64,000 bases of DNA from Straminergon stramineum (taxonomy: Eukaryota > Streptophyta > Bryopsida > Hypnales > Calliergonaceae): NCBI GenBank assembly GCA_963920665.1, contig OY987273.1, forward strand, positions 16,308,501 to 16,372,500. The letters are read 5' to 3'. A program made the translations under genes and the position numbers. The notes beneath the pieces were generated by a model. It was not told the DNA's origin. It searched no databases and saw nothing but the letters and a program-made list of their open reading frames with translations. Positions 1 to 64,000 of this stretch are shown piece by piece; position 1 is the stretch's first letter; every line of letters starts with the position of its first letter.

Positions 1-3000
1 TATAGGTTCTAGACTATCTATGAAATTGCTCATGTAAAATGGAACTTGAGCTGAGTCCAAGACAATAGTGAAGAGATATTGCTTGTTGTCCACTTGTCTA
101 ATTTGGGTAGTCACGTAATGTATTTTGATCATGGATTCAATGTTTGGAGATATCGACTTGATTTTCTCTTAGTATAAAATTGTATATTTTGGATCCCCAT
201 CCTTGTATTTTGTAGAGAAACAAATGTTGTTGGTGAAGGGAATCATGTGTAGACTCTAGCATTCAATTTTCTCTGGATTCTGCATCTTCCAATATTCTCC
301 TTCATTGTCCAAATCATCTCCATCATCATCATCTCTTATTATATTCATTCTTTTGTAGAATGCTTCAAGTTTTGGGACTTGTTCTTCCATTCTTTAAGAG
401 CACGAATTTTGTTAGATAGTCTTATAATTTTGTTCGATTCGACCTACACTACATTGTCACTAGAAAATGAATAACATGACATTTTAGCAATTGTCTTGTG
501 TGTTCTATCCTTCATTGAAGGAATGGATTTTTTTATTCATGTCTACACTTCATGAACTTTTAAATACTTCTTCTATAGGGGTTATTGGTGTTTATGTAGA
601 CTATATGTTTTTTTATCATTTTAGGTCGATTCGACCTAATTGTTGATATTTTTTTTGTTAGTTTTCAATCTCTAATTTATTCTAGTATACTGAAAGGTTG
701 CATTACCACTTAACCCTAAACCCTACAATATTGATTTAAGAATATGAATTAGGAAAACATTACTTGTTTAGGTTGTGTCCACCTAATTTCTTTCTTAATC
801 ACTTGAATAAGATTTCTTATTTAGCTTCATTATTGATTTTGATGTTTTATAGAGACATTGGTTTTTTTGGGTTTAGGTCGAGTCGACCTAAAACAATCCT
901 TTCTATTCCTTATACTAATTTATTGAGTTTTTGAGGGACTTCTTTAAGTATAGTTGTGTTCATCTACTTTGTCAAGCTAGAAATTTGTGCGGAATATGTG
1001 TTTGGTCTCTACTTAAAAATTTTTTATATGTAGATCTTTCTGTTTTGTACTTGATTTTAGCTCAATCCGAGCTAAAAGTACGATTGGATTTATTTCATAA
1101 GTCATCGATCTAGTTGTTTTAGTTCAAATCAAGCTAAATAGGTGTTATTTTCATCCTTTTTGTTGTAAATTTGACTTAGCCATTCTGGTCATCATTGGAG
1201 TTGACCTAAACTAACATTGACCTAAATTGCAGTCGACCTAGATTTCCTAAGACATTGAAATTTCAAATGCTTGACAATTGCTCATGCTACATACTTGGAT
1301 TACTAGCAAGCATATACTGAAAATTAGCTCTTGAAATTGGAAATTGATTTTGCATAATGTAGGTACGAATGGCAATTAGAAACAAACTATAGAGCGAAAT
1401 CAATATCTACTACTAACTTACTGCTCCTACTTGCAATTCCGTGAGTTCTTTTCACAACTACAATCTCTAAGAACACATTCTCTATTTCCATTAACATTAC
1501 CAATCAAAGAATTGCACAAAATCATTAACCCTAATTTTTGACTTGCAACTAAGGTTTCTTGCATTGATCTGATAGATGTTTGAAATAAGCAATGGGGCAA
1601 GGATATAACATTGTACACCTACAAACCTAAAACCCTGGATTTAAGCCGAATACTTGCATCCACTCTCTAGATTTTGAATAAACTACCACGTAGAACTCTG
1701 TACTTGAAACTACAAGTTCAACAAAAGTGTACAAATTCTCATAACATAGAATTGCACCTATGTCAATGAGTCACAAAATTCCTACCACTTGGATTCTAAT
1801 ACCCTACTCATAAATGGGTAATGGAATTCGTTACTCAAAATTCAAAAAATCCACTTTGCAAACTAGAAGAGTACAACTATGAAGCAAATAGGATAAGAGT
1901 GCAATACAATTCCCCTCAACAAAATGAAGCATCACATGTTGAGTATACAAACAAATTGAATCCAAACATTTCTTTTTTGCAAAGCACAAGTTAGTTCCTT
2001 TCAATCCAACAAGCATGCCAATCTTTCCAACAAATAAAAGAAACTCAGGACCCCAACAAACAAGTGAATCAAAAAACCAATCAGCAAAGACTTTTAGAAA
2101 TAACAAAAACCACCCTAAACCCTAAGTCACTTCCTTTCAATCAAAAGTATATGCATATCATCCCATCGAGAAAAAGAAACTCACAAGTACACTAGCAAAT
2201 AAGTGAATCAAAGAACCAAACTAAGCTCTAAACAATTATCCTACAAGCAAAAGTCCCCAAACCTAAATGCAAGAACTGGCGGACCTTCAATGTTGAAGGA
2301 AGGTGTGTAAATTCCATGGATTGTGAAACCAAAATTGTAGCTTACAAACGGTTGATCTCAAGTATACAATCAAATGTTGTTGATGCTCAATGCAAACATG
2401 GAACTTACACCCTCACACTCCCAAAGAAGCAAGTTGTTTGCTCTTGCACTCACACTGACAAAGAAATTGCTCACAATGACACTTGCAAAGATGCACATCG
2501 CTCACACTTACATTGAAAAAATAGTCAGTCGTACTCAAAGAAGACGCTCGCTTCCCCAACACTTCAATTGTAGTCACAAGCATACAAAACCATAGAAGCA
2601 AAAGTGTAGAAATGAAGGAGCCAACAATTTTCTAAGTGAGGGAGATAACCTCCCAATGCACCATGTCGAGTTGTCATTCTTCACCAAGCCTAAGAAACTG
2701 AGCCAGCTAGTCTGGGTTGGATCCAAAGTTATGAACTCGTTTGTAGGCTCCTTGACCTTCCAAACTTAGGCCCACCTAAGCCTACACGTTTAGACCTTTT
2801 TTTGGACCTTTTTGGTGAAGTGCAAAAGTAGCAATATTAGATGTTTAAAGTGGTGCTCCAAATCCTAATATTCATCCAAGTATTGGAGAGACTATATCAC
2901 AATAGCTCATATCGCATTTCCATAATTCTATTTTCATCCATAATTTGGCGATTTCATCCAAGATTTTTTTTCATTCACAGTTCTTTGGCAATTTCATCTA

Positions 3001-6000
3001 AAATTTTATCGTTCATGTTCTTTGGGCCTAGTGCAAGGCTCAATATTTTAATAGTGCAATTTGACGAGAAATTGCCAAAAAAAATTTGGTTCAAACATAG
3101 TGCACCAAAACATGTGCAAATTTTCCTTGAGTTCTATTAATCTTTAACCCTTAAGGAACGAACTCATGATCTTGTAAATAATCCATGCTGGTGTTAAAAA
3201 ATTCATAAGCACTCGTGATTGTGGAAATCATGCATTGTTCATATTGCTAGAATCACTAATGTAAAGGAATCCATAAGCACTCATTGGAACTTGAACTACT
3301 ATTGAACATTTGTCATTGTCACTCAATATTTTGAAGATGAATAGTTTGTTGCACTTCTATTCTAGACAAAGATGTTTTCTGGCATCCATCAAACACAAAA
3401 TACCTGCCTCAACGTAATAGGTCGACGCCCTATTTTAAATGGCATAGGCGTTTAACTCTTTAATGACCACAGTGCCCTCTTTGACCATCCCAATGCCTAG
3501 TTTTCAGCAGCCCTTTTTTAAACTTTTTGAAAAAATGTCAAGATGGTGATCATTTAAAATTTAGTAAAGTATTGTATTTTTACATTCATCTATCTCTTTG
3601 ACCCAAAAATACTTTTCAATCATATTCATGCACTTTTTCATCTAAATGTGGCAAATTCATCCACATTTAAATAGAAATGGAATGTATTTTGGTGAATAAA
3701 GATTACTTTTTCCTAGCCAAAATGACAAATTTATTTTGAAAGACATGGAAATGATCCCTTTTGGAAACAATTGACATTATATAAGACAAAAAAAAACTCA
3801 TTCAAAGCCAAACTACTATAGAAGATCTTCCATTTGACCTCCTAATTTCAAGGATGTATACTTGCAATTCAATCCTACATAGGAGAATTCCTTGTCATTC
3901 ATCAAACAAACAACTACTACATTGTTTATGGATTAAACATGGTGGTATCCATACATGAAATTGGCATATGTTGTTTACTATATTAGGTTCTTTATTTTGT
4001 TTGTTTGTTATGGTGAGACCTTTGAACCTAACATTCCCAATAGCACTTTTGGTGTTGATGGATTTATGGTTCAAGTGGTTTAGGACTTGTTTTGTAGCCT
4101 TTAGAGGTATAGTGTGAAAGTTCTAGATTTTTCAATTATTTTTTAATAAAAAAATTGAATTAATTTATCTTATATTAAAGACTGAAAATAAAATTTCATA
4201 TTGCATATCCGAATTCCACATAGTACATAAATAAAAAAATCACTATAATTAAGACCTTTCATTGTGGCAATGGCACAATCGAATATAGTACTTTTTTAAT
4301 CCTATCTCATCACCATTGAGACAAGGACATTTGGATACCATATGCAAAATTTATGTTTAGTACTATGTTCTATAAAGGAATGTTTTAACACTTGTCCACA
4401 TATTACATATGTTTCTATTGGCAAAATTGTTTTCCTAGCTTGAATGGCTAACTTGAGAGAACGAATACTTTATACCCCATTTTGGTTTAGTCTAATGTCC
4501 AATGCCTTCAAGGGATTAAAAGCTTCGGGGTTTAGGATTAAATGTTGAGCAAAAATAATGAAATAATATTCAAGTCTTAGTGAAAAGTAGGATAATGAGG
4601 CTATCACTTTTATCCCAATTGATGAGCACCAATGTCAACATTTGACACCCAATAGAAAATTAAAAAATTTCTATGAATATATATAAATAGTACATAGTAA
4701 TGGTTCACTAAAATGGTCCTCTTGTGAACCTATACACAATCTGAACATTAACTAACCTTAAAGAAGGTCAAGGAGGTCATAAACCTTTAAAAATTAACAA
4801 ATTAATTTTCATTCGCCTAAGAAGATTAATGACCATTAGATTTTGTAATAAAAAAATTTAGGATGTTTAGTACCTCATTGGGAAAAAAATAAGTATCATC
4901 TTTGAATTAAAGTAAAGGGGAGAAGAAAAGTATTCATTTTTGCAAATAATGTATTAAATGACATTCAAGAAAAAATAATAATCCTTCCACTGTATTGTAG
5001 AGAAATCAAATCATACAAGGAAATTAATTTGTATGAAAACAAAATGGTGAAGAGGGAAAAAATAATACAATTTCATTGTTAACATTAGAAAGATTTAGGA
5101 TTGTTAGGAAGAAAACATTTAATGCTCACCTCTTTCTAGTTTTTGAAAAAAACTAAAGAAATTTGAATCCAACAATATACTAACAATTGAAGAAATTACA
5201 TCATAGAAGTCATTCAATATGTACATTCAAGTAGACATGGAAACAATAACGTGTAAGTTGTAAACATTTCTAAGGCCTACAATTGATGAAGATATTGATT
5301 TCCACACTATTTTATTTTTAACTACAACAAGATCAATTAAATGAACCATATCTTATATATTCAAAGAAACAATTGAATTATAAAAGTAATTTCATTTTTA
5401 TGATGAGGTACGATAGGAAGAAATAGTGCAAGCTCTTAAAATTTCAAGGATTGACAGTACAAGTTTAAATTTATTATATTGGTTTGACTCCCTTCTCCAA
5501 CAATATTGAAAGAACAAGAAAATTGCAGTTTAGGTTATTTAGTGAAATTAAATCATAGAAGTCATTTAATCTATGAACAACATGAAATTGAGTACAAATA
5601 TCACTAGAAGAAAATTGCATTGAAATCCATATGATTGTCTAATGTTTTTGTGTTAGAGAAAGAATTTCACAAGGTTGCTACATGTAAGGTTGTATTTTGT
5701 ATTCACTACCATGTAGAAGATAACAGGTTGTGTTGGCTATGACATTGCCATTGTCTCCCACAGTTTCACGTTTTTGATTCCTGTTTAGAGTAACAGACAT
5801 CATGTTTGGCTAAACATATGATTCCCAACATGCTATATACATTTTAGAATGAGATGTGTTGTCTATGTGGAAGACAATATGGATGCCTTTCTGTTTCCCT
5901 AGAAGCGACTGATAGGGCAATTCTTTATTTAAGTCCTTTGATTCATTGATTGTAGTTAGTTGTATGTCAAATACATTGAGGAATGAACATATGACAACTC

Positions 6001-6700
6001 CATGGCTATGTATGGTTCCTTTGTTGGCAATTAAAAATGTTTAGCAATTGAAAATATTTTTTTTAATAGATATTACGTGTAGGATTAGATAGTCATGTTA
6101 ATTCCTATATTCTTGTATGAGGGGCTAAGTTTTCTAGTCTTTGTTCTATCATATATGTGCATGATTTATTTTGTAGCTAATGTATTTATATCATGTAGAA
6201 GCGTGAAAATTGGAAAACCACATTGACAATGTGTCGAAGTTTTGATCTTCAATACATTTTGCTTAACATTGTCTAGTTTCAGTGAATTGCTTTCAAATAT
6301 TTGAATGAAAAGTACCTTCCCTACAATAAACACTTCCATGCTTTTGGAAAAATAGCTATAGTGCGTGCATTAGGGATATTGTTTGAAATGCAAGTACATT
6401 TTTTACAACATATTGAAATTGACAATTTCCATTTTTGTAAGTGGAAAAGTGAACTTCATCCCCCTTAAGAATGTGTCACCATGTCTGTTAGGCAATCACT
6501 AACTGAACACATACAAATGTGTATGCAAGAGATTTTTAGAGTAGAAGACCTTACACCTACAAAGAGTTTATCATATTGCACACTTTTGCCTTCTCATGAA
6601 CATGGATGCACTTTGTCCTCTACTACAATGTACGTCCCTTACATATATTCAGTGAGAAAAATTAGATGGTCATGATTTCTACAAGTGCTGGTGGACAAAG
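1..6700. other. AT-rich intergenic DNA, no gene recognised
   Basis: I see no protein with recognisable motifs on either strand. The open frames here are short (60-100 codons), lack domain signatures and have skewed composition. The only structured signals are the short palindromes near 432-1242, described separately, and one telomere-like AACCCTAAACCCTA stretch near 712-725. This is probably old decayed repeat DNA. Confidence 0.6.
432..1242. repeat. Cluster of short dyad-symmetric motifs (AGGTCGA-N-TCGACCT)
   Basis: Perfect palindromes with one central base occur at 621-639 (arms TTAGGTCGA/TCGACCTAA) and 872-892 (arms TTTAGGTCGA/TCGACCTAAA). Half or near-half copies occur at 432-447 and 1230-1240. 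A related palindrome with different bases and a 5-base centre is at 1055-1077 (arms TTTTAGCTC/GAGCTAAAA). I do not recognise the family. They could be protein-binding dyads, hairpins or terminal sequences of tiny elements. Confidence 0.5.
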
Positions 6701-7079
6701 TCTACTATCTACAACATACACCCAAAACCTCTTCTTTCTGCAAATTCACCATTGACGCTTCCAATGTTTGCAATATTGTAGTGCTTGTCCAAACATTGTG
6801 AATACAAACTTGAAAAACATGCCACGGAATGTTTGGAAAACATGTAATTTCTGAGTTATAGAATTTGATTTTTCCCTTATGAGCTTGCACAATAGGCATT
6901 TCTAACACATATTATCATGGATGCCAACAACTGACTTCATAGCAATAGCCCTCATCATGCGAAAATTATTTGGTAACTATGAAAACATCAATTAACTCAT
7001 ACCTATTGTCTTTGCTATAGAATTTGAAGACCTTTAAAGTTGGAAATCAATCTCTGCCTAGTGCTAGAATATCAAGCTA

Positions 7080-9265
7080 TAGCCTCACAACATTGGAATC
7101 ACCACGGCAACCTCACTTCTATTCCACAAATGAACTTCTAGTCCCCTACATTACTTTGTCTTCTTTCAAGATTGTTTGAAAAAAACACTTGTTGGCATTG
7201 GGTTGGAAAAGAAAATGAAGTAGCTCCCAATGACATCTAAGCTGAGAAATTAGCTATAGTGAATCCATACTTGTCTTGCATTACATTTGCATTCGTTGCA
7301 CCAAATTTTGTTGGCACCTATGTACAAACTAGTACAATGCAACAATGGCTTCGATAGTCCAACTCTAGAATTTCTTGAATCCACCCTACAAACTCAACGC
7401 TCTCCCAACTTCTTTGTTGACAAATGACCCTTCCTTTACTACAAAGAAACACTAACGCTGCAATTCTATTGTCATGAGTATATTTGTCCTCCTCAGCACT
7501 TTTCACCCGCAAATGCATTCCATGCACATACATGGCCCTATAACATGTAGCCACTATCTCTGGCAACTTAGAGGCTTGAATGACATTTGCTAATGGCTTG
7601 TTCGGTCCACTACAAGTATTCTGAACTTCCACTTCCAACCACTCTAAAAATTCAGGCAATCTTTGAAATTCGTAGAGGTATCTCACAGTGCTATTGCAGC
7701 CATGTTCATGTGCATAGCTGCGAGTGAATTTTGCATGTTTTGTAATCCTTTCTTCATAAGCCACATCATATTTTCTGTTCCACATCGCAGAATCCACTGC
7801 AAGGTTTCAGGAAGACAATTATTGAAAGGAGAGAACCTATCATGTCCACAACATTTTGACATGCTTTTTTCAAAGCTATGTTTTGAACAGAATCACATCA
7901 CCTTCTTTCTTTTCTATCGGGACATTCACTTTTAGTTCCATCGACATTCAAAACATGACATGGTTATATATGCAAAACTAGTAGCAGGATCCTACTTCTT
8001 GTACTACTTTCGCGGGTTTTTTATATATCCTAACACAAATTCTACTTCTCCTAGCACAATAGAGTTCCTTCATTTGAACAAGCAGACATCACTTCTACAC
8101 TCATTGTCTCCATTGCTCTAGGTCCACTGAGTTGGAAAGCACAAAATCGTGTGTCCAATGCAGGAATTGGTGTAACATTGATCTTGCCCAACCACTTCTT
8201 TGTAGTACTTTGTCGTTCATGCATTGTTCTTCTTTGTCATCCTACACTGTTCGACTAGTCCCTTCAAAACATTGCAAGTATTCTGTACAATACCCTAAGG
8301 TTTCCGACATAGCATAGCCCTTAGCCATGCTAGCTTTAGGGTGGGAATACATTCTCATATATTCTTTGAGAGTTTTCATATACCTCTCAATTGGATACAT
8401 CCATTGACAATGTATTGGTCTACAAATGTACAACTCCTCTACAAGATGAATCATTAAGTGTGACATGATGTCCATAAATGTTGGTGGGAAAACTTTTTCC
8501 AACAAGCAAAGTGCATGAGCAACATCAATCATGTCTGCATCTCTGCTTGAAATTTTGATTTCTCTTTTGTACAATCTCTGAAAAACTCGATTGACTTCAA
8601 TCACAACTTGCCAAACCTCTTCTGTCAATGCATTACACAATGCCAACAAAAGTACCTGCATGTATACATGCAATTCAAAGTAGAAAAAGCAAAACTCATA
8701 TGTACATTGCTCATCTCATTTTGAAATTGAAGACTTCTTGTAGAACCGAATATATTTTTTCTTGAATGAGCAGCACCATCTTCTCACAACCATAACCCAA
8801 AACATTATCATCGTTCTCTTCCTATCTTTACATCTACCTACTCCATCAACATTGTAACTCCCTTCACTACCCTCTATATACAAAGCGTGTGGGAGAAGTG
8901 CTGAGCTGTACACCTGATGCATGAGGACATGAAAACCATAGGACTTCAAGTAACGCAACTTTCCCTCTTCAAGGCATTTGTGAATGGCACCGACATAATT
9001 GGTCAGAGTTTTCAATGACTTTATAATTTGCATAACTGTAGTCTTCTCAATAGTGTTCAAAATGTATGGAGCTCGTAGGAATGTGAAAGTCTTTTTGAGC
9101 ATTTTGAGTAGGTTGCAACTAGAGGTCTAGTCGAATGCTCATAGCCTCTATGTCTTGCCTATTGCCTATTGAGTCCTTCATTTTGCATATAGTCTTCGTG
9201 ATGTTTTCACAGAGGTTTTTCTCATAGTGCATCGTATCTAGTACATGACGAATAAGTAGTTTCTA
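7080..9265 (-). pseudogene. CACTA (En/Spm) TNP2-type transposase relic
   Basis: Reading the minus strand from 9265, the first exon fragment follows a possible acceptor (TTTTGTAG) and contains LDTMHYEKNLCENI, the degenerate counterpart of the D-x-M-H-x-E-K-N-V signature of plant TNP2 transposases. At 9102-8716 comes LKSYGFHVLMHQV, the 'LKSHDxHVLMQ' segment. At 8673-8242 lies a DUF4218-like block with FPPTFMDIMSHLMIHLVEEL and WMYPIERYMK. At 7797-7318 and beyond is a DUF4216-like block with IQEILELDY, and past a stop KYGFTIANFS and QCQQVFF. Frames are broken by stops and shifts, so it is dead. Upstream catalytic exons and termini were not found; this is a C-terminal two-thirds fragment. Confidence 0.8.
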
Positions 9266-9299
9266 CAAAACAAGACAGAGAAAATAGGAGCATTGAATG

Positions 9300-10730
9300 G
9301 TAACCTTCGTGAGAAGCATGTCACATTCTATGTCTTCAATTCCTTTTGTTGTAAGCAGCTAGAGCTACCACCTAGTGAAACCAGTGATCTACTTCAACAA
9401 CACTCTTCTTCATTTTACTAATTGCTTACCACTATTATTCATTGACAATTTAATATTTGGTTGTCTTCAAGCATGCTTTATAGTCTTCCAACATATTGCA
9501 CTCTCAAATGAGATTTGTTTCCTTCAATTCATATTACTTCATGCTCTCAATCCTCTCGTCATATGCCACTTTTGCTATGGCCCACTCATTAAAATATAAG
9601 AAACTTGCTCAATACTAAATTGCAAACATTTACAATCATTACAATGAAACAAATGGAACAAATAGGGTTCTAAGTGAAATCCTTCCAATGGAAAAGGCAG
9701 CCTTTTGTTGGATGGTATGGGCAAGGGAACTACATGAACAATCCTCTATATCATCTAGACTCATGAAAGGGCTCTTGAGGTATTGTGAGTGTTTATTTAC
9801 CCACCCATGGTAAACAACTTCCACAACAGGTTCTTTTTATTTTGTCTTAATTTTATTTACTAACGGGTGTCTAAGCGTTGTCCACTTAGCCTTCCAAGCA
9901 ATGGACTCTTTCCTAAATCCTAAGTCCTAAGTTCAAAAAACCTTATTGGAAACAACCAAATTCACAAAGATTAGTCCTAAACAACATAGGGCTTTTCTAC
10001 TAAAATTGTATTAATCGACATACTTTGAAAATTAATAAAATTTAGATTATTTAATAACTTACCTCATTTTGGAAGTTATTTGGCACGTTGTTGTATAGAT
10101 CATTGGATTCTCCTTCATTTGCCATTTTTTGCTTATAGCTTGAAGAGTGGATTTTAATTACAAGTTGGCAATTATAGCTACCAGTAATTTTTTCTATCCT
10201 TTCTCACTATTTAAATCACTTATTCTATTCTACAAGTTGACTTGGAAGGATATGGTTTTTGATAAGATTTCATTAATTCAAGGCAACTTTCTAATCTATC
10301 CTATTTTCTGTGGTTCTAATCGATTCTTTAAGATTTTCTTGATTTCTATCAAATTTCTATCTAATTCAAGCTTTTGTACTCCTTCATTCTATCATGCAAA
10401 TTTGAGTTTGTGACTTCTAATCTTGTTGTGCACTTGCTACAACTTCTAAGAGAGAAAGAGTAGTGAGATTAGTGTTGGTTGCTATTTTTTCTCCAAACTA
10501 TGATAGTTTTCCTTCTCAACCTATTCCTATGACTAACCTATTTTAATTCTACTTGAAAATTGTTTGGTTTTGGTTTTGGTTTGGTACCTCTCTATTCTTC
10601 CTCTCTTCTACTTTCCATAGATTGATTCCACCTTCTACCTTAGTTCCTAAGAAAAATAAAAAAATAAAAAAAAATAAAACCTTCAATTTTCTTGAGAGGG
10701 GAGGGGATTAATTCCTCCTCTAGCCCCTGC
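9300..10730. other. Spacer without recognisable gene
   Basis: AT-rich sequence; open frames such as that at 10147-10413 are phenylalanine/leucine-rich and lack motifs. It may include decayed flanks of the CACTA relic to the left. No repeats or RNA genes were seen. Confidence 0.5.
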
Positions 10731-10734
10731 CTTG

Positions 10735-10985
10735 GCCTGCAGCCCTAGTAGGCGGGGCTTCTGCCGCTACAGGGCTCCCAGGCGGGGGCTCCTCCCAACT
10801 AGGGTCTCCAAGCGGGGGCTCCCTGCTTGCCACTTGGCGGGGCTCCCCAGCTGGCCAGGAGGGCTCCTGCTTGGCGGGGCTCCCTAGCTGATCAAGGGGG
10901 CTCCTACCGCTGCCTAGCGGGGCTCCTGCCTGGGTCGAGGCTTCCCTGCCTGCAAAAGGGCTCCCTGGCCTTGGTAGGCCGTTTT
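10735..10985. repeat. GC-rich minisatellite (GGCGGGGCTCC-type)
   Basis: A sharply GC-rich island in AT-rich surroundings. It consists of degenerate units around 20-30 bp built on GGCGGGGCTCC and GCGGGGGCTCC with CTGCC/CAGC spacers, about ten copies. The unit differs from the GCGACTGCGGGT arrays further right. Open frames across it are repeat artefacts. Confidence 0.65.
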
Positions 10986-10989
10986 TTTG

Positions 10990-13125
10990 TTTTTTTTAAA
11001 TTTTGTTTTGATTCGTTTAGTTTAGTTTTTATTCCTCTACCTTCTATGAAAATTAGTCCCTCTACTTGCTATGAAAATTAGTCCCTCTACCTTCTTATGG
11101 AACTAGAAGATTTATGAGAAAGAGAATGTGATGAGATTTTGTTTTTGTTTTTTATGCTAACTTGATGAACTTTCTAACAATCTTGCTTTTGAGAAAAATT
11201 TTAGAACTCTAAAGTTCAAAGCTTCGCCATGTGGGAAACATTTGACAAACTAATATAACAATCCTAAGCTTGGAGGTTAAAGCTCCGTCGTGTTCCCCCA
11301 AAGCCCACTAAATTTCTATCTAGTTCTAAAAACCAAAGTCAAAGCTTCGCCGTCTTTTGATAAGCACGAAAATTGACATATAAAGATTTTGACAAAGGAA
11401 ACTTAAAAGAGGATGAATCAAGAGTGTTAGTACAAAAATTAGTACAAAAATTATAAACATAACAAGCTAGAGGTTTTCCTTAGGCGGCATCGCCAATCAT
11501 AAGGGAAGTATCCTCTAGAGTTAGTGTACAATACTCAAGTCCTGAACAAGGACTTGAATAAACAACAAATATACTAAAGAAAGAGTTAGTATAACCAAAA
11601 TACTACCAAATTTCAACCAAAATCTTCAAAAACAAGTACAAAGACAACACATAAGACTTGAAGGGAACCCAATGTCCTTCAAGGCTTACAAAATAGAAAC
11701 AAAAGGAGCTTGAAATGCTCCAAAAACACCACGTTTACAACTTTGGCTCAAAAATGGCCAAAAGTCCACAATTAATGGACCAACGTGTTTACAAAGCCAA
11801 AATAATGGCTAGAAGGGGTGATTTGAGAGAAGAATGAGTGCCCTTATATACTTTTTCAAGGGCACCCACCTCCTCTCATTTCAACATGGTAATCTTATCA
11901 ATTAGGATTTTCACCCTAATTTACCAATTTTGACTTTCTACACTGGTCAATTTTCTAACTTTTGGAGATTAACTCCAAATCACAAATGGATTGCGCCATT
12001 GGATTCAGAAGGCCATTTCTAGTCTGTAGGACCCCCCACCCCTTTTTCTAACTTCAAAATTTCAACGAAACCTAACGCCAACTTAACACCCAAAAGGGTT
12101 AAAAACCCATTTTTGGAGTTTGACTTTTTTGAAAAAGTAACTAGCCTAGGCTCTTAAGTAGGTGTGGGGGAGTAAGAAAAAACCTATCTTTGACCCCATT
12201 CCGCTCTTGTATGTTCCTGATCCACTGGTCAACTCCATCGTAATCTTTAAATTTTGTCAATTGTTGAGGAATCTTGCAAGTTCGGGTTCTTCTGACTATC
12301 GGAATGTCTTGAAACTTTTCGAAGCGTCTTATTAACATAAAAGAAGCTATTCTAATTTTTAGTGAGATTTTACCACCACCTGGAGAATTTTTAGGAATTT
12401 CTCATCGTAGATTTGGGTAGTTGACCGTTCGGAAAGGCATCTTCTGACTATCAAAAAATTCCGAAACTTTTTGTGGAACCTCCCATGGAATCAAAAAACA
12501 CATGTGTAGGCTCATATTTTTACTCTACACATCGGCCTAGGGGAACAAAATCCACCCCTTTATTTAATTATCGATGGCTAGGGAATCTTCCACATCAGTG
12601 GGAATCTTGGCAAACCGATTTCGCCGTTGTTTACCGGGCATGGTTCTAACCCTAAGTCACCTTCCTTGGACCAAAGATTCCTCTACGATCCCATCTTGGT
12701 ATTTTCAACATCTGTAAGCCAATAATTGGAGTTTCGCTATTTCGTCGATGAAATGGGGAAACTGGACCCTATCTCCGGGAATTGACCTATGTGCCTCACC
12801 AGGGTTCCCTCAACCAATATTAGCCAAGCGATGTCCTTTCTATGTGGGATTTTGAGCCTAGTATGCTCATATTTCGTAATTACCACGATTGGTTACGTTC
12901 TAACCTATTTACAAGTGAAATTTGAATCTAATTAGTAAAAACTCTCAAAATATGACCAAATACTATATTGGCATGTAACACACCTATTTTGGTTTTACAC
13001 TCTTTCTTGGGTTTTTTGTACTATTTTCCACACTTATTTTCATAAAAAAATTTAAAAAAAAAGATAAGTGAGTCCCTGGTGACGAAATAGGGGCTCACAG
13101 GTATGCACTCAAATCGGACACAGCA
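10990..13125. other. Unassigned sequence left of the large element
   Basis: No domain-bearing frame was found. Around 11,220, 11,285, 11,340 and 11,480 there are recurring AAAGCTTCGCCRT-like phrases, suggesting a decayed repeat. The last ~65 bases (13,072-13,135) are the left part of an exon interrupted by the MULE-like insertion. Confidence 0.45.
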
Positions 13126-13135
13126 TACAAGAATG
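13072..13135 (+). pseudogene. Left half of a RING-gene exon split by the MULE-like element
   Basis: A TGA at 13,069-13,071 is followed by an open frame to 13,135 that ends SDTAYKN in the target duplication. Removing the element and one 10-bp TSD joins this frame directly to the open frame that starts at 35,557 (VRSSHLCFVEK...). A possible acceptor (CTCACAG) ends at 13,100. The continuity is seen in the sequence; that it was a host or TE exon before the insertion is inference. Confidence 0.6.
13126..13135. other. Target site duplication, left copy
   Basis: TACAAGAATG directly abuts the left terminus and recurs perfectly at 35,548-35,557 directly after the right terminus. Ten bases is within the 9-11 bp duplication typical of Mutator-like elements. 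Confidence 0.8.
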
Positions 13136-13180
13136 CAACGACACTAGCGTGCGAGCTTGGAGCGGTGAGCTTGTAAGTTG
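13136..13180 (+). repeat. Left terminal inverted repeat of the MULE-like element
   Basis: Starts CAACGACA, then the 16-bp core CTAGCGTGCGAGCTTG, then GAGCGGTGAGCTTGT. The right end read inward is CAGGGTTG, the same core, then TGAGCTTGTGAG. The identical 8-bp offset of the core from both termini supports the end call. Confidence 0.75.
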
Positions 13181-15807
13181 CGAGCGTGGAACTTGTGAGC
13201 GGTGAGCCCCCAAACCCTATTTTTTTGGAAATTTTTTGGCGAAATTTCTTTTTTCATTTTTGTTAGAAAAAATTGAGGAAACCTTAATATTTATAGTAAA
13301 TTTAGTGACCTATGGCTGTGTACCCTATGACCGTGGATTGTGATAAGATTTTACACTTTTTGGTTTAGGGTTTTAGGTAGCTATGCATTCAGGCTTTCAA
13401 AATTTTGTGCATAGTGCGAAGAATTTATTTATTAACTATAGTAGAGAATATGTAAACTGCTTAATGTATAGTAAACTCATGTCACTTTGGAAATAGTGTA
13501 TTATAATTTTGTGATTGAGTTTAGTTCATGCAGAGAACTGTATCTCCTAAGTATTGCATATGTCTAAGAATTTCCAGCATGCACTAATATAAGAGGGCAC
13601 GTGTAGGATGAGTTGACAATTGATGGGTTTAGGGTGATATAGCTAGGACAAATCCTTGTGGTAGAAAGCTCACTCTCATTTGTAAGTGTATTGCATTGGA
13701 TAATTTTAAATTGTAAGAATTAATCTTAGGTAGAATCTAATTTGATACCACATGTTTACATGTGGCCTGAATTTGTAGAAAATTATAGAAACAAGTGAGT
13801 TATAAAATATAGAACATGTTCTAGAAAGAAATGAAAAAAACAAGCCATGAAAGTGAGGACTCAAATGAATAGAAAGAGTGCCCAAAAAATTGGAAGCAAA
13901 GGAATAGAAAATGAGAGTAAGTATAAAATGGGAAGTGAGGACATAAATGGGTAGTAAATCTAAAGAAAATGGAAGAAAAACTGGAAGTTCGGTAAAAAAG
14001 AATGGAAGAAGAAATGAAAAGGAAATGAAAAACTTTCAAATTAGAAGTGCAAGGGACATAAAAAAAAGGTTAAGGAAAAGGAAATTAAGATGACAAAAAA
14101 TGGGAAGGATAATCCAAAAAAAGAAAAGATTGAAAAGAATAAGAAAGACAACTGAGACAAACGAATTTAGAAAAAACTGAAGTATGTAGGCAAAATATAG
14201 AATGAATGGAATTGAACATAATTTCATGTGTGCGATAGTAAGTTATGATCACAAATTTTGATCATTCATGGGAACATGCTTCAAAACACTTCATGAATGA
14301 CATATATTCTAATACTTAGGAAATGTGGAGACATTTTCAATTCCAAAATCGCTAAATCATTTGAATCATAACATATGTAAATGAATACAATACAAATGAA
14401 GTGTTCTTGAAAAGGAATCCATGCCTATTCGGGAATTGTAATAATTCCAGCTCGAACTAGAAGGAGTTTCAATTCATTGAAGCTATAACTAGGTGCATGA
14501 ATGAATTTGTCTTCATTGACATCCATCTTGCAGAAGTACCTATACAAGTAGTAAGAGTGTTTGCAATTCACGTATTGTTGTCGACCTCCAATAGCAGAAA
14601 CAACCATATTTGTGAAGTTAGGGCATGTGTACGTGGGGAACATGCCAATTGTAATTCGGTAGATGTTTTTGTTAGGGTCTACCCCTATCTCTAGTGAGAC
14701 TATTGCACCTAGGCCCGGTTGGGGGAGTAAGGTCACTCCTAGGATTTGCCCTCTAATGTTTCGTGCACTCTCCCACTTGTTCCATTGCTCTGTAGTTGGT
14801 GCATTTACAATCCTCCGAATAGTTCGGCTGTTCCTTATTGTTGGATATGTTTTTGGGGGTGGTTGTTCAAATAAGGCAGTCTTGAAAATCTTTGACATTT
14901 TGAAAAGTCGACATGGCGACAACATAGGGCGTTGTTGGAGTTGAAATCCCGCATGTTGCAAGAGTAGAGTTTCTTCTTGACTAAGGTGTGTCCCTAATAG
15001 AACTGGCCAAACCTGCAACACAGCTGGCCAATCTATTATCCATTTTCGTTTCGAACCTTTCACACAACGTTCAATGTCATCCCAACAAAACCAGAAGTCA
15101 ACCACCACTTCTCGCTTAGTACCATAATCTACTTTTCTACCTCGATAAGTTGGAGCAGGGTTACATTTCCTTCCTCTTGCAATTTTGGTAGAGCACTCGA
15201 TATTTGACCCCTGTTGTTGAGCATGACATTTAGCATTCGATTTGTGGCTAATCCTCGCAATGTGCCACTTCGATGTATCACAGTCACTTTCATATGCAAT
15301 AGTGACATGTGGACAAATATTTGTATCCGCCTCTTTACCTTTCCCTCCCAACATCTTCGTAGAAATTGTTGTAGACCTCGCATGCACACGCAATTGAGAG
15401 AAATTCACTTTGTCTGATCTATGTGAATCTCTAGCATCTCCTATGGGTACATCTAACTTCCTCTTTGTACTTCCAAAGATCTCTTCTCCTTTTAAATGTG
15501 GTAATCAATTTCAAAGCCCCTCTACTCCAGATAAAGTGTTGAGCGCTTCAGCAATTTTCTTTGGATCTCTACTTCGAGTGGTAGCCCTGAACTTCAATTT
15601 GTTCTTCAATGGACCAGAGCCATGTGCATGACCTCTGAGGTATGCTCGATAATTTTTCATTTGCATCCAAGCACGAATACTGTCATTACAAGTCGCATCA
15701 AATAAGTTGTTTCCTCTTTTTCCGGACATTTGAAGCCACTTGTTATGGACTGTTTCAAATAAATTACACAATGGCAGGTCTAGCATTTCCTCCAAATTCA
15801 ATTTCTA

Positions 15808-16329
15808 AAAATGAACACAAGTTTAGGTAATAGTTAGCACTTCACTTTGAAAACCTCACAGATATTTGTAATTATCGATTGTTTCGTGGTCAAATGAACA
15901 TGTCCTATCATAAAATGAACGATATTCAAAGACAATTTCAAATACACATATATGACTATATAAAAATACAGCAACACAATCTTCTTTCAACTTCTTGGTA
16001 CAAGGAAGTACTCATATTTTACATGAGGACTCTAAAGAATTGCATGTTCCTTTAAAGACATCCGAAAGAGGGGGTCTAGTAAACACCATGAAGAGTTTCA
16101 TCAGACCCGACATATGCTCTTTTATTGTTTGGTAGACCCCCTCTTCTGGATACCTATGAAGAATAGCTTAGAGAATTTCAAATTATAAAATGAAGTTCTT
16201 TCGGTATTCTACATCACTAGAAAACAAAATAAAATATATGGAGCAACATAAGTTTATCTTTGCATTATTTGGTGTGACACCATCAAAAATTGAAATCCCC
16301 TTATGCATAGAAATAAGTACTTTACTCAC
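15808..16329 (-). other. Intron in the MULE-like transposase
   Basis: Donor GTGAGTAAA follows codons for GGFMDM. The acceptor TTCATTTTTAG precedes AAATTGAATTTGGAG (KLNLE). Both junctions are phase 0 and the 522 bases between are AT-rich with no sensible coding. The border call is by eye. Confidence 0.6.
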
Positions 16330-17789
16330 CATGTCCATGAAGCCTCCCCACTGTCGATAACGAAAATGCCAAAATGCTAGCCAATGGTCTAAGCGATGAA
16401 TTGCTTCTTCGTTTGCAGCTCCGGTTGATAGCCACCATGATCGAATTGCTAGATAACGTGTCTCTGCCTGATCCATATTTTTGGAATCTTTGTATTGCTT
16501 ACACAGAGAAATATGTTGTTGTTGAAGCGTTTCCTTGATGTACTTTTGGGAGTGTTTATGAAGAGAACTACTCCAATGTAGCAAACAGGTCCTTTTACGA
16601 TTCTCCATTTCCTCATTGGCAGATCCGTTGCCATAGACAATCCGGACCGCATTCCAATTGGCCATAGCACTATCTACCATAAATCCTTTAAAGTTTGGAT
16701 TTGGTACTCCATGTTGTGCCATGACAGTGTTTAAGCTCCTCCAAAATTGTACTTGCACCTTAGTATCTTCAAACTGCATATCACACACTACAATAGTCAT
16801 CACCTTCTTGTACTCAACATCATACATGTGGCAAGCCATTGTGGTCCACTCCTTCACACGCTTCACTTGGTCAAACATCAACCACACATTATGTAGATTA
16901 CCTCCGACTTGCATGCGCCTTACAAGGTCCACTCCACTTCCGGGTCTTTCTGTGAGCATTTTGAAGATATAAACCTTCTCCTTTCCTTGGCCAGGGAAGA
17001 CACTATCGTGTATGAATTTGAATTTTGACTCCTTCTTCATAGTCATAATGTCATCAATGATCCCCCCTCAATTGTTTGAGCGGAAAGAAGCGATCATGTT
17101 CCGTATATTTGGACTACTGAGATATTGGAAGCGGTCCATAACCTCCTCCATTTCCTACCCCTTCAATAACTCCTTCTCTCCATCTCCATTGTGAAATAGA
17201 TAGTTCGTTAAGAACTCTTTATTAGCGGATAGAGCAATCATTGAGTTTGTAGCCGATGGTGTTCTAGCCACCTGTTCTTCAATGAGTCCACAAATTTCCT
17301 CCGTAGAATCTCTATACATGTCCTTTGCCACTGGGTGGTTGTGCTCTCCGAAGTGAATAGCGGCCCTACTCATTTCTGGGTTGTTACTGAAAGCATAGTA
17401 TATCCTAGCATTGCAAGGGCTAAGACATGAAGGTGGTTTCCTACACACTTTGCAAACTAGGGTATTGTCTTTGGGAGGTCCATCTCCAACTACAAAAGGA
17501 ATCGATGTGAAGCCACTCCACTTTGTTTCGTTCCTCTTTGAAGTTCTGTTCAAATAATCATAGTTTGGGTTCACACAAGCAAGATGGCCGACACAGTGGA
17601 ACTTACGAAACTTGAGGTTGTTGGAGTTGTTGATATTTGTGGTGATGAGCCTACACCACAGGTGTCCATCATAGCGCTTGTCCATTCCTTCCAAGTTCCA
17701 CGCCGATGATGAAGACGAAGTGGAGTGACATGGTGGTATTTCAAAAATGATATCTCCATCAAATATTACTACAAGAAAATAGGTGTTTT

Positions 17790-18625
17790 ATGACTACAAA
17801 AATATGACTGAGGATGACTGGCGACTATTTGCAATCATATTTTTGGAGGCCAACTCTTTGAAAAAAAATATGACTACAACTATGATTGCTAGTCATGTTT
17901 TGGCCTTATACGTTGCGGGTGTATAGTATATGTTCATTGGGAACTCCAAAATACTTCGTAGAGCTTCATAGGGAACATGTTTGGGGAATGCACAGTCATA
18001 TTTATTAGTCATATTTTTGCATTAGTCATATTTTGTAGTCATATTTTTATGATAATCACATTTTTTTTCTTTTGGACAACTTGAAGAAAATTTGGGCAGG
18101 AAATATATTTGGAGAGTGCTAAATCATATTTGTTAGTCATAATTTCACTTTAGTCATATTTTGCAGTCATATTTTTGAGTCAATCATGTTTTTTAGTTAT
18201 ATTTTTATGATAGTCACATTTTTTTTTCTTTTGGGCAGCTTGAAGAAAATTTGGGCGAGAAATATATTTGGAGAGTGCTAAATCATATTTGCTAGTCATA
18301 ATTTCACTTTCGTCATATTTTAGAGTTAGTCATATTTATTAGTCATATTTTTGCATTAGTCATATTTTTGAGTCAATCATATTTATTAGTCATATTTTTG
18401 CATCAGTCATATTTTGTAGTCATAATTATTAGTCATATTTTTGCATCAATCATATTTTGCTATCATATTTTTATGATAGCCAAATTTTTTTCTTTTAGGC
18501 AGCTTGAAGAAAATTTGGGCGGGAAATATATTTGGAGAGTACTAAATCATATTTGCTAGTCATAATTTCACTTCAGTCATATTTTGCAATCGTATTTTTG
18601 AGTCAATCATATTTTGTAGACACAT
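17790..18625 (+). repeat. CACTA left subterminal repeats
   Basis: Repeated TTAGTCATATTTTTGN and AGTCATATTTTGC motifs spaced about 15-40 bp, within larger duplicated blocks of about 150-250 bp that begin near TTCTTTTGGGCAGCTTGAAG (18,067, 18,226, 18,490). Such dense subterminal repeats are characteristic of CACTA ends. Confidence 0.75.
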
Positions 18626-20989
18626 TTCTTTGGAAGTTGTTTTTTGTTTCTTTGGTGGGAGCTTGAGGAAAAGGTTGGCAATCTAAGATGGGTCTTCTAT
18701 ATTTTGTCCCTAGAGGCCATTCCTTGGGATGACTTTGTTTAATACCTATTAAAAAAATTATTTTCTTTTATATAATGTGTCTATTACAGAATTAATGTCC
18801 GAATAATTTGGGATGGTGCATGTTCATATTTTAATTAATATATTTAAAATTTTTATAGGAATTAGAAAAGGAATAGAGAGGAAGAAAACAATTAATAATA
18901 GGAAATAATCAATTTTTATTTGAGTATGTAAGAAAAAATTAGAGAGGAATAAAAGTCTATGGACAAACCAAAGCACCAAGGTAGGACTAAGCTTGAGAAT
19001 CCAAGATAGAAATCGGGCCTGTCTTGATTCATTATTGGAATTTGCTGTGGAATTTGCTAATTATGTTAATTGATTGTGATGGCTAATGCAAAGCGAAATC
19101 TAATGCATTTGAACTAGTAATGTAGATTGAAGGCTGTAGAGTTTAGAAAAATTACTTGAAGATTGGAAAAAATCTAATCCAAAGAGAAGAAAGAACAATG
19201 TGAGAAAAATTCATACCCGAGTGGCCATGGAGCAAGAGTAAGTGAGGAGTGCGATTTGTGTTGAGAGTCTCTAAGTGTTTCAAGAAGAAACGTAGGTTCA
19301 AGTTGCTACTTCAAGCATTGGACATGATTAAGAGACTAATATGACCCCCTTATAAGGATTTGACTATGTATTAAACAAAGATTGTTGATTATAATACACG
19401 TAGTTGATCAAATGAATTTTTCAAGTCTTAAGTAGATATTTAGTTATCACTTACAAGGTTGATGTTGTTACAATTGTTTGATTCTTAGAGTAATTAGAAA
19501 TCAATTAGTAGTAGTAGAAGTCAAAGATTGCAATTCTAAACCATTTCAAAAAATGAAGGAAAAAAACAAAAAATGTTGAAAATAATTTGGAGAAAGTCAA
19601 GAGGGGGAAGTAGAAAGAAATAGGTTGAAAGAAAAGAATGAGATCATATATCTAATTTATACTCCTTGTTGTAAAAGTTGTTATTTAAGTTGTATCCAAA
19701 AACACAAAAAATGTAACAAAAATGGATTAAAGCAGACTTCATGATACAATTACAATATACATGTTGAAGAATAGGGATGTTGTGGAAACAAATTTCAAGG
19801 CATGTCCTTAAATTTGGTACTTAGTTTATTCTCTTCTTGTAGAAACTATAGTTGTGCTAGAAATTAGAGATTTAAATCAAACTTCTAAGAATTTGTTAAA
19901 TTTAATTTGGAATTCAAGAACATTTCATTAATTTGTAGAGGATTCCAATAACATATCACACTTGAAAAAATAGAGAAAAACTATGGAAGATAGAGTACGA
20001 TGAAATTGGATAATCTATGGCATTAGTTTTGGATAAAAAATACCAAAGTTCATCTAATTCAAGTAAAAAAAGGAAATTTGAAATTTAGTGACATTTAGAA
20101 TTCAATTTTGAAAGTAAGAATGAATTTAAAATTATAGGTTAAGAGAAAATGTTGGATGAAATCTTGAAGGATAAATTAAAAACAAACCTTCATCGATCTA
20201 TATTTTTTTGCTAAAAACATTTCCTTATAAATATCTTCACGATTTTAGAATAAGCTTGCAACGTTCTACAACTTAAATTAAAAAATTTTAAAATTTCTCA
20301 ACTATGATTTGGAAGTCAAGAGTTTTGACTATAATTGGTCAAAACCATCTAAAACCTTTGACTTTTATAGTTTGAGTGTGTTTTAGTTTAGATGTGAATC
20401 ACTTATAGTTTATCATTAGAAAAAAAATTGTTCATTGCTTAGAATACCCATTGAACAATATTTAAATATCCAACTTAGGATTTGAAGTTCAACAACAAAA
20501 AATATAGTTGTGTTTATTTTATCTCAAGGATATAGATAAAACACTCATATATATCATATATTGAAGTTTGTTTTCTTTTTTAGAAAAGTTCTCTATAATG
20601 TCATATAAGCCGTATTTATAAAGAATCTCTATAGAGTTGTTTAGAAGTTATAGAATTATTTATATGAAGATTGAGGCTCACTGTGATATACATGGTTGAA
20701 TTGCAATTAAAAGATGGTTGTTTGAATGTTTCTACAAGGATATAGAATATAAAAACATAATGCGTTTTAAAAAATTCAAAGATGTTTTTCAATATTGGCT
20801 CTATAAAATACTTTTGCTCTTATATACTTAGTGCATGGACGTAGATACTTTAATTCATACATGACTTTTTTTTGCTATAACTATAGGTGCTTAAGTCCTT
20901 GTAACTTCCCTTTATACATTTTGTAGAGTTGTATTGCAACATACATCCACTTTGTAGCAAATTTTGTTGTTAAAATAACTTAATTGTTT

Positions 20990-21990
20990 AGTATAGTCAT
21001 ATTTATTGACTCCCATGACTATGTCAAGTCGCATGACTAGAGCAAGTCATGTACATGACTAGGGTTTTAAAACCCTAGTCGCCACTTCTATGTAGCCGCC
21101 ATTGATTTAGGGTTTTGAAACCCTAGCCGCCATTTCTTCTTCTTCTTCTTCTTCTTCTTCTTTGCTTTTTGTTGCCTCTTACGTTTTGTTTCTTGTTGTT
21201 TTCTAGCTCTTGGTTCTTCTTGCCTCCTAGTCCTTACTTTTTGTTTCTTTTTAGTTCTTGATTTTTGCTTCTAGTTTCTTCTTGTTACCTCTTAATTCTT
21301 GCTTCGTAGTTCTTACTTTTTGTTGCTTCTTAGTTCTTGATGTTTAGTTTTTAGTTCTTGATCTTTGCTTCTAATTTCTTCTTATTACCTCTTAATTCTT
21401 GCTTTCTAGATCTTGATTCTTGTTTGAAGTTTCTTCTTGTTACTTCTTAATTCTTGTTTCTTAGTTCCTACTTTTTTTGTTTCTTAGTTCTTGATTCTTG
21501 TTTGTAGTTTCTTCTTATTACATCATAATTCTTACTTCTTAGTTTCTACTTTTTTTGTTTCTTAGTTCTTGATTATTGCTTCTAGTTTTTTTTTGTTCCA
21601 TCTTAATTTTTGCTTCCTAGTTCTTGTCTTTTATTGCTTCCTAATTGTTACTTTTAATTTCTTTTTGATTCATTTTAACTTGTGTTTCTTGTTTTTTTTA
21701 ATTCTTATTTTTTCTTGTTATTTATTACATTTGATTGCATCTTAAATTGTGTTTTTTGTTGCTTCTTGTTGCATCTTAGTTCTTTCTTCTTCTTGTTATT
21801 TATTGCATCTTAAATCATATTTCTTGTTGCTTCTTGTTACCTTTTAGTTCTTATTTTCTCTTGTTATTTGTTGCATTTTCTTCTATTTTATTGCATCTTA
21901 AGTTGTGTCTCTTGTTTTGTTTTGTAGCACCTTAATTCTTACTTCTTCTTGTTTATTATTACCTCTTAACACTTGCCACCTTCTAGTTTT
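20990..21990 (+). repeat. Telobox palindrome followed by long CT-rich degenerate repeat inside the CACTA
   Basis: At about 21,056-21,082 is a perfect palindrome GACTAGGGTTTT/AAAACCCTAGTC, followed at 21,111-21,135 by a second AGGGTTTTGAAACCCTAGCCGCC. Next comes (TTC)n at 21,136-21,162, then ~850 bp of degenerate repeats of TTCTTGTTGCTTCTTAGTTCTTG type, and a GTGTAGGCA-like border near 22,170. AAACCCTAG teloboxes followed by a pyrimidine leader resemble promoters and 5' leaders of plant housekeeping genes, so this may be a captured promoter. No downstream coding exon was recognised. Confidence 0.4.
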
Positions 21991-22559
21991 TGTTTCATTT
22001 ATCACTATTGTTGTTATTTCTTCTTATTTATTTATGTTTTCTAAAGATATAGTGGTTACGAATTTTTTCTTACTTAAAACTTGTGCTTCATATTTTTTGT
22101 TGCCTTGAATCTTTGAAGGTTGAGCTATATTGTTCATTCACTAAAAATTAATCCCCTTCATTGTATGTGTAGGCACTTAAAGCTGGATTGAAGTTATTGG
22201 AGGCTACTTACAACACTTGAGAAGCAACTTCTTCAAATTTCAGTAAGAAATATAGGTCCTAGAGCTTATAGGAATATACACTTATAGAATGTCATTGTCA
22301 TATGTTTTGTGTTAGTGACTATTAAATGCCATTGAAAAGAGTCACATTTTTTATGGCATTTTTTTCTCTTTAATATGATTGTCTCTTATGCATCTCAAAA
22401 ATCATATGTACTCAATTTTTATTTGATGGAATCATTTATTTAGCTGCTAAACCATGTTGATGCATGATTGCAATGCCTCAAGTCGATTTAGAATGTATGG
22501 AATATGATTGTAGTTTATAACAAAAGCTACTATAAACCTCAAGTCATCCCAATTATAAA

Positions 22560-23440
22560 TATTACTTGCTTGAGTCATATTTTATAATATATTTTAGCCA
22601 AAATATGACTTGTTGTAGTTATATAATACTTACAATCATGTTATTAATGTGACTCTATACTTTTAAAATTATGACTACATTCAATCATAAAATTACAAGT
22701 AATATTCCATGTGAACTACTACATGAACTAAAATATGACTTACATTAGTCATATTTCACATTAATAAAATTATGACTCATGAAGGTCATATTCCACATCA
22801 AGAAAAAATTATGACTTTCTAGAGTCATTTTTACATCAACATGTAGAGCATATGACTCATAAAAGTCATTTTTCATAATCACAAAAAATATGACTCACGA
22901 AAGTCATTTTTCACATCAACCAAAAATATGACTCATGAAGGTTATATTCCACATTAACAAAAAATACGACCCACTAGAGTCATTTTTACATCAACATATA
23001 GAGAATATGACTCATGAGAGTCATTTTTCACATCGACAAAAAATATGACTCATGAGAGTCATTTTTCTCATCAACCAAAAATATGACTCATAGAAGTCAT
23101 ATTCCCCGTTAATAAAAAATATGATTACATAGAGTCATATGCCACATGAACCAAAATATGACTCAACATAGTCATATTCCATGTCAGCCAAAAATATGAC
23201 TACATGGAGTCATATGCCACGTAGACTTTTTTTTTTTTGCCCGGGTAGTTCAAGGAAAAGTCAAGACTTCAAGGATAGTCAACATATACGCCACATAGGC
23301 AATATACGGCTAAGTATACCCCCAATACAAATGACTGCATATATGACTCATGAAAAATTTGACTAGTCGGTAATGACTAGACCCAGTCATATCGCGCATC
23401 ATCTACAGTGTTTTATGTCTAAGTCATATTTTGAGATTTT
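22560..23440 (-). repeat. CACTA right subterminal repeats
   Basis: About 15-20 units of AAAATATGACTCATGAAAGTCATTTT type, each with internal dyad symmetry (ATGACT ... AGTCAT), spaced 40-50 bp. Orientation is mainly opposite to the left block. Confidence 0.75.
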
Positions 23441-24079
23441 ACCACTCATTGTAGTCATTTTTTGCAGTTATAAAACACCCATTTTATTGTAGTGTATTGC
23501 TGGAAGAAAAGCAACATGGTGGTGCTTCATGACGTTAAAATCCATTATAGACAGTTCGTTCCGAGATCGATGTATGTTGGCTAGTCTCTTCAAACAATCT
23601 ATGATATTTACTCTATGGATTGGATACGGATGCAATAGAGGACGAGGCAATGAGGATTGCAATTGACTACTTGATGGACTCTCAAATGTAGAGTTCAATA
23701 GAGCCCTTCCAATGATTGTAGTTCTAATAGAACATCCTGAATGTTTGACAGTCAATTTAGGAGACTCTCCTTCCGATTCACTAGATAGTTCTATAATTGG
23801 ATCTAATTTCTCTATCTTTATAGCATGAAGTACTGAAGGCTTTAGAAGAACCTGAGGAATTTGAGGATTTCCACTAGGTGAAACAACGTGCTCTATATAT
23901 GGCATATTTACTGTTGAATTGTCTGATTGCCGACTCAACATCTGAGTGGAAGAATCTAGCATGGAAAGAGGGAGTCCATATGCCCTGTAGTTCCTAGGGG
24001 AAAGGTACCAACAATGTCCTTCATCTTCTGCAGATTTGACAATAGGGACAAATTCTTTCACTTTGCTTGACTCCGACAT

Positions 24080-24965
24080 CCTTTCTTCTTCAACATAGAT
24101 GGAGGACTCTACAAATCTAAATCAGACGTGGAGAAGGTGACTAAGGACTCTAGCACATCCTCCATCTTTTATGGGAAACATAAGAGGTACCTCATGACCG
24201 TCCACTCGAATGCAAGCCATCTCGAGAACTCGTGTATAGAGTAATGAAATGGAGACCCGTAATCCTTAGCATTCGATGGGGAAGAGCAAAATTCGAAAGA
24301 GCTCAATGGGTTGATCACCGTCAATTATATCAAACTGTAAAATAGTACTAGTAGTCTGCTCAGCATTTAGTGTCCTCCTTACCAATAGATCTTTCAAATC
24401 TACTTTTGCCAAGCCCTTCACCACCATCCACTTCTATTACAGTACTATCATGTGTTGCCATGTACATTGAATAGCTATTGACATGCAGTGCAATCGACAA
24501 GTACTAAATTACTGTTAGTAGCTGTCATCCGCATTCAAAAAGTATTGACCCTCCAACCATTTAATCTTTTTTTACACTAACCGTCATCTACTACAAATTC
24601 TGACCATGCCAACCCTTTCCTAAGCCGTCTTTAACACCCTTTTTTGGGAAGATTCATAAATGCATGGTGGCCGCCCCTTGGACGTCATTGGAGTTCATGG
24701 AATGTGTCAGATTTCCATATGGATTTGGTGGCCTTGAACTATGATTGTTTACGGCGCAACAAGCTAGCTTTTATGTAACACTTTGTCACTACAAATACAA
24801 GCCTCTGTCATCACTGAACTTTCATTGTGACATTGTATGATTCTAGTCCATTCCTTTGAACTTTACAAATAGAAACCATTTCTGCAAGGTAGAGCCATTG
24901 CATACTTTCAGTTCTAAGCACTCGCCGGATTTTAGAGTGTTAGATTCTATGTAGTCATCTTTTTC
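24080..24965. promoter_or_regulatory. Divergent spacer between transposase and ParB-methyltransferase-like genes
   Basis: About 890 bp separate the two divergently oriented start codons, so any promoters of both genes should lie here. I see no unmistakable TATA or known operator. Position is the only evidence for a regulatory role. Confidence 0.35.
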
Positions 24966-25271
24966 ATGTTTGTAGAGAACTTGGGCACGTCCATTCCTAG
25001 TACGTTGTTGAGAAGGAGGAAAAATAGGCGTCGATCTTTGTATTTCTCATCTCGTAAGGAACTGCAGAGATCTAGAATGACTCGAGGGAAGAAAGTCATG
25101 TCAAAAACAGGTCAGTCTATACCGGGCGACCTTCGCAAAGCAATTCGCTTCACCACCGGAGATGGGAGTGGGGAAGACACTGTTGGAGCGAAGGACTTGG
25201 AGGTATTGCAAGAGATGTCAGAGGATACAATAGGAGGACAAGATGAAGGACCGCAGGAGGTTGCTGCTTCT
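24966..25271 (+). CDS. First coding exon of the ParB-methyltransferase-like gene
   Basis: 102 codons from ATG 24,966 to a donor GTAAGAACC, ending phase 0, which matches the next exon at 28,447. It is basic near the start (RRRKNRRRS, a possible nuclear-localisation patch) and acidic later (EMSEDTIGGQDEG). A later ATG at 25,077 is an alternative start. Assignment to this gene rests on phase, orientation and position across a 3.2-kb intron and is inferred. Confidence 0.45.
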
Positions 25272-26277
25272 GTAAGAACCTAGCAAAATCATTCCTCCTC
25301 TTTAGTTTGTTCACAATCATTGCATTTCATGGAAATTCGATAGCAAAGAACAAATGTGTTTCAGAACCCTTCAACTCTTCATGTCATTTTCTACTCCATT
25401 GTTCATGTAAAATTTGTTCTCTATATTTAAATGACTATAGGCCTCTTGTAGTTCATGCGTGCATTAATTAAAGAATCTTTACATGAGTAATTTGTGGAAG
25501 TCACCTTCAAAAAATTTGAGCTTCTCCTATTGCACTTATCCTATTTCATGTATGCCATCATTCCGTAGTGAATATGCCATTGTGGGAAGTAGGTCTTTAA
25601 AGAAACACAAATTTTGGACAATGACAGCGTAAATTTAGCCTTGCCTCTCTTTCTGTAGCCAACAAAAGTAGAATTTTGTATATGTTTAGGGTATTTGAGG
25701 AACATAAAAAAAAGAAGTTTTCTACTTTGAATGGATTCAATTCAAATCATCTAAGAATAGAGAAGATAAGGATTTCAAAGGCAGGGACTAAGAAAGATGC
25801 TTCATCCTTTAGTTTCATTAGATTTGTGGAGAATAAAAACATATGAGCACACCCTTACAAGAGCCTTCTTTGGCAAGTACACAATTTGATTGTGGTTGTA
25901 TTCATATCTAATTCTTGCATTTTCTGTGTATACTTCTATTTAGATTCAGAAACGCTCATTGTATGCTAATGAGCCAAATTTAGAGAAAGGCATATTTGGT
26001 CCCTAAGTCCTCTAGAAAATGAAGGATGTATTTGTTACAGAAGACAACAAACTGTAAGTCATTCTTAGAAAATGTAATCTTAAAAATAAAGAATATTATG
26101 AATCCTAAAATAAAATAAAGGACAATTTCACTATCTAGTATAGAAAAAATTGAAAATAAAAGAAAGTATTCAAGGGAATTGAAAATCCCATAGGTGTTCA
26201 TTAATCAATTTTCAATTGTTGACTTGATAGCAGCTTCATTTTCTTCTTCTAGAATTTGCTTTGCGTGCTCTTCGTTC

Positions 26278-27215
26278 CTGTGAAAGTCGCATGCCTTTGG
26301 GCAGGGGCTCGATCCCCCTTAGAATCAAGACAGTTCGAACTTAATCGATTAATTTCCAGAATCAAGACAGTTCAAACTTCATTGATCAATTTGTCTAGGA
26401 AGTCCAAGATCCAAATCCCGTAGGTCGACATAGGCGAGCTTGGTTGACTGTTAGATCCGACGTCTTCATCGGTTTGGCCAAGAGGACCCCCATGAACTAG
26501 TTTTCCTTTGTCTGTGAAAATCGCATGCCTTTGGGCAAGGGCTCGATCCCCCTTGGAATCACCATGACCGAATACCCTAAGTTACGGTACAGCTCAAGAG
26601 CTTGATGAATCCTCACTCATGGTTGAACATTTTAGCACAAATGCTTTTAAAGCTCCCCTCCCCATGCTCAGGGTGAGACCAACAATCGTGATTTGATGTT
26701 CCATATATTTTGAGCAGCAATTCTATGTTTGAATTATTTAAGGGTCAAATCAGTCTCCATGTCCGATTGTGAATCGATTTTCCAGAATCAAGACAATTCG
26801 AACTTGATCGATCAGTTTGTCCAGGATCCAAATCCTGTAGGTTGACGTAGGCGATCTTGGTTGATTGTTAGATCCGACGTCTTCACCGGCTAGGCCAAGA
26901 GGACCCTGCGAACTAGTTTTCCTTTGTTTGTGAAAGTCGCATGCCTTTGGGCAAGGGCTCGATCCCCCTTGGAATCACCACGACCGAATACCCTAAGTTA
27001 CGGTATAGCTCAGGAGCTTGATGAATCCTCACTCATGGTTTAACATTTTAGCACAAATGCTTTTAAAGCTCCCCTCCCCGTGCTTAGGATGAGACCAGCA
27101 ATCGTGATTTGGTGTTCCATATATTTTGAGTAGCAATTCTATGTTTGAATTATTTAAGGGTCGAACCAGTCTCCATGTTCGACTGTGAATTGATTTTCCG
27201 AACCCCGTGGACCAT
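26278..27215. repeat. Tandem repeat, ~417-bp unit, in intron 1 of the methyltransferase-like gene
   Basis: The phrase TCGCATGCCTTTGGGCA followed by AGGGCTCGATCCCCCTTGG occurs near 26,287, 26,522 and 26,939. The last two units are offset by about 417 bp and match over the whole unit; the first has an internal deletion of about 180 bp. The stretch GGGCTCGATCCCC resembles a pol III B box (GGTTCGANNCC), so a tRNA-derived origin is possible but unproven. Confidence 0.65.
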
Positions 27216-27530
27216 CTGCCTTTGGTACTAATCCAAGTTTTTTGGTAAAATTCGGTGATTTAATAGCACTGTTAGAAGTACCTGCGGACTAATATGGTTT
27301 TCACTTGATTATTGGGCTTTATCCCATAAGGGAACTTTAATCAAATTTTTTATTTGATATTTCAAGAGTTAATTTCATGAGTTTCCGACTTCACCTCGTC
27401 AATTAATAAGGATTCTTCACAACTTCATTATCTCAATTAATTTGGTCATTTTGCTTGTCCTAGTCAGATGTAATGAAAGATATTTTTAGGTTCAAGAGAG
27501 AGATTATTTTGGAAAACGAGAAGAAGAACT

Positions 27531-27611
27531 AGGGGTCCAGTAAGGATACATTGGACTATTGTCAAATCCGACAGTACTTCCATGAGCCCTTCTTGGACCC
27601 CCAAAATCTGG
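27531..27611. repeat. Miniature hairpin element, copy 1
   Basis: About 80 bp with inverted ends (AGGGGTCCAG ... CTTGGACCCCC) and a central dyad GTCAAATCCGACAGT. Same design as the copies near 27,765 and 31,311. Lies in intron 1 of the methyltransferase-like gene. Confidence 0.65.
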
Positions 27612-27763
27612 TTTTATGTGATAGATATTTACATTTTTTTTTAATGTAGAAGAGTGAAAACAAATATATTTTGTTAGCTTCAGTTTTAAAACATAAAAAG
27701 ATTTAGTGTAGCAATTTTCTAACTAAAAAAACAACAAATTATAGTATCCTTGATGTCATGGAT

Positions 27764-27848
27764 GTTGGGGGTCCAGCAGATGCTTCACACTATAGTGTCG
27801 GATTCGACGGTCTAGTGTCAATCATCTGCTGGACCCCCAAGATCTGGG
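27764..27848. repeat. Miniature hairpin element, copy 2
   Basis: Ends GGGGGTCCAGCAGATG and CATCTGCTGGACCCCC form a perfect 16-bp inverted repeat around a core with GTGTCGGATTCGAC. About 84 bp. Lies in intron 1 of the methyltransferase-like gene. Confidence 0.75.
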
Positions 27849-29166
27849 TTTTGTTTTCTTTGTTATACAATCTTGACCCTGTGATCCCAAACATGTGGTA
27901 TTCTCCATTCTTCATAATTAAATTTTAATTCTCCAATTTCCAAGATCTCTTACGTTTGTTTTGGTTATTTAATATTGACCGTTACATATTTTACTATTGA
28001 CCCTAATTTTCTCTTGAATATAAGAAAACATATTGATCTTTTTGAAGTGTACATTTTAGGATGCTTCATGTTAGTAGAATCATATGCATTGTTTTGAAAA
28101 TTGTGAATGCTAGATCTTTTAAACCTATACCTAAGTGGTCAATTCATCTTACACCATGTTGACATCTTTGCTTATTGTACATTGTAAGATCTTTCAAATA
28201 ATAAGAATGTTTGATGTTTTAATTTCTAAGATTTCCTCACACAAAAGCATGTTCGTATTGAAGTTTGTGAATGTTTCAAATTCCAATGAGTACTTCTATA
28301 AGTACTCCATTGAGCCATTTTTTAATCAAAATTTCATTACTGTGTTGTGTGAAGATGTTGAGGTTTCATTTTGGTAGATTTGAGATTGACTTTCTAATTT
28401 ATGTTTTGACCCATTATTTGTGTGAAATGTGTTGATTGAAAAATAGGGAGGACGTAGAGGGAGTACAACCACAACCGCTCTTCAACCTCAAACTCTCCCA
28501 ATTGCTCACAAAGCAAGACCATCTCAACCTTTCACATCAGCAAACAAAGCCATGGAGGTCTCCAATGACTCCAAAGAAGAAGAAGAAGCTGATGGGGAAG
28601 ATGTGGTAAGTTTCAATGATATCATGGATGTTGCTGACCGTGTTGCAGATGCTTTTGAGGTCTCATGTATGAGTCGGGTGAGTGACCCTGATGCGCGTAG
28701 ATGTCGTGAACATCTTGCTAGAATGCTAGAGTTTTCCAGATGCAGGACAACCGTAATGTCTCTTGAGAGTTCTGAGACAGGATATAGCTCAGAGAGTCAA
28801 GTATCCATTACTATGGATGGGCCAATGTGGGAAGACACATGTCAATGTCATCTTAGCACAATTCAAGGTAGACAGGAGGTTGTCATCATTCACCTCAGTT
28901 CCGACTCGGAGGGTGATGTAGACATTGATTGATTCCATTCACTTGGAGTCATTTTGTAAACATATTGATTCATGCCCTTGCATGTCTAATTCATATGATT
29001 TTTCTAACTATTTTGAATTTATTAATGGTTCAATTGTACTTTGTTATTGCATTTGTAATCCTTGAATACATGTTAGAAATTAGGAATGTGCATCTTTCAA
29101 TTTCAAATAGATTTCTTTTCCTAAGTTTGTGAATGTTGATTATCTTTTATTGTTATACACAAGTAG

Positions 29167-29843
29167 ATGGATGTGTCTCCCACATTGTTGTCACAAGATG
29201 AGACCATCATGGAGACTCAAATCAAGAATGACACCCCTCAACCGGACATTGAAGGTGAAGACGAAGGGGAGTTTATAGAAGAGGATGTGGTGGTAGATGT
29301 CTTGGAGGAAGAAGACAAAGACTTGGATGAGGACGACTTGCGCTCATATCACAAGGTAGATTCCGTGAAGACCATCGCTTCTCTGAGGATGAAGCCCGAC
29401 CATATGTTTTGATTGCAAATCCCACTATGTCGAATGGTGGCTATGCCTATGGTGAGGCCAACACTTGCATGTGATTTGAAGTTGCTTGAGCAAGAGTTCA
29501 ATAAAGGATACCGTGATGGAGCCGCAGTTTTTTATGTCACCACCACAAACGAAGCTGGAGAGAGTTCCAAATTCATGGAAGAGGAGATGGAAGGGTGGGA
29601 TCCATTGTGGAGAAAGAGGAATGCCATTTTCAATGCCCAACTTGAGGCCATTCCCAAGTTGAGGTTCTTGAAAAATCTGAAGTTCTTTATTTGTGATGGT
29701 AATCACAAGCTCCTTTTGTGGATGACTCATATCACCAGAAAGCACTCAAAGGAATGGGATTGGCACTATGCTATGGACTCTATTATTTTAGATACAAAGG
29801 GGAAGACAGAGTTGGTCATGCATGTCATGCATGACATAAATAA
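29167..29843 (+). CDS. ParB-like exon (frameshifted)
   Basis: Follows a plausible acceptor (ACAAGTAG) and ends at donor GTAAGTAATC, joining in phase to STEESHVKTN in the next exon. It starts with an acidic stretch. From about 29,360 to 29,490 the convincing protein (FREDHRFSEDEARPYVLIAN) is in another frame, while the start and end share one frame, so two opposite shifts are implied. Then YRDGAAVFYVTTTNEAGESS and the ParB/sulfiredoxin-like FFICDGNHKLLLWMTHI, ending VMHVMHDIN. ParB-fold proteins have a D-G-x-H-R-x-x-A box here; K replaces R in this copy. Confidence 0.55.
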
Positions 29844-31310
29844 GTAAGTAATCTATGCACGCTTTGTGAATTTGGCATTTAATTCAATTTAGAATATCAC
29901 GTGAAAATGATGCATATGACTTACAAAACCCTAAACAATATTATCTCTATAAATTGTAGGTCTACCGAAGAGTCCCATGTAAAGACCAATCTAGTCCATA
30001 CTTTATACCGGGTTCAAAAGTATGGACTACTTCCCATCGAGCACTTCAACAAGATGTTGAGGCCATCAGAGCTCAAATGGTGTGGAGCCCCCAAAACCAA
30101 AAAGACTTGGTACTCTATGCCACTAGAGGTCTTCACAACATTTCTTTTTTGGGTGAGAATTTTTTGGATGAAGATCACCCTAATTTTTTGTGGCTTCTAT
30201 TTGAACATAGTTATTCTATTATATTTTGACATTGATTTGAATGTGCTTGGTGTATTTTATTTTGGCTTTTCTCTTCCTCAATTATTTGAATTTATTTAAT
30301 TTATTGGATGTGTCTAGCAAGAGATAGCTCATACAATGGATGCAACACTACGAAAGTACAATGAGATCACCCCAGAGCAAGAGAAAACTCCCGAGGGACT
30401 CGCACATCCTATGAGAGGTGGAGCAAAAGAGAAAACAGGCAAACTTAATGTGAAGATGATGAAGTTGGTCGCAGTGGCTAATCCCGCACATAAGATGGGA
30501 TTTTTGGAAGAGGTAAGTTTCCTGCATGCATTATGAATATATGACAATAGTCTCATATGGAGTTCAAATTATAATTGACATTGTATATCTTTTGAGAGCA
30601 GGTTGAGAAACATTGGAGTGCAAATGAGGTCCCTGAGATGACTCTTGAGAAACTTCAAATGGTGGCCACATGCAACACCACTCCTTTTCACAAGACCGAG
30701 TTTCTGAAGTGGTGGAACTCCTCGATACCTTCATATGATGCTAGATAATTTCTGCCAAGGCCCGTATTCGAGACATTGTTGGACCCTTTCTTAAATAGAT
30801 GCGTTTGGTATGCCGGGGTAAGTATTTGATTTGTAATCATTTTGATTTTAAGAGCTTTAGTATTTTCAATTAATGAAATTCTGTATTTTTATAGTTTTTA
30901 TAAAGCAATATGTATATTTTGAATGTTAATTGATTTAAGTTGTTTACAAATTGAAGACGCATCTATAGAATACTTTGAGAACGTGGTGAGGCAAGACCAA
31001 ATCAACATCAACATGAATGTTCCACTCCAACCTGAGACCTTGGCCGAATATATAGAAGGTTGGAGGAGGAAGATTGGGGATCAAGGCTTCATGGCCCACC
31101 TTAGAGGAACAAACTACTTCAAAAAAAGTGACAATTTTATGACTTATGAGGGGTTAAAGCATGCGGTGCGAAGGGTGCTTTTTCGGTATGCTCAAATTAT
31201 TGTCTAATGATTTGATTTATCATATTTCAATACTTTCAATTCTATAATGTTTAGATTTCTATTGACCCCTAAACCCTAAACCAGAAAATAGACAATGAAA
31301 GAAAGTACCA

Positions 31311-31396
31311 AAAATGGGGGGTCCTTGAGGTACCTTCCAAACCATTGTCGGATCTGACAGTGGTTTGTGAAATACTTACTGGACCCCCCATTTTTA
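31311..31396. repeat. Miniature hairpin element, copy 3
   Basis: Inverted ends AAAAATGGGGGGTCC and GGACCCCCCATTTTT with core ATTGTCGGATCTGACAGT. Lies in the intron between exons ending 31,185 and starting 31,560 of the methyltransferase-like gene. A telomere-like CCCTAAACCCTAAACC sits about 30 bp upstream. Confidence 0.75.
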
Positions 31397-32353
31397 TTCC
31401 CTCTAAACTCTTCAATGTAATGTTTTGAGCTAAATTTCTATTAAGTTAAAATTCATGTTCTCATGTAGTATTGCATGAAGTTCAGAGGTTGAAATAGTAG
31501 TCTTGCCTTCCTTGATATTTTGCTATTGATCATCGATGTCATGCTTTCTTATTTTGCAGGTACTTCAAGCATGAGCTTGAGGCAAAAGGGGCAATTGCAA
31601 GAAAGGACTTGCCTCCATTCCTCTCGAATTTTCTCGATCGTAGTTCTACAGATTGCATGTACACTATGAATCAACTCCAAACATATACCACAGCTCACCT
31701 CAGTGGAGGCGGATGGTACATTGATTGTCCCATCTCATACACACATCTGTTAGAGGTTGAATTGCAAAATTCTTTGGAGGAAATTGGAACTATTGACATG
31801 GACGTGGACGAGTTCGTAGGGTTGACTGATAAACAAAGGGAGAGGGCCATTGTGAGGAGGGAAAGCAATGACAAGAGGAAAGTAGCTCGGATACAAGTTG
31901 CTTTGGAAAACAAAGAGAAGAAGGAGGCAGAGCATGTGGCCAAGTTAGCAGAGAAGGAGAAGGAAAAGGAAAAGGATGACAAGGCCAAGACAAAACGGAA
32001 GAAGAAAGAAGATAGAGAAGGTGTTGTTCCAACATCATCGACGGTAGATCAAGGCTCACAAATGGAAGCCAGAGCACACAATGGGATGAAGAGGAAGGCC
32101 GTATTGCCGGAGTTCACCAAAGAGATGGTCACCCAAGGCACACAAGTGATTGCCATAGGTGATGATGATGACGAGACATTGGAGGAATTAGTGCTCAATG
32201 TCTCTATTGTAGACGTCGTTGACAATGAAATCAATGAGGGTCCAAATTGCTACACTGAAGTCATGGACTTTCTCAAAAAGGTAAATGAACTGTATTATTT
32301 TGTAATCTAAAGTTTCACTATATTAGTACATTATCACACCTTCTACATAATAG

Positions 32354-33416
32354 GGACTCACAAGTTTGAATTTGTTATGGCATATGGCGGTAGGAAAGGC
32401 TAGGGTGTATAATGGGGTGGTCAATCAATGGCCAAGATTTGACCTCATGTTATTCGACTACCAAGAGAATTTGCCAGTGCCAGGGGGGTCCTTTCCAAAA
32501 AATCATGTACCTTATTGGAACTCAGATCTAGAATACAACATGATCTATCAAGCATTTTTCTTTGCACAAAAGCATTTGCAAGATCATGGTTGCATTGTGG
32601 TGTTCCATTTATGGAGCATGGATGCCAAAAGCACCATTGTCGGATTATGTCAAGAGTACCCCAACATGGTGAAAAAGAAAGAGTGGATGGGCATGAATCG
32701 AGTGCACTTGACGTCTGCTATTGACAAAACTAGCACGGTTCGATTTTATACATTCTTCAAAATTTTGTTTGCATTTCTCATTTCATAATTCTCTTGAACT
32801 TCTATTTTATATATGGCTTGTTTTATGTCTGCAGACTTTGAAGTTCGGCATCATCCTCTTAGTAAAAGATCTAGGTGCGAAAGGAAAGTCCAACTTCTTC
32901 TTCAAATGCTCGACAACGATGCTGAAGGCCAAAGTTGACCTCAAGCGTGATGACTTGTTGATCAATTACACCACTGAGGACTCCATGTTGATGAACAACA
33001 TGGATCAAATGCCATGGCGCGGGGCTTGAGAGAAGGACGCCCGATTCATCCAATTTATAATTGAAGGAACTACTAACGAGGGAGACTTGGTCCTTGATTG
33101 CACAATATCTACAAGTTAGTTTGGCTTTTCAAAAGTTGGTTTTCAATTTCTATGTCATACACAAAACCATTGAGGTATAGATTTATGGGTTTTTTTCAGG
33201 TGCCTCTATTATAGCATGTCGTGCAACAGGACGCCACATTGTGGCATTGGAGTCGGATCAGACAATTTTTTCATCTATCCTTGAGCCCATAAAGAAGACC
33301 ACTCCTCTTGTCGCAATAGTTGAAACTATTGAAGCGCTTGCGGTTGTAGCGTCACAAGATTCAGATGCCATGATCATAATACCTCGCAAGTTCATTCACC
33401 GAGCTAGACCTAGTAA
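32354..33416 (+). CDS. Methyltransferase-like exons (motif IV region, then motif I region)
   Basis: Three exons (32,354-32,737; 32,835-33,114; 33,200-33,416) join in phases 0, 1. The first carries FDLMLFDYQENLP (place of DPPY), FFAQKHLQDHGCIVVFHLWSMD (hydrophobic strand typical after 'LKPGG') and ends ... AIDKTST. The second starts TLKFGIILLVKD and ends EKDARFIQFIIEGTTNEGDLVLDC. The third starts ASIIACRATGRHIVALESD. The classic motif I is D-P-F-x-G-S-G; here it is D-C-T-I-S-T-S. A TGA at 33,027-33,029 interrupts it. The layout, rather than single residues, carries the assignment. Confidence 0.6.
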
Positions 33417-33899
33417 GTAAGTTTCTCCATTTCTTAATTATTGGTTAGCATGGTAATTGTAATGCTTCACGATTCTAACATTCAATGATTTGTGTTTGCA
33501 GTAGTGAGGGATTGATGTCCACAAATATAGTTAAGAAGAGAAGAAGACTTCTCTTGAGTCCGGAGAAAATGTTCAATCTTCCAATGTATGCAAAGCAACT
33601 AGCTTCAGCATTTGCAGAGTTTGGTACTTCAAAACCCAAACACCGTAACCCTTCATATGCTTTAAATGTCTTACAATTCATAGATGGATTAGCATCCGAG
33701 GGAAAAGAGACCACAGATTCTTCTAGTGACATGGATTTTGCAACAGAGTCTACTACTACTTAGGCTCATGAGATTGACATATCTTATGAGTCAACCCATT
33801 ATGTTTTGATTTTCTTTGTGATTGGTTTTGTGTGTTTTATGGCTACATGTTGTGTGATTCATTTTCTCTTCTAGTCAAGTATCATCTACCATGTCAAAA

Positions 33900-35300
33900 A
33901 TTCTACTATAGGGTCTGAAGAAGTGAAATAAATGTACACTATTCCAAGTGCGAAGTGTTTGATGAGGTGTCTAAATAAAAAAATATATTTTGAAAAAGAA
34001 ATAAATATTCACACCAAGCGAAGTGGGTTCATCCTAGAAAATGACCCTAAACCAAAATTAGAATAAGTAATGAATCATATCTAATGAATAACCCTTAGAT
34101 AAAGATTTAGCAGTTCACACCAATTATAGTGTTAAATTCCAAAACCCTATTAGATAAAATAAAAAAACAAATCACACCATTCAAAAAAACTTTTTAAAAT
34201 GATTAGTTCTGGAAAATCAAAATAAACTTCCAACAACCAAAATGTCTTATGAAGGACATTGGGGTGTGGAAAGTGCCAAAAATTATTCCCTAATACCAAT
34301 CATAGATCTTGAGCCAGAACTAATAGGTTCTATTAAAATAATTATACATAGTAACAAATGATTTATAATAAGAGGAAATTCGGTGTCAAAATCCTAAGCC
34401 CTAATTATGCTATCCTAGAATTCTTCGTAGAATAAAATAGGGGGTCAAAGAATAAATTATTCCAACATGAGAATCTTCCTAATCAGAATAGAGTTTGGAA
34501 AAAAAACACATTTCACAACAATCATAGTCTCTTATCCCAAAATAGATGGTAAAATAAAAATGTCTATACACTTATCTCTAAACATTAAACCACCAAAAAT
34601 GGATGTAAGGAAGTAAATTACATTCATGCCAGAAGTCCAAAAAGTCTTCATGAAAAAAAATAGGGAGTGAAAAAAAATTACCAGAACAAAAGAGTCTCCA
34701 TGAGAAAATCTTGTGTGTGATAAATTATGAACATAACAATAGTAATAGAATCTTCATAAACAAAATAGGGTTTGAAAAAAAATAACAATAGTCAAGACTT
34801 CATGAAAGAAATAGGGTGTGCCAAAATCATACCCTAGACACAAGAATCTTCATGCCCAAAAAATTGTGAAACAAAATTACATTGCAACGACACAAGAGTC
34901 TTCATGAGGAAAAAAGGGTGAGAAAAAACATTAGAACAATAGAGAGTCTCCATAGAAATATATTGAGTGTGAACAAAATACATTACAACCACATCTTTGA
35001 CTATTCGTCTTCATGAACAAAAAGGAATTTCAACATTACAACACAATTGTATTCATGTGTTAGTATTCAAAGAGAAAATCAAGTCAATCCCACCTCAACT
35101 TGGAACACCAAAAAAATGGTGAGAATGAAAAATATATCCACATCATGTAGAGAGCCTCCAAATAAATAAAGAGTGTCAAAGGATAAATATATTCTCATGA
35201 CCCAAAGACTCTTCACGACTGATAAAATGGTTTCATTTCAAAGGAATATTACACCAAAAAAAGTGTCTTTCCAAAAAAATTCCAATGTGAGAAACTGACA
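33900..35300 (+). repeat. Degenerate ~60-bp tandem repeats in the right subterminal region of the MULE-like element
   Basis: Between about 34,600 and 35,280 the phrase AAGAGTCTTCATGAAAAAAAT, then AGGGTGTGAAAAAAATTACAAC recurs roughly every 50-70 bp with many substitutions and deletions; weaker copies extend to 33,900. There is no coding potential. Subterminal repeats like these could be transposase-binding arrays. Confidence 0.5.
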
Positions 35301-35502
35301 GATGGGTGGGTTTTAAGTATACCCTAAACCCTCTACCGGATGCAAAATTAATGTCAAAGTATTTTTTCCTTTTTATGTTCATAGATCACTCAAAAATTGA
35401 GAAAACAATGAAATAACCTTTCAATAAATTCCATATTTAGTGGAGCCACGGTAATAGGTACATCCACGGACATGGGTACCTCACTCTTTTTTTCCACTTT
35501 TA

Positions 35503-35547
35503 TTTTTCCCACTCACAAGCTCACAAGCTCGCACGCTAGCAACCCTG
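35503..35547 (-). repeat. Right terminal inverted repeat of the MULE-like element
   Basis: Complement of the left core at 35,524-35,539, with the terminus at 35,547 directly followed by the second copy of TACAAGAATG. Matches beyond the core are partial. Confidence 0.75.
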
Positions 35548-35557
35548 TACAAGAATG
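35548..35557. other. Target site duplication, right copy
   Basis: TACAAGAATG, identical to 13,126-13,135. It also begins the downstream open frame, which continues the left exon fragment in phase. Confidence 0.8.
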
Positions 35558-36812
35558 TGAGGAGCTCTCATTTGTGTTTTGTAGAGAAAGTAAAGGATGA
35601 AAGAAAGGACCCTAATTTAAAACTTACGATTTGGGGGAACATGGATAGAATGTATGAGCGCTTAAAACATGGCAAGACCTATGATATGAATGATACAGAG
35701 AATATCAATTGGGCCTTGGAATCGGAAGAAGGATGGGTCCCTTATAGTATGTTGTCAACTCACTTCCATCAACACAACAAACAGCTTGTATTGGGTAGTT
35801 TTCCGAATACTCCCATATTCAAAGGTCATTGTTCTCTTTGTTAAGGTCGTTTTGGGCCCAAAGGAGCTTTAGCATTGGTCAGTGTCGCCACACTTTCCAT
35901 GTCTTTTGTATACAAAGATTGGCTAAATTTCAACGCCATTGTTCGGAGTGTCACATTCTTCTAAGTCCAAGGTTGTATGAAATGCTAGGGATTTTGCATT
36001 GTATGCCATCAGGACACGAATACAATTGGTGGACCTTGCCACTTGACCAAGGGCCATAAAGATTCCAAAACTACTTGCATTGGGGAAAACCAATGAAGTG
36101 GAATGTTGAAGATCAATTTCATGAGAAGTCTGACGGCCCTACCGCCGCTAAGGATAAGTTCTTCTGAATGATGCGAGATGTAGAGGTGGAGTTGTGTGCC
36201 TTTCGGATCCCTAATAGCGAGTCTCGAGAATTGTTTTGTCGTAGCATTGGAGGGCATTGGAGCTCACAACACCAGAAATTCTTCTGAATTCCCGAAATAG
36301 AATGGATGAAGCAGGGTCCAATTGACCTCTTAGTGGAGGTGGATCAAAATCCTGAGGTCATTAAGCAATTAAAGGGATACAATATAGAATTGATAGGGCG
36401 GGCCCTCATTTTATCGAAATTGGAAGAAGTAGCAAAAGTTCATTCCGTAATGGACCTATATAGTAATTCAATGACAAAGAATAAAATGGAAGACATTACC
36501 AAGGCATTTGACACAAGGATGAATGAGGTTATCATGAAGTGGAGGTCATATTTAGAGGAGGGAAATGACCCCTTTTGGCTCCATGTGAAATGTAAGGATG
36601 CAATGATAAACAAACTCATAGATGATGTGGATCATGCTGTGATGGCTTTGAAGGCCCACGAAGTGGACATAACTCCAAAGAAGAAGAGTAAACGGAAGAT
36701 TGAAGAGGAGAATGACCACTCTCCAGAAACAAAACGGCAATTTGAGAAGGTTGACATTAGGGTTGTTCTGTTGAACGTGTTTTGGGGTTTGGGTGTCGAG
36801 TTGTTTGTCTGA
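35548..36812 (+). pseudogene. RING-finger protein relic, right part of a gene split by the MULE-like element
   Basis: The open frame from the TSD runs VRSSHLCFVEKVKDERK ... and reaches the first RING cysteines (GHCSLC) followed by RFGPKGALAL after a TAA. A one-base shift near 35,875 moves to the frame with QCRHTFHVFC and RHCSEC, completing a C-x2-C ... C-x-H-x2-H-x2-C ... C-x2-C pattern. The same frame continues, with stops near 36,057, 36,165 and 36,283, through a helical region (MDLYSNSMTKNKMEDITKAF) to a basic KKKSKRKIEEE tail. The FGPKG-x2-ALG phrase before the third ligand is shared with the RING at 54.5 kb, so the two are paralogues. RING proteins usually act as ubiquitin ligases; this copy is dead. 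Confidence 0.6.
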
Positions 36813-36959
36813 TGTCACACGTTGTATAAGACAAGAGTCGCATATACGAGACAAATTTGACGAGCGCGAAATTAGGGTTCGGGTTTATGGGCAAGGCAAC
36901 CAAAATTTTTATCTTACATGGCGGGTTGTCAATAGTGACATGGAAAGCTTTGACCACAT

Positions 36960-37165
36960 CACCATAGGCGACTGTGGGTAAAGTGGGGTGACTGCGGGTC
37001 CCAAAATGAGGGCAACTGCGGGTCCAACCCAACACGACTGCGGGTCCCAGAATGAGGGCGACTACAGATCCAAAATCTAGGGCGACTGTGAGTCCAAAAT
37101 CCAGGGCGACTACGGGTCCAACCCAGGGCGACTGAGGGTATAAAGGCGACCATGGGTGTAAGGAA
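36960..37165 (+). repeat. CpG-rich minisatellite, array 1
   Basis: About nine units of GGGCGACTGCGGGTCCAA type with substitutions (CTGTGGGT, CTACGGGT). G-rich strand on plus. It lies about 150 bp beyond the RING relic, and no minus-strand gene was recognised to its left, so it breaks the array-gene rule seen elsewhere. Confidence 0.8.
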
Positions 37166-37169
37166 AAGG

Positions 37170-38035
37170 GTGATCTTGGCTTTATCCTATACACAAGGAA
37201 TTTCTTTTGTTTTGTGGATGATAAGAACTTCTAATATACGACATAAATGCAATTGTCCATCTTTGAAAATTGGGTCCCAAAAGAGAGATCTTTTTGAGTC
37301 CTCATACCGGAAATGAGTATTTTTGTGAGGGGAAAGGCAAGTACATCACATCACATAGTTCCATTAAAGATGATTTTCATATTCACTAGTCCATCTCTAA
37401 AAGGTTAAGAGCAACCTCGTGTGCCATTGCAATTGCAAACATGGATATAATGACTGTTTCAATCTTGCTCACGATTTAGGATCCTTCAGTTTCCATGTGC
37501 CATTGCATTCTCCTAAGCCTTAAATTAAGTACTTCACATTCTATGGTCATTCACTCATTCATAGGAGCCTCCGAGTTCTACATGTTTTTATTACATATGG
37601 TTGGGAATTTCTAATTCAAATTTTCTACTCCTATTGAAGTGTAGAAGCCAATATCGCAATTGGATATAATAATTACACCAAAAATAGATACAAAAACAAG
37701 AAAAAATTAAGGATAATTAGTATTATTGTAATTATAAGTTGTACACACTAATAGAGTAGTGACCCAATCTTATAAATGAACTTCTACTTCAATTGTACTT
37801 CAATGAACTTTGTTAAGATCTCCACGTCTATACCTGTAGAAGTCCACACTAAAGACAGTGAACAAAACTTTGTAATTCTAACACTATCATGCTTTCATAC
37901 TAAAGTAGATACTACACAAAACTCATCTATAGGCTATTTGCCTATGAACTTAAGCTAGAAAACTTCAACACACCAAAATTATGCAAAAGCATTACATTAC
38001 CACTTCACTACCTCTAAATCTATATTTATAAAGTT
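37170..38035. other. Spacer without recognisable gene
   Basis: AT-rich; no motif-bearing frame, repeat or RNA gene seen. It includes the short distance to the 3' end of the hAT gene on the minus strand. Confidence 0.5.
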
Positions 38036-38044
38036 ACATTGAAA

Positions 38045-41000
38045 ATGTGTAATCACTAGGCACCTCATCAACGTCAGGGTCAGAATCATCATCCGACTCC
38101 TCCACCCCCCCTATCATTATTATCACGGTTATCATTCTCGTCGTCCTCCCTTCGTACTCGTTCATTTTGCACTTCATGTTCTACCTCTAAGTTCACGTTC
38201 CGCACTTCAGTATCCACGACGCCATCGCCGCTAATTTGCACCAATCGTTTAGTCAACCTCAATGCATCTCTTGTTCCATCAAGGTTGGATGCAGGGTGTC
38301 GTCCGCCTCTATTGGATTGCCTGATGTTTTGATTGGAATTGGCTTCACCCATGATGAATCTTTCGACAACATGGTTCTGTCGTTTGGGATTTCTTTGTAG
38401 CCTCTCCTACGTCTTCCTCAATCGCTTTTTTTGTCCTCTTGTGCCTTCACGCATGAGCAAGGATGATTCTCCAAGGCCAAAAATAGAGGAGGGTAGAGTG
38501 GGTTGCGGAGCTGAAGCATGGCCTTCATTATCAACTATCCTAAGAGGACTATTATGCAAGGGCGGCCTAGTCGCACGGGTTGGTATAGACCTAGTCGACC
38601 TAGCATTGTTTGCGTTTCCTCCTCCACTTAAGGGCACTTTACGATTCCGATTCATAACAGCTTGCAAGGGCAAGTCTAAATCATATTCCACATTTTCTGT
38701 TCTTAAGAGGCTCCGTAATGGAGAAAGTGGAATGCTTATATGCACAACATCTTCGACGTGTGTTGGCGGTGTTGCCTCCTCTTATCTTTCATTTACCTCA
38801 GCAACTCGAGCGGCACTTTGTAGGTTTATTACCCTTGTAGAACCCTGATCTACAACATTTGGAGATCTTGCTTCCTCAGCTCTTCTGGGCATTGGACTAT
38901 GTATGCCTTCATTGGGGTTGTCGGTACTACTTGCCCGAGTTGGTGATGGATTTATTGGAGGAGGTACATTCCTATCCCTAGTAGAGATGTAGGGTTGCGG
39001 GGGCCTTTGTAGTGCACATTGAACCTCCTCCTCTTCAAAGTAGTACCTGTTATTCTCAGCTGTAAATGTTTTTCCATAGTTGTGTCTCTATGGACGACTC
39101 TTTTCTCTACGAATCAGTCCTGCCCAAATATTTCCACGTAGACGCTCTTCTGCCAATCTAATGTTCTCATCAGCTCGAGCCCTTCTGACTGGGTTGCCAT
39201 CCCCTGATGATCCTATACCTAATGGCTCCTCATTCTCTTCCGAGGTATTTCCATCCACAAGGTAATTTTCGTAGAACATTGCAGGATTGCATCCATGTTT
39301 CTCACATTCAAGTTTACTGTTGGTGTAGATATGCACCAATGCTTCCACCTTGGATGTGGTTAGGCGATTTCGCACTTTATTGTGCACAAACGAATACATG
39401 CTCCAATTCCTTTCACATGATGATGTTGAGCACGTCAAAGATAGAACTCTCATTGCAATTTTTGGGAGAACATTAGCACCCACAAGATTCCACCATTGAT
39501 GAGGCATTAGTTTACATTGTGTAATATCAAGAGCCTCTTCTAAGGGGTCAAAAGGACCTGTCTTCTCTTCGAACTGCGTGAGCTCCTGCAATGCCTCCCT
39601 GTATGGTAATCCTAATGACTCGCTCATTTTTCGAAGCACCCAATTTAAGGCTCTTTTGGCCACACCGTCGTTACGAAGGGTTCCTACTTCAATCAAGAAA
39701 GGATTTAAGAGTGCCCCTGCATAGTGTAGGTCTATGAGCATCAATTTCCAACGAGCCTCGAAATGCTTCTCAAAGTTCGTCGCAGTTTCATCATTCAGAA
39801 AAAAAGGTTTGTTTCTCAAGTTCCACACGTGCTCTTGAAGAGTCTTCATAACCAACCAAGCCTTAGGCATTGCTAGGGCTTTCCCATCAAACACTCGGAG
39901 AGCAATAAGGATGGGCTCCACCATGTGCAAAAAATTCTGACACTCCACCCAAAAAGATTCCGCATGAATGTCATTCCACGCTATAGTGGCTCGCGCTTTC
40001 AATATATCTCCATTTTGGCGACGTTCCAAACTAGCCTCAAATTGCACATATGTCTCATCCATTATCACTCGAATCAATGCTGATTTGCACTCCACCACAC
40101 ATGATATCATGAGGAAGTTCATTGCAAAGCGTGTTTTAGAAGGCATTCGCAATGCCTTGTCCGGGGAGTACTTTCGGAAGAGAGCCAATGTGGAATGGTA
40201 CCTCTTGATGTACTTTACTATCTGCGTATAACATCGTACTATTCTCTTCACCTTGACATCCTTTGCCCAGTCTTCCAAAAGCAAGTCCAAAATGTGTGCT
40301 GCGCATCCTTGGGTATACATGTGAGGATATTTCTCTTGTAACGCCTTCAAAGTCCCTGTCATGACAACGGCATTGTCCGTACACAGTTGGACAATGTTTT
40401 GGGGGCCAACCTCTTCTATGTATTGCGCCATCATATTGGTTGTGTACGCAATGTCCTTCTTCTCCCCCATGGTGTCCACCGATCCAAGAAACACATCCCC
40501 CATAGGACACACGAGCATTAAATTTAGTAATGGACAGCTATTAGTATCAAACCAACCATCCGAATAGATAGTCGCTCCATAAACTTCGATAGAGTGCTTT
40601 GTCCGCTCAATGACCATTTTAGAAACACTTTCTTTCTTTAGCTCTATCATTCTTGTACGCAAAGCATTGTATGAGGGCGGTTGGTATCGTAGTCCTAATG
40701 CCGCTGTCTCTTTCACTGCTTTCACAAAGGCAGGATGGCACACAACATTGAACGCAATGCTAGCCTCATAAAAAAGGAAGCCCACATGGTATCTAACTTT
40801 GCTCTCGTGCTACTTTGTAATGCCTCATCCATGCTAGTTTGCCTAGAAATGGAAGGGTTATTCCTCCTTCTCAAAATTGTTTGAGGAGTGGAATCTACTG
40901 AATTTGTAATAGGGAGCATTGGTTCATTCATAGCACTTGGCTCCTCTGACCTCTCCCTATCCCCCTCCAACATAGGCTCAACCACAGTTTCATCTACAAC

Positions 41001-41315
41001 ATCAAATTCTCGAACCTCCTCATGCATTTGTTCAAAGCTCATTTCCTTCGAAACAACCCCACGACAAGTCCTAAACTTTTGCAATACTGCCCATGGGATT
41101 TTCTTACATCGCTCTGATGCAGTCTTGCCGCCAAATCCAAAGTGACAAAATGCCCGCTTTCGTACAAATACGAAGGTCCACCTACAGAAAACACATGTTC
41201 GTGTGTTTCCCGCAAATTGACGGTCAATGTCTACAACCAACCAAGGGTCCCACTCCTTCGTGGCTCTCCTTGTATCGTTAATGGTAGTCCTCCTCCCCTC
41301 ACCCCGACTAGCCAT
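38045..41315 (-). pseudogene. hAT transposase relic 1 (zinc finger, DUF659-like, hATC) with long C-terminal tail
   Basis: From ATG 41,315: a BED-like finger (CVFCRWTF ... FCHFGFGG), a linker, then after a one-base shift at the T-run near 40,770 the transposase core. That core has TIYSDGWFDTNSCPLLNLML (first catalytic region), IVQLCTDNAVVMTG (second D) and GCAAHILDLLLEDW. The hATC dimerisation block is WWNLVGANVLPKIAMRVLSL and STSSCERNWSMYSFVHNKVRNRL. A TAG at 39,090-39,088 ends the main frame. The same frame goes on for ~340 codons of Pro/Arg-rich and acidic sequence with TAA near 38,783 and TAG at 38,409-38,407, and a one-G change at 38,105 would reach an acidic end. Minisatellite array 2 lies 250 bp upstream of the ATG. 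Confidence 0.85.
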
Positions 41316-41554
41316 ATTGTTCCTCGCCTATGAGTTCTTCAAACAATATTATCATATGAATCAAAGCCTTGATTTAGAAAAAAGAATGGCAAAGCCACTT
41401 GCTTTGAACGGTCTTTTAAACCACACAAACCAAGTCGTTGCCCTCCAAAGACCCAAACTTCTGCAAGAAGCCTCTTTCGAAGATTCAAGGCAAGAGTTCA
41501 TCCCTGAAGCAAGGTGAAAACCACAGTCCGGGCCTTCAGCTTTATACTGCTGTC

Positions 41555-41880
41555 CTGCTAGCACCACAAGTCGCCCCCTGAGAGCCAGAATGGGTGCAGG
41601 AAACGGGTGACATCGTAACAGGCGCACTCGCCCCGTGGGTGACTGCGGGTCGACGGTTCGCACCAGGAGTGCGCGAGCAGATCAAAGGGCAACTGCGGGT
41701 AAGGGTGGCGAGTGCAGGTGGAAGGGGGGGCGACTGCGGGTAGAAAGAGGCGACTACGGGTCCAGGGGGTGCGACGGCGGGTCTACAGGAGGCGACTGCG
41801 AGTAGAAGGGGGCGACCACGGGTCTCAAGAGGCGACTTCGGGTACTTGAAGGGCGACCGTGCTTACGCTTTAGGACCCAA
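41555..41880 (+). repeat. CpG-rich minisatellite, array 2
   Basis: About ten or more units of GGCGACTGCGGGTAGAAGG type, G-rich on plus. In the sense of the leftward hAT gene (ATG 41,315) it is upstream and C-rich. Confidence 0.8.
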
Positions 41881-41884
41881 GGCC

Positions 41885-42740
41885 ATTTTTGTTATCCCGT
41901 TAGCGTTTCATCATTGAGTTTCTAGATGAAAGTCATCCTAGTTTAGATAGATGTTTTCTTAAACCCTAAACGCTATCCAAGGGTTTCACATGGTATTTAT
42001 AGATACTTCAGAAAAAGATTTTCAGGAAAATGGTCATAGACTTAAAGAATACAATTTTTTTTTAAACAACCACATGAAGGGAAACTCATTTCAAATCCAT
42101 TCCAACAAACTTAATAAAAAATAAATAGAATTAGCTTGTATTCAAATTTGGAAAAAAATTAAGAACTTCCTCTTTCAAATTAAAAAGAAAAATGGGGGAC
42201 AACATTGGTTGATCAAACCATATACATGGAATCCACAACTCAAAATGTATAACTTCCATTTCTCTATCAATTCCAAAAGTATTCTTTTGAGTACCTTTTT
42301 AGGATGTTTTTTCCCAAATTATAAATCTCAAGAAGAGTCCATACATTCACGAGGTGAAGGGCACGGGAATGTTGTCATTTACAATATGTTCAAACCATAT
42401 GTTAAAATACAAAAAAATGCAACCATATAAACTTATATTGAAACTCTCATAGATGATGCAACTTAAATTTATTGAGGGTTCTTTGTGTAGACTCAAAGTT
42501 ATTAGAATTCTTTTTTTTTTTAAAACACTACACAAATTTTGCAAGAAATTAACATTCACATACCGTGAAATCATCAAAATTTGTCAAAAATTCAAATGTT
42601 TGGATCCAAATGCAATCACATTTTCATACACAAAAAATAAAAATAAACATTCTTGTATTTCAACAAAAATAAAGACAAAGCCTTTTTCTTCATATATCTT
42701 GGAAGAAGTACATAGTCATAAAAGAAACAAGAGCCACCTA
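41885..42740. other. Spacer without recognisable gene
   Basis: AT-rich; the plus-strand frame at 42,453-43,166 is an antisense and low-complexity artefact overlapping the WCHI gene on the minus strand. Nothing else was seen. Confidence 0.5.
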
Positions 42741-42742
42741 AT

Positions 42743-44302
42743 TTATACTCCATCCATTTCCCCTTGTTCTTCCCTTTTCTTCTTTTCTAGTTCTATTTGG
42801 GCTCTTGCCACTCTCTCTTCCCTCTTCAAAAGAGTTAGGTCATGGTTCCACATCTTATTTTGGATCCACCACTTCTTGAACAATGACATCAACCTAATGT
42901 GTGCCTTCGGCCACGACATCTTTTCCTCCAACTTTTGTTCCAATCTTTTCACAGACGCTAACTTCATCTTCAACTTCTTTATTTCTGTAGTGGATGACAA
43001 ATCTTCAACATCCACAGACAATGAATCCAATTGCAACGACCGGTCAATAGGATCTACATCCTTCATCTCCTTCAAGCGGTTCAATGTCGATCTTGCCTTT
43101 TCCACACCTCCTTTTTCAATGGCAAGGTTGTTTTCTTCCATCCTACATTTTCCCATTATTGTTTGAAGTCGTTCATCCATAACAGGATTGACATTTGAAT
43201 TGGAACCTCCATCTTCTCTCTTATTGAACTTGAGGTAAAATTGTTCTAGTTGTTCCATTTCTCTTTGTTGGGCTGCCAAACGAGTTTGTTCAGCTTGAAT
43301 TAGTTCTTTGAGGGTGCCCACATCCTCAACCTGAATCTCTTGTGCACTTCGCTTCTCCATGATCTCACACTCCCTTTCTTTTTCTTCAAGATCCTTTAAA
43401 ACCATCTCCAACTCCACTTCATAGGATTCTTTCGTCCGCCGTTTATTGTCTTCTCCAAGTATACCTTGATGTTCTTGTTCCATTTCACGCAATCCTTCCA
43501 TGGAAGGCAAATTCATGAAGGTCAAAGGAATCTCTTCTTCGGCTTCACTCTCCCCATCCAACTTATCTTCATTAATTTCTTGCAAGCGAGCTTGCACGTA
43601 ATGGAACACTTTGTCATCTTCGGGACGACGGACCCCTATCGGTTGCACAGACATAAAAGGTTCTCCATCCGTTGGTGTGGTCCGTTGCATGTTGGCTTCT
43701 TCTGATACCACCAATGCTAAGTTTTCTTCCATTGATGTATCTTCCATCTTGTCCCTAGGTTTAGGCAATGGCTCTTCATCGGAGTCCGATTCTCCAGTTG
43801 ACATTGACCAAACATAATCCTCATTTGCCACTCCTTCTATAATGTTCTTTTTGGGCCCTAGCCCATCCCGAGGATTATTTGAAGGACCCGCTCTTGGAAT
43901 GTCTTTTGTAGTTGGAAGCGTGACATTCTTGAATGTCTTGAAGGTCATCCAATCTACCGTTTTCCCCAATTGTAACTCTGCATATACCATTTGGCATATG
44001 CCCATTGAGACTTCGCTTTGTGGAATTTTTCACTTTCCGTACAATGCTCGGTACACTTCAATACATCTCTGGACAAATGCATCATCCTTGCAGTAATGAG
44101 GATTTGCTTGGTTATGCTTCACATGGTGAATGTGTCGATGGTAAGGGAATAGCTTGTCGATATGGCACCAATCTACAAATAACTTGCAAGTTGTCAAGGT
44201 CCAATCGGAATTTACATGACGCCATCCCCGATATGCCTTAGCCGTTGGGTCAAGAAGGGCACGTCGTTGCCTGCTATGGCGATCTCCTTTCTTTTTCGTC
44301 AT
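42743..44302 (-). pseudogene. WCHI-domain coiled-coil protein, copy A (unknown family)
   Basis: One frame of 519 codons from ATG 44,302, broken only by TGA 44,032-44,030. I do not recognise the family. The N-terminal ~120 residues hold the conserved block AYRGWRH, LFVDWCHIDKLFP, HHVKHNQANPHYCKDDAFVQRC and, past the stop, MVYAELQLGKTVDW, shared with copies B and C. The middle is acidic and the last ~250 residues are strongly helical with heptad-like Glu/Lys/Leu spacing (EVELEMVLKDLEEKERECEIM), so a coiled coil is likely. A shared promoter-like module lies 126-164 bp upstream and array 3 beyond it. The conserved Trp, Cys and His could form a small metal-binding fold, but that is inference. Confidence 0.6.
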
Positions 44303-44427
44303 CTTGTCGTGTCACTCTAGCATAAAGAGAACTAGACTTTTGTGGATAATATAACCGAAGAAATGAATTCGTAAATGTGGAAGCCACAACACGTGTAGGT
44401 GCCCAAACTTCAAACCGACGAACCGAC

Positions 44428-44466
44428 AACCAGACGCTTCAAGGCGGATGGAAGGCGCGGTGCGAC
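44428..44466 (-). promoter_or_regulatory. Shared upstream module, copy at WCHI-A
   Basis: In sense orientation it reads GCGCCTTCCATCCGCC then TTGAAGCGTCTGGTTG, collinear with modules before the kinase (48,401-48,440) and WCHI-B (50,736-50,775). It lies between minisatellite array 3 and the ATG. Confidence 0.6.
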
Positions 44467-44539
44467 AAAGGAAGTGACAACTTGGGAATCGAGTATCCCC
44501 TTAAATACTCGAAGTCGCATAGGGCATGTGCGGGAAGAG

Positions 44540-44955
44540 GGTGCGTGCGGGTCTTGGGCGACTGCGGGTCTGGGTCCCACTGTTCAGAAACTACCATTCA
44601 AGAAAAATTAGAGTTTTTGGAAGGAGACCTCGTGTGCAGGGTGACTGTGGGTATAGGGGGGCGGTTGCATATAGGGTGACCACAAGTCTTTTCCTAGGCA
44701 ACCGCGGGTACAGGGGCGACTGCATATAGGGCAACCACAGGTCATTTCCTGGGCGACCGTGGGTAATGGGGCAACCGCGGGTACACGGGCGGCTGCATAT
44801 AGGGCGACCACAGGTCATTTCTTGGGTGACCACAGGTAATGGGGTGACCGCGGGTCTCAGATTCCAAAAGGTCTTCCCTAGTTCATGACGATGGGAGCGG
44901 CTGCGTATGGGGCGACCTCAGGTCAGGGGCGACCACGGGTCAGGGGCGCCAAAAA
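44540..44955 (+). repeat. CpG-rich minisatellite, array 3
   Basis: About fifteen units of GGGCGACCGCGGGT / GGGCGACCACAGGT type, some joined by GCTGCATATAGG. G-rich on plus, hence C-rich in the sense of WCHI-A, whose ATG is 240 bp to the left. Confidence 0.8.
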
Positions 44956-45127
44956 ACATGAGTTTGAGTTTCCGCCCTAACAAATTGGAGGGAAGGTGTT
45001 CAAACTTTTCAAGTACCGCTCCCCCCTTTTCTGAGGATTAACTCTAGAAAATCCTAAGACAGAGGCATTCAATACTAAGTGATTAAAAGTTAATTAAGTA
45101 ATAAAGAAAGAGAATTCATTGACGAAG

Positions 45128-45835
45128 TGGAGAGTTGGAAAAGCCCTTCTTCCTAACATTTTATTTCTTCTTCATCCATCCATGTGGTCATGTAAAATTC
45201 AATGTAACCATTTCCTACTTTAATTTGTGGAGGGAGTACATTAAAAGGAGACCTTTCCTTGTGGGGGGAAACGATGTACAAATAAAATACTGAAATTGTG
45301 GGATGCATGAAGAGAAATCTTTTTATCTACATCAAAAGTGGTTTTGAAAAATGGAGACTTGGGAAAGCTCTTCTCCTTGACATTTTCTTTTTCCGCATGC
45401 TCATGTAAAATTCAACACGACCATTTCCTATTTTAATTTTTAGAGGGAGTACATTTGGAGGAGACCTTCTCTTTGGGGGAAATGAATAAATGATGTACAA
45501 AAAAAATACTAACACCCTGAGATGCATGAAGAAAAAATCTTTTGATCTCCATAAGAAGTGGTTTTTAAAAATGGAGGCTTGGGGAAGCTCTTCTCCTTCA
45601 CAATTTTTTTTTCTTTGTGCTCATGTAAAATTCAATATGACCATTTCCTATTTTAATTTTTAGAGGGAGTACATTTGGAGGAGACATTCCCTTTGGGGGG
45701 AAACAATGTACAAAAAAAATACTAACACCATGAGATGCATGAAGAAAAAATCTTTTGATCTACATAGGAAGTGTTTTTTAAAAATGGAGACTTGGGGAAG
45801 CCCTTCTCCTCGTCATTTCATTTTCCATCTTCAAA
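45128..45835 (+). repeat. Tandem repeat, ~218-bp unit, just over three copies
   Basis: The phrase GGAGACTTGGGGAAGCTCTTC starts units near 45,128, 45,353, 45,571 and 45,786. Each unit continues with CATGTAAAATTCAA, CCATTTCCTATTTTAAT, GAGGGAGTACATTTGGAGGAGAC, GATGTACAAA and GATGCATGAAG. Periods are about 225, 218 and 215 bp. No coding potential. Confidence 0.75.
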
Positions 45836-46111
45836 CATAGGAATTTGAATAGGGTCCTCCTCTTGATACATCAAGGGGATTTAAAACACATTTGAAGGGG
45901 TGAATGAATATTGAATTTATTGAAGATTAAAAAGTTCAGAAATGACACCTTCAATGGTTTATATCTTACAAGTGCAAGGTTTAGGAGTTCAAACTTTTTT
46001 ATGACATATAATGAAAAGCAAATCACATATGTTTATCATTTTATCCACCCTAAAAAATAGAAGTACATTACTTTTGGGGTGGCATACATGGAGAAGGTCC
46101 ATGGTTTTTCT

Positions 46112-46143
46112 ATAGGGTTTAGGGTATAGGGTTTAGGGTTTGG
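46112..46143 (+). repeat. Short interstitial telomere-like repeat
   Basis: Four TAGGGTTTAGGGT-type heptamers, one interrupted (TAGGGTATAGGG). Too short to be a former chromosome end; such motifs are common in plant promoters and repair junctions. Confidence 0.6.
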
Positions 46144-46324
46144 AAAACCCTCTTCAATTTATCTAATTAGTCTTACTATAATTCTATATTTATAGACTGA
46201 TTTTGTAGTATTAACTAGCTACCTATATTGAAGGACAGGTCAGTTGTAGTCAATGAAGCACGCAATTAAGTTTGACTTCATTAGTGTTGGAGATGGCTTA
46301 CATCTTTTGCTACAGTGGTTTCTG

Positions 46325-46690
46325 GACTGGGGTGACTTTAAGATAGAGGCGATTGTTGGTGGGGGGCGAGTTCAGGTCCTGGGTGACTGCAGGTGGGCGC
46401 TTGGTCTTCTAGCTTGCTGCTGTTGAGCCCTATTCGGTGGAATGGGGCGACTACGGGTGGGGGTTGGATTTCTGGCTTGTTGTTGAGCCCAATTTGGTGG
46501 AATGGGGGGCGACTGCGGGTGGGGGGCGAGTTCAGGTCTTGGGCGACCGCGGGTGGGGGTGGTTTCAAGTCCTGGTGGTTTCAAGCCCAATTTCGTGGAT
46601 TGGGGGGCGACCGCGGGTTGGGGCGATTTCAGGTCCTGGTGGTTTCGAGCCCAATTTCGTGGATTGGGGGGCAACTGCGGGTGGGGGCAT
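46325..46690 (+). repeat. CpG-rich minisatellite, array 4
   Basis: Units of GGGCGACTGCGGGTGGGGG alternate with a longer module containing TTTCAGGTCCTGGTGGTTTC, AAGCCCAATTTCGTGGATTG. Two nested periods are visible. G-rich on plus; no gene recognised to its left. Frames that run through it are repeat artefacts. Confidence 0.8.
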
Positions 46691-46799
46691 GCCTTCCAAT
46701 CCAAAGAAATTTTAATAAGTATAACAAGTTCAACTTTTAACATCCAAGAACAAGTCACTTCATTAGGACCTTGGGGTCTTCAAGGCATCTTCAGGTGAT

Positions 46800-46920
46800 G
46801 CTTGGAAGGTTTTGGCTTCCTCGAAGTCATTGTTCTTGTGGAGGTCTCGAGTTCGATCCCCAATGAGATCAATTTCGTTTGGTTCTTGTAGCCAACCGAC
46901 AAAAAAGAAAAAAAAAGACG
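46800..46920 (+). mobile_element. Possible SINE (B-box and A-rich tail)
   Basis: A good pol III B-box match (GAGTTCGATCCCC, 46,849-46,861) is followed about 40 bp later by an A-rich tail (46,901-46,917). No clear A box or target duplication was found, so the call is weak. Confidence 0.3.
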
Positions 46921-46954
46921 TCAAGCTAGTTCCTTGTGGTATGTGGGAGGGAAG

Positions 46955-47130
46955 GTGATTTGATTCGCAAAGTCTAGGGGATGGTCCATGAGAGTTATAA
47001 GAAATCAGTATTGAATTCCGTACGGAAATGTATGTGGTGCAACCTTACACCTCATACATTTCCGTACGAAATTCAATACTGACCGTCTCAACCCTCATAG
47101 TACATCTCCGAAATCTTGGGAATCAAATGA
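46955..47130. repeat. Foldback element (MITE-like), 175 bp
   Basis: An almost complete inverted repeat. The inner arms (47,005-47,040 and 47,045-47,083) match nearly perfectly across TCAGTATTGAATT, CGTACGGAAATGTATG and leave a ~4-base loop. The outer arms (46,958-46,997 and 47,090-47,128) match with several differences. The transcript would be a long hairpin. No target duplication was identified with confidence. Confidence 0.75.
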
Positions 47131-47134
47131 TGTT

Positions 47135-48170
47135 TCGTGCTCACCTATCGGAGTGACCAAACTTGACGTTTTGTCTCTTTGGAGAGAGATTATTTTTTGT
47201 ATACAAAAGTTGAAGTAAACCTTGGATAGCTTTTACAAGAACATATTGAATGTCCTCCATAGAATACTTAGCCAAAGAAATTGTACATTGTATAAGGATT
47301 TGCATGTGATGGTTCTTCATCTTTAAATGATGGGGTGGCTAATTTTGAGTCCATAAATGATAGAAACTCTCTACACAGGATAGAAGAGCATCTCATCATC
47401 TTGTAAATTTTGTAGTGTAAGAAGGGGTGGTCCTCCTTGGAAAGTTTACTTCCGAAGACCGCATCTATAATTTGTAACTTAACAATTTACAACGTCTAAG
47501 AAGGATGATTTCGAAGGTGTCCCATTTGTCCATTTAGAAATTTCTTGTATTTTGTGGGTGACCAATTTTGAAGGATTGGCATGCAAAAAAAAGAAATGAT
47601 AGCATTCAAGCACCCTTGATGGTTTGAACAATGTCTTCATCAAAGACAACAATCTTTTGACTTGATGTGCATATGCTTCATTTATTGTTCATTTCAATGT
47701 GCTCTGCAACATGTATGTTTGCATTTATGACCTCTTCCACCCCAAAAGGGTTTAGGGTTGTGTAAAAAAGCCGAATTCATGTTCATTGTAGAGCAAACTT
47801 GAAGAAATTAGAAAAAGACTTTGGACACTTCTAAAGTAACCTCTATAATATCATTATGCAAAGGTAGAATGTAAGTATTTCCAGTTCTCCCTTTTTGTTT
47901 CAATAGAAGTCAATCATGTCCCGTACTTTTATATTTCTGATTCCCTTTTTCTGTTTTGGCCCATTCCTTTTCTCTCTTTGTGAACATTGTAGACATATAT
48001 TTGGAACCATAAAGAAACAAGTCAAAATCTAATTCCACATTCTAGACCATATCATAGTGGTCTTATGATTTTATTTGAAAGCAAGTGAAATAGAAGTGGG
48101 AAGTTGTAATGCCAATGTTTCTACCCCATATGAAGGTTCCTTTTAGCTATTATTTATGATGGTCCATCCT
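47135..48170. other. Spacer without recognisable gene
   Basis: AT-rich sequence; no domain-bearing frames or repeats seen. Confidence 0.5.
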
Positions 48171-48175
48171 TTCTG

Positions 48176-48385
48176 GACCCGTGGTCGCCCCCACACAAAC
48201 AGTTGCCTCCATCCCCGAGGACCTCTGGAACCCGCAGTCGCCCCCTCCCGCGGTCACCCCAACCCGCAGTCGCCCCTACCGCGGTCGCCCCATACCCGCG
48301 GTTGCTCGTTTCGCATGCGCCAGACCTGCACGCACCCCAAGGCGACCTCGGGTACTTAAGCGGTCGCCCAGACCAGCGGTCGCCA
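48176..48385 (-). repeat. CpG-rich minisatellite, array 5
   Basis: Units of ACCCGCAGTCGCCCC and ACCGCGGTCGCCCC on the plus strand, so C-rich in the sense of the rightward kinase gene whose ATG is 146 bp away. Eight to ten units. Confidence 0.8.
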
Positions 48386-48395
48386 TTCTTGGTCT

Positions 48396-48440
48396 TGCGC
48401 ATTGGCTTTCATCCACCTTGAAGTGGCTGAATGCGTGCTT
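48396..48440 (+). promoter_or_regulatory. Shared upstream module, copy at the kinase gene
   Basis: TTGCGCATTGGCTTTCATCC, then ACCTTGAAGTGGCTGAATG. Collinear with the copies before WCHI-A and WCHI-B although the coding regions downstream are unrelated. Ends 91 bp before the ATG. Confidence 0.65.
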
Positions 48441-48530
48441 GTGGGCCAAGGTGATTTTAGAAGGGGAAGTTTTTGCCCATTTTTCTCTTCACGTTCAAGT
48501 CAAGAACGCCTCGTTTTTCAAAAGAGGACC

Positions 48531-50120
48531 ATGTCTACTTCAAAGGAAGGAAGTAGTACGGGTCGGATATCGGCTTGGGACAAGGACCTTGATAATCCTG
48601 CAGCATTTGTTGTAGATATAACTACCAAGGAGGTAATTGGGGGTGCCGGACCATCCAAGACAAAGAAGTCCAAGACAGCACACGATAAGGACCCTACCTA
48701 TCCTCCAGCACGATATATGACCTATGTGCATGAGGCTTGTCTCCAATGGTATGAGGAAAAAAGTGTACAATATTTGGAGAGGAAATACTTGAGAAATAAA
48801 GAGGCAGGCATCCAATCCTTGAAGGATGAGTTGGAGGAATTTATTACAAGGAAATGCAAGGAATCTTCGAACTATGCAGATGTGGATGAAGTGTATTTCA
48901 ACCAATGGCAAACGTGGATTGGCAATTGCCTACAAACTGGTATATTCAACACCAAGAAGTTGATGCTTGCCTAGGGACCTATAGTGCCTGGATTTGGAGA
49001 AACGGATAGGGCCTATGAGTTCTGTGAGAAGATGGATTGGTGGCAAATTGTAGCAAAAAGATTGTCAAGGTCTGAAGCTAGGGGTATGGGGTGACAGACG
49101 GATGCATTGAAGGTTGCATTTACGAGAGATAGTGGTTCATGTATCATGTGGGTCTACTTAGAGGCCAAGGTGGTCCCACTTATTGGATTTGACCGTCAAG
49201 GAGGATATGCAAAGGTGCACAAGGTACGCATTGAAGGGATGTCCACGATCCTAGCGCATGTACATTTCGTGGGGAAATTGTCAAAGCAAAGGAACAAACG
49301 CGATGCGAGGGTGGAACGGTCAGTGGAGGCTTTGGTATGCCCGTTGAATCATGTGGCCATTATTAAATTCCTAGCTGTCCATGACCAAACAATGGAAGCA
49401 TACACTTTGGGGTGGAATGGTGGTAATTTCAAAGAGTTGCTTCATTTGAATGAGAAGGTGGTGCCGCATGCGGAATGGCATGAAATTAAGTTGGTCAAGC
49501 AACTTACAGGCCAACAACAAAAAGAAATTAGCCTCTTTCGAAGACACAAGGCGAAGTTGGCGTGGGCCCTGGTTTATGTGACAAGTCTCGTGCACAATGC
49601 TGGGGTGCTGCACAATGACTTGTCACCTGTGAACATATTGTTGCATTATCCCCCCTTCTCGGACGAAGAGATCAACATTGGGATTTGTGATTGGGGAATT
49701 GCAAGTCGTATTCAAGAAGGAGCTCCCTTGCATTTTGGATATGAAAAACAGGAAAAACTTGATGCTGAGAGGATGGGCTGTTGGTGGGCAGCTCCAGAGT
49801 TGTTCTATTTGTTTGGGCCAGAGGGTTTAGATACGAGTTTAGATGTGATGAAAGCGACCTACAAATATTCGGTGAAGTCCGACTCTTATTCCATTGGAAA
49901 GTTGATCCAACGCATGAACATAGAACACATGGTTGAATACGACAAGGACTTATTTAGAAATCATGAGTCATCAAGGTACTTTGCCATGAAGTTACGTGAA
50001 CTAGTTGATGCTGATGTTAACAAAAGACCAACATGTGCGCAAGTGGTGGACCTCCTCATGAGTAAACCATGGTTCATGAAACCACCTGAATTCGTCTTTC
50101 GGGACTCTGTCCTCTCATAG
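48531..50120 (+). pseudogene. Protein-kinase-like gene with unusual catalytic loop
   Basis: One frame of 529 codons from ATG 48,531 to 50,120 with TAG 48,972-48,974 and TGA 49,092-49,094. The N-terminal ~190 residues (YPPARYMTYVHEACLQWYEE) match nothing I know. A kinase fold follows: glycine-loop-like GFDRQGGYAKVHKV, C-helix-like RVERSVEAL, hinge MEAYTLGWNGGNFKELL, catalytic loop VLHNDLSPVNILL (HND for HRD, Asp and Asn kept), metal loop ICDWGIA (DWG for DFG), WWAAPELF (APE), and a C-lobe ending NKRPTCAQVVDLL. The VAIK lysine is uncertain. The Asp residues suggest recent ancestors could be active. It sits downstream of array 5 and the shared module, like the WCHI genes. Substrate unknown. Confidence 0.75.
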
Positions 50121-50382
50121 GATTTGATGTAATAGTTTTCTAGTGGGAATAGTAACGTTGGCCACCTTATGAGCATCTCATTTTGGAAAAGCAATGCAAG
50201 TGTATAAACTATTTTTAATGTGAGGTGCATGTTTGGAACCAAAATATTGAGTATAGTACAGACACATCACCTACTTGCATGCATTTGGGTTTGAATATGA
50301 ATTCTTTACATGGTTCATTTGGGGGTAAGGCAATCTAATTGTTAAGGCAATCTAATTTCACTATTCAGTGAAGGTATGTGCC

Positions 50383-50725
50383 GTCGCGGTTGGGGGTTTG
50401 GGACCCAAGGTCGCCCCAGACCCGCACACGCCCCCAATCGTGGTCGCGCCAGACCCGCGGTCGCCTAGACCCGCATGCGCCCCTAATTTGGGTTCCCCTC
50501 ACCCACGGTCGCACCAGACCCGTTGTCGCCCCATCGTACCCGCAGTCGCCTCCAGACCCGCAGTCGCCATCACCTGCGGTCGCTGGCGGTGGTCTTGGAC
50601 CCGCGGTTGCCTTCCCGACCCGCACGTGCCCCCCCCCCTTGGACCCGCACGCACCCCATCCAGAGCTGTGCTCGCCCTAAGGCGATTGCGGGTACAAAAT
50701 CAAACCCTAAACCCGCAGTCTCCCA
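50383..50725 (-). repeat. CpG-rich minisatellite, array 6
   Basis: About sixteen units of GACCCGCAGTCGCC / GACCCGCACGCGCCCC type, C-rich on plus. Lies upstream of WCHI-B (ATG 51,022) and downstream of the kinase. Confidence 0.8.
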
Positions 50726-50732
50726 TCTTTCC

Positions 50733-50783
50733 CTTTTGCGCCTTGTCTTTTATCCACCTGGAAGTAGCTAATTGCAGGCTTGA
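50733..50783 (+). promoter_or_regulatory. Shared upstream module, copy at WCHI-B
   Basis: TTTGCGCCTTGTCTTTTATCC, then ACCTGGAAGTAGCTAATTG. Collinear with the kinase and WCHI-A copies. It starts within 10 bp of the end of array 6. Confidence 0.65.
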
Positions 50784-51021
50784 GAGGGGAGGTGGGTGTT
50801 GTGAGGAGGATATTCTATGTCTCCTCATGTCACTTTCATCCATTGATTGTAAATCACACGGAATTGTTTGAAACTTGATTGTGATTGTAAATGTTCATGT
50901 TGATGTATTTGTAAATGTGAATTACCACGAAGTAATAGATTTAAGTTTGGACAACCACGGTTTTAGGCTTGGTATATTTGGCATAGTATCCGAGTATAAT
51001 TGACCGTATAGATTGAGCACT

Positions 51022-52485
51022 ATGGAGAATGAGCCCCCACCATTGACGCCTACTACAATCAAACGCCTTACACGACAAGAGATGAAGCTCATCCGCGACA
51101 AGGGTCAGAAATGGTCCGGTAAAATTCACAAGAAGCGTGTGGCCATTTTGATCCATCCAAAGATTAAAGCATTTAAAGGTTGGAGAAATGAACCTGAGCC
51201 TTGGAGTTACAGAACCGTTTGCAAATACGTGGATTGGTGCCACATCAACAAATTATTTCCCTTGTGTCAGCACAAAGAACATCTGAAGCAAAACAAAGTA
51301 AATCTTGCATACTCGAAGGACGAGGGCTTCATACTTAGATGTTGTGAGGTGTGGAAGCACTTGTATTTGGAGGACTCAACTTACCGAAACAACAATTTTT
51401 GTTTCTTTCTTGTGAGAATGGTATATGCTGAATATGTGTTGAAGAAGGAGGTGGATTGGTCAACATTGAAGGAGGTTCCTATTGCAATCATTCCGAAAAC
51501 TGCAAAAATTTTACCACCAGATGAACCTGTGGATGTAAAGAAGATGTTATCCAAGGTGAAGCGTGGGAAGTCATTTGTTCGCGATGAAAGCGTGGTTTGG
51601 TTAGAGACTTCTAGCTCTGATCTACACACCCATGAATACGATGGACATTCTTTCCACAACGATGACAAGGAGGTTGCCATACAAGAATCTAGGCCAGCTG
51701 TGGATGTAGGAGTCGACCAAAGTAGACAATCAGCTCAAGAGCCCATCATAGTACAAGATATGGATGAAGGAGGCATGGATGATGGGGTGGCTAAGAGAGT
51801 GGACCCCATTTTGCGAGAGGGTGACGGGAGTGGTGGAGGAAGCGATTCAGAACATGAAGAGGCTATGTTGCTTGCCAAAATAGAAAGTGCAAAATTAGCA
51901 TTGCGTGTAAAGAACGAGCAATTCAAAACTTTGAAGTAGCAAGAAATGAATCCCACTTTCGTAGAGGTATTGAAGCAATGGTTGAAGGCCATAACAAATG
52001 TCATCGAAGAGAATGACAAGGGCTTCCATTCCTTCAAAAGAAATCGTGATTTTTATTTGAAGGAAATGAAGAGTGGGAAGGTGCATAAAATGGACCATTA
52101 TTTGATATGGGAATCAAAACTTGAAACCCTTGTCTGCAAACGTCAGGAGGTACAAAATGAAAGGCGAAGCCTAGAACTTCAAATAATGGAGAAGAAGAAA
52201 GAATATTACGAGGCCGCCGTCCAGCACGTTCCAAAAGTAGAGCTTTTGGCTTCTTCCTCAACATATGGTAGTGTTGCTGGAGAAGTAGCATCGCTTGAGA
52301 AGTTGGTGAAGTTCCATGAGCAAAAATTACCATTGATGGTATCAGAGTTGAAAGCTTTGAGGGCAGAAAGTCGGGTTTTTTCGGATTGGTATAAGTGGAA
52401 TAGAGCTAGCATAGGGAAGTCTGATGCAGAATTACAGCAAATGGGTCCGGAGCCCATTTTGAAGGACTACCTCAACACAAAATAA
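51022..52485 (+). pseudogene. WCHI-domain coiled-coil protein, copy B (unknown family)
   Basis: One frame of 487 codons from ATG 51,022 with a single TAG at 51,937-51,939, so nearly intact. The conserved head is AFKGWRNEPEPW, YVDWCHINKLFPL, HLKQNKVNLAYSKDEGFILRC, MVYAEYVLKKEVDWSTLKE. Next comes an acidic, low-complexity middle (SGGGSDSEHEEAM), then a Lys/Glu/Leu-rich helical half (VCKRQEVQNERRSLELQIMEKKKEYYEAA) likely to form a coiled coil. There is no RING, unlike copy C. A basic patch near the N-terminus (KIHKKRV) may bind nucleic acid. The family and role are unknown to me. Confidence 0.65.
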
Positions 52486-52489
52486 AATA

Positions 52490-53725
52490 CCTAGGAATAC
52501 AATGAGGATAAATACTTTCATCATGATTATTTTGTATTTTGCCTATCCTGGTGTTCTAAAGAAATGCAATGTTTTCAGATAAAACAATGTATATGGTGTC
52601 TTGAAGCAATGTGTGTACTACAATAGTTAAATTGGTGTGGGCACACTAGTGGTGTGCATGGAAGGGAGAAAATGCCACACCATTTTGGGATCTTACAACT
52701 TTTCTATATGGATGAATATGTCTCTCTCATGTTTTGGGAGAAGGTGATGGTATGATGAATGGAATAGGATTCTTGCACATAATTACAATCAAATAGGAAC
52801 ATGGGATTGATGGAAAGTTCTTGATTCTTGACCATAAAAGTTGACATAGTATTTTGTGAGAATGTCCTCATGAAATCTACAGTACAACTTGTATTAATGA
52901 TTTTCATATGAATAGTGGAGAACGAAAAAACGATTATGCCCCAAATACCATATTAATCAAGGAAATTTATTGAGCTTATTTGTCTCGGGTGATTTGCTGC
53001 ATTGTTCCTCCTTGTATATAGGATTTTTTAGAATTCTAGCTTTAGTGTAATTTGAAGAAAATTACAATGGATATTGAGGAATTAGGTAGTTTTGAAATGT
53101 AAGTTGGCCTAATCATGTTTTTTATGAATCAAAATTTTGACCTCCAAGGATAGGGTGAACCATTTGAAGGTATGGTAATGTGAAGTCAACAAGTCAACAT
53201 CCATGAAAAGGAGCATGTTGTATTTGAACCCCTTTTATTCCTTCTTTGGCCAAGTATCTTGAAAGCTTAGAGGAAAAGCTTCGTATAATTAGAACCTCAC
53301 GATTTTAAAGAATATAAAAGGAAATATCCAATTGGACAATGATGCTCCACTCTAGTGAGTAGTGACCTAGTTTTCTTCTCAATGCAAGTGAAATTAATTT
53401 GAAAAGTTGAACTTTAAGAGCTTTGTTGATTTGATTCATACAAACTATTTTTGGAAGAACTCGAAAAGATCATTCTCGACATGATTTCAGAAATTGGTGC
53501 TTTGGTAGAGAGGAAATAAAGGTAGTATTAAATAAAAATCAATGCCATATGGAATTGCCATACATAGGTATGCTAGGAAGTCATAGAAGTGGAATGAAAG
53601 AAGCAAACCCTAAACCACTCCATCATACTTGCCAAAACAACTAGAAACATAGTGTAACTAAAACCTAACCCTTACTTGTCATCTATTATGATGGGAGGTA
53701 AGGCTAAATTGCATGATTCCTACGA
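52490..53725. other. Spacer between WCHI-B and the convergent WCHI-C gene
   Basis: AT-rich sequence between two convergent 3' ends; no repeats or coding seen. It probably contains 3' untranslated sequence and terminators of both. Confidence 0.5.
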
Positions 53726-53729
53726 ATGT

Positions 53730-56222
53730 CTAGTCAATTACATTTGGGTTGTTTTGAGAGCCACTTCCTTCACCTTCTTCGTAGGTCGATGCTTCCCCAA
53801 CCCCAAGCTCTTGCTTTGCACGGGTTGGTGAAGCTGGTCCATCTGCCTTCAAAATTGATTGCAACACGTTGGAGTCCTGTAGAGCTTGGAGGGCCCTTGT
53901 TGTTTGCGGAGAATGTGCTTCCAACAAGTAGTCAAGTGCTTGACTTTGGTAATATGGTCCGTACGTAGAGTCCAGGTAAGCCATACTAGTCAAGTCTTCT
54001 AGGGAGGCACTATCATCTTGATTAGCCACCCTTTTTCCTTTTAAATTCCAACAGTGTCGTTGCGGATGAGGACCCCATTTGAAGGTTGAGGAGGTTTTGT
54101 CCCAATATCCACCAAGGCATTGGAAGAAGAATGCCCTCCTCCCTTTGTTTTGTGGCCCCTTTCCCATGAGCCTTGGTGCAACTCTGGCAATTTCGTCTGG
54201 GTCTGTTTCCCAATTCAATTGCAAGCTAGCAGGTCCTTTTTCTTGATCATGTTGTCCTTCTCGCCAACTCCAAACCAAATCTCGGCCCCACAAGGTTGTG
54301 TCAGCTGTAGTATCACGTGTGTGTTCCCAAGAAGGAGGCATGTAGGTCGTCAAGTTGAACATGGTATACAGGCAATCGTGGAATGGTGTTGAACAAATCA
54401 CACAACATCGTCTAATCAAGCATTGTGTGATGAGACATTGGGGGTGGTATACATGTGCACAAGATCCTAGTGCCCAACCCCCTTTGGGGCCAAATTGTTC
54501 AAGACATATGGGGCATTTGGTATGGTCCAAAACAAAAGGTGTAGGCTTGGGCCACAATAGCATTCGTTTCTTCTCTTCTATGTGGCTAGACATTTGTTTT
54601 TCGTGGTCCCAACCATTTTTGCTCCAATCTATGACCTCCTTTTGTGGCAATTCCACTATGCACATGTTATTGGGAAACATGTCCTCCAACAATGCCTATG
54701 ACGTCAGTCCATTCTCACGTTTAGGAGCATTTGCAACAAAGTTTCTAGAAACTTTTTCTAGCTCCTTCGCAACTTGTTGGGATCTATCCACGGAGAGAAT
54801 GCAGGCGACCTTCCAATGGTAGTATGTGGTAGTCAACTCAACCAACTTTCTTCGAAGCATCTTATTTTCTTCTTGAAGTCCATGGTCTTTCTCCAATTGA
54901 ATAATTGATGGAACCACAGGAAACGAAAGAGAGTCTTGGGTCCCATTGAGTTCAATTGTGTCATTGGTAGTATATCTTGTGACAATAGTAGGAGGTGTAT
55001 TTGGAATGATGGGGGAGCGTCTAGTGCGCTTGGCAAGAGCAGAACGCTGAAGGATATGGTTGGTAAGGTCCCCCACAACCTTGTCCACATTTTGGAGGTT
55101 CTTCTCAACAAAGGTGTCATCCATATCCGACAAAGTGAAAGTGTCATGGTCTTTCTCACGGAGGCGTTGCAGTTCTATAGTTTGTTTAGAGATGAGTGTA
55201 CTTTTATGTTCACACTCACATCGCAATTTCCTCATTTCATTCTGTAGTGAAGAAATTTCAACATCTTTGGTCTTGAGGAGGTCCAGAGCTTTTGCCAAAG
55301 TCATAATGTCGTGGCTTCAGCCCATTGTTGATGGAGAAATGGGAACACGGTTAGTTTCTTCCATAGCCGTGTCTTCATCAGGCTCGAAGTCGAAGACGTC
55401 ATTTTTGTACTGTATTGGCAACAATGGATTAGGAACTATAGTTGGAATCGATGCGGGTCCCACTCGTGTTGTTGAATGTTGTACTCTAGATGGTTGCCTT
55501 GGTTGTTGTCTTGTGGATGTTGCCGGTCCTTCTACAATTTCATTTTGAACCTCATTGGGGCAAACAGATTGCTCCATGATTCGTATGACCCTATGGATGT
55601 GCGTACCATCAAAGTCATCATCTTCTTCAGACTCCTTAGTGTCAACCTCAGTGGTAGGAGTTTCCATTTTGTATGCACTTTGAATAGGACCAAGTCCCCC
55701 CTCGGAAAAGGCTAGAACTCCTCTTGGGATGAAACCACTCTCTAGACAAGTGACATACGTACTTCCCTTGATTGTGCTCCAATCAACCTCTTTGTTTAGA
55801 GCAACCTCAGCATATGCTCCTCTAGCAAGGAAGAGGGGGACCTCGTTCCTATCTACAAAGGCGGTTTTGTAGAGGACTTGCCACAATTCAATGCATCTTT
55901 GAAGGAATGTTGGATTCTCACAATACTTCAAGTTGGCCTTATTGGTGTGCCGATTATAATGATGACGCCATAAAGGAAAGAACTTGCCGATGTGGCACCA
56001 CTCGATGTAGTCTTCACAGGTTTGTATTGTCCAAGGCTCTAGTTCTTCATTCCAACCCTTAAAAGCAAGGTGGGCTTCACTATTGAGCACGTGCAATCGC
56101 TTCCAATGAATAGTGCCCCTATGCTTGCAATGTTTGTCTTTGGCAGCCTTCCGGAATGCCCCTACGGTCTGTGCAGCAACGGAGGTAGGTAATGCCCTAG
56201 CATTGTTAACTCTAGTGGCCAT
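53730..56222 (-). pseudogene. WCHI-domain coiled-coil RING-H2 protein, copy C
   Basis: One frame of about 830 codons from ATG 56,222, broken by TGA 55,319-55,317 and TAG 54,698-54,696. Head: AFKGWNEELEPW, YIEWCHIGKFFPLW, HTNKANLKYCENPTFLQRC, GAYAEVALNKEVDWSTIKG. Middle: a coiled-coil-like segment (KDVEISSLQNEMRKLRCECE) and a second helix. The C-terminal third has a RING-H2 finger, CPIC then QFGPKGGWALG, CAHVYHPQC, CCVIC, then a Trp-rich tail. RING-H2 fingers recruit E2 ubiquitin-conjugating enzymes, so an E3 ligase role for the intact ancestor is likely. The shared frame ties WCHI head and RING into one protein. Array 7 lies upstream of the ATG. Confidence 0.7.
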
Positions 56223-56399
56223 CAATGATTGTCATGTATAAGGCTCAAAAAACTCGTTTGGGAGTTTAGGTGGTCCATAACTAGTAAGGTAAGAAGGGTG
56301 GATGAATGTAATAAATAGTAAATAGTTAAGGTTCACGCATGTAGCTACTAAAGGATACAAGACAAGAAGCCTCAATGAAAGGTGCCCAAAAGGTCTTGG

Positions 56400-57005
56400 G
56401 CGAGTGGATAAATAGGTGGGGCGAGCGCGGGTGAGAGTTGGTCATGGTGCGCGTGCGGGAGGGCGACCACCGGTTGAACCCGCAGTCTCCAAGGGGCGCG
56501 CATGGACCTCGGGGAGCAACCACGAGTCTGGTAGGGCGCATTCAGGTTTGAGGAGGCGATTGCGGGTCCTAGATGGGGCGACTGCGGGTCCAAGGGCGCG
56601 TGCGGGTCTTTTGGGGGGCGACTGCGGTTTCAGGGGCACTTGTAGGTCCTTTGGGGGGCAACTGTAAGTCTTTGGGGATGCGTGTAGGTGCCTTGGGAGG
56701 CGACTGCAAGTCTTTGGGGGCATATGTGGGTCCCTTGGGAGGCGACTACGGATCTTTGGGGGCGCGCATGGATCTCGGGGAGTGACTACGGGTTTGGTAG
56801 GGCGCATTTAGGTCTGAGGAGGCGACTACGAGTCCAGGGGCACGTGCGGGTCCTCGATAGGGTGATTGTGAGTCCAAGGGTGAGTGCGGGTCTTTTGGGA
56901 GGCGACTGCGGTTTCAGGGGCACATGCAAGTCCTCTAGGGGGCGTGTGCGGGTGCCTTGGGAGGCGACTACGGGTCTTTTGGGGTGACCGCGAGTAATTG
57001 TGGGG
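56400..57005 (+). repeat. CpG-rich minisatellite, array 7 (largest)
   Basis: Over twenty units of GGGGCGACTGCGGGTCC / GGCGCGTGCGGGTCTTTTGG type, with a higher-order duplication: the block near 56,506-56,640 is repeated near 56,760-56,935. G-rich on plus, so C-rich upstream of the leftward WCHI-C. Confidence 0.8.
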
Positions 57006-57059
57006 TATGACTTCTCTTTGGGTTCTCACTTTGTGTCTTTGCTTCGCAACTTGCCACTT

Positions 57060-57172
57060 ACTCCACACCCGCGGTCGCCCACCAGCCTGAACCCAAAGTC
57101 TCCCTACCTGTGGTCGCCCACACTCATGGTCACCCGAACCCGAGGTCGCCTACACCCGCATGCGCCCCTTTA
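57060..57172 (-). repeat. CpG-rich minisatellite, array 8, opposite polarity
   Basis: ACCCGCGGTCGCCCA, ACCTGTGGTCGCCCA, ACCCGAGGTCGCC and ACCCGCATGCGCCCC on plus: the same unit as array 7 but inverted. The switch occurs within about 60 bp. It would face a rightward gene; the nearest plus-strand candidate is hAT relic 2 (ATG 58,207) or a possible gene tail near 57,350-57,500. Confidence 0.75.
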
Positions 57173-58205
57173 GGATGCTACGTGGAAGACACGTGTCTAC
57201 CACATGGCATCTAGGTGGCCTCACGGTCAGGGTGAAATTTTTTTTTAAATTCAAAGCTAAGTTTGACTCTATTAGACGGACAAGAGGGTCTACTTGATGT
57301 GTTGGACATCGTGTTCGTCGAGTTGTCGAACTGTCCGCCAGAACAACCCTGGTTGACATAGAGGTAGAAGCTAGCCTTGGAGGGACAAGTAGTAGACGTA
57401 GTCCTTACTCGCACCCTCGTCAAACAAGTAGAAGACTCACAGAGGAGGGAACATCTCATGACACGGAGGAAAATAATGGTGGACAAAACTAAGAGGGAAA
57501 TGTTGAATTTCATATCATGGACTTATATAGTTATATTTGTAGCATTGAAAATATAATTATGCATTGTGTGGTTTAGAAGTTTTCATGACTTGGACGTTGT
57601 CAATTGTATTTGTAGAGACATACTTGTAATGCATATACATGTATGCAAGGAAAATATGTTTTCATTTCAATTCATTTTATATATATATGTTTGCTTCATT
57701 ATTATAATTTCACTTAACTATATTGAATTCAAGGATCCATACACCTTAGCCATGGTATATCCAATTTCTAGTTTATTGTTCATTCAAAATTCAAATGAGT
57801 ATTTTATTGTACCACTTTATACTTGTTTTGTAATCCTTTGATAAATGTTAATCCAATAATCCATACACCTTAGCCACCCTGAACTACAAAATTGATTTTA
57901 AGGAAGATAACCCATCCACCTCGTTCACCCATTCGTTGGCAATTGTCCAATGGTAACTTTCAAACCATAGGGCACTTAGCAGCTCAAAAGTATAAGAACA
58001 AGGAAGAAGACATTTGCAAGCACTCTTGAGAAACTGAACGTTAGGATTTCCAAAGTCTAGGAGCTACAATTTGTGTCCCTTGCTTGGTAATGCATAGTTC
58101 AATGGATATAGGGGGTTTGGTTTCCAAGGCTTCACACACATATTATATTTTATATATGTGACTTGATTGATTGATTGAAACTTGAACTTGAAGGAAGCTT
58201 TTCAC
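57173..58205. other. Spacer; possible gene-tail fragment
   Basis: On plus, 57,350-57,500 reads VDIEVEASLGGTSSRRSPYS, then a Ser/Thr/Glu-rich stretch, and could be the end of a degraded protein, but no domain supports it. The rest is AT-rich with no coding seen. Confidence 0.3.
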
Positions 58206-58206
58206 A

Positions 58207-61119
58207 ATGAGTAAGGTCTTCTCTAGTTGGTATAGTGTTCCATCAAGTGGTAAAGTGCAGTGCAAGGCATGTGACTTGGTGTTTGCAAATCTAAAGAGCC
58301 ACATGTTGAGTCACCTGGGATATGAAGGCAAAGAAGGTATACGAGACAAAGGAATAAGTCTATGTCCAAAATTGACATTGTCAATTTGGAATCTTTTTGG
58401 CCTTTGTAAAGGGATGTTCCTACCAAGATCGGCCCTTAACAATGTGGATGGCTAAAACATAGTGAGAATCGCTAGCAATATCTCAAATGGAAGGGACTCA
58501 CCACATTCAACACAGGAAGATTCAAGCCCAATGCCAGAAGAAATAGGTCGTGCATCTTCAAAGATAAATGATAATGCTAAAACATCAAGTGGACAATGTC
58601 CAACCCTACCATCTTCCACGAGTAGACCTCAAAGACAAAGCCGGCTAGTAGATGGTTTTGAAGAAGTGGATAGATGGAATTTGGATGTAGTGTGGGCTAA
58701 TTTCTTCTATTTGGCAAACATACCATTTGTAGTTTCTTGGTCTACGACATTTAAAGTAGTAAAGAAGCTAGCCAAGTTCAAAAAGCCATACAGCCTGCCA
58801 TTGTACCTTGCTCTATGAACAAAATTGTTGAACCAAGCAAAGGCAAATCTTGAGGTGAAGCTACCTAAGAAGACCAAAGATAGTATAAAAAAATTTGGTG
58901 CAATCCTTTCTATTGATGGATGGAGCTCGGTAACAAATCGGCCATTGGTGAATGCCATGCTCGTGTCTTCTGTGGGGGAGCAATTCTTGGGATTTGTGGA
59001 TACAAGTAGGTTTGAAAAAAATGCAGAGTATTTGGCGACTATTTTGGACGAATTCAAACAGAAGGTGGGGTTAGAGAATGTGGTACAAATCACAACGGAC
59101 AATGCTCTTGTCAACCCTTCAAGGTGTAGAATTATAACAGAGAAGTATTCACATATTTCTTTTCAAGGTTGTGTGGTGCATGCCTTGAATTTGTTGCTTA
59201 AAGATTGGAGAAAAGAAGACTCGGTGACAAACGTAGTGGAAAAAGCCTACATGGTTCTTACATTTTTTAGGAAGCGCCACATGCTACTTGCAATATTTCG
59301 GACCTACAAAAAAGACCTCAGCTTGTTAATGCCAAGGAAAACAAGATTTGCCTCAAATTTCATTGCTCTTCACCATTTGTTGAAGGTAAAGGGAGCACTC
59401 CAACAATGCATGACAGATCCGCGTTGGGAACAATATGTGAGGATGTTGAAGGACAAGAAAACAAAAAGTTGCACGAAGTCTTAGGAGACAAAGAAGATAA
59501 TAAACAGTGACTATTTTGGAGGTGTTGCATCAATTTTGCTGAGTTGGTGCATATTGTTGTGAATGGCCTACGTGATTTAGATGCAAAGATGCCATGTACA
59601 GGCAAGGTTTTACATATTATGAGGAAAATACAAAAACATGTGGTGGCTTTAGAAATTGTGCCTTTTTGGTTAAGCCCCGAGCTTGCCAAACCACTTAGAG
59701 AGGCGTTCCAAGCCCGATGGGAAATGGTAGAGAGCAATCTCCATTATACAAGAGCTCTCCTAAACCCCTACCTACTTGAAGATAAAGAACTAGCTAACAA
59801 TCTTGAGGCAACCAATGCATACAAGCGTGTTCTCATGCAAATTTGTAAACGTGGGGACTATGCAGATGTTGTGAAGGAGTTCATGGCTTTTCGACATAGG
59901 GAGCCTCATTTCCACGACATGTTGGATCCAAGTGAAAAAAAATTATCGACACACACTTGGTGGGATTTTGAAGGCACTTATGGGAAGCTAATTGCTCCAA
60001 TTACAAGGAGAATATTGGACCAACCAATATCTTCATCTTCATGTGAACGAAATTAGAGTAGCTATTCTTTTGTTCACAACAAATCTTGAAACAAGTTGAA
60101 AACAAAAAGAGCCATGGATTTGGTGTATGTGTAAATAAATTAAAGAGTCTTGGCTACATCAAAGGAGAAGGATGAAAAGAAGTGGTCCCTTGAAAATGCA
60201 TCACTTGAAAATGTAGAATTACAAGAACCCGAGGGGTTTGAGGTGGAAGACAAGAGTAGTGAAGACGATGAAGATGAAGAAGGTGTTGATGTTGACAGAC
60301 ATGAAGAACATGCACACGAAGCAAGTGAGGATGACTCAATTTTTGATGAAGAAGAGGATATGGATGGTGACATGTACAATTTGGGAGGTGAATCATTTGA
60401 GAGAGGAAATATGTACAATGATGACGTGGGCAACAATGACTGAGATGAGTACGACTTTCCACTAGACGACGACCATTATGGAAATGATGAAGGTGTACCT
60501 TCCACAACAAGATTTGTAGATGGAAGCGTATTTTTGAGCCACGATAAGGTCTTCAACACAAACGAGGAGGATACAAATGTCCAAAGATCGGCTCCTATTG
60601 GGACTACAATTGCCCATGGTGGAACTTCAGAAGCAGACAAAGTGATTGGAAGTGACAAGTCTCCGTCCATGGCAATGGCCGAAGTAGAAAAGAATGACAT
60701 ACTAAATGGCCGGGAACATATGAATGTGGACAAGACGAGTGTGGAGTTTGGAGGAGGATTGGGAAGCAAAAGCAATTGGAAACCAAGTAACTTGAACTTT
60801 GAAGCAAATGTTACAAGGAACAATGTAGGTTCTCATTCCATAGAATGTAGAAGCCAAAACTTGCTTCACAAAGACCAAGGGACCAAAGAAAGCATGCCAA
60901 GTTTGCAACATCCAACATACAGCGGTCCACAAATAGCTCCACTCTCCCTATTTAACAGTGGATGTATTACTTTGTTGGGTTTAGGAAATTCTCTATGTCA
61001 ACCACGAGCTATCAACATTTCGAGAAAAATGGGACATATGGAGAATTCAAGATTAAACATTAATTCTATCATACGCATAGGGGAGCATAAGTACCCTTAC
61101 AACACCAAACTGTCGTAAA
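58207..61119 (+). pseudogene. hAT transposase relic 2 with acidic tail
   Basis: From ATG 58,207: a BED-like finger (KVQCKACDLVFANLKSHMLSHL), then TAA 58,453-58,455, TGA 58,816-58,818, and the core GAILSIDGWSSVTNRPLVNAML, VVQITTDNALVN and GCVVHALNLLLKDW. A frameshift near 59,470 leads to LREAFQARWEMVESNLHYTRALLNPYL and the hATC block (WWDFEGTYGKLIAPITRRIL, SSSCERN then a TAG where Trp is expected, SYSFVHNK). The same frame continues past several stops into a Glu/Asp-rich tail (60,150-60,443) and on to 61,119. It shares DUF659-like and hATC order with relic 1 but is clearly diverged. Several nonsense codons fit CAA, CGA or TGG to stop changes. Confidence 0.8.
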
Positions 61120-62205
61120 ATGACTTGAAATATCGTCCCAGGGGATTCTAGATTGTTGCTGTAAGCCGAGATTATCCGTATTATCGACTTAAGCACTATT
61201 TTCACTTCCTTTCTCTCTTCTGGATCCCTAACTTTCTAGATGCACTCCTTTTGGGAATCCGGATCCATATCTTCTCACACACACACTAGTTTTTGATGCC
61301 TCCATTTTACCCTCACAGGGTCCACCTTTGATCTTATAGAGGAGTAGGGACTCACCACTCATATTCCTCACACTCTCTTCTCTCTCTAAACTACACAAAA
61401 CACTCTTAGACCAAATGTTGCACTAGATCAGATCAAGAAACACTCTCACAGCTTCCCAAATGGCCAATCCAGAAGGCAGGTCACTTAGAGCTGTGAACAA
61501 TACTTTCCACTTACAACGATAGATCAACAACAACCAAAACCAATGGGGGGATTGTTAGTCGTTCAGTAGACTATTCCTAGGGTTTTGCAAACCTTCTAGA
61601 GAGTAGGATGGGGAGTTTTCTAGTGGCAGTTGTTTATCACCATACGGAAACCTCCTTGGTATTCCGAACTTACACCCACACCACTCCTTGCCGGATTTCC
61701 GTTCTAGTGTTTTAAAGGCACCACACACAAGACCATATTCACAAGCCTAAACTATGTCACAAACGTTCCCTCCTAAATTAGATCTAGTCACCTTGGATCT
61801 GAATTCCTCCTTTCCTCTTCCTCTCTCTTACACTTCAACGCTCTCACAAGCAAATACAAAAAAGCTAGAGACATGACAAATCAATTCTTGAATGTCCACT
61901 TAGTGACTCAGATTAATGAAAGGATGACAAGATACGGACTATAAGTGCTAGGATGGAATGAGAGGGCAACAAGCCTACCCTCCCTTAAAAACTCAAAAAA
62001 CAAAAAACAAAAAGGCCAAAAAGCCACCCGGAAATCCAAGGGACCAATCACATACCTCTTGAAAAACCCGAAAAGTCAGATCTTTAAAATCTAAAACCCG
62101 GACCCATGCTTGGAACCCTGGTTCAAATTCAAAATTCAAATCCTAACTAACTAAAACCCTAACTACTTCGCCTTTTGCGCCTGCTTTTGACTACTCCCGC
62201 CTTGA
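61120..62205. other. Spacer without recognisable gene
   Basis: Contains CACACACAC and TCTCTCT-rich stretches and CCTAGGGTTTTGC phrases; it could be part of a retroelement LTR or untranslated region, but no matching second copy is visible in the window. Confidence 0.4.
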
Positions 62206-62209
62206 CTTG

Positions 62210-64000
62210 TTGGTACTCGGATGGATGCCCTCGAAGTCGCCTTCACTAGCATCATCCTCACTACTACTTGGGTCTGGATCTTCCGGCTCTCCAAAGGTGA
62301 GTCTTCTTATTCCATGTCCAAAGGTGAGTCTTCCTCTTCTTCATCTTCCGATCTGGTTTGGTACTCCTCCTCTTCAAATTTCCCAATCTAAGTGATCTCC
62401 CTCTCATCCTCTTCTTCTCCTGGAGATGTTTCATCCAACATGATGGTTGTCCACTCCTTTTTGGGTTGAGGCTGTTGCATATGCTCAAAGCTTTCTGGGG
62501 GAATCCAAGCCAGATTTTTTAGTCCTCCCATCTGGTCCACCAAATCGCTTTAGATAAGCAGTCTAGGTGTCTAAAGGGTTTCTTTCTCAGGAAGACGAGT
62601 AGTTGGAATAGGCGATGAGATAGTAACTTCCAGTGGCACAAACTTTCATGCTATGTCTAGTTGCTTGGCCGGCTCTCGAATTGTCTCTACGCTCCCTTGG
62701 ATGGTCTTCTCTAGCTGACTTGAAAAGGGCTTTGTTGAATGCCAGAGAGTCTCCCTAAGAACTTCTGGTCTTGGCAGAAGTGGCAATGATGAAGTTAGTT
62801 TCACCGGAGTTTTTGTGTCGAAATGAATTTCCAGAAACTGAACAAAATCCATTACCTCGTCCGAATCAATACATTATAAGAGCTGGCGAATCTCCTTCAA
62901 CACTATCTCCATCCGTGATGAGAAATCGACTAGGATCTGGACTACCTTGGATCTGGTCAAATGTCCTTCCTTGATTAGCCGGTTCTAGAAGAGGGAGGTG
63001 TTGATGATGAGCTTTGAGGGTCTATCCACTAGATTGGATAGGTTCTTAATGAGCTGCAAAGCTTCCTTCTCTCTTTGCTTTGATGTGGCTAGCTCTCCTT
63101 CTGCCGAATTCAATCTAGATTGGAGGTCATTCTTCTCCTTCTTCAAATTCTCAATCTACTCCTCCTTCCGTCTCAGCTCCTACGGATTTGGAAGTCTCTT
63201 CACTACGTCCAGTACATCCTTTGGCTTGACCTTCAACTCCTTATTGATCGCCTTGAGTACGTCCACTAAGTTTTCGTGGTATTCTTGTGCTTACAACACC
63301 CAATTGAATCTAGTCTTGAAGAATTTAGAAATTTCTTTCGTCTACTTCTTCAGAACCTTCTCCAAAATAGGAAGTTTCCCTTATGAAGCTAGATTGGTGG
63401 ATGTCCTCCATCTGTGATCTATCAGTTGCTCCTCCTCTTTTGTCTCTTCTTCTTTTTTGAATGCCAGCTGCTCTGCCTCTATTTTGTCCTTGAGGCCATA
63501 ATGCAAGATTGTGGTTCTGGTGTTGTACTCTATCATCTCTGCATTACTCAAAAGTTCTGCATAGTGATAGACTAGGAACACGTAAGGACCAATTGGGCTA
63601 GTTTTAGCCTTTACTACATGGGTGGCAAGTTTGGAGACCACTACTCCAATGACCTTCCCCCACTGGATTGGTCTACCCTCCATTGCACCAAAAATGGTGT
63701 TGGCCACTGTGACCATAACTCGGGTAGGCTTTTTTGGATACAAGATCGGAATAAGGAATTCTAATACTCTTTTTTGCGTTCCATCTAGATAGTCCCTAAT
63801 GGCATACCCCTCCTTAGCATGGGCCGCATTCTTAAATTTCCTAGCCGTGAACTTATCAGTTCGGGAGGCTAATCCATACCCTTTCTTCAGGATTTCGTAT
63901 ACATTCACCCAAACCTCATCCATCTAGGTCCTAGGTCGCCCCCTTACTATCAACTCACGCAAATTCGGAGCTCCTATGATAAGCTCCTGAATCATTTGCT
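62210..64000 (-). pseudogene. Coiled-coil, acidic-tail protein relic, possibly retroelement-derived (partial at the window edge)
   Basis: One minus-strand frame runs from the window edge to about 62,210 with roughly ten nonsense codons. The N-terminal visible part reads MIQELIIGAPNLRELIV, then after TAG MDEVWVNVYEILKKGYG and RPIQWGKVIGVVVSKLATHV, ILHYGLKDKIEAEQLAF. This recalls the N-terminal 'plant transposon protein' regions of some retroelements, which I cannot confirm. The middle is coiled coil (ENLKKEKNDLQSRLNSAEGE) and the end very acidic (EEEEYQTRSEDEEEEDSP). Most stops are TAG/TAA where CAG/CAA would fit. No reverse transcriptase or protease is visible; it continues to the right. Confidence 0.5.

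Follow-up and report, generated by a model that had tools for sequence, protein, structure and literature searches.

The analysed window is a stretch of 64,000 nucleotides, and a transposon occupies its positions 13136-35547, flanked on both sides (13126-13135 and 35548-35557) by identical copies of a 10-bp target duplication, TACAAGAATG. The left terminus (13136-13159, plus strand), read in the window and in other copies, consists of 8 bases followed by the 16-bp core CTAGCGTGCGAGCTTG, and in the window sequence the right terminus (35524-35547, minus strand) carries the inverted core at the equal 8-base offset. The first 15 bases of CTAGCGTGCGAGCTTG have no further occurrence in the window. 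Subterminal GTGAGC/GCGAGC repeats follow the left terminus to about 13210. The reverse complement of TACAAGAATG appears again at 40648 and 42648, so the duplication in the window alone is weaker evidence than it seems. When the flanks are joined across one copy of the duplication, one of the three frames stays open for 116 codons, which is modest evidence because the left flank contributes only about 21 codons.

The transposase gene lies on the minus strand. Its main exon has a start codon at 24220, runs to 23495 with one in-frame stop, and resumes at 17766; the second part (16330-17766) encodes a putative zinc finger and an RNase H-like core and also contains in-frame stops. The exon is split by a nested CACTA-type element of 5,728 bp (17767-23494, minus strand), identified from its ends and its 3-bp duplication ATA at 17764-17766 and 23495-23497. 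Its 42-bp inverted ends are 88% alike, with the termini CACTACAA at one end and TACTACAA at the other, and subterminal repeats are present, all as in CACTA elements. This insertion is missing from all eight fetched stretches that span the site, and the window copy is longer than the 17.9 kb of each of two uninterrupted copies because of it. This split corrects the initial annotation of the transposase. The C-terminal exon or exons (14425-15804, minus strand, with in-frame stops) were placed from sequence matches, including that of P0005 to 15801-14458, and from other copies. They show a Cys/His pattern that we take to be SWIM-like, for which no profile match was obtained in the transposase.

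The predicted catalytic core of the transposase has its best structural match in ISCth4 (PDB 6xgw, 6xg8, 6xgx), a bacterial insertion sequence with 8-12% identity to the moss core. ISCth4 is placed in the IS256 family, and the modelled moss core is probably of the IS256/MULE RNase H type. RAG1, integrases, Hermes, and ubiquitin-like domains were listed under ISCth4 among the fold matches and were left out of the classification. No transposase family was matched by any of eight relatives scanned against Pfam (E up to 1). MULEs have target duplications of 8-11 bp and zinc fingers such as FLYWCH or SWIM, and their terminal inverted repeats are usually long and absent in some families. The 10-bp duplications and the ISCth4-like core support the MULE-like class, as originally proposed.

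The second gene is located on the plus strand, opposite the transposase and inside the ends. Its ParB-like part (29167-30820), drawn from the sequence and other copies, has proposed exons at 29167-29841, 29961-30153, 30318-30512, and 30602-30820, and contains a DGNHK motif at 29695; DGNHR is found in six of nine copies read. The label ParB-like reflects this motif and the place of the part in the gene, and is therefore a motif-level assignment; no ParB match was found in Pfam, PHROGs, NCBIfam, or PDB sequences, or by tblastn against phages. A comparison with a "phage ParB-methylase" in a Wolbachia phage record was dropped, as none is annotated there. The middle exons (30950-31190 and 31560-32281, within 30950-32281) include a charged linker. 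They are followed by a permuted methyltransferase-like part (32384-33420, from profile and sequence alignment), with the motif IV position DYQE at 32456-32467, an exon at 32835-33113, and the motif I position in the exon 33201-33420. The last exon (33503-33765) was placed from other copies. Between the two genes, a 416-bp tandem repeat (26402-27199, 1.9 copies) was recognized in the window and in other copies, among which its copy number varies.

Judged from sequence, the second gene encodes a divergent relative of N6/N4-methyltransferases in permuted order. Motif IV precedes motif I, and the similarity extends over both regions: the profile matches cover the motif I region, and the alignment with phage N6/N4 DNA methyltransferases, which share the permuted order, spans both. 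In the profile check against ParB and N4/N6-methylase families suggested earlier, the methyltransferase-like part matched PF01555 with 22.8 bits, below the curated cut-off of 26.7. The catalytic motif of N6/N4 methyltransferases is (D/N/S)PP(Y/F/W). A motif IV of the DPPY, NPPY, or SPPY type was present in none of the 11 sequences read; all 11 have Glu at the fourth place, whereas five of five phage relatives have D-x-P-Y. The element genes also differ from the phage genes in being plant genes with apparent introns. The glycine pattern of the motif I exon is altered as well. The missing signature makes classical methylation doubtful, and we refer to the protein as methyltransferase-like rather than as an active methyltransferase. 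Self-methylation in the plain form initially envisaged is thus not upheld, although loss of a DPPY-type motif does not prove that catalysis is lost.

We searched the source genome (326 Mb) with the left end and with both genes and scored the best 40 matches per search, window included. The element is present in many copies, with at least 40 scored matches in each search. Among the matches listed, 26 of 40 methylase exons (16/23 in one subfamily and 10/17 in the other) have a divergent transposase exon within 40 kb; randomised placement, with guessed sizes for C4, C5, C7, and C10, gave a mean of 0.15 such exons. No transposase partner was listed for the other 14, one of which (C11:14409754) does have the transposase in the fetched sequence. 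Both genes were found in seven of ten fetched stretches and, in addition, in one subfamily-2 copy. The second gene was not found within 20 kb in the remaining three (C2:34590707, C6:16172343, and C2:14842660); the transposase itself is split in two of these stretches, a later part is displaced in the third, and all three are neutral on carriage. Paired copies at C1:19.09 and 19.17 Mb share spacings and may be a single duplicated segment.

Outside the terminus, the left flanks of the ten fetched copies are all unlike each other. In four further copies the sequence reaches both ends, and each shows its own 10-bp duplication, perfect in three and matching at 9/10 in the fourth, so that every one of the five copies with both ends read, window included, carries such a duplication. 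These are stronger proof of the ends than the window alone. In the left-end search, base 1 was kept in 35 of the 40 scored matches (window included), and the rest started at base 3 (one) or at bases 33-44 (four); the query contained no flank, so these counts show end retention only. Ends and 10-bp duplications of the kind described in the initial annotation recur in other copies, and its proposed genome search yielded copies with both genes and such duplications. The pairing counts contradict the opposite outcome it had considered, in which transposase copies never carry the second gene.

Between the two subfamilies, the dN/dS of the second gene is 0.14-0.19 and that of the transposase 0.21-0.26, with a single subfamily-2 copy used in the test. 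By exon, in three comparisons, the motif IV exon (0.18-0.22) and the next exon (0.09-0.12) are constrained, and constraint is weakest in the motif I exon (0.54-0.70). The low values indicate that the second gene was maintained equipment rather than a passenger, and purifying selection of this kind argues for an element-serving function, in line with the pairing in copies and with the role first suggested. A short open frame of 126 codons with an acidic product (28552-28932, plus strand) is also kept between subfamilies. Its dN/dS is 0.21 in one comparison; one minus-strand frame is equally low (0.20) but has internal stops. The frame may be a third gene, or it may belong to the second gene as a 5' exon, so the statement that only two genes lie between the ends holds for the two long divergent genes and may need this addition. 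The segment 24936-25283 is kept among copies and was rejected as coding, as its dN/dS of 0.44 (one comparison) is near the 0.49-0.71 of the other five frames. Both genes of the window copy contain in-frame stops, indicating that this copy is dead, and every copy read has such stops. At CG and CHG sites the inserted copies have decayed heavily from C to T, so any anti-silencing gave them no lasting protection.

Relatives of the second gene were found in Ceratodon purpureus, where the hypothetical proteins M758_1G310400, M758_9G084500, and M758_6G158200 belong to one family with it across the middle part and the methyltransferase-like part (E 3e-42, with 32% identity across 30% of the query; tblastn also). 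The annotated Ceratodon models differ in having no ParB-like part, and their PF01555 match is weaker (E 0.0024-0.034); a structure prediction was unusable (mean pLDDT 28). These relatives are multi-copy on three Ceratodon chromosomes and point to a moss host. Pattern searches for relatives matched 17, 8, and 17 stretches in viral contigs and 101 stretches in bacterial genome contigs, none of which was confirmed, and a plasmid search with 13000-20000 gave no match.

The initial annotation had called a DNA-modification-type gene unusual as transposon equipment in a plant. In the parts of the accounts consulted, ParB-methyltransferase fusions are described as frequent in phages (PMC12704722), and a similar gene is already published for the brown-alga transposon Sola1-1_Ec32, a 21.5-kb Ectocarpus element whose ParB-like/N4-N6 methyltransferase gene runs opposite to the transposase; examples of such accessory genes from green and red algae are cited there as well (PMC12477816). 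The moss element shares this layout, a large DNA transposon with a ParB-like and methyltransferase-like gene on the strand opposite the transposase, with the ParB-like part here recognized by motif. The two are likened at the level of domain names, and Sola1-1_Ec32 is of the Sola1 superfamily in a brown alga, whereas the present element is MULE-type in a plant. In algae, where the carriers belong to different transposon superfamilies, ParB-methyltransferase accessory genes had been noted as perhaps forming a class that binds and marks its own element. The plant host, the MULE-type carrier, the selection evidence, and the altered catalytic motif are what is new here. VANDAL21/Hiun of Arabidopsis, in turn, is a MULE that carries vanC, an anti-silencing gene whose product is described as inducing methylation loss and has targets that often form tandem repeats (PMC5735166, PMC6446971). 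It resembles the moss element in being of MULE type and in having an accessory gene with a link to epigenetic control, and a variable-copy tandem repeat lies between the genes in some moss copies. In the portions of these accounts available to us, VANC is described without ParB- or methyltransferase-like features; the comparison is one of descriptions.

The two genes have moved together between defined ends with target duplications, and both were under selection in the past. Chance resemblance of the termini of two unrelated, nested or abutting elements has a negligible probability: nested elements abound in the region, the CACTA insertion among them, and the window contains two further occurrences of the target 10-mer, but other copies show the left end, transposase, second gene, and right end in the same succession, with 10-bp duplications of different sequence, which refutes it. 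Capture of a host gene as in Pack-MULEs is very improbable. MULEs do capture host genes (PMC6446971, in the part seen), and the second gene apparently has introns; against this stand its purifying selection between subfamilies, the pairing in both subfamilies among the matches listed, and the multi-copy Ceratodon relatives, and we set capture aside on selection and pairing.

Two functional alternatives are unlikely to about the same degree. The second protein might methylate element DNA (6mA or 4mC), promoting transposition or shielding the element from silencing. This would fit the permuted N6/N4 fold, the constraint on the motif IV exon and the next exon, and the methylase activity predicted for the brown-alga protein by its authors (PMC12477816, as far as seen), but not the replaced motif IV or the weakly constrained and altered motif I exon. 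Alternatively, the protein might be a transposase helper with no epigenetic role, a second DNA-binding subunit pairing the ends, as supposed for accessory proteins such as mudrB. Several MULEs are known to carry accessory frames (PMC6446971, in the part seen), and 3 to 6 G(T/C)GAGC motifs, counted without a control set, lie in the left 300 bp of all ten fetched copies, with further ones at the right ends of four copies as judged by eye; these binding sites are, however, putative.

We are highly confident of the identity of the element and its genes, and a role of the accessory gene in the element's own fitness is likely. On balance we favor a decayed member of an IS256/MULE-type cut-and-paste family with two long divergent genes, in which the accessory protein would bind DNA of the element itself and aid it. 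Elements of this family, about 17.9 kb when uninterrupted, duplicate 10 bp of target and encode an RNase H-fold transposase with a putative zinc finger and an accessory protein of ParB/methyltransferase-like type, besides the short conserved frame. Binding would involve both the ParB-like part and the former methyltransferase fold, and the accessory protein may act at the transposition complex or interfere with host cytosine methylation. Its action would most likely proceed without classical base methylation, because the catalytic signature is altered and yet the protein is constrained; a non-methylating DNA-binding role as such is held tentatively. More speculatively, a phage-type DNA-modifying enzyme may have become a non-methylating, sequence-recognizing factor of a land-plant MULE; selection would have preserved its fold for DNA or cofactor binding once the catalytic signature was gone, and the protein would direct transposition or oppose cytosine methylation by the host.

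That a plant MULE-type family has such a gene in many copies, with measurable purifying selection in its past, suggests an association that is retained and that arises repeatedly in different carriers. With its altered catalytic motif the protein points to an alternative to self-methylation, and the find provides a naturally occurring candidate for an epigenetic factor guided by sequence, in a tractable, haploid-dominant moss.

The MULE-like element (13136-35547), which carries a minus-strand transposase gene and a divergent plus-strand second gene, is bordered on both sides by a perfect 10-bp duplication. Its inverted ends have a 16-bp core in common, at an equal 8-base offset. The duplicated 10-mer occurs twice more within the window, both times reversed, so other copies were needed to prove the boundaries. 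We searched the assembly (326 Mb, 59 contigs, window included) with the left end, the methyltransferase-like exon of the second gene, and the main transposase exon. These queries gave 330, 219, and 576 candidates, respectively, and our counts rest on 40 listed matches for each, the window's own included. Ten left-end copies were read as 20-kb stretches, and their left flanks were all mutually different. Three of the ten are broken up by later insertions. In the other seven, both genes are present and arranged as in the window, and one of the seven ends before the methyltransferase-like part. The right end was reached in four stretches, giving elements of 17,884, 17,894, 19,105, and 19,368 bp. 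Three of these have perfect 10-bp duplications (GTCTTCCGTC, CACATTTGGG, and GCTCACAAGC) and the fourth an imperfect one (ATCGATAATT/ACCGATAATT). The expectation of the initial annotation, that further copies would pair both genes between duplications of 9-11 bp, was therefore borne out.

The pairing is also evident from the exons. Among the matches listed, 26 of 40 methyltransferase-like exons had an opposite-strand transposase exon within 40 kb upstream, at a distance of 10.4-13.6 kb in 24 of the 26, whereas random placement gave a mean of 0.15 and a maximum of 2 in 1,000 draws. Paired exons made up 16 of the 23 listed at an identity of at least 92% and 10 of the 17 at 87-88%. The left ends were accompanied by a listed methyltransferase-like exon in 21 of 40 cases, by a listed transposase exon in 24, and by both in 16. 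A copy of a second subfamily, whose gene exons are 80-88% alike to those of the first (the window's own), also holds both genes. The element moves together with both genes.

The second gene has ten proposed exons between 29167 and 33765 (+), predicted from sequence alignment; splice-like borders at most junctions are common to most aligned copies, and near 32383 the window copy no longer has one of the acceptors. Its nearest named relatives are three proteins of Ceratodon purpureus. One of them, P0001, matches with an E-value of 3e-42 at 32% identity, the alignment covering 30% of the query. The other two are encoded on different chromosomes and share 91-92% identity with P0001 over the region that was searched. 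On profile evidence, the C-terminal part is a relative of the permuted N6/N4 methyltransferases. It matches PHROG 18293 (E 4e-8) and, below the family cut-off, PF01555 (E 1e-4). Tblastn of a Ceratodon protein against phages gave 61 records; among the 20 hits listed, at E 0.002-0.09, 17 fall on genes named methyltransferases or methylases. In single profile comparisons with five phage enzymes, the window piece plus Ceratodon covered both motif regions (E 1.8e-9), and Ceratodon alone covered the motif I region only (E 3.8e-8). The ParB part proposed initially found no supporting match in Pfam, PHROGs, NCBIfam, PDB sequences, or phage tblastn. The upstream part contains the motif DGNHR, which reads DGNHK in the window copy, at the place where ParB-methylase fusions would carry the ParB part.

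At the catalytic motif, all five phage enzymes have D-x-P-Y. The three Ceratodon proteins have DAPE, first-subfamily copies have D-Y/C-Q-E (in one of these the third residue is replaced by a stop), and the second subfamily has N-C-Q-E. Glutamate is the fourth residue in all eight element copies covering the position. Classical methylation is less likely, though possible, because this motif has changed.

We compared each first-subfamily copy with the single second-subfamily copy by the Nei-Gojobori method. The dN/dS values were 0.14-0.19 for the second gene (eight comparisons) and 0.21-0.26 for the transposase main exon (seven comparisons). Shifted frames of the second gene gave 0.85-1.45 in two copies, and divergence reached 26-27% of sites in its introns versus 15% in its exons. 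Individual exons ranged from 0.06 to 0.27, except the motif I exon with 0.54-0.70 (three comparisons). The mean dN/dS within the first subfamily was higher, at 0.47 for the second gene (28 pairs) and 0.54 in the exon-level/transposase analysis, as expected because copies decay after insertion. Both genes were kept under selection, and the low between-subfamily values indicate that the second one was preserved during the family's active period.

Decay is visible as two to eight in-frame stops in the transposase main exon (eight copies). The second gene has three to eight stops per copy read over most of its length and one in a partial copy, counts that omit one apparent, intronic stop per copy at the motif I exon edge and, for one copy, a further stop within its lost tail. 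C-to-T changes unique to a single copy of the second gene reached 0.315 per site at CG, 0.299 at CHG, and 0.104 at CHH (seven copies), so that the CG and CHG rates are about three times the CHH rate. This excess resembles the trace that plant-type cytosine methylation leaves behind. It is in keeping with a plant host and suggests past methylation of these copies by that host.

Other features lie within and around the window copy. A very AT-rich CACTA-type element of 5,728 bp (17767-23494) sits inside the transposase main exon. It contains numerous subterminal repeats of the AGTCATATTTT type as well as internal tandem arrays, and none of its open frames was recognised as a gene; by subtraction, the window copy would be 16.7 kb without it. 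A short acidic frame of 126 codons (28552-28932) is conserved across the two subfamilies, with a dN/dS of 0.21 in a single comparison, and is possibly a third gene of the element. The flanks (13072-13135 and 35558-35844), joined with one copy of the duplication, form one open frame of 116 codons, which matched nothing in Pfam at E up to 0.01. The insertion may have split an exon of some gene, for which the evidence is modest because the left flank supplies only about 21 codons. A downstream frame (36288-36809; no Pfam family at E up to 0.01) may belong to the interrupted gene. Elsewhere in the window are hAT-like transposase regions at 39091-40809 (-; DUF659 and hAT dimerisation domain) and 58819-59481 (+; DUF659), and a DUF4218 frame at 8245-8715 (-; E 2.5e-28), a domain met in CACTA elements. 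A protein kinase domain frame lies at 49095-50117 (+; E 8e-13). Other long frames lie near it; two of them were tested, and neither could be assigned to a family with E up to 0.01.

A brown-alga Sola1 element of 21.5 kb is reported to have a ParB-like/methyltransferase gene opposite its transposase, with green and red algal cases also cited (PMC12477816). The ParB fold is frequently fused to an N6_N4 methyltransferase in phages, and sulfiredoxin is its most common representative in eukaryotes (PMC12704722). None of the titles and abstract openings among the matches listed described a land-plant transposon with a gene of this kind, which does not prove absence. Between the divergent genes lies a tandem repeat (26279-27199; period about 416 bp, 1.9 units), which extends to 3.9 units (period 426) in the copy C9:86803 and was not detected in four of nine copies. 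A DNA-binding accessory protein could use this repeat as an array of target sites. The product of the second gene would recognise the element's DNA and help transposition or oppose silencing.
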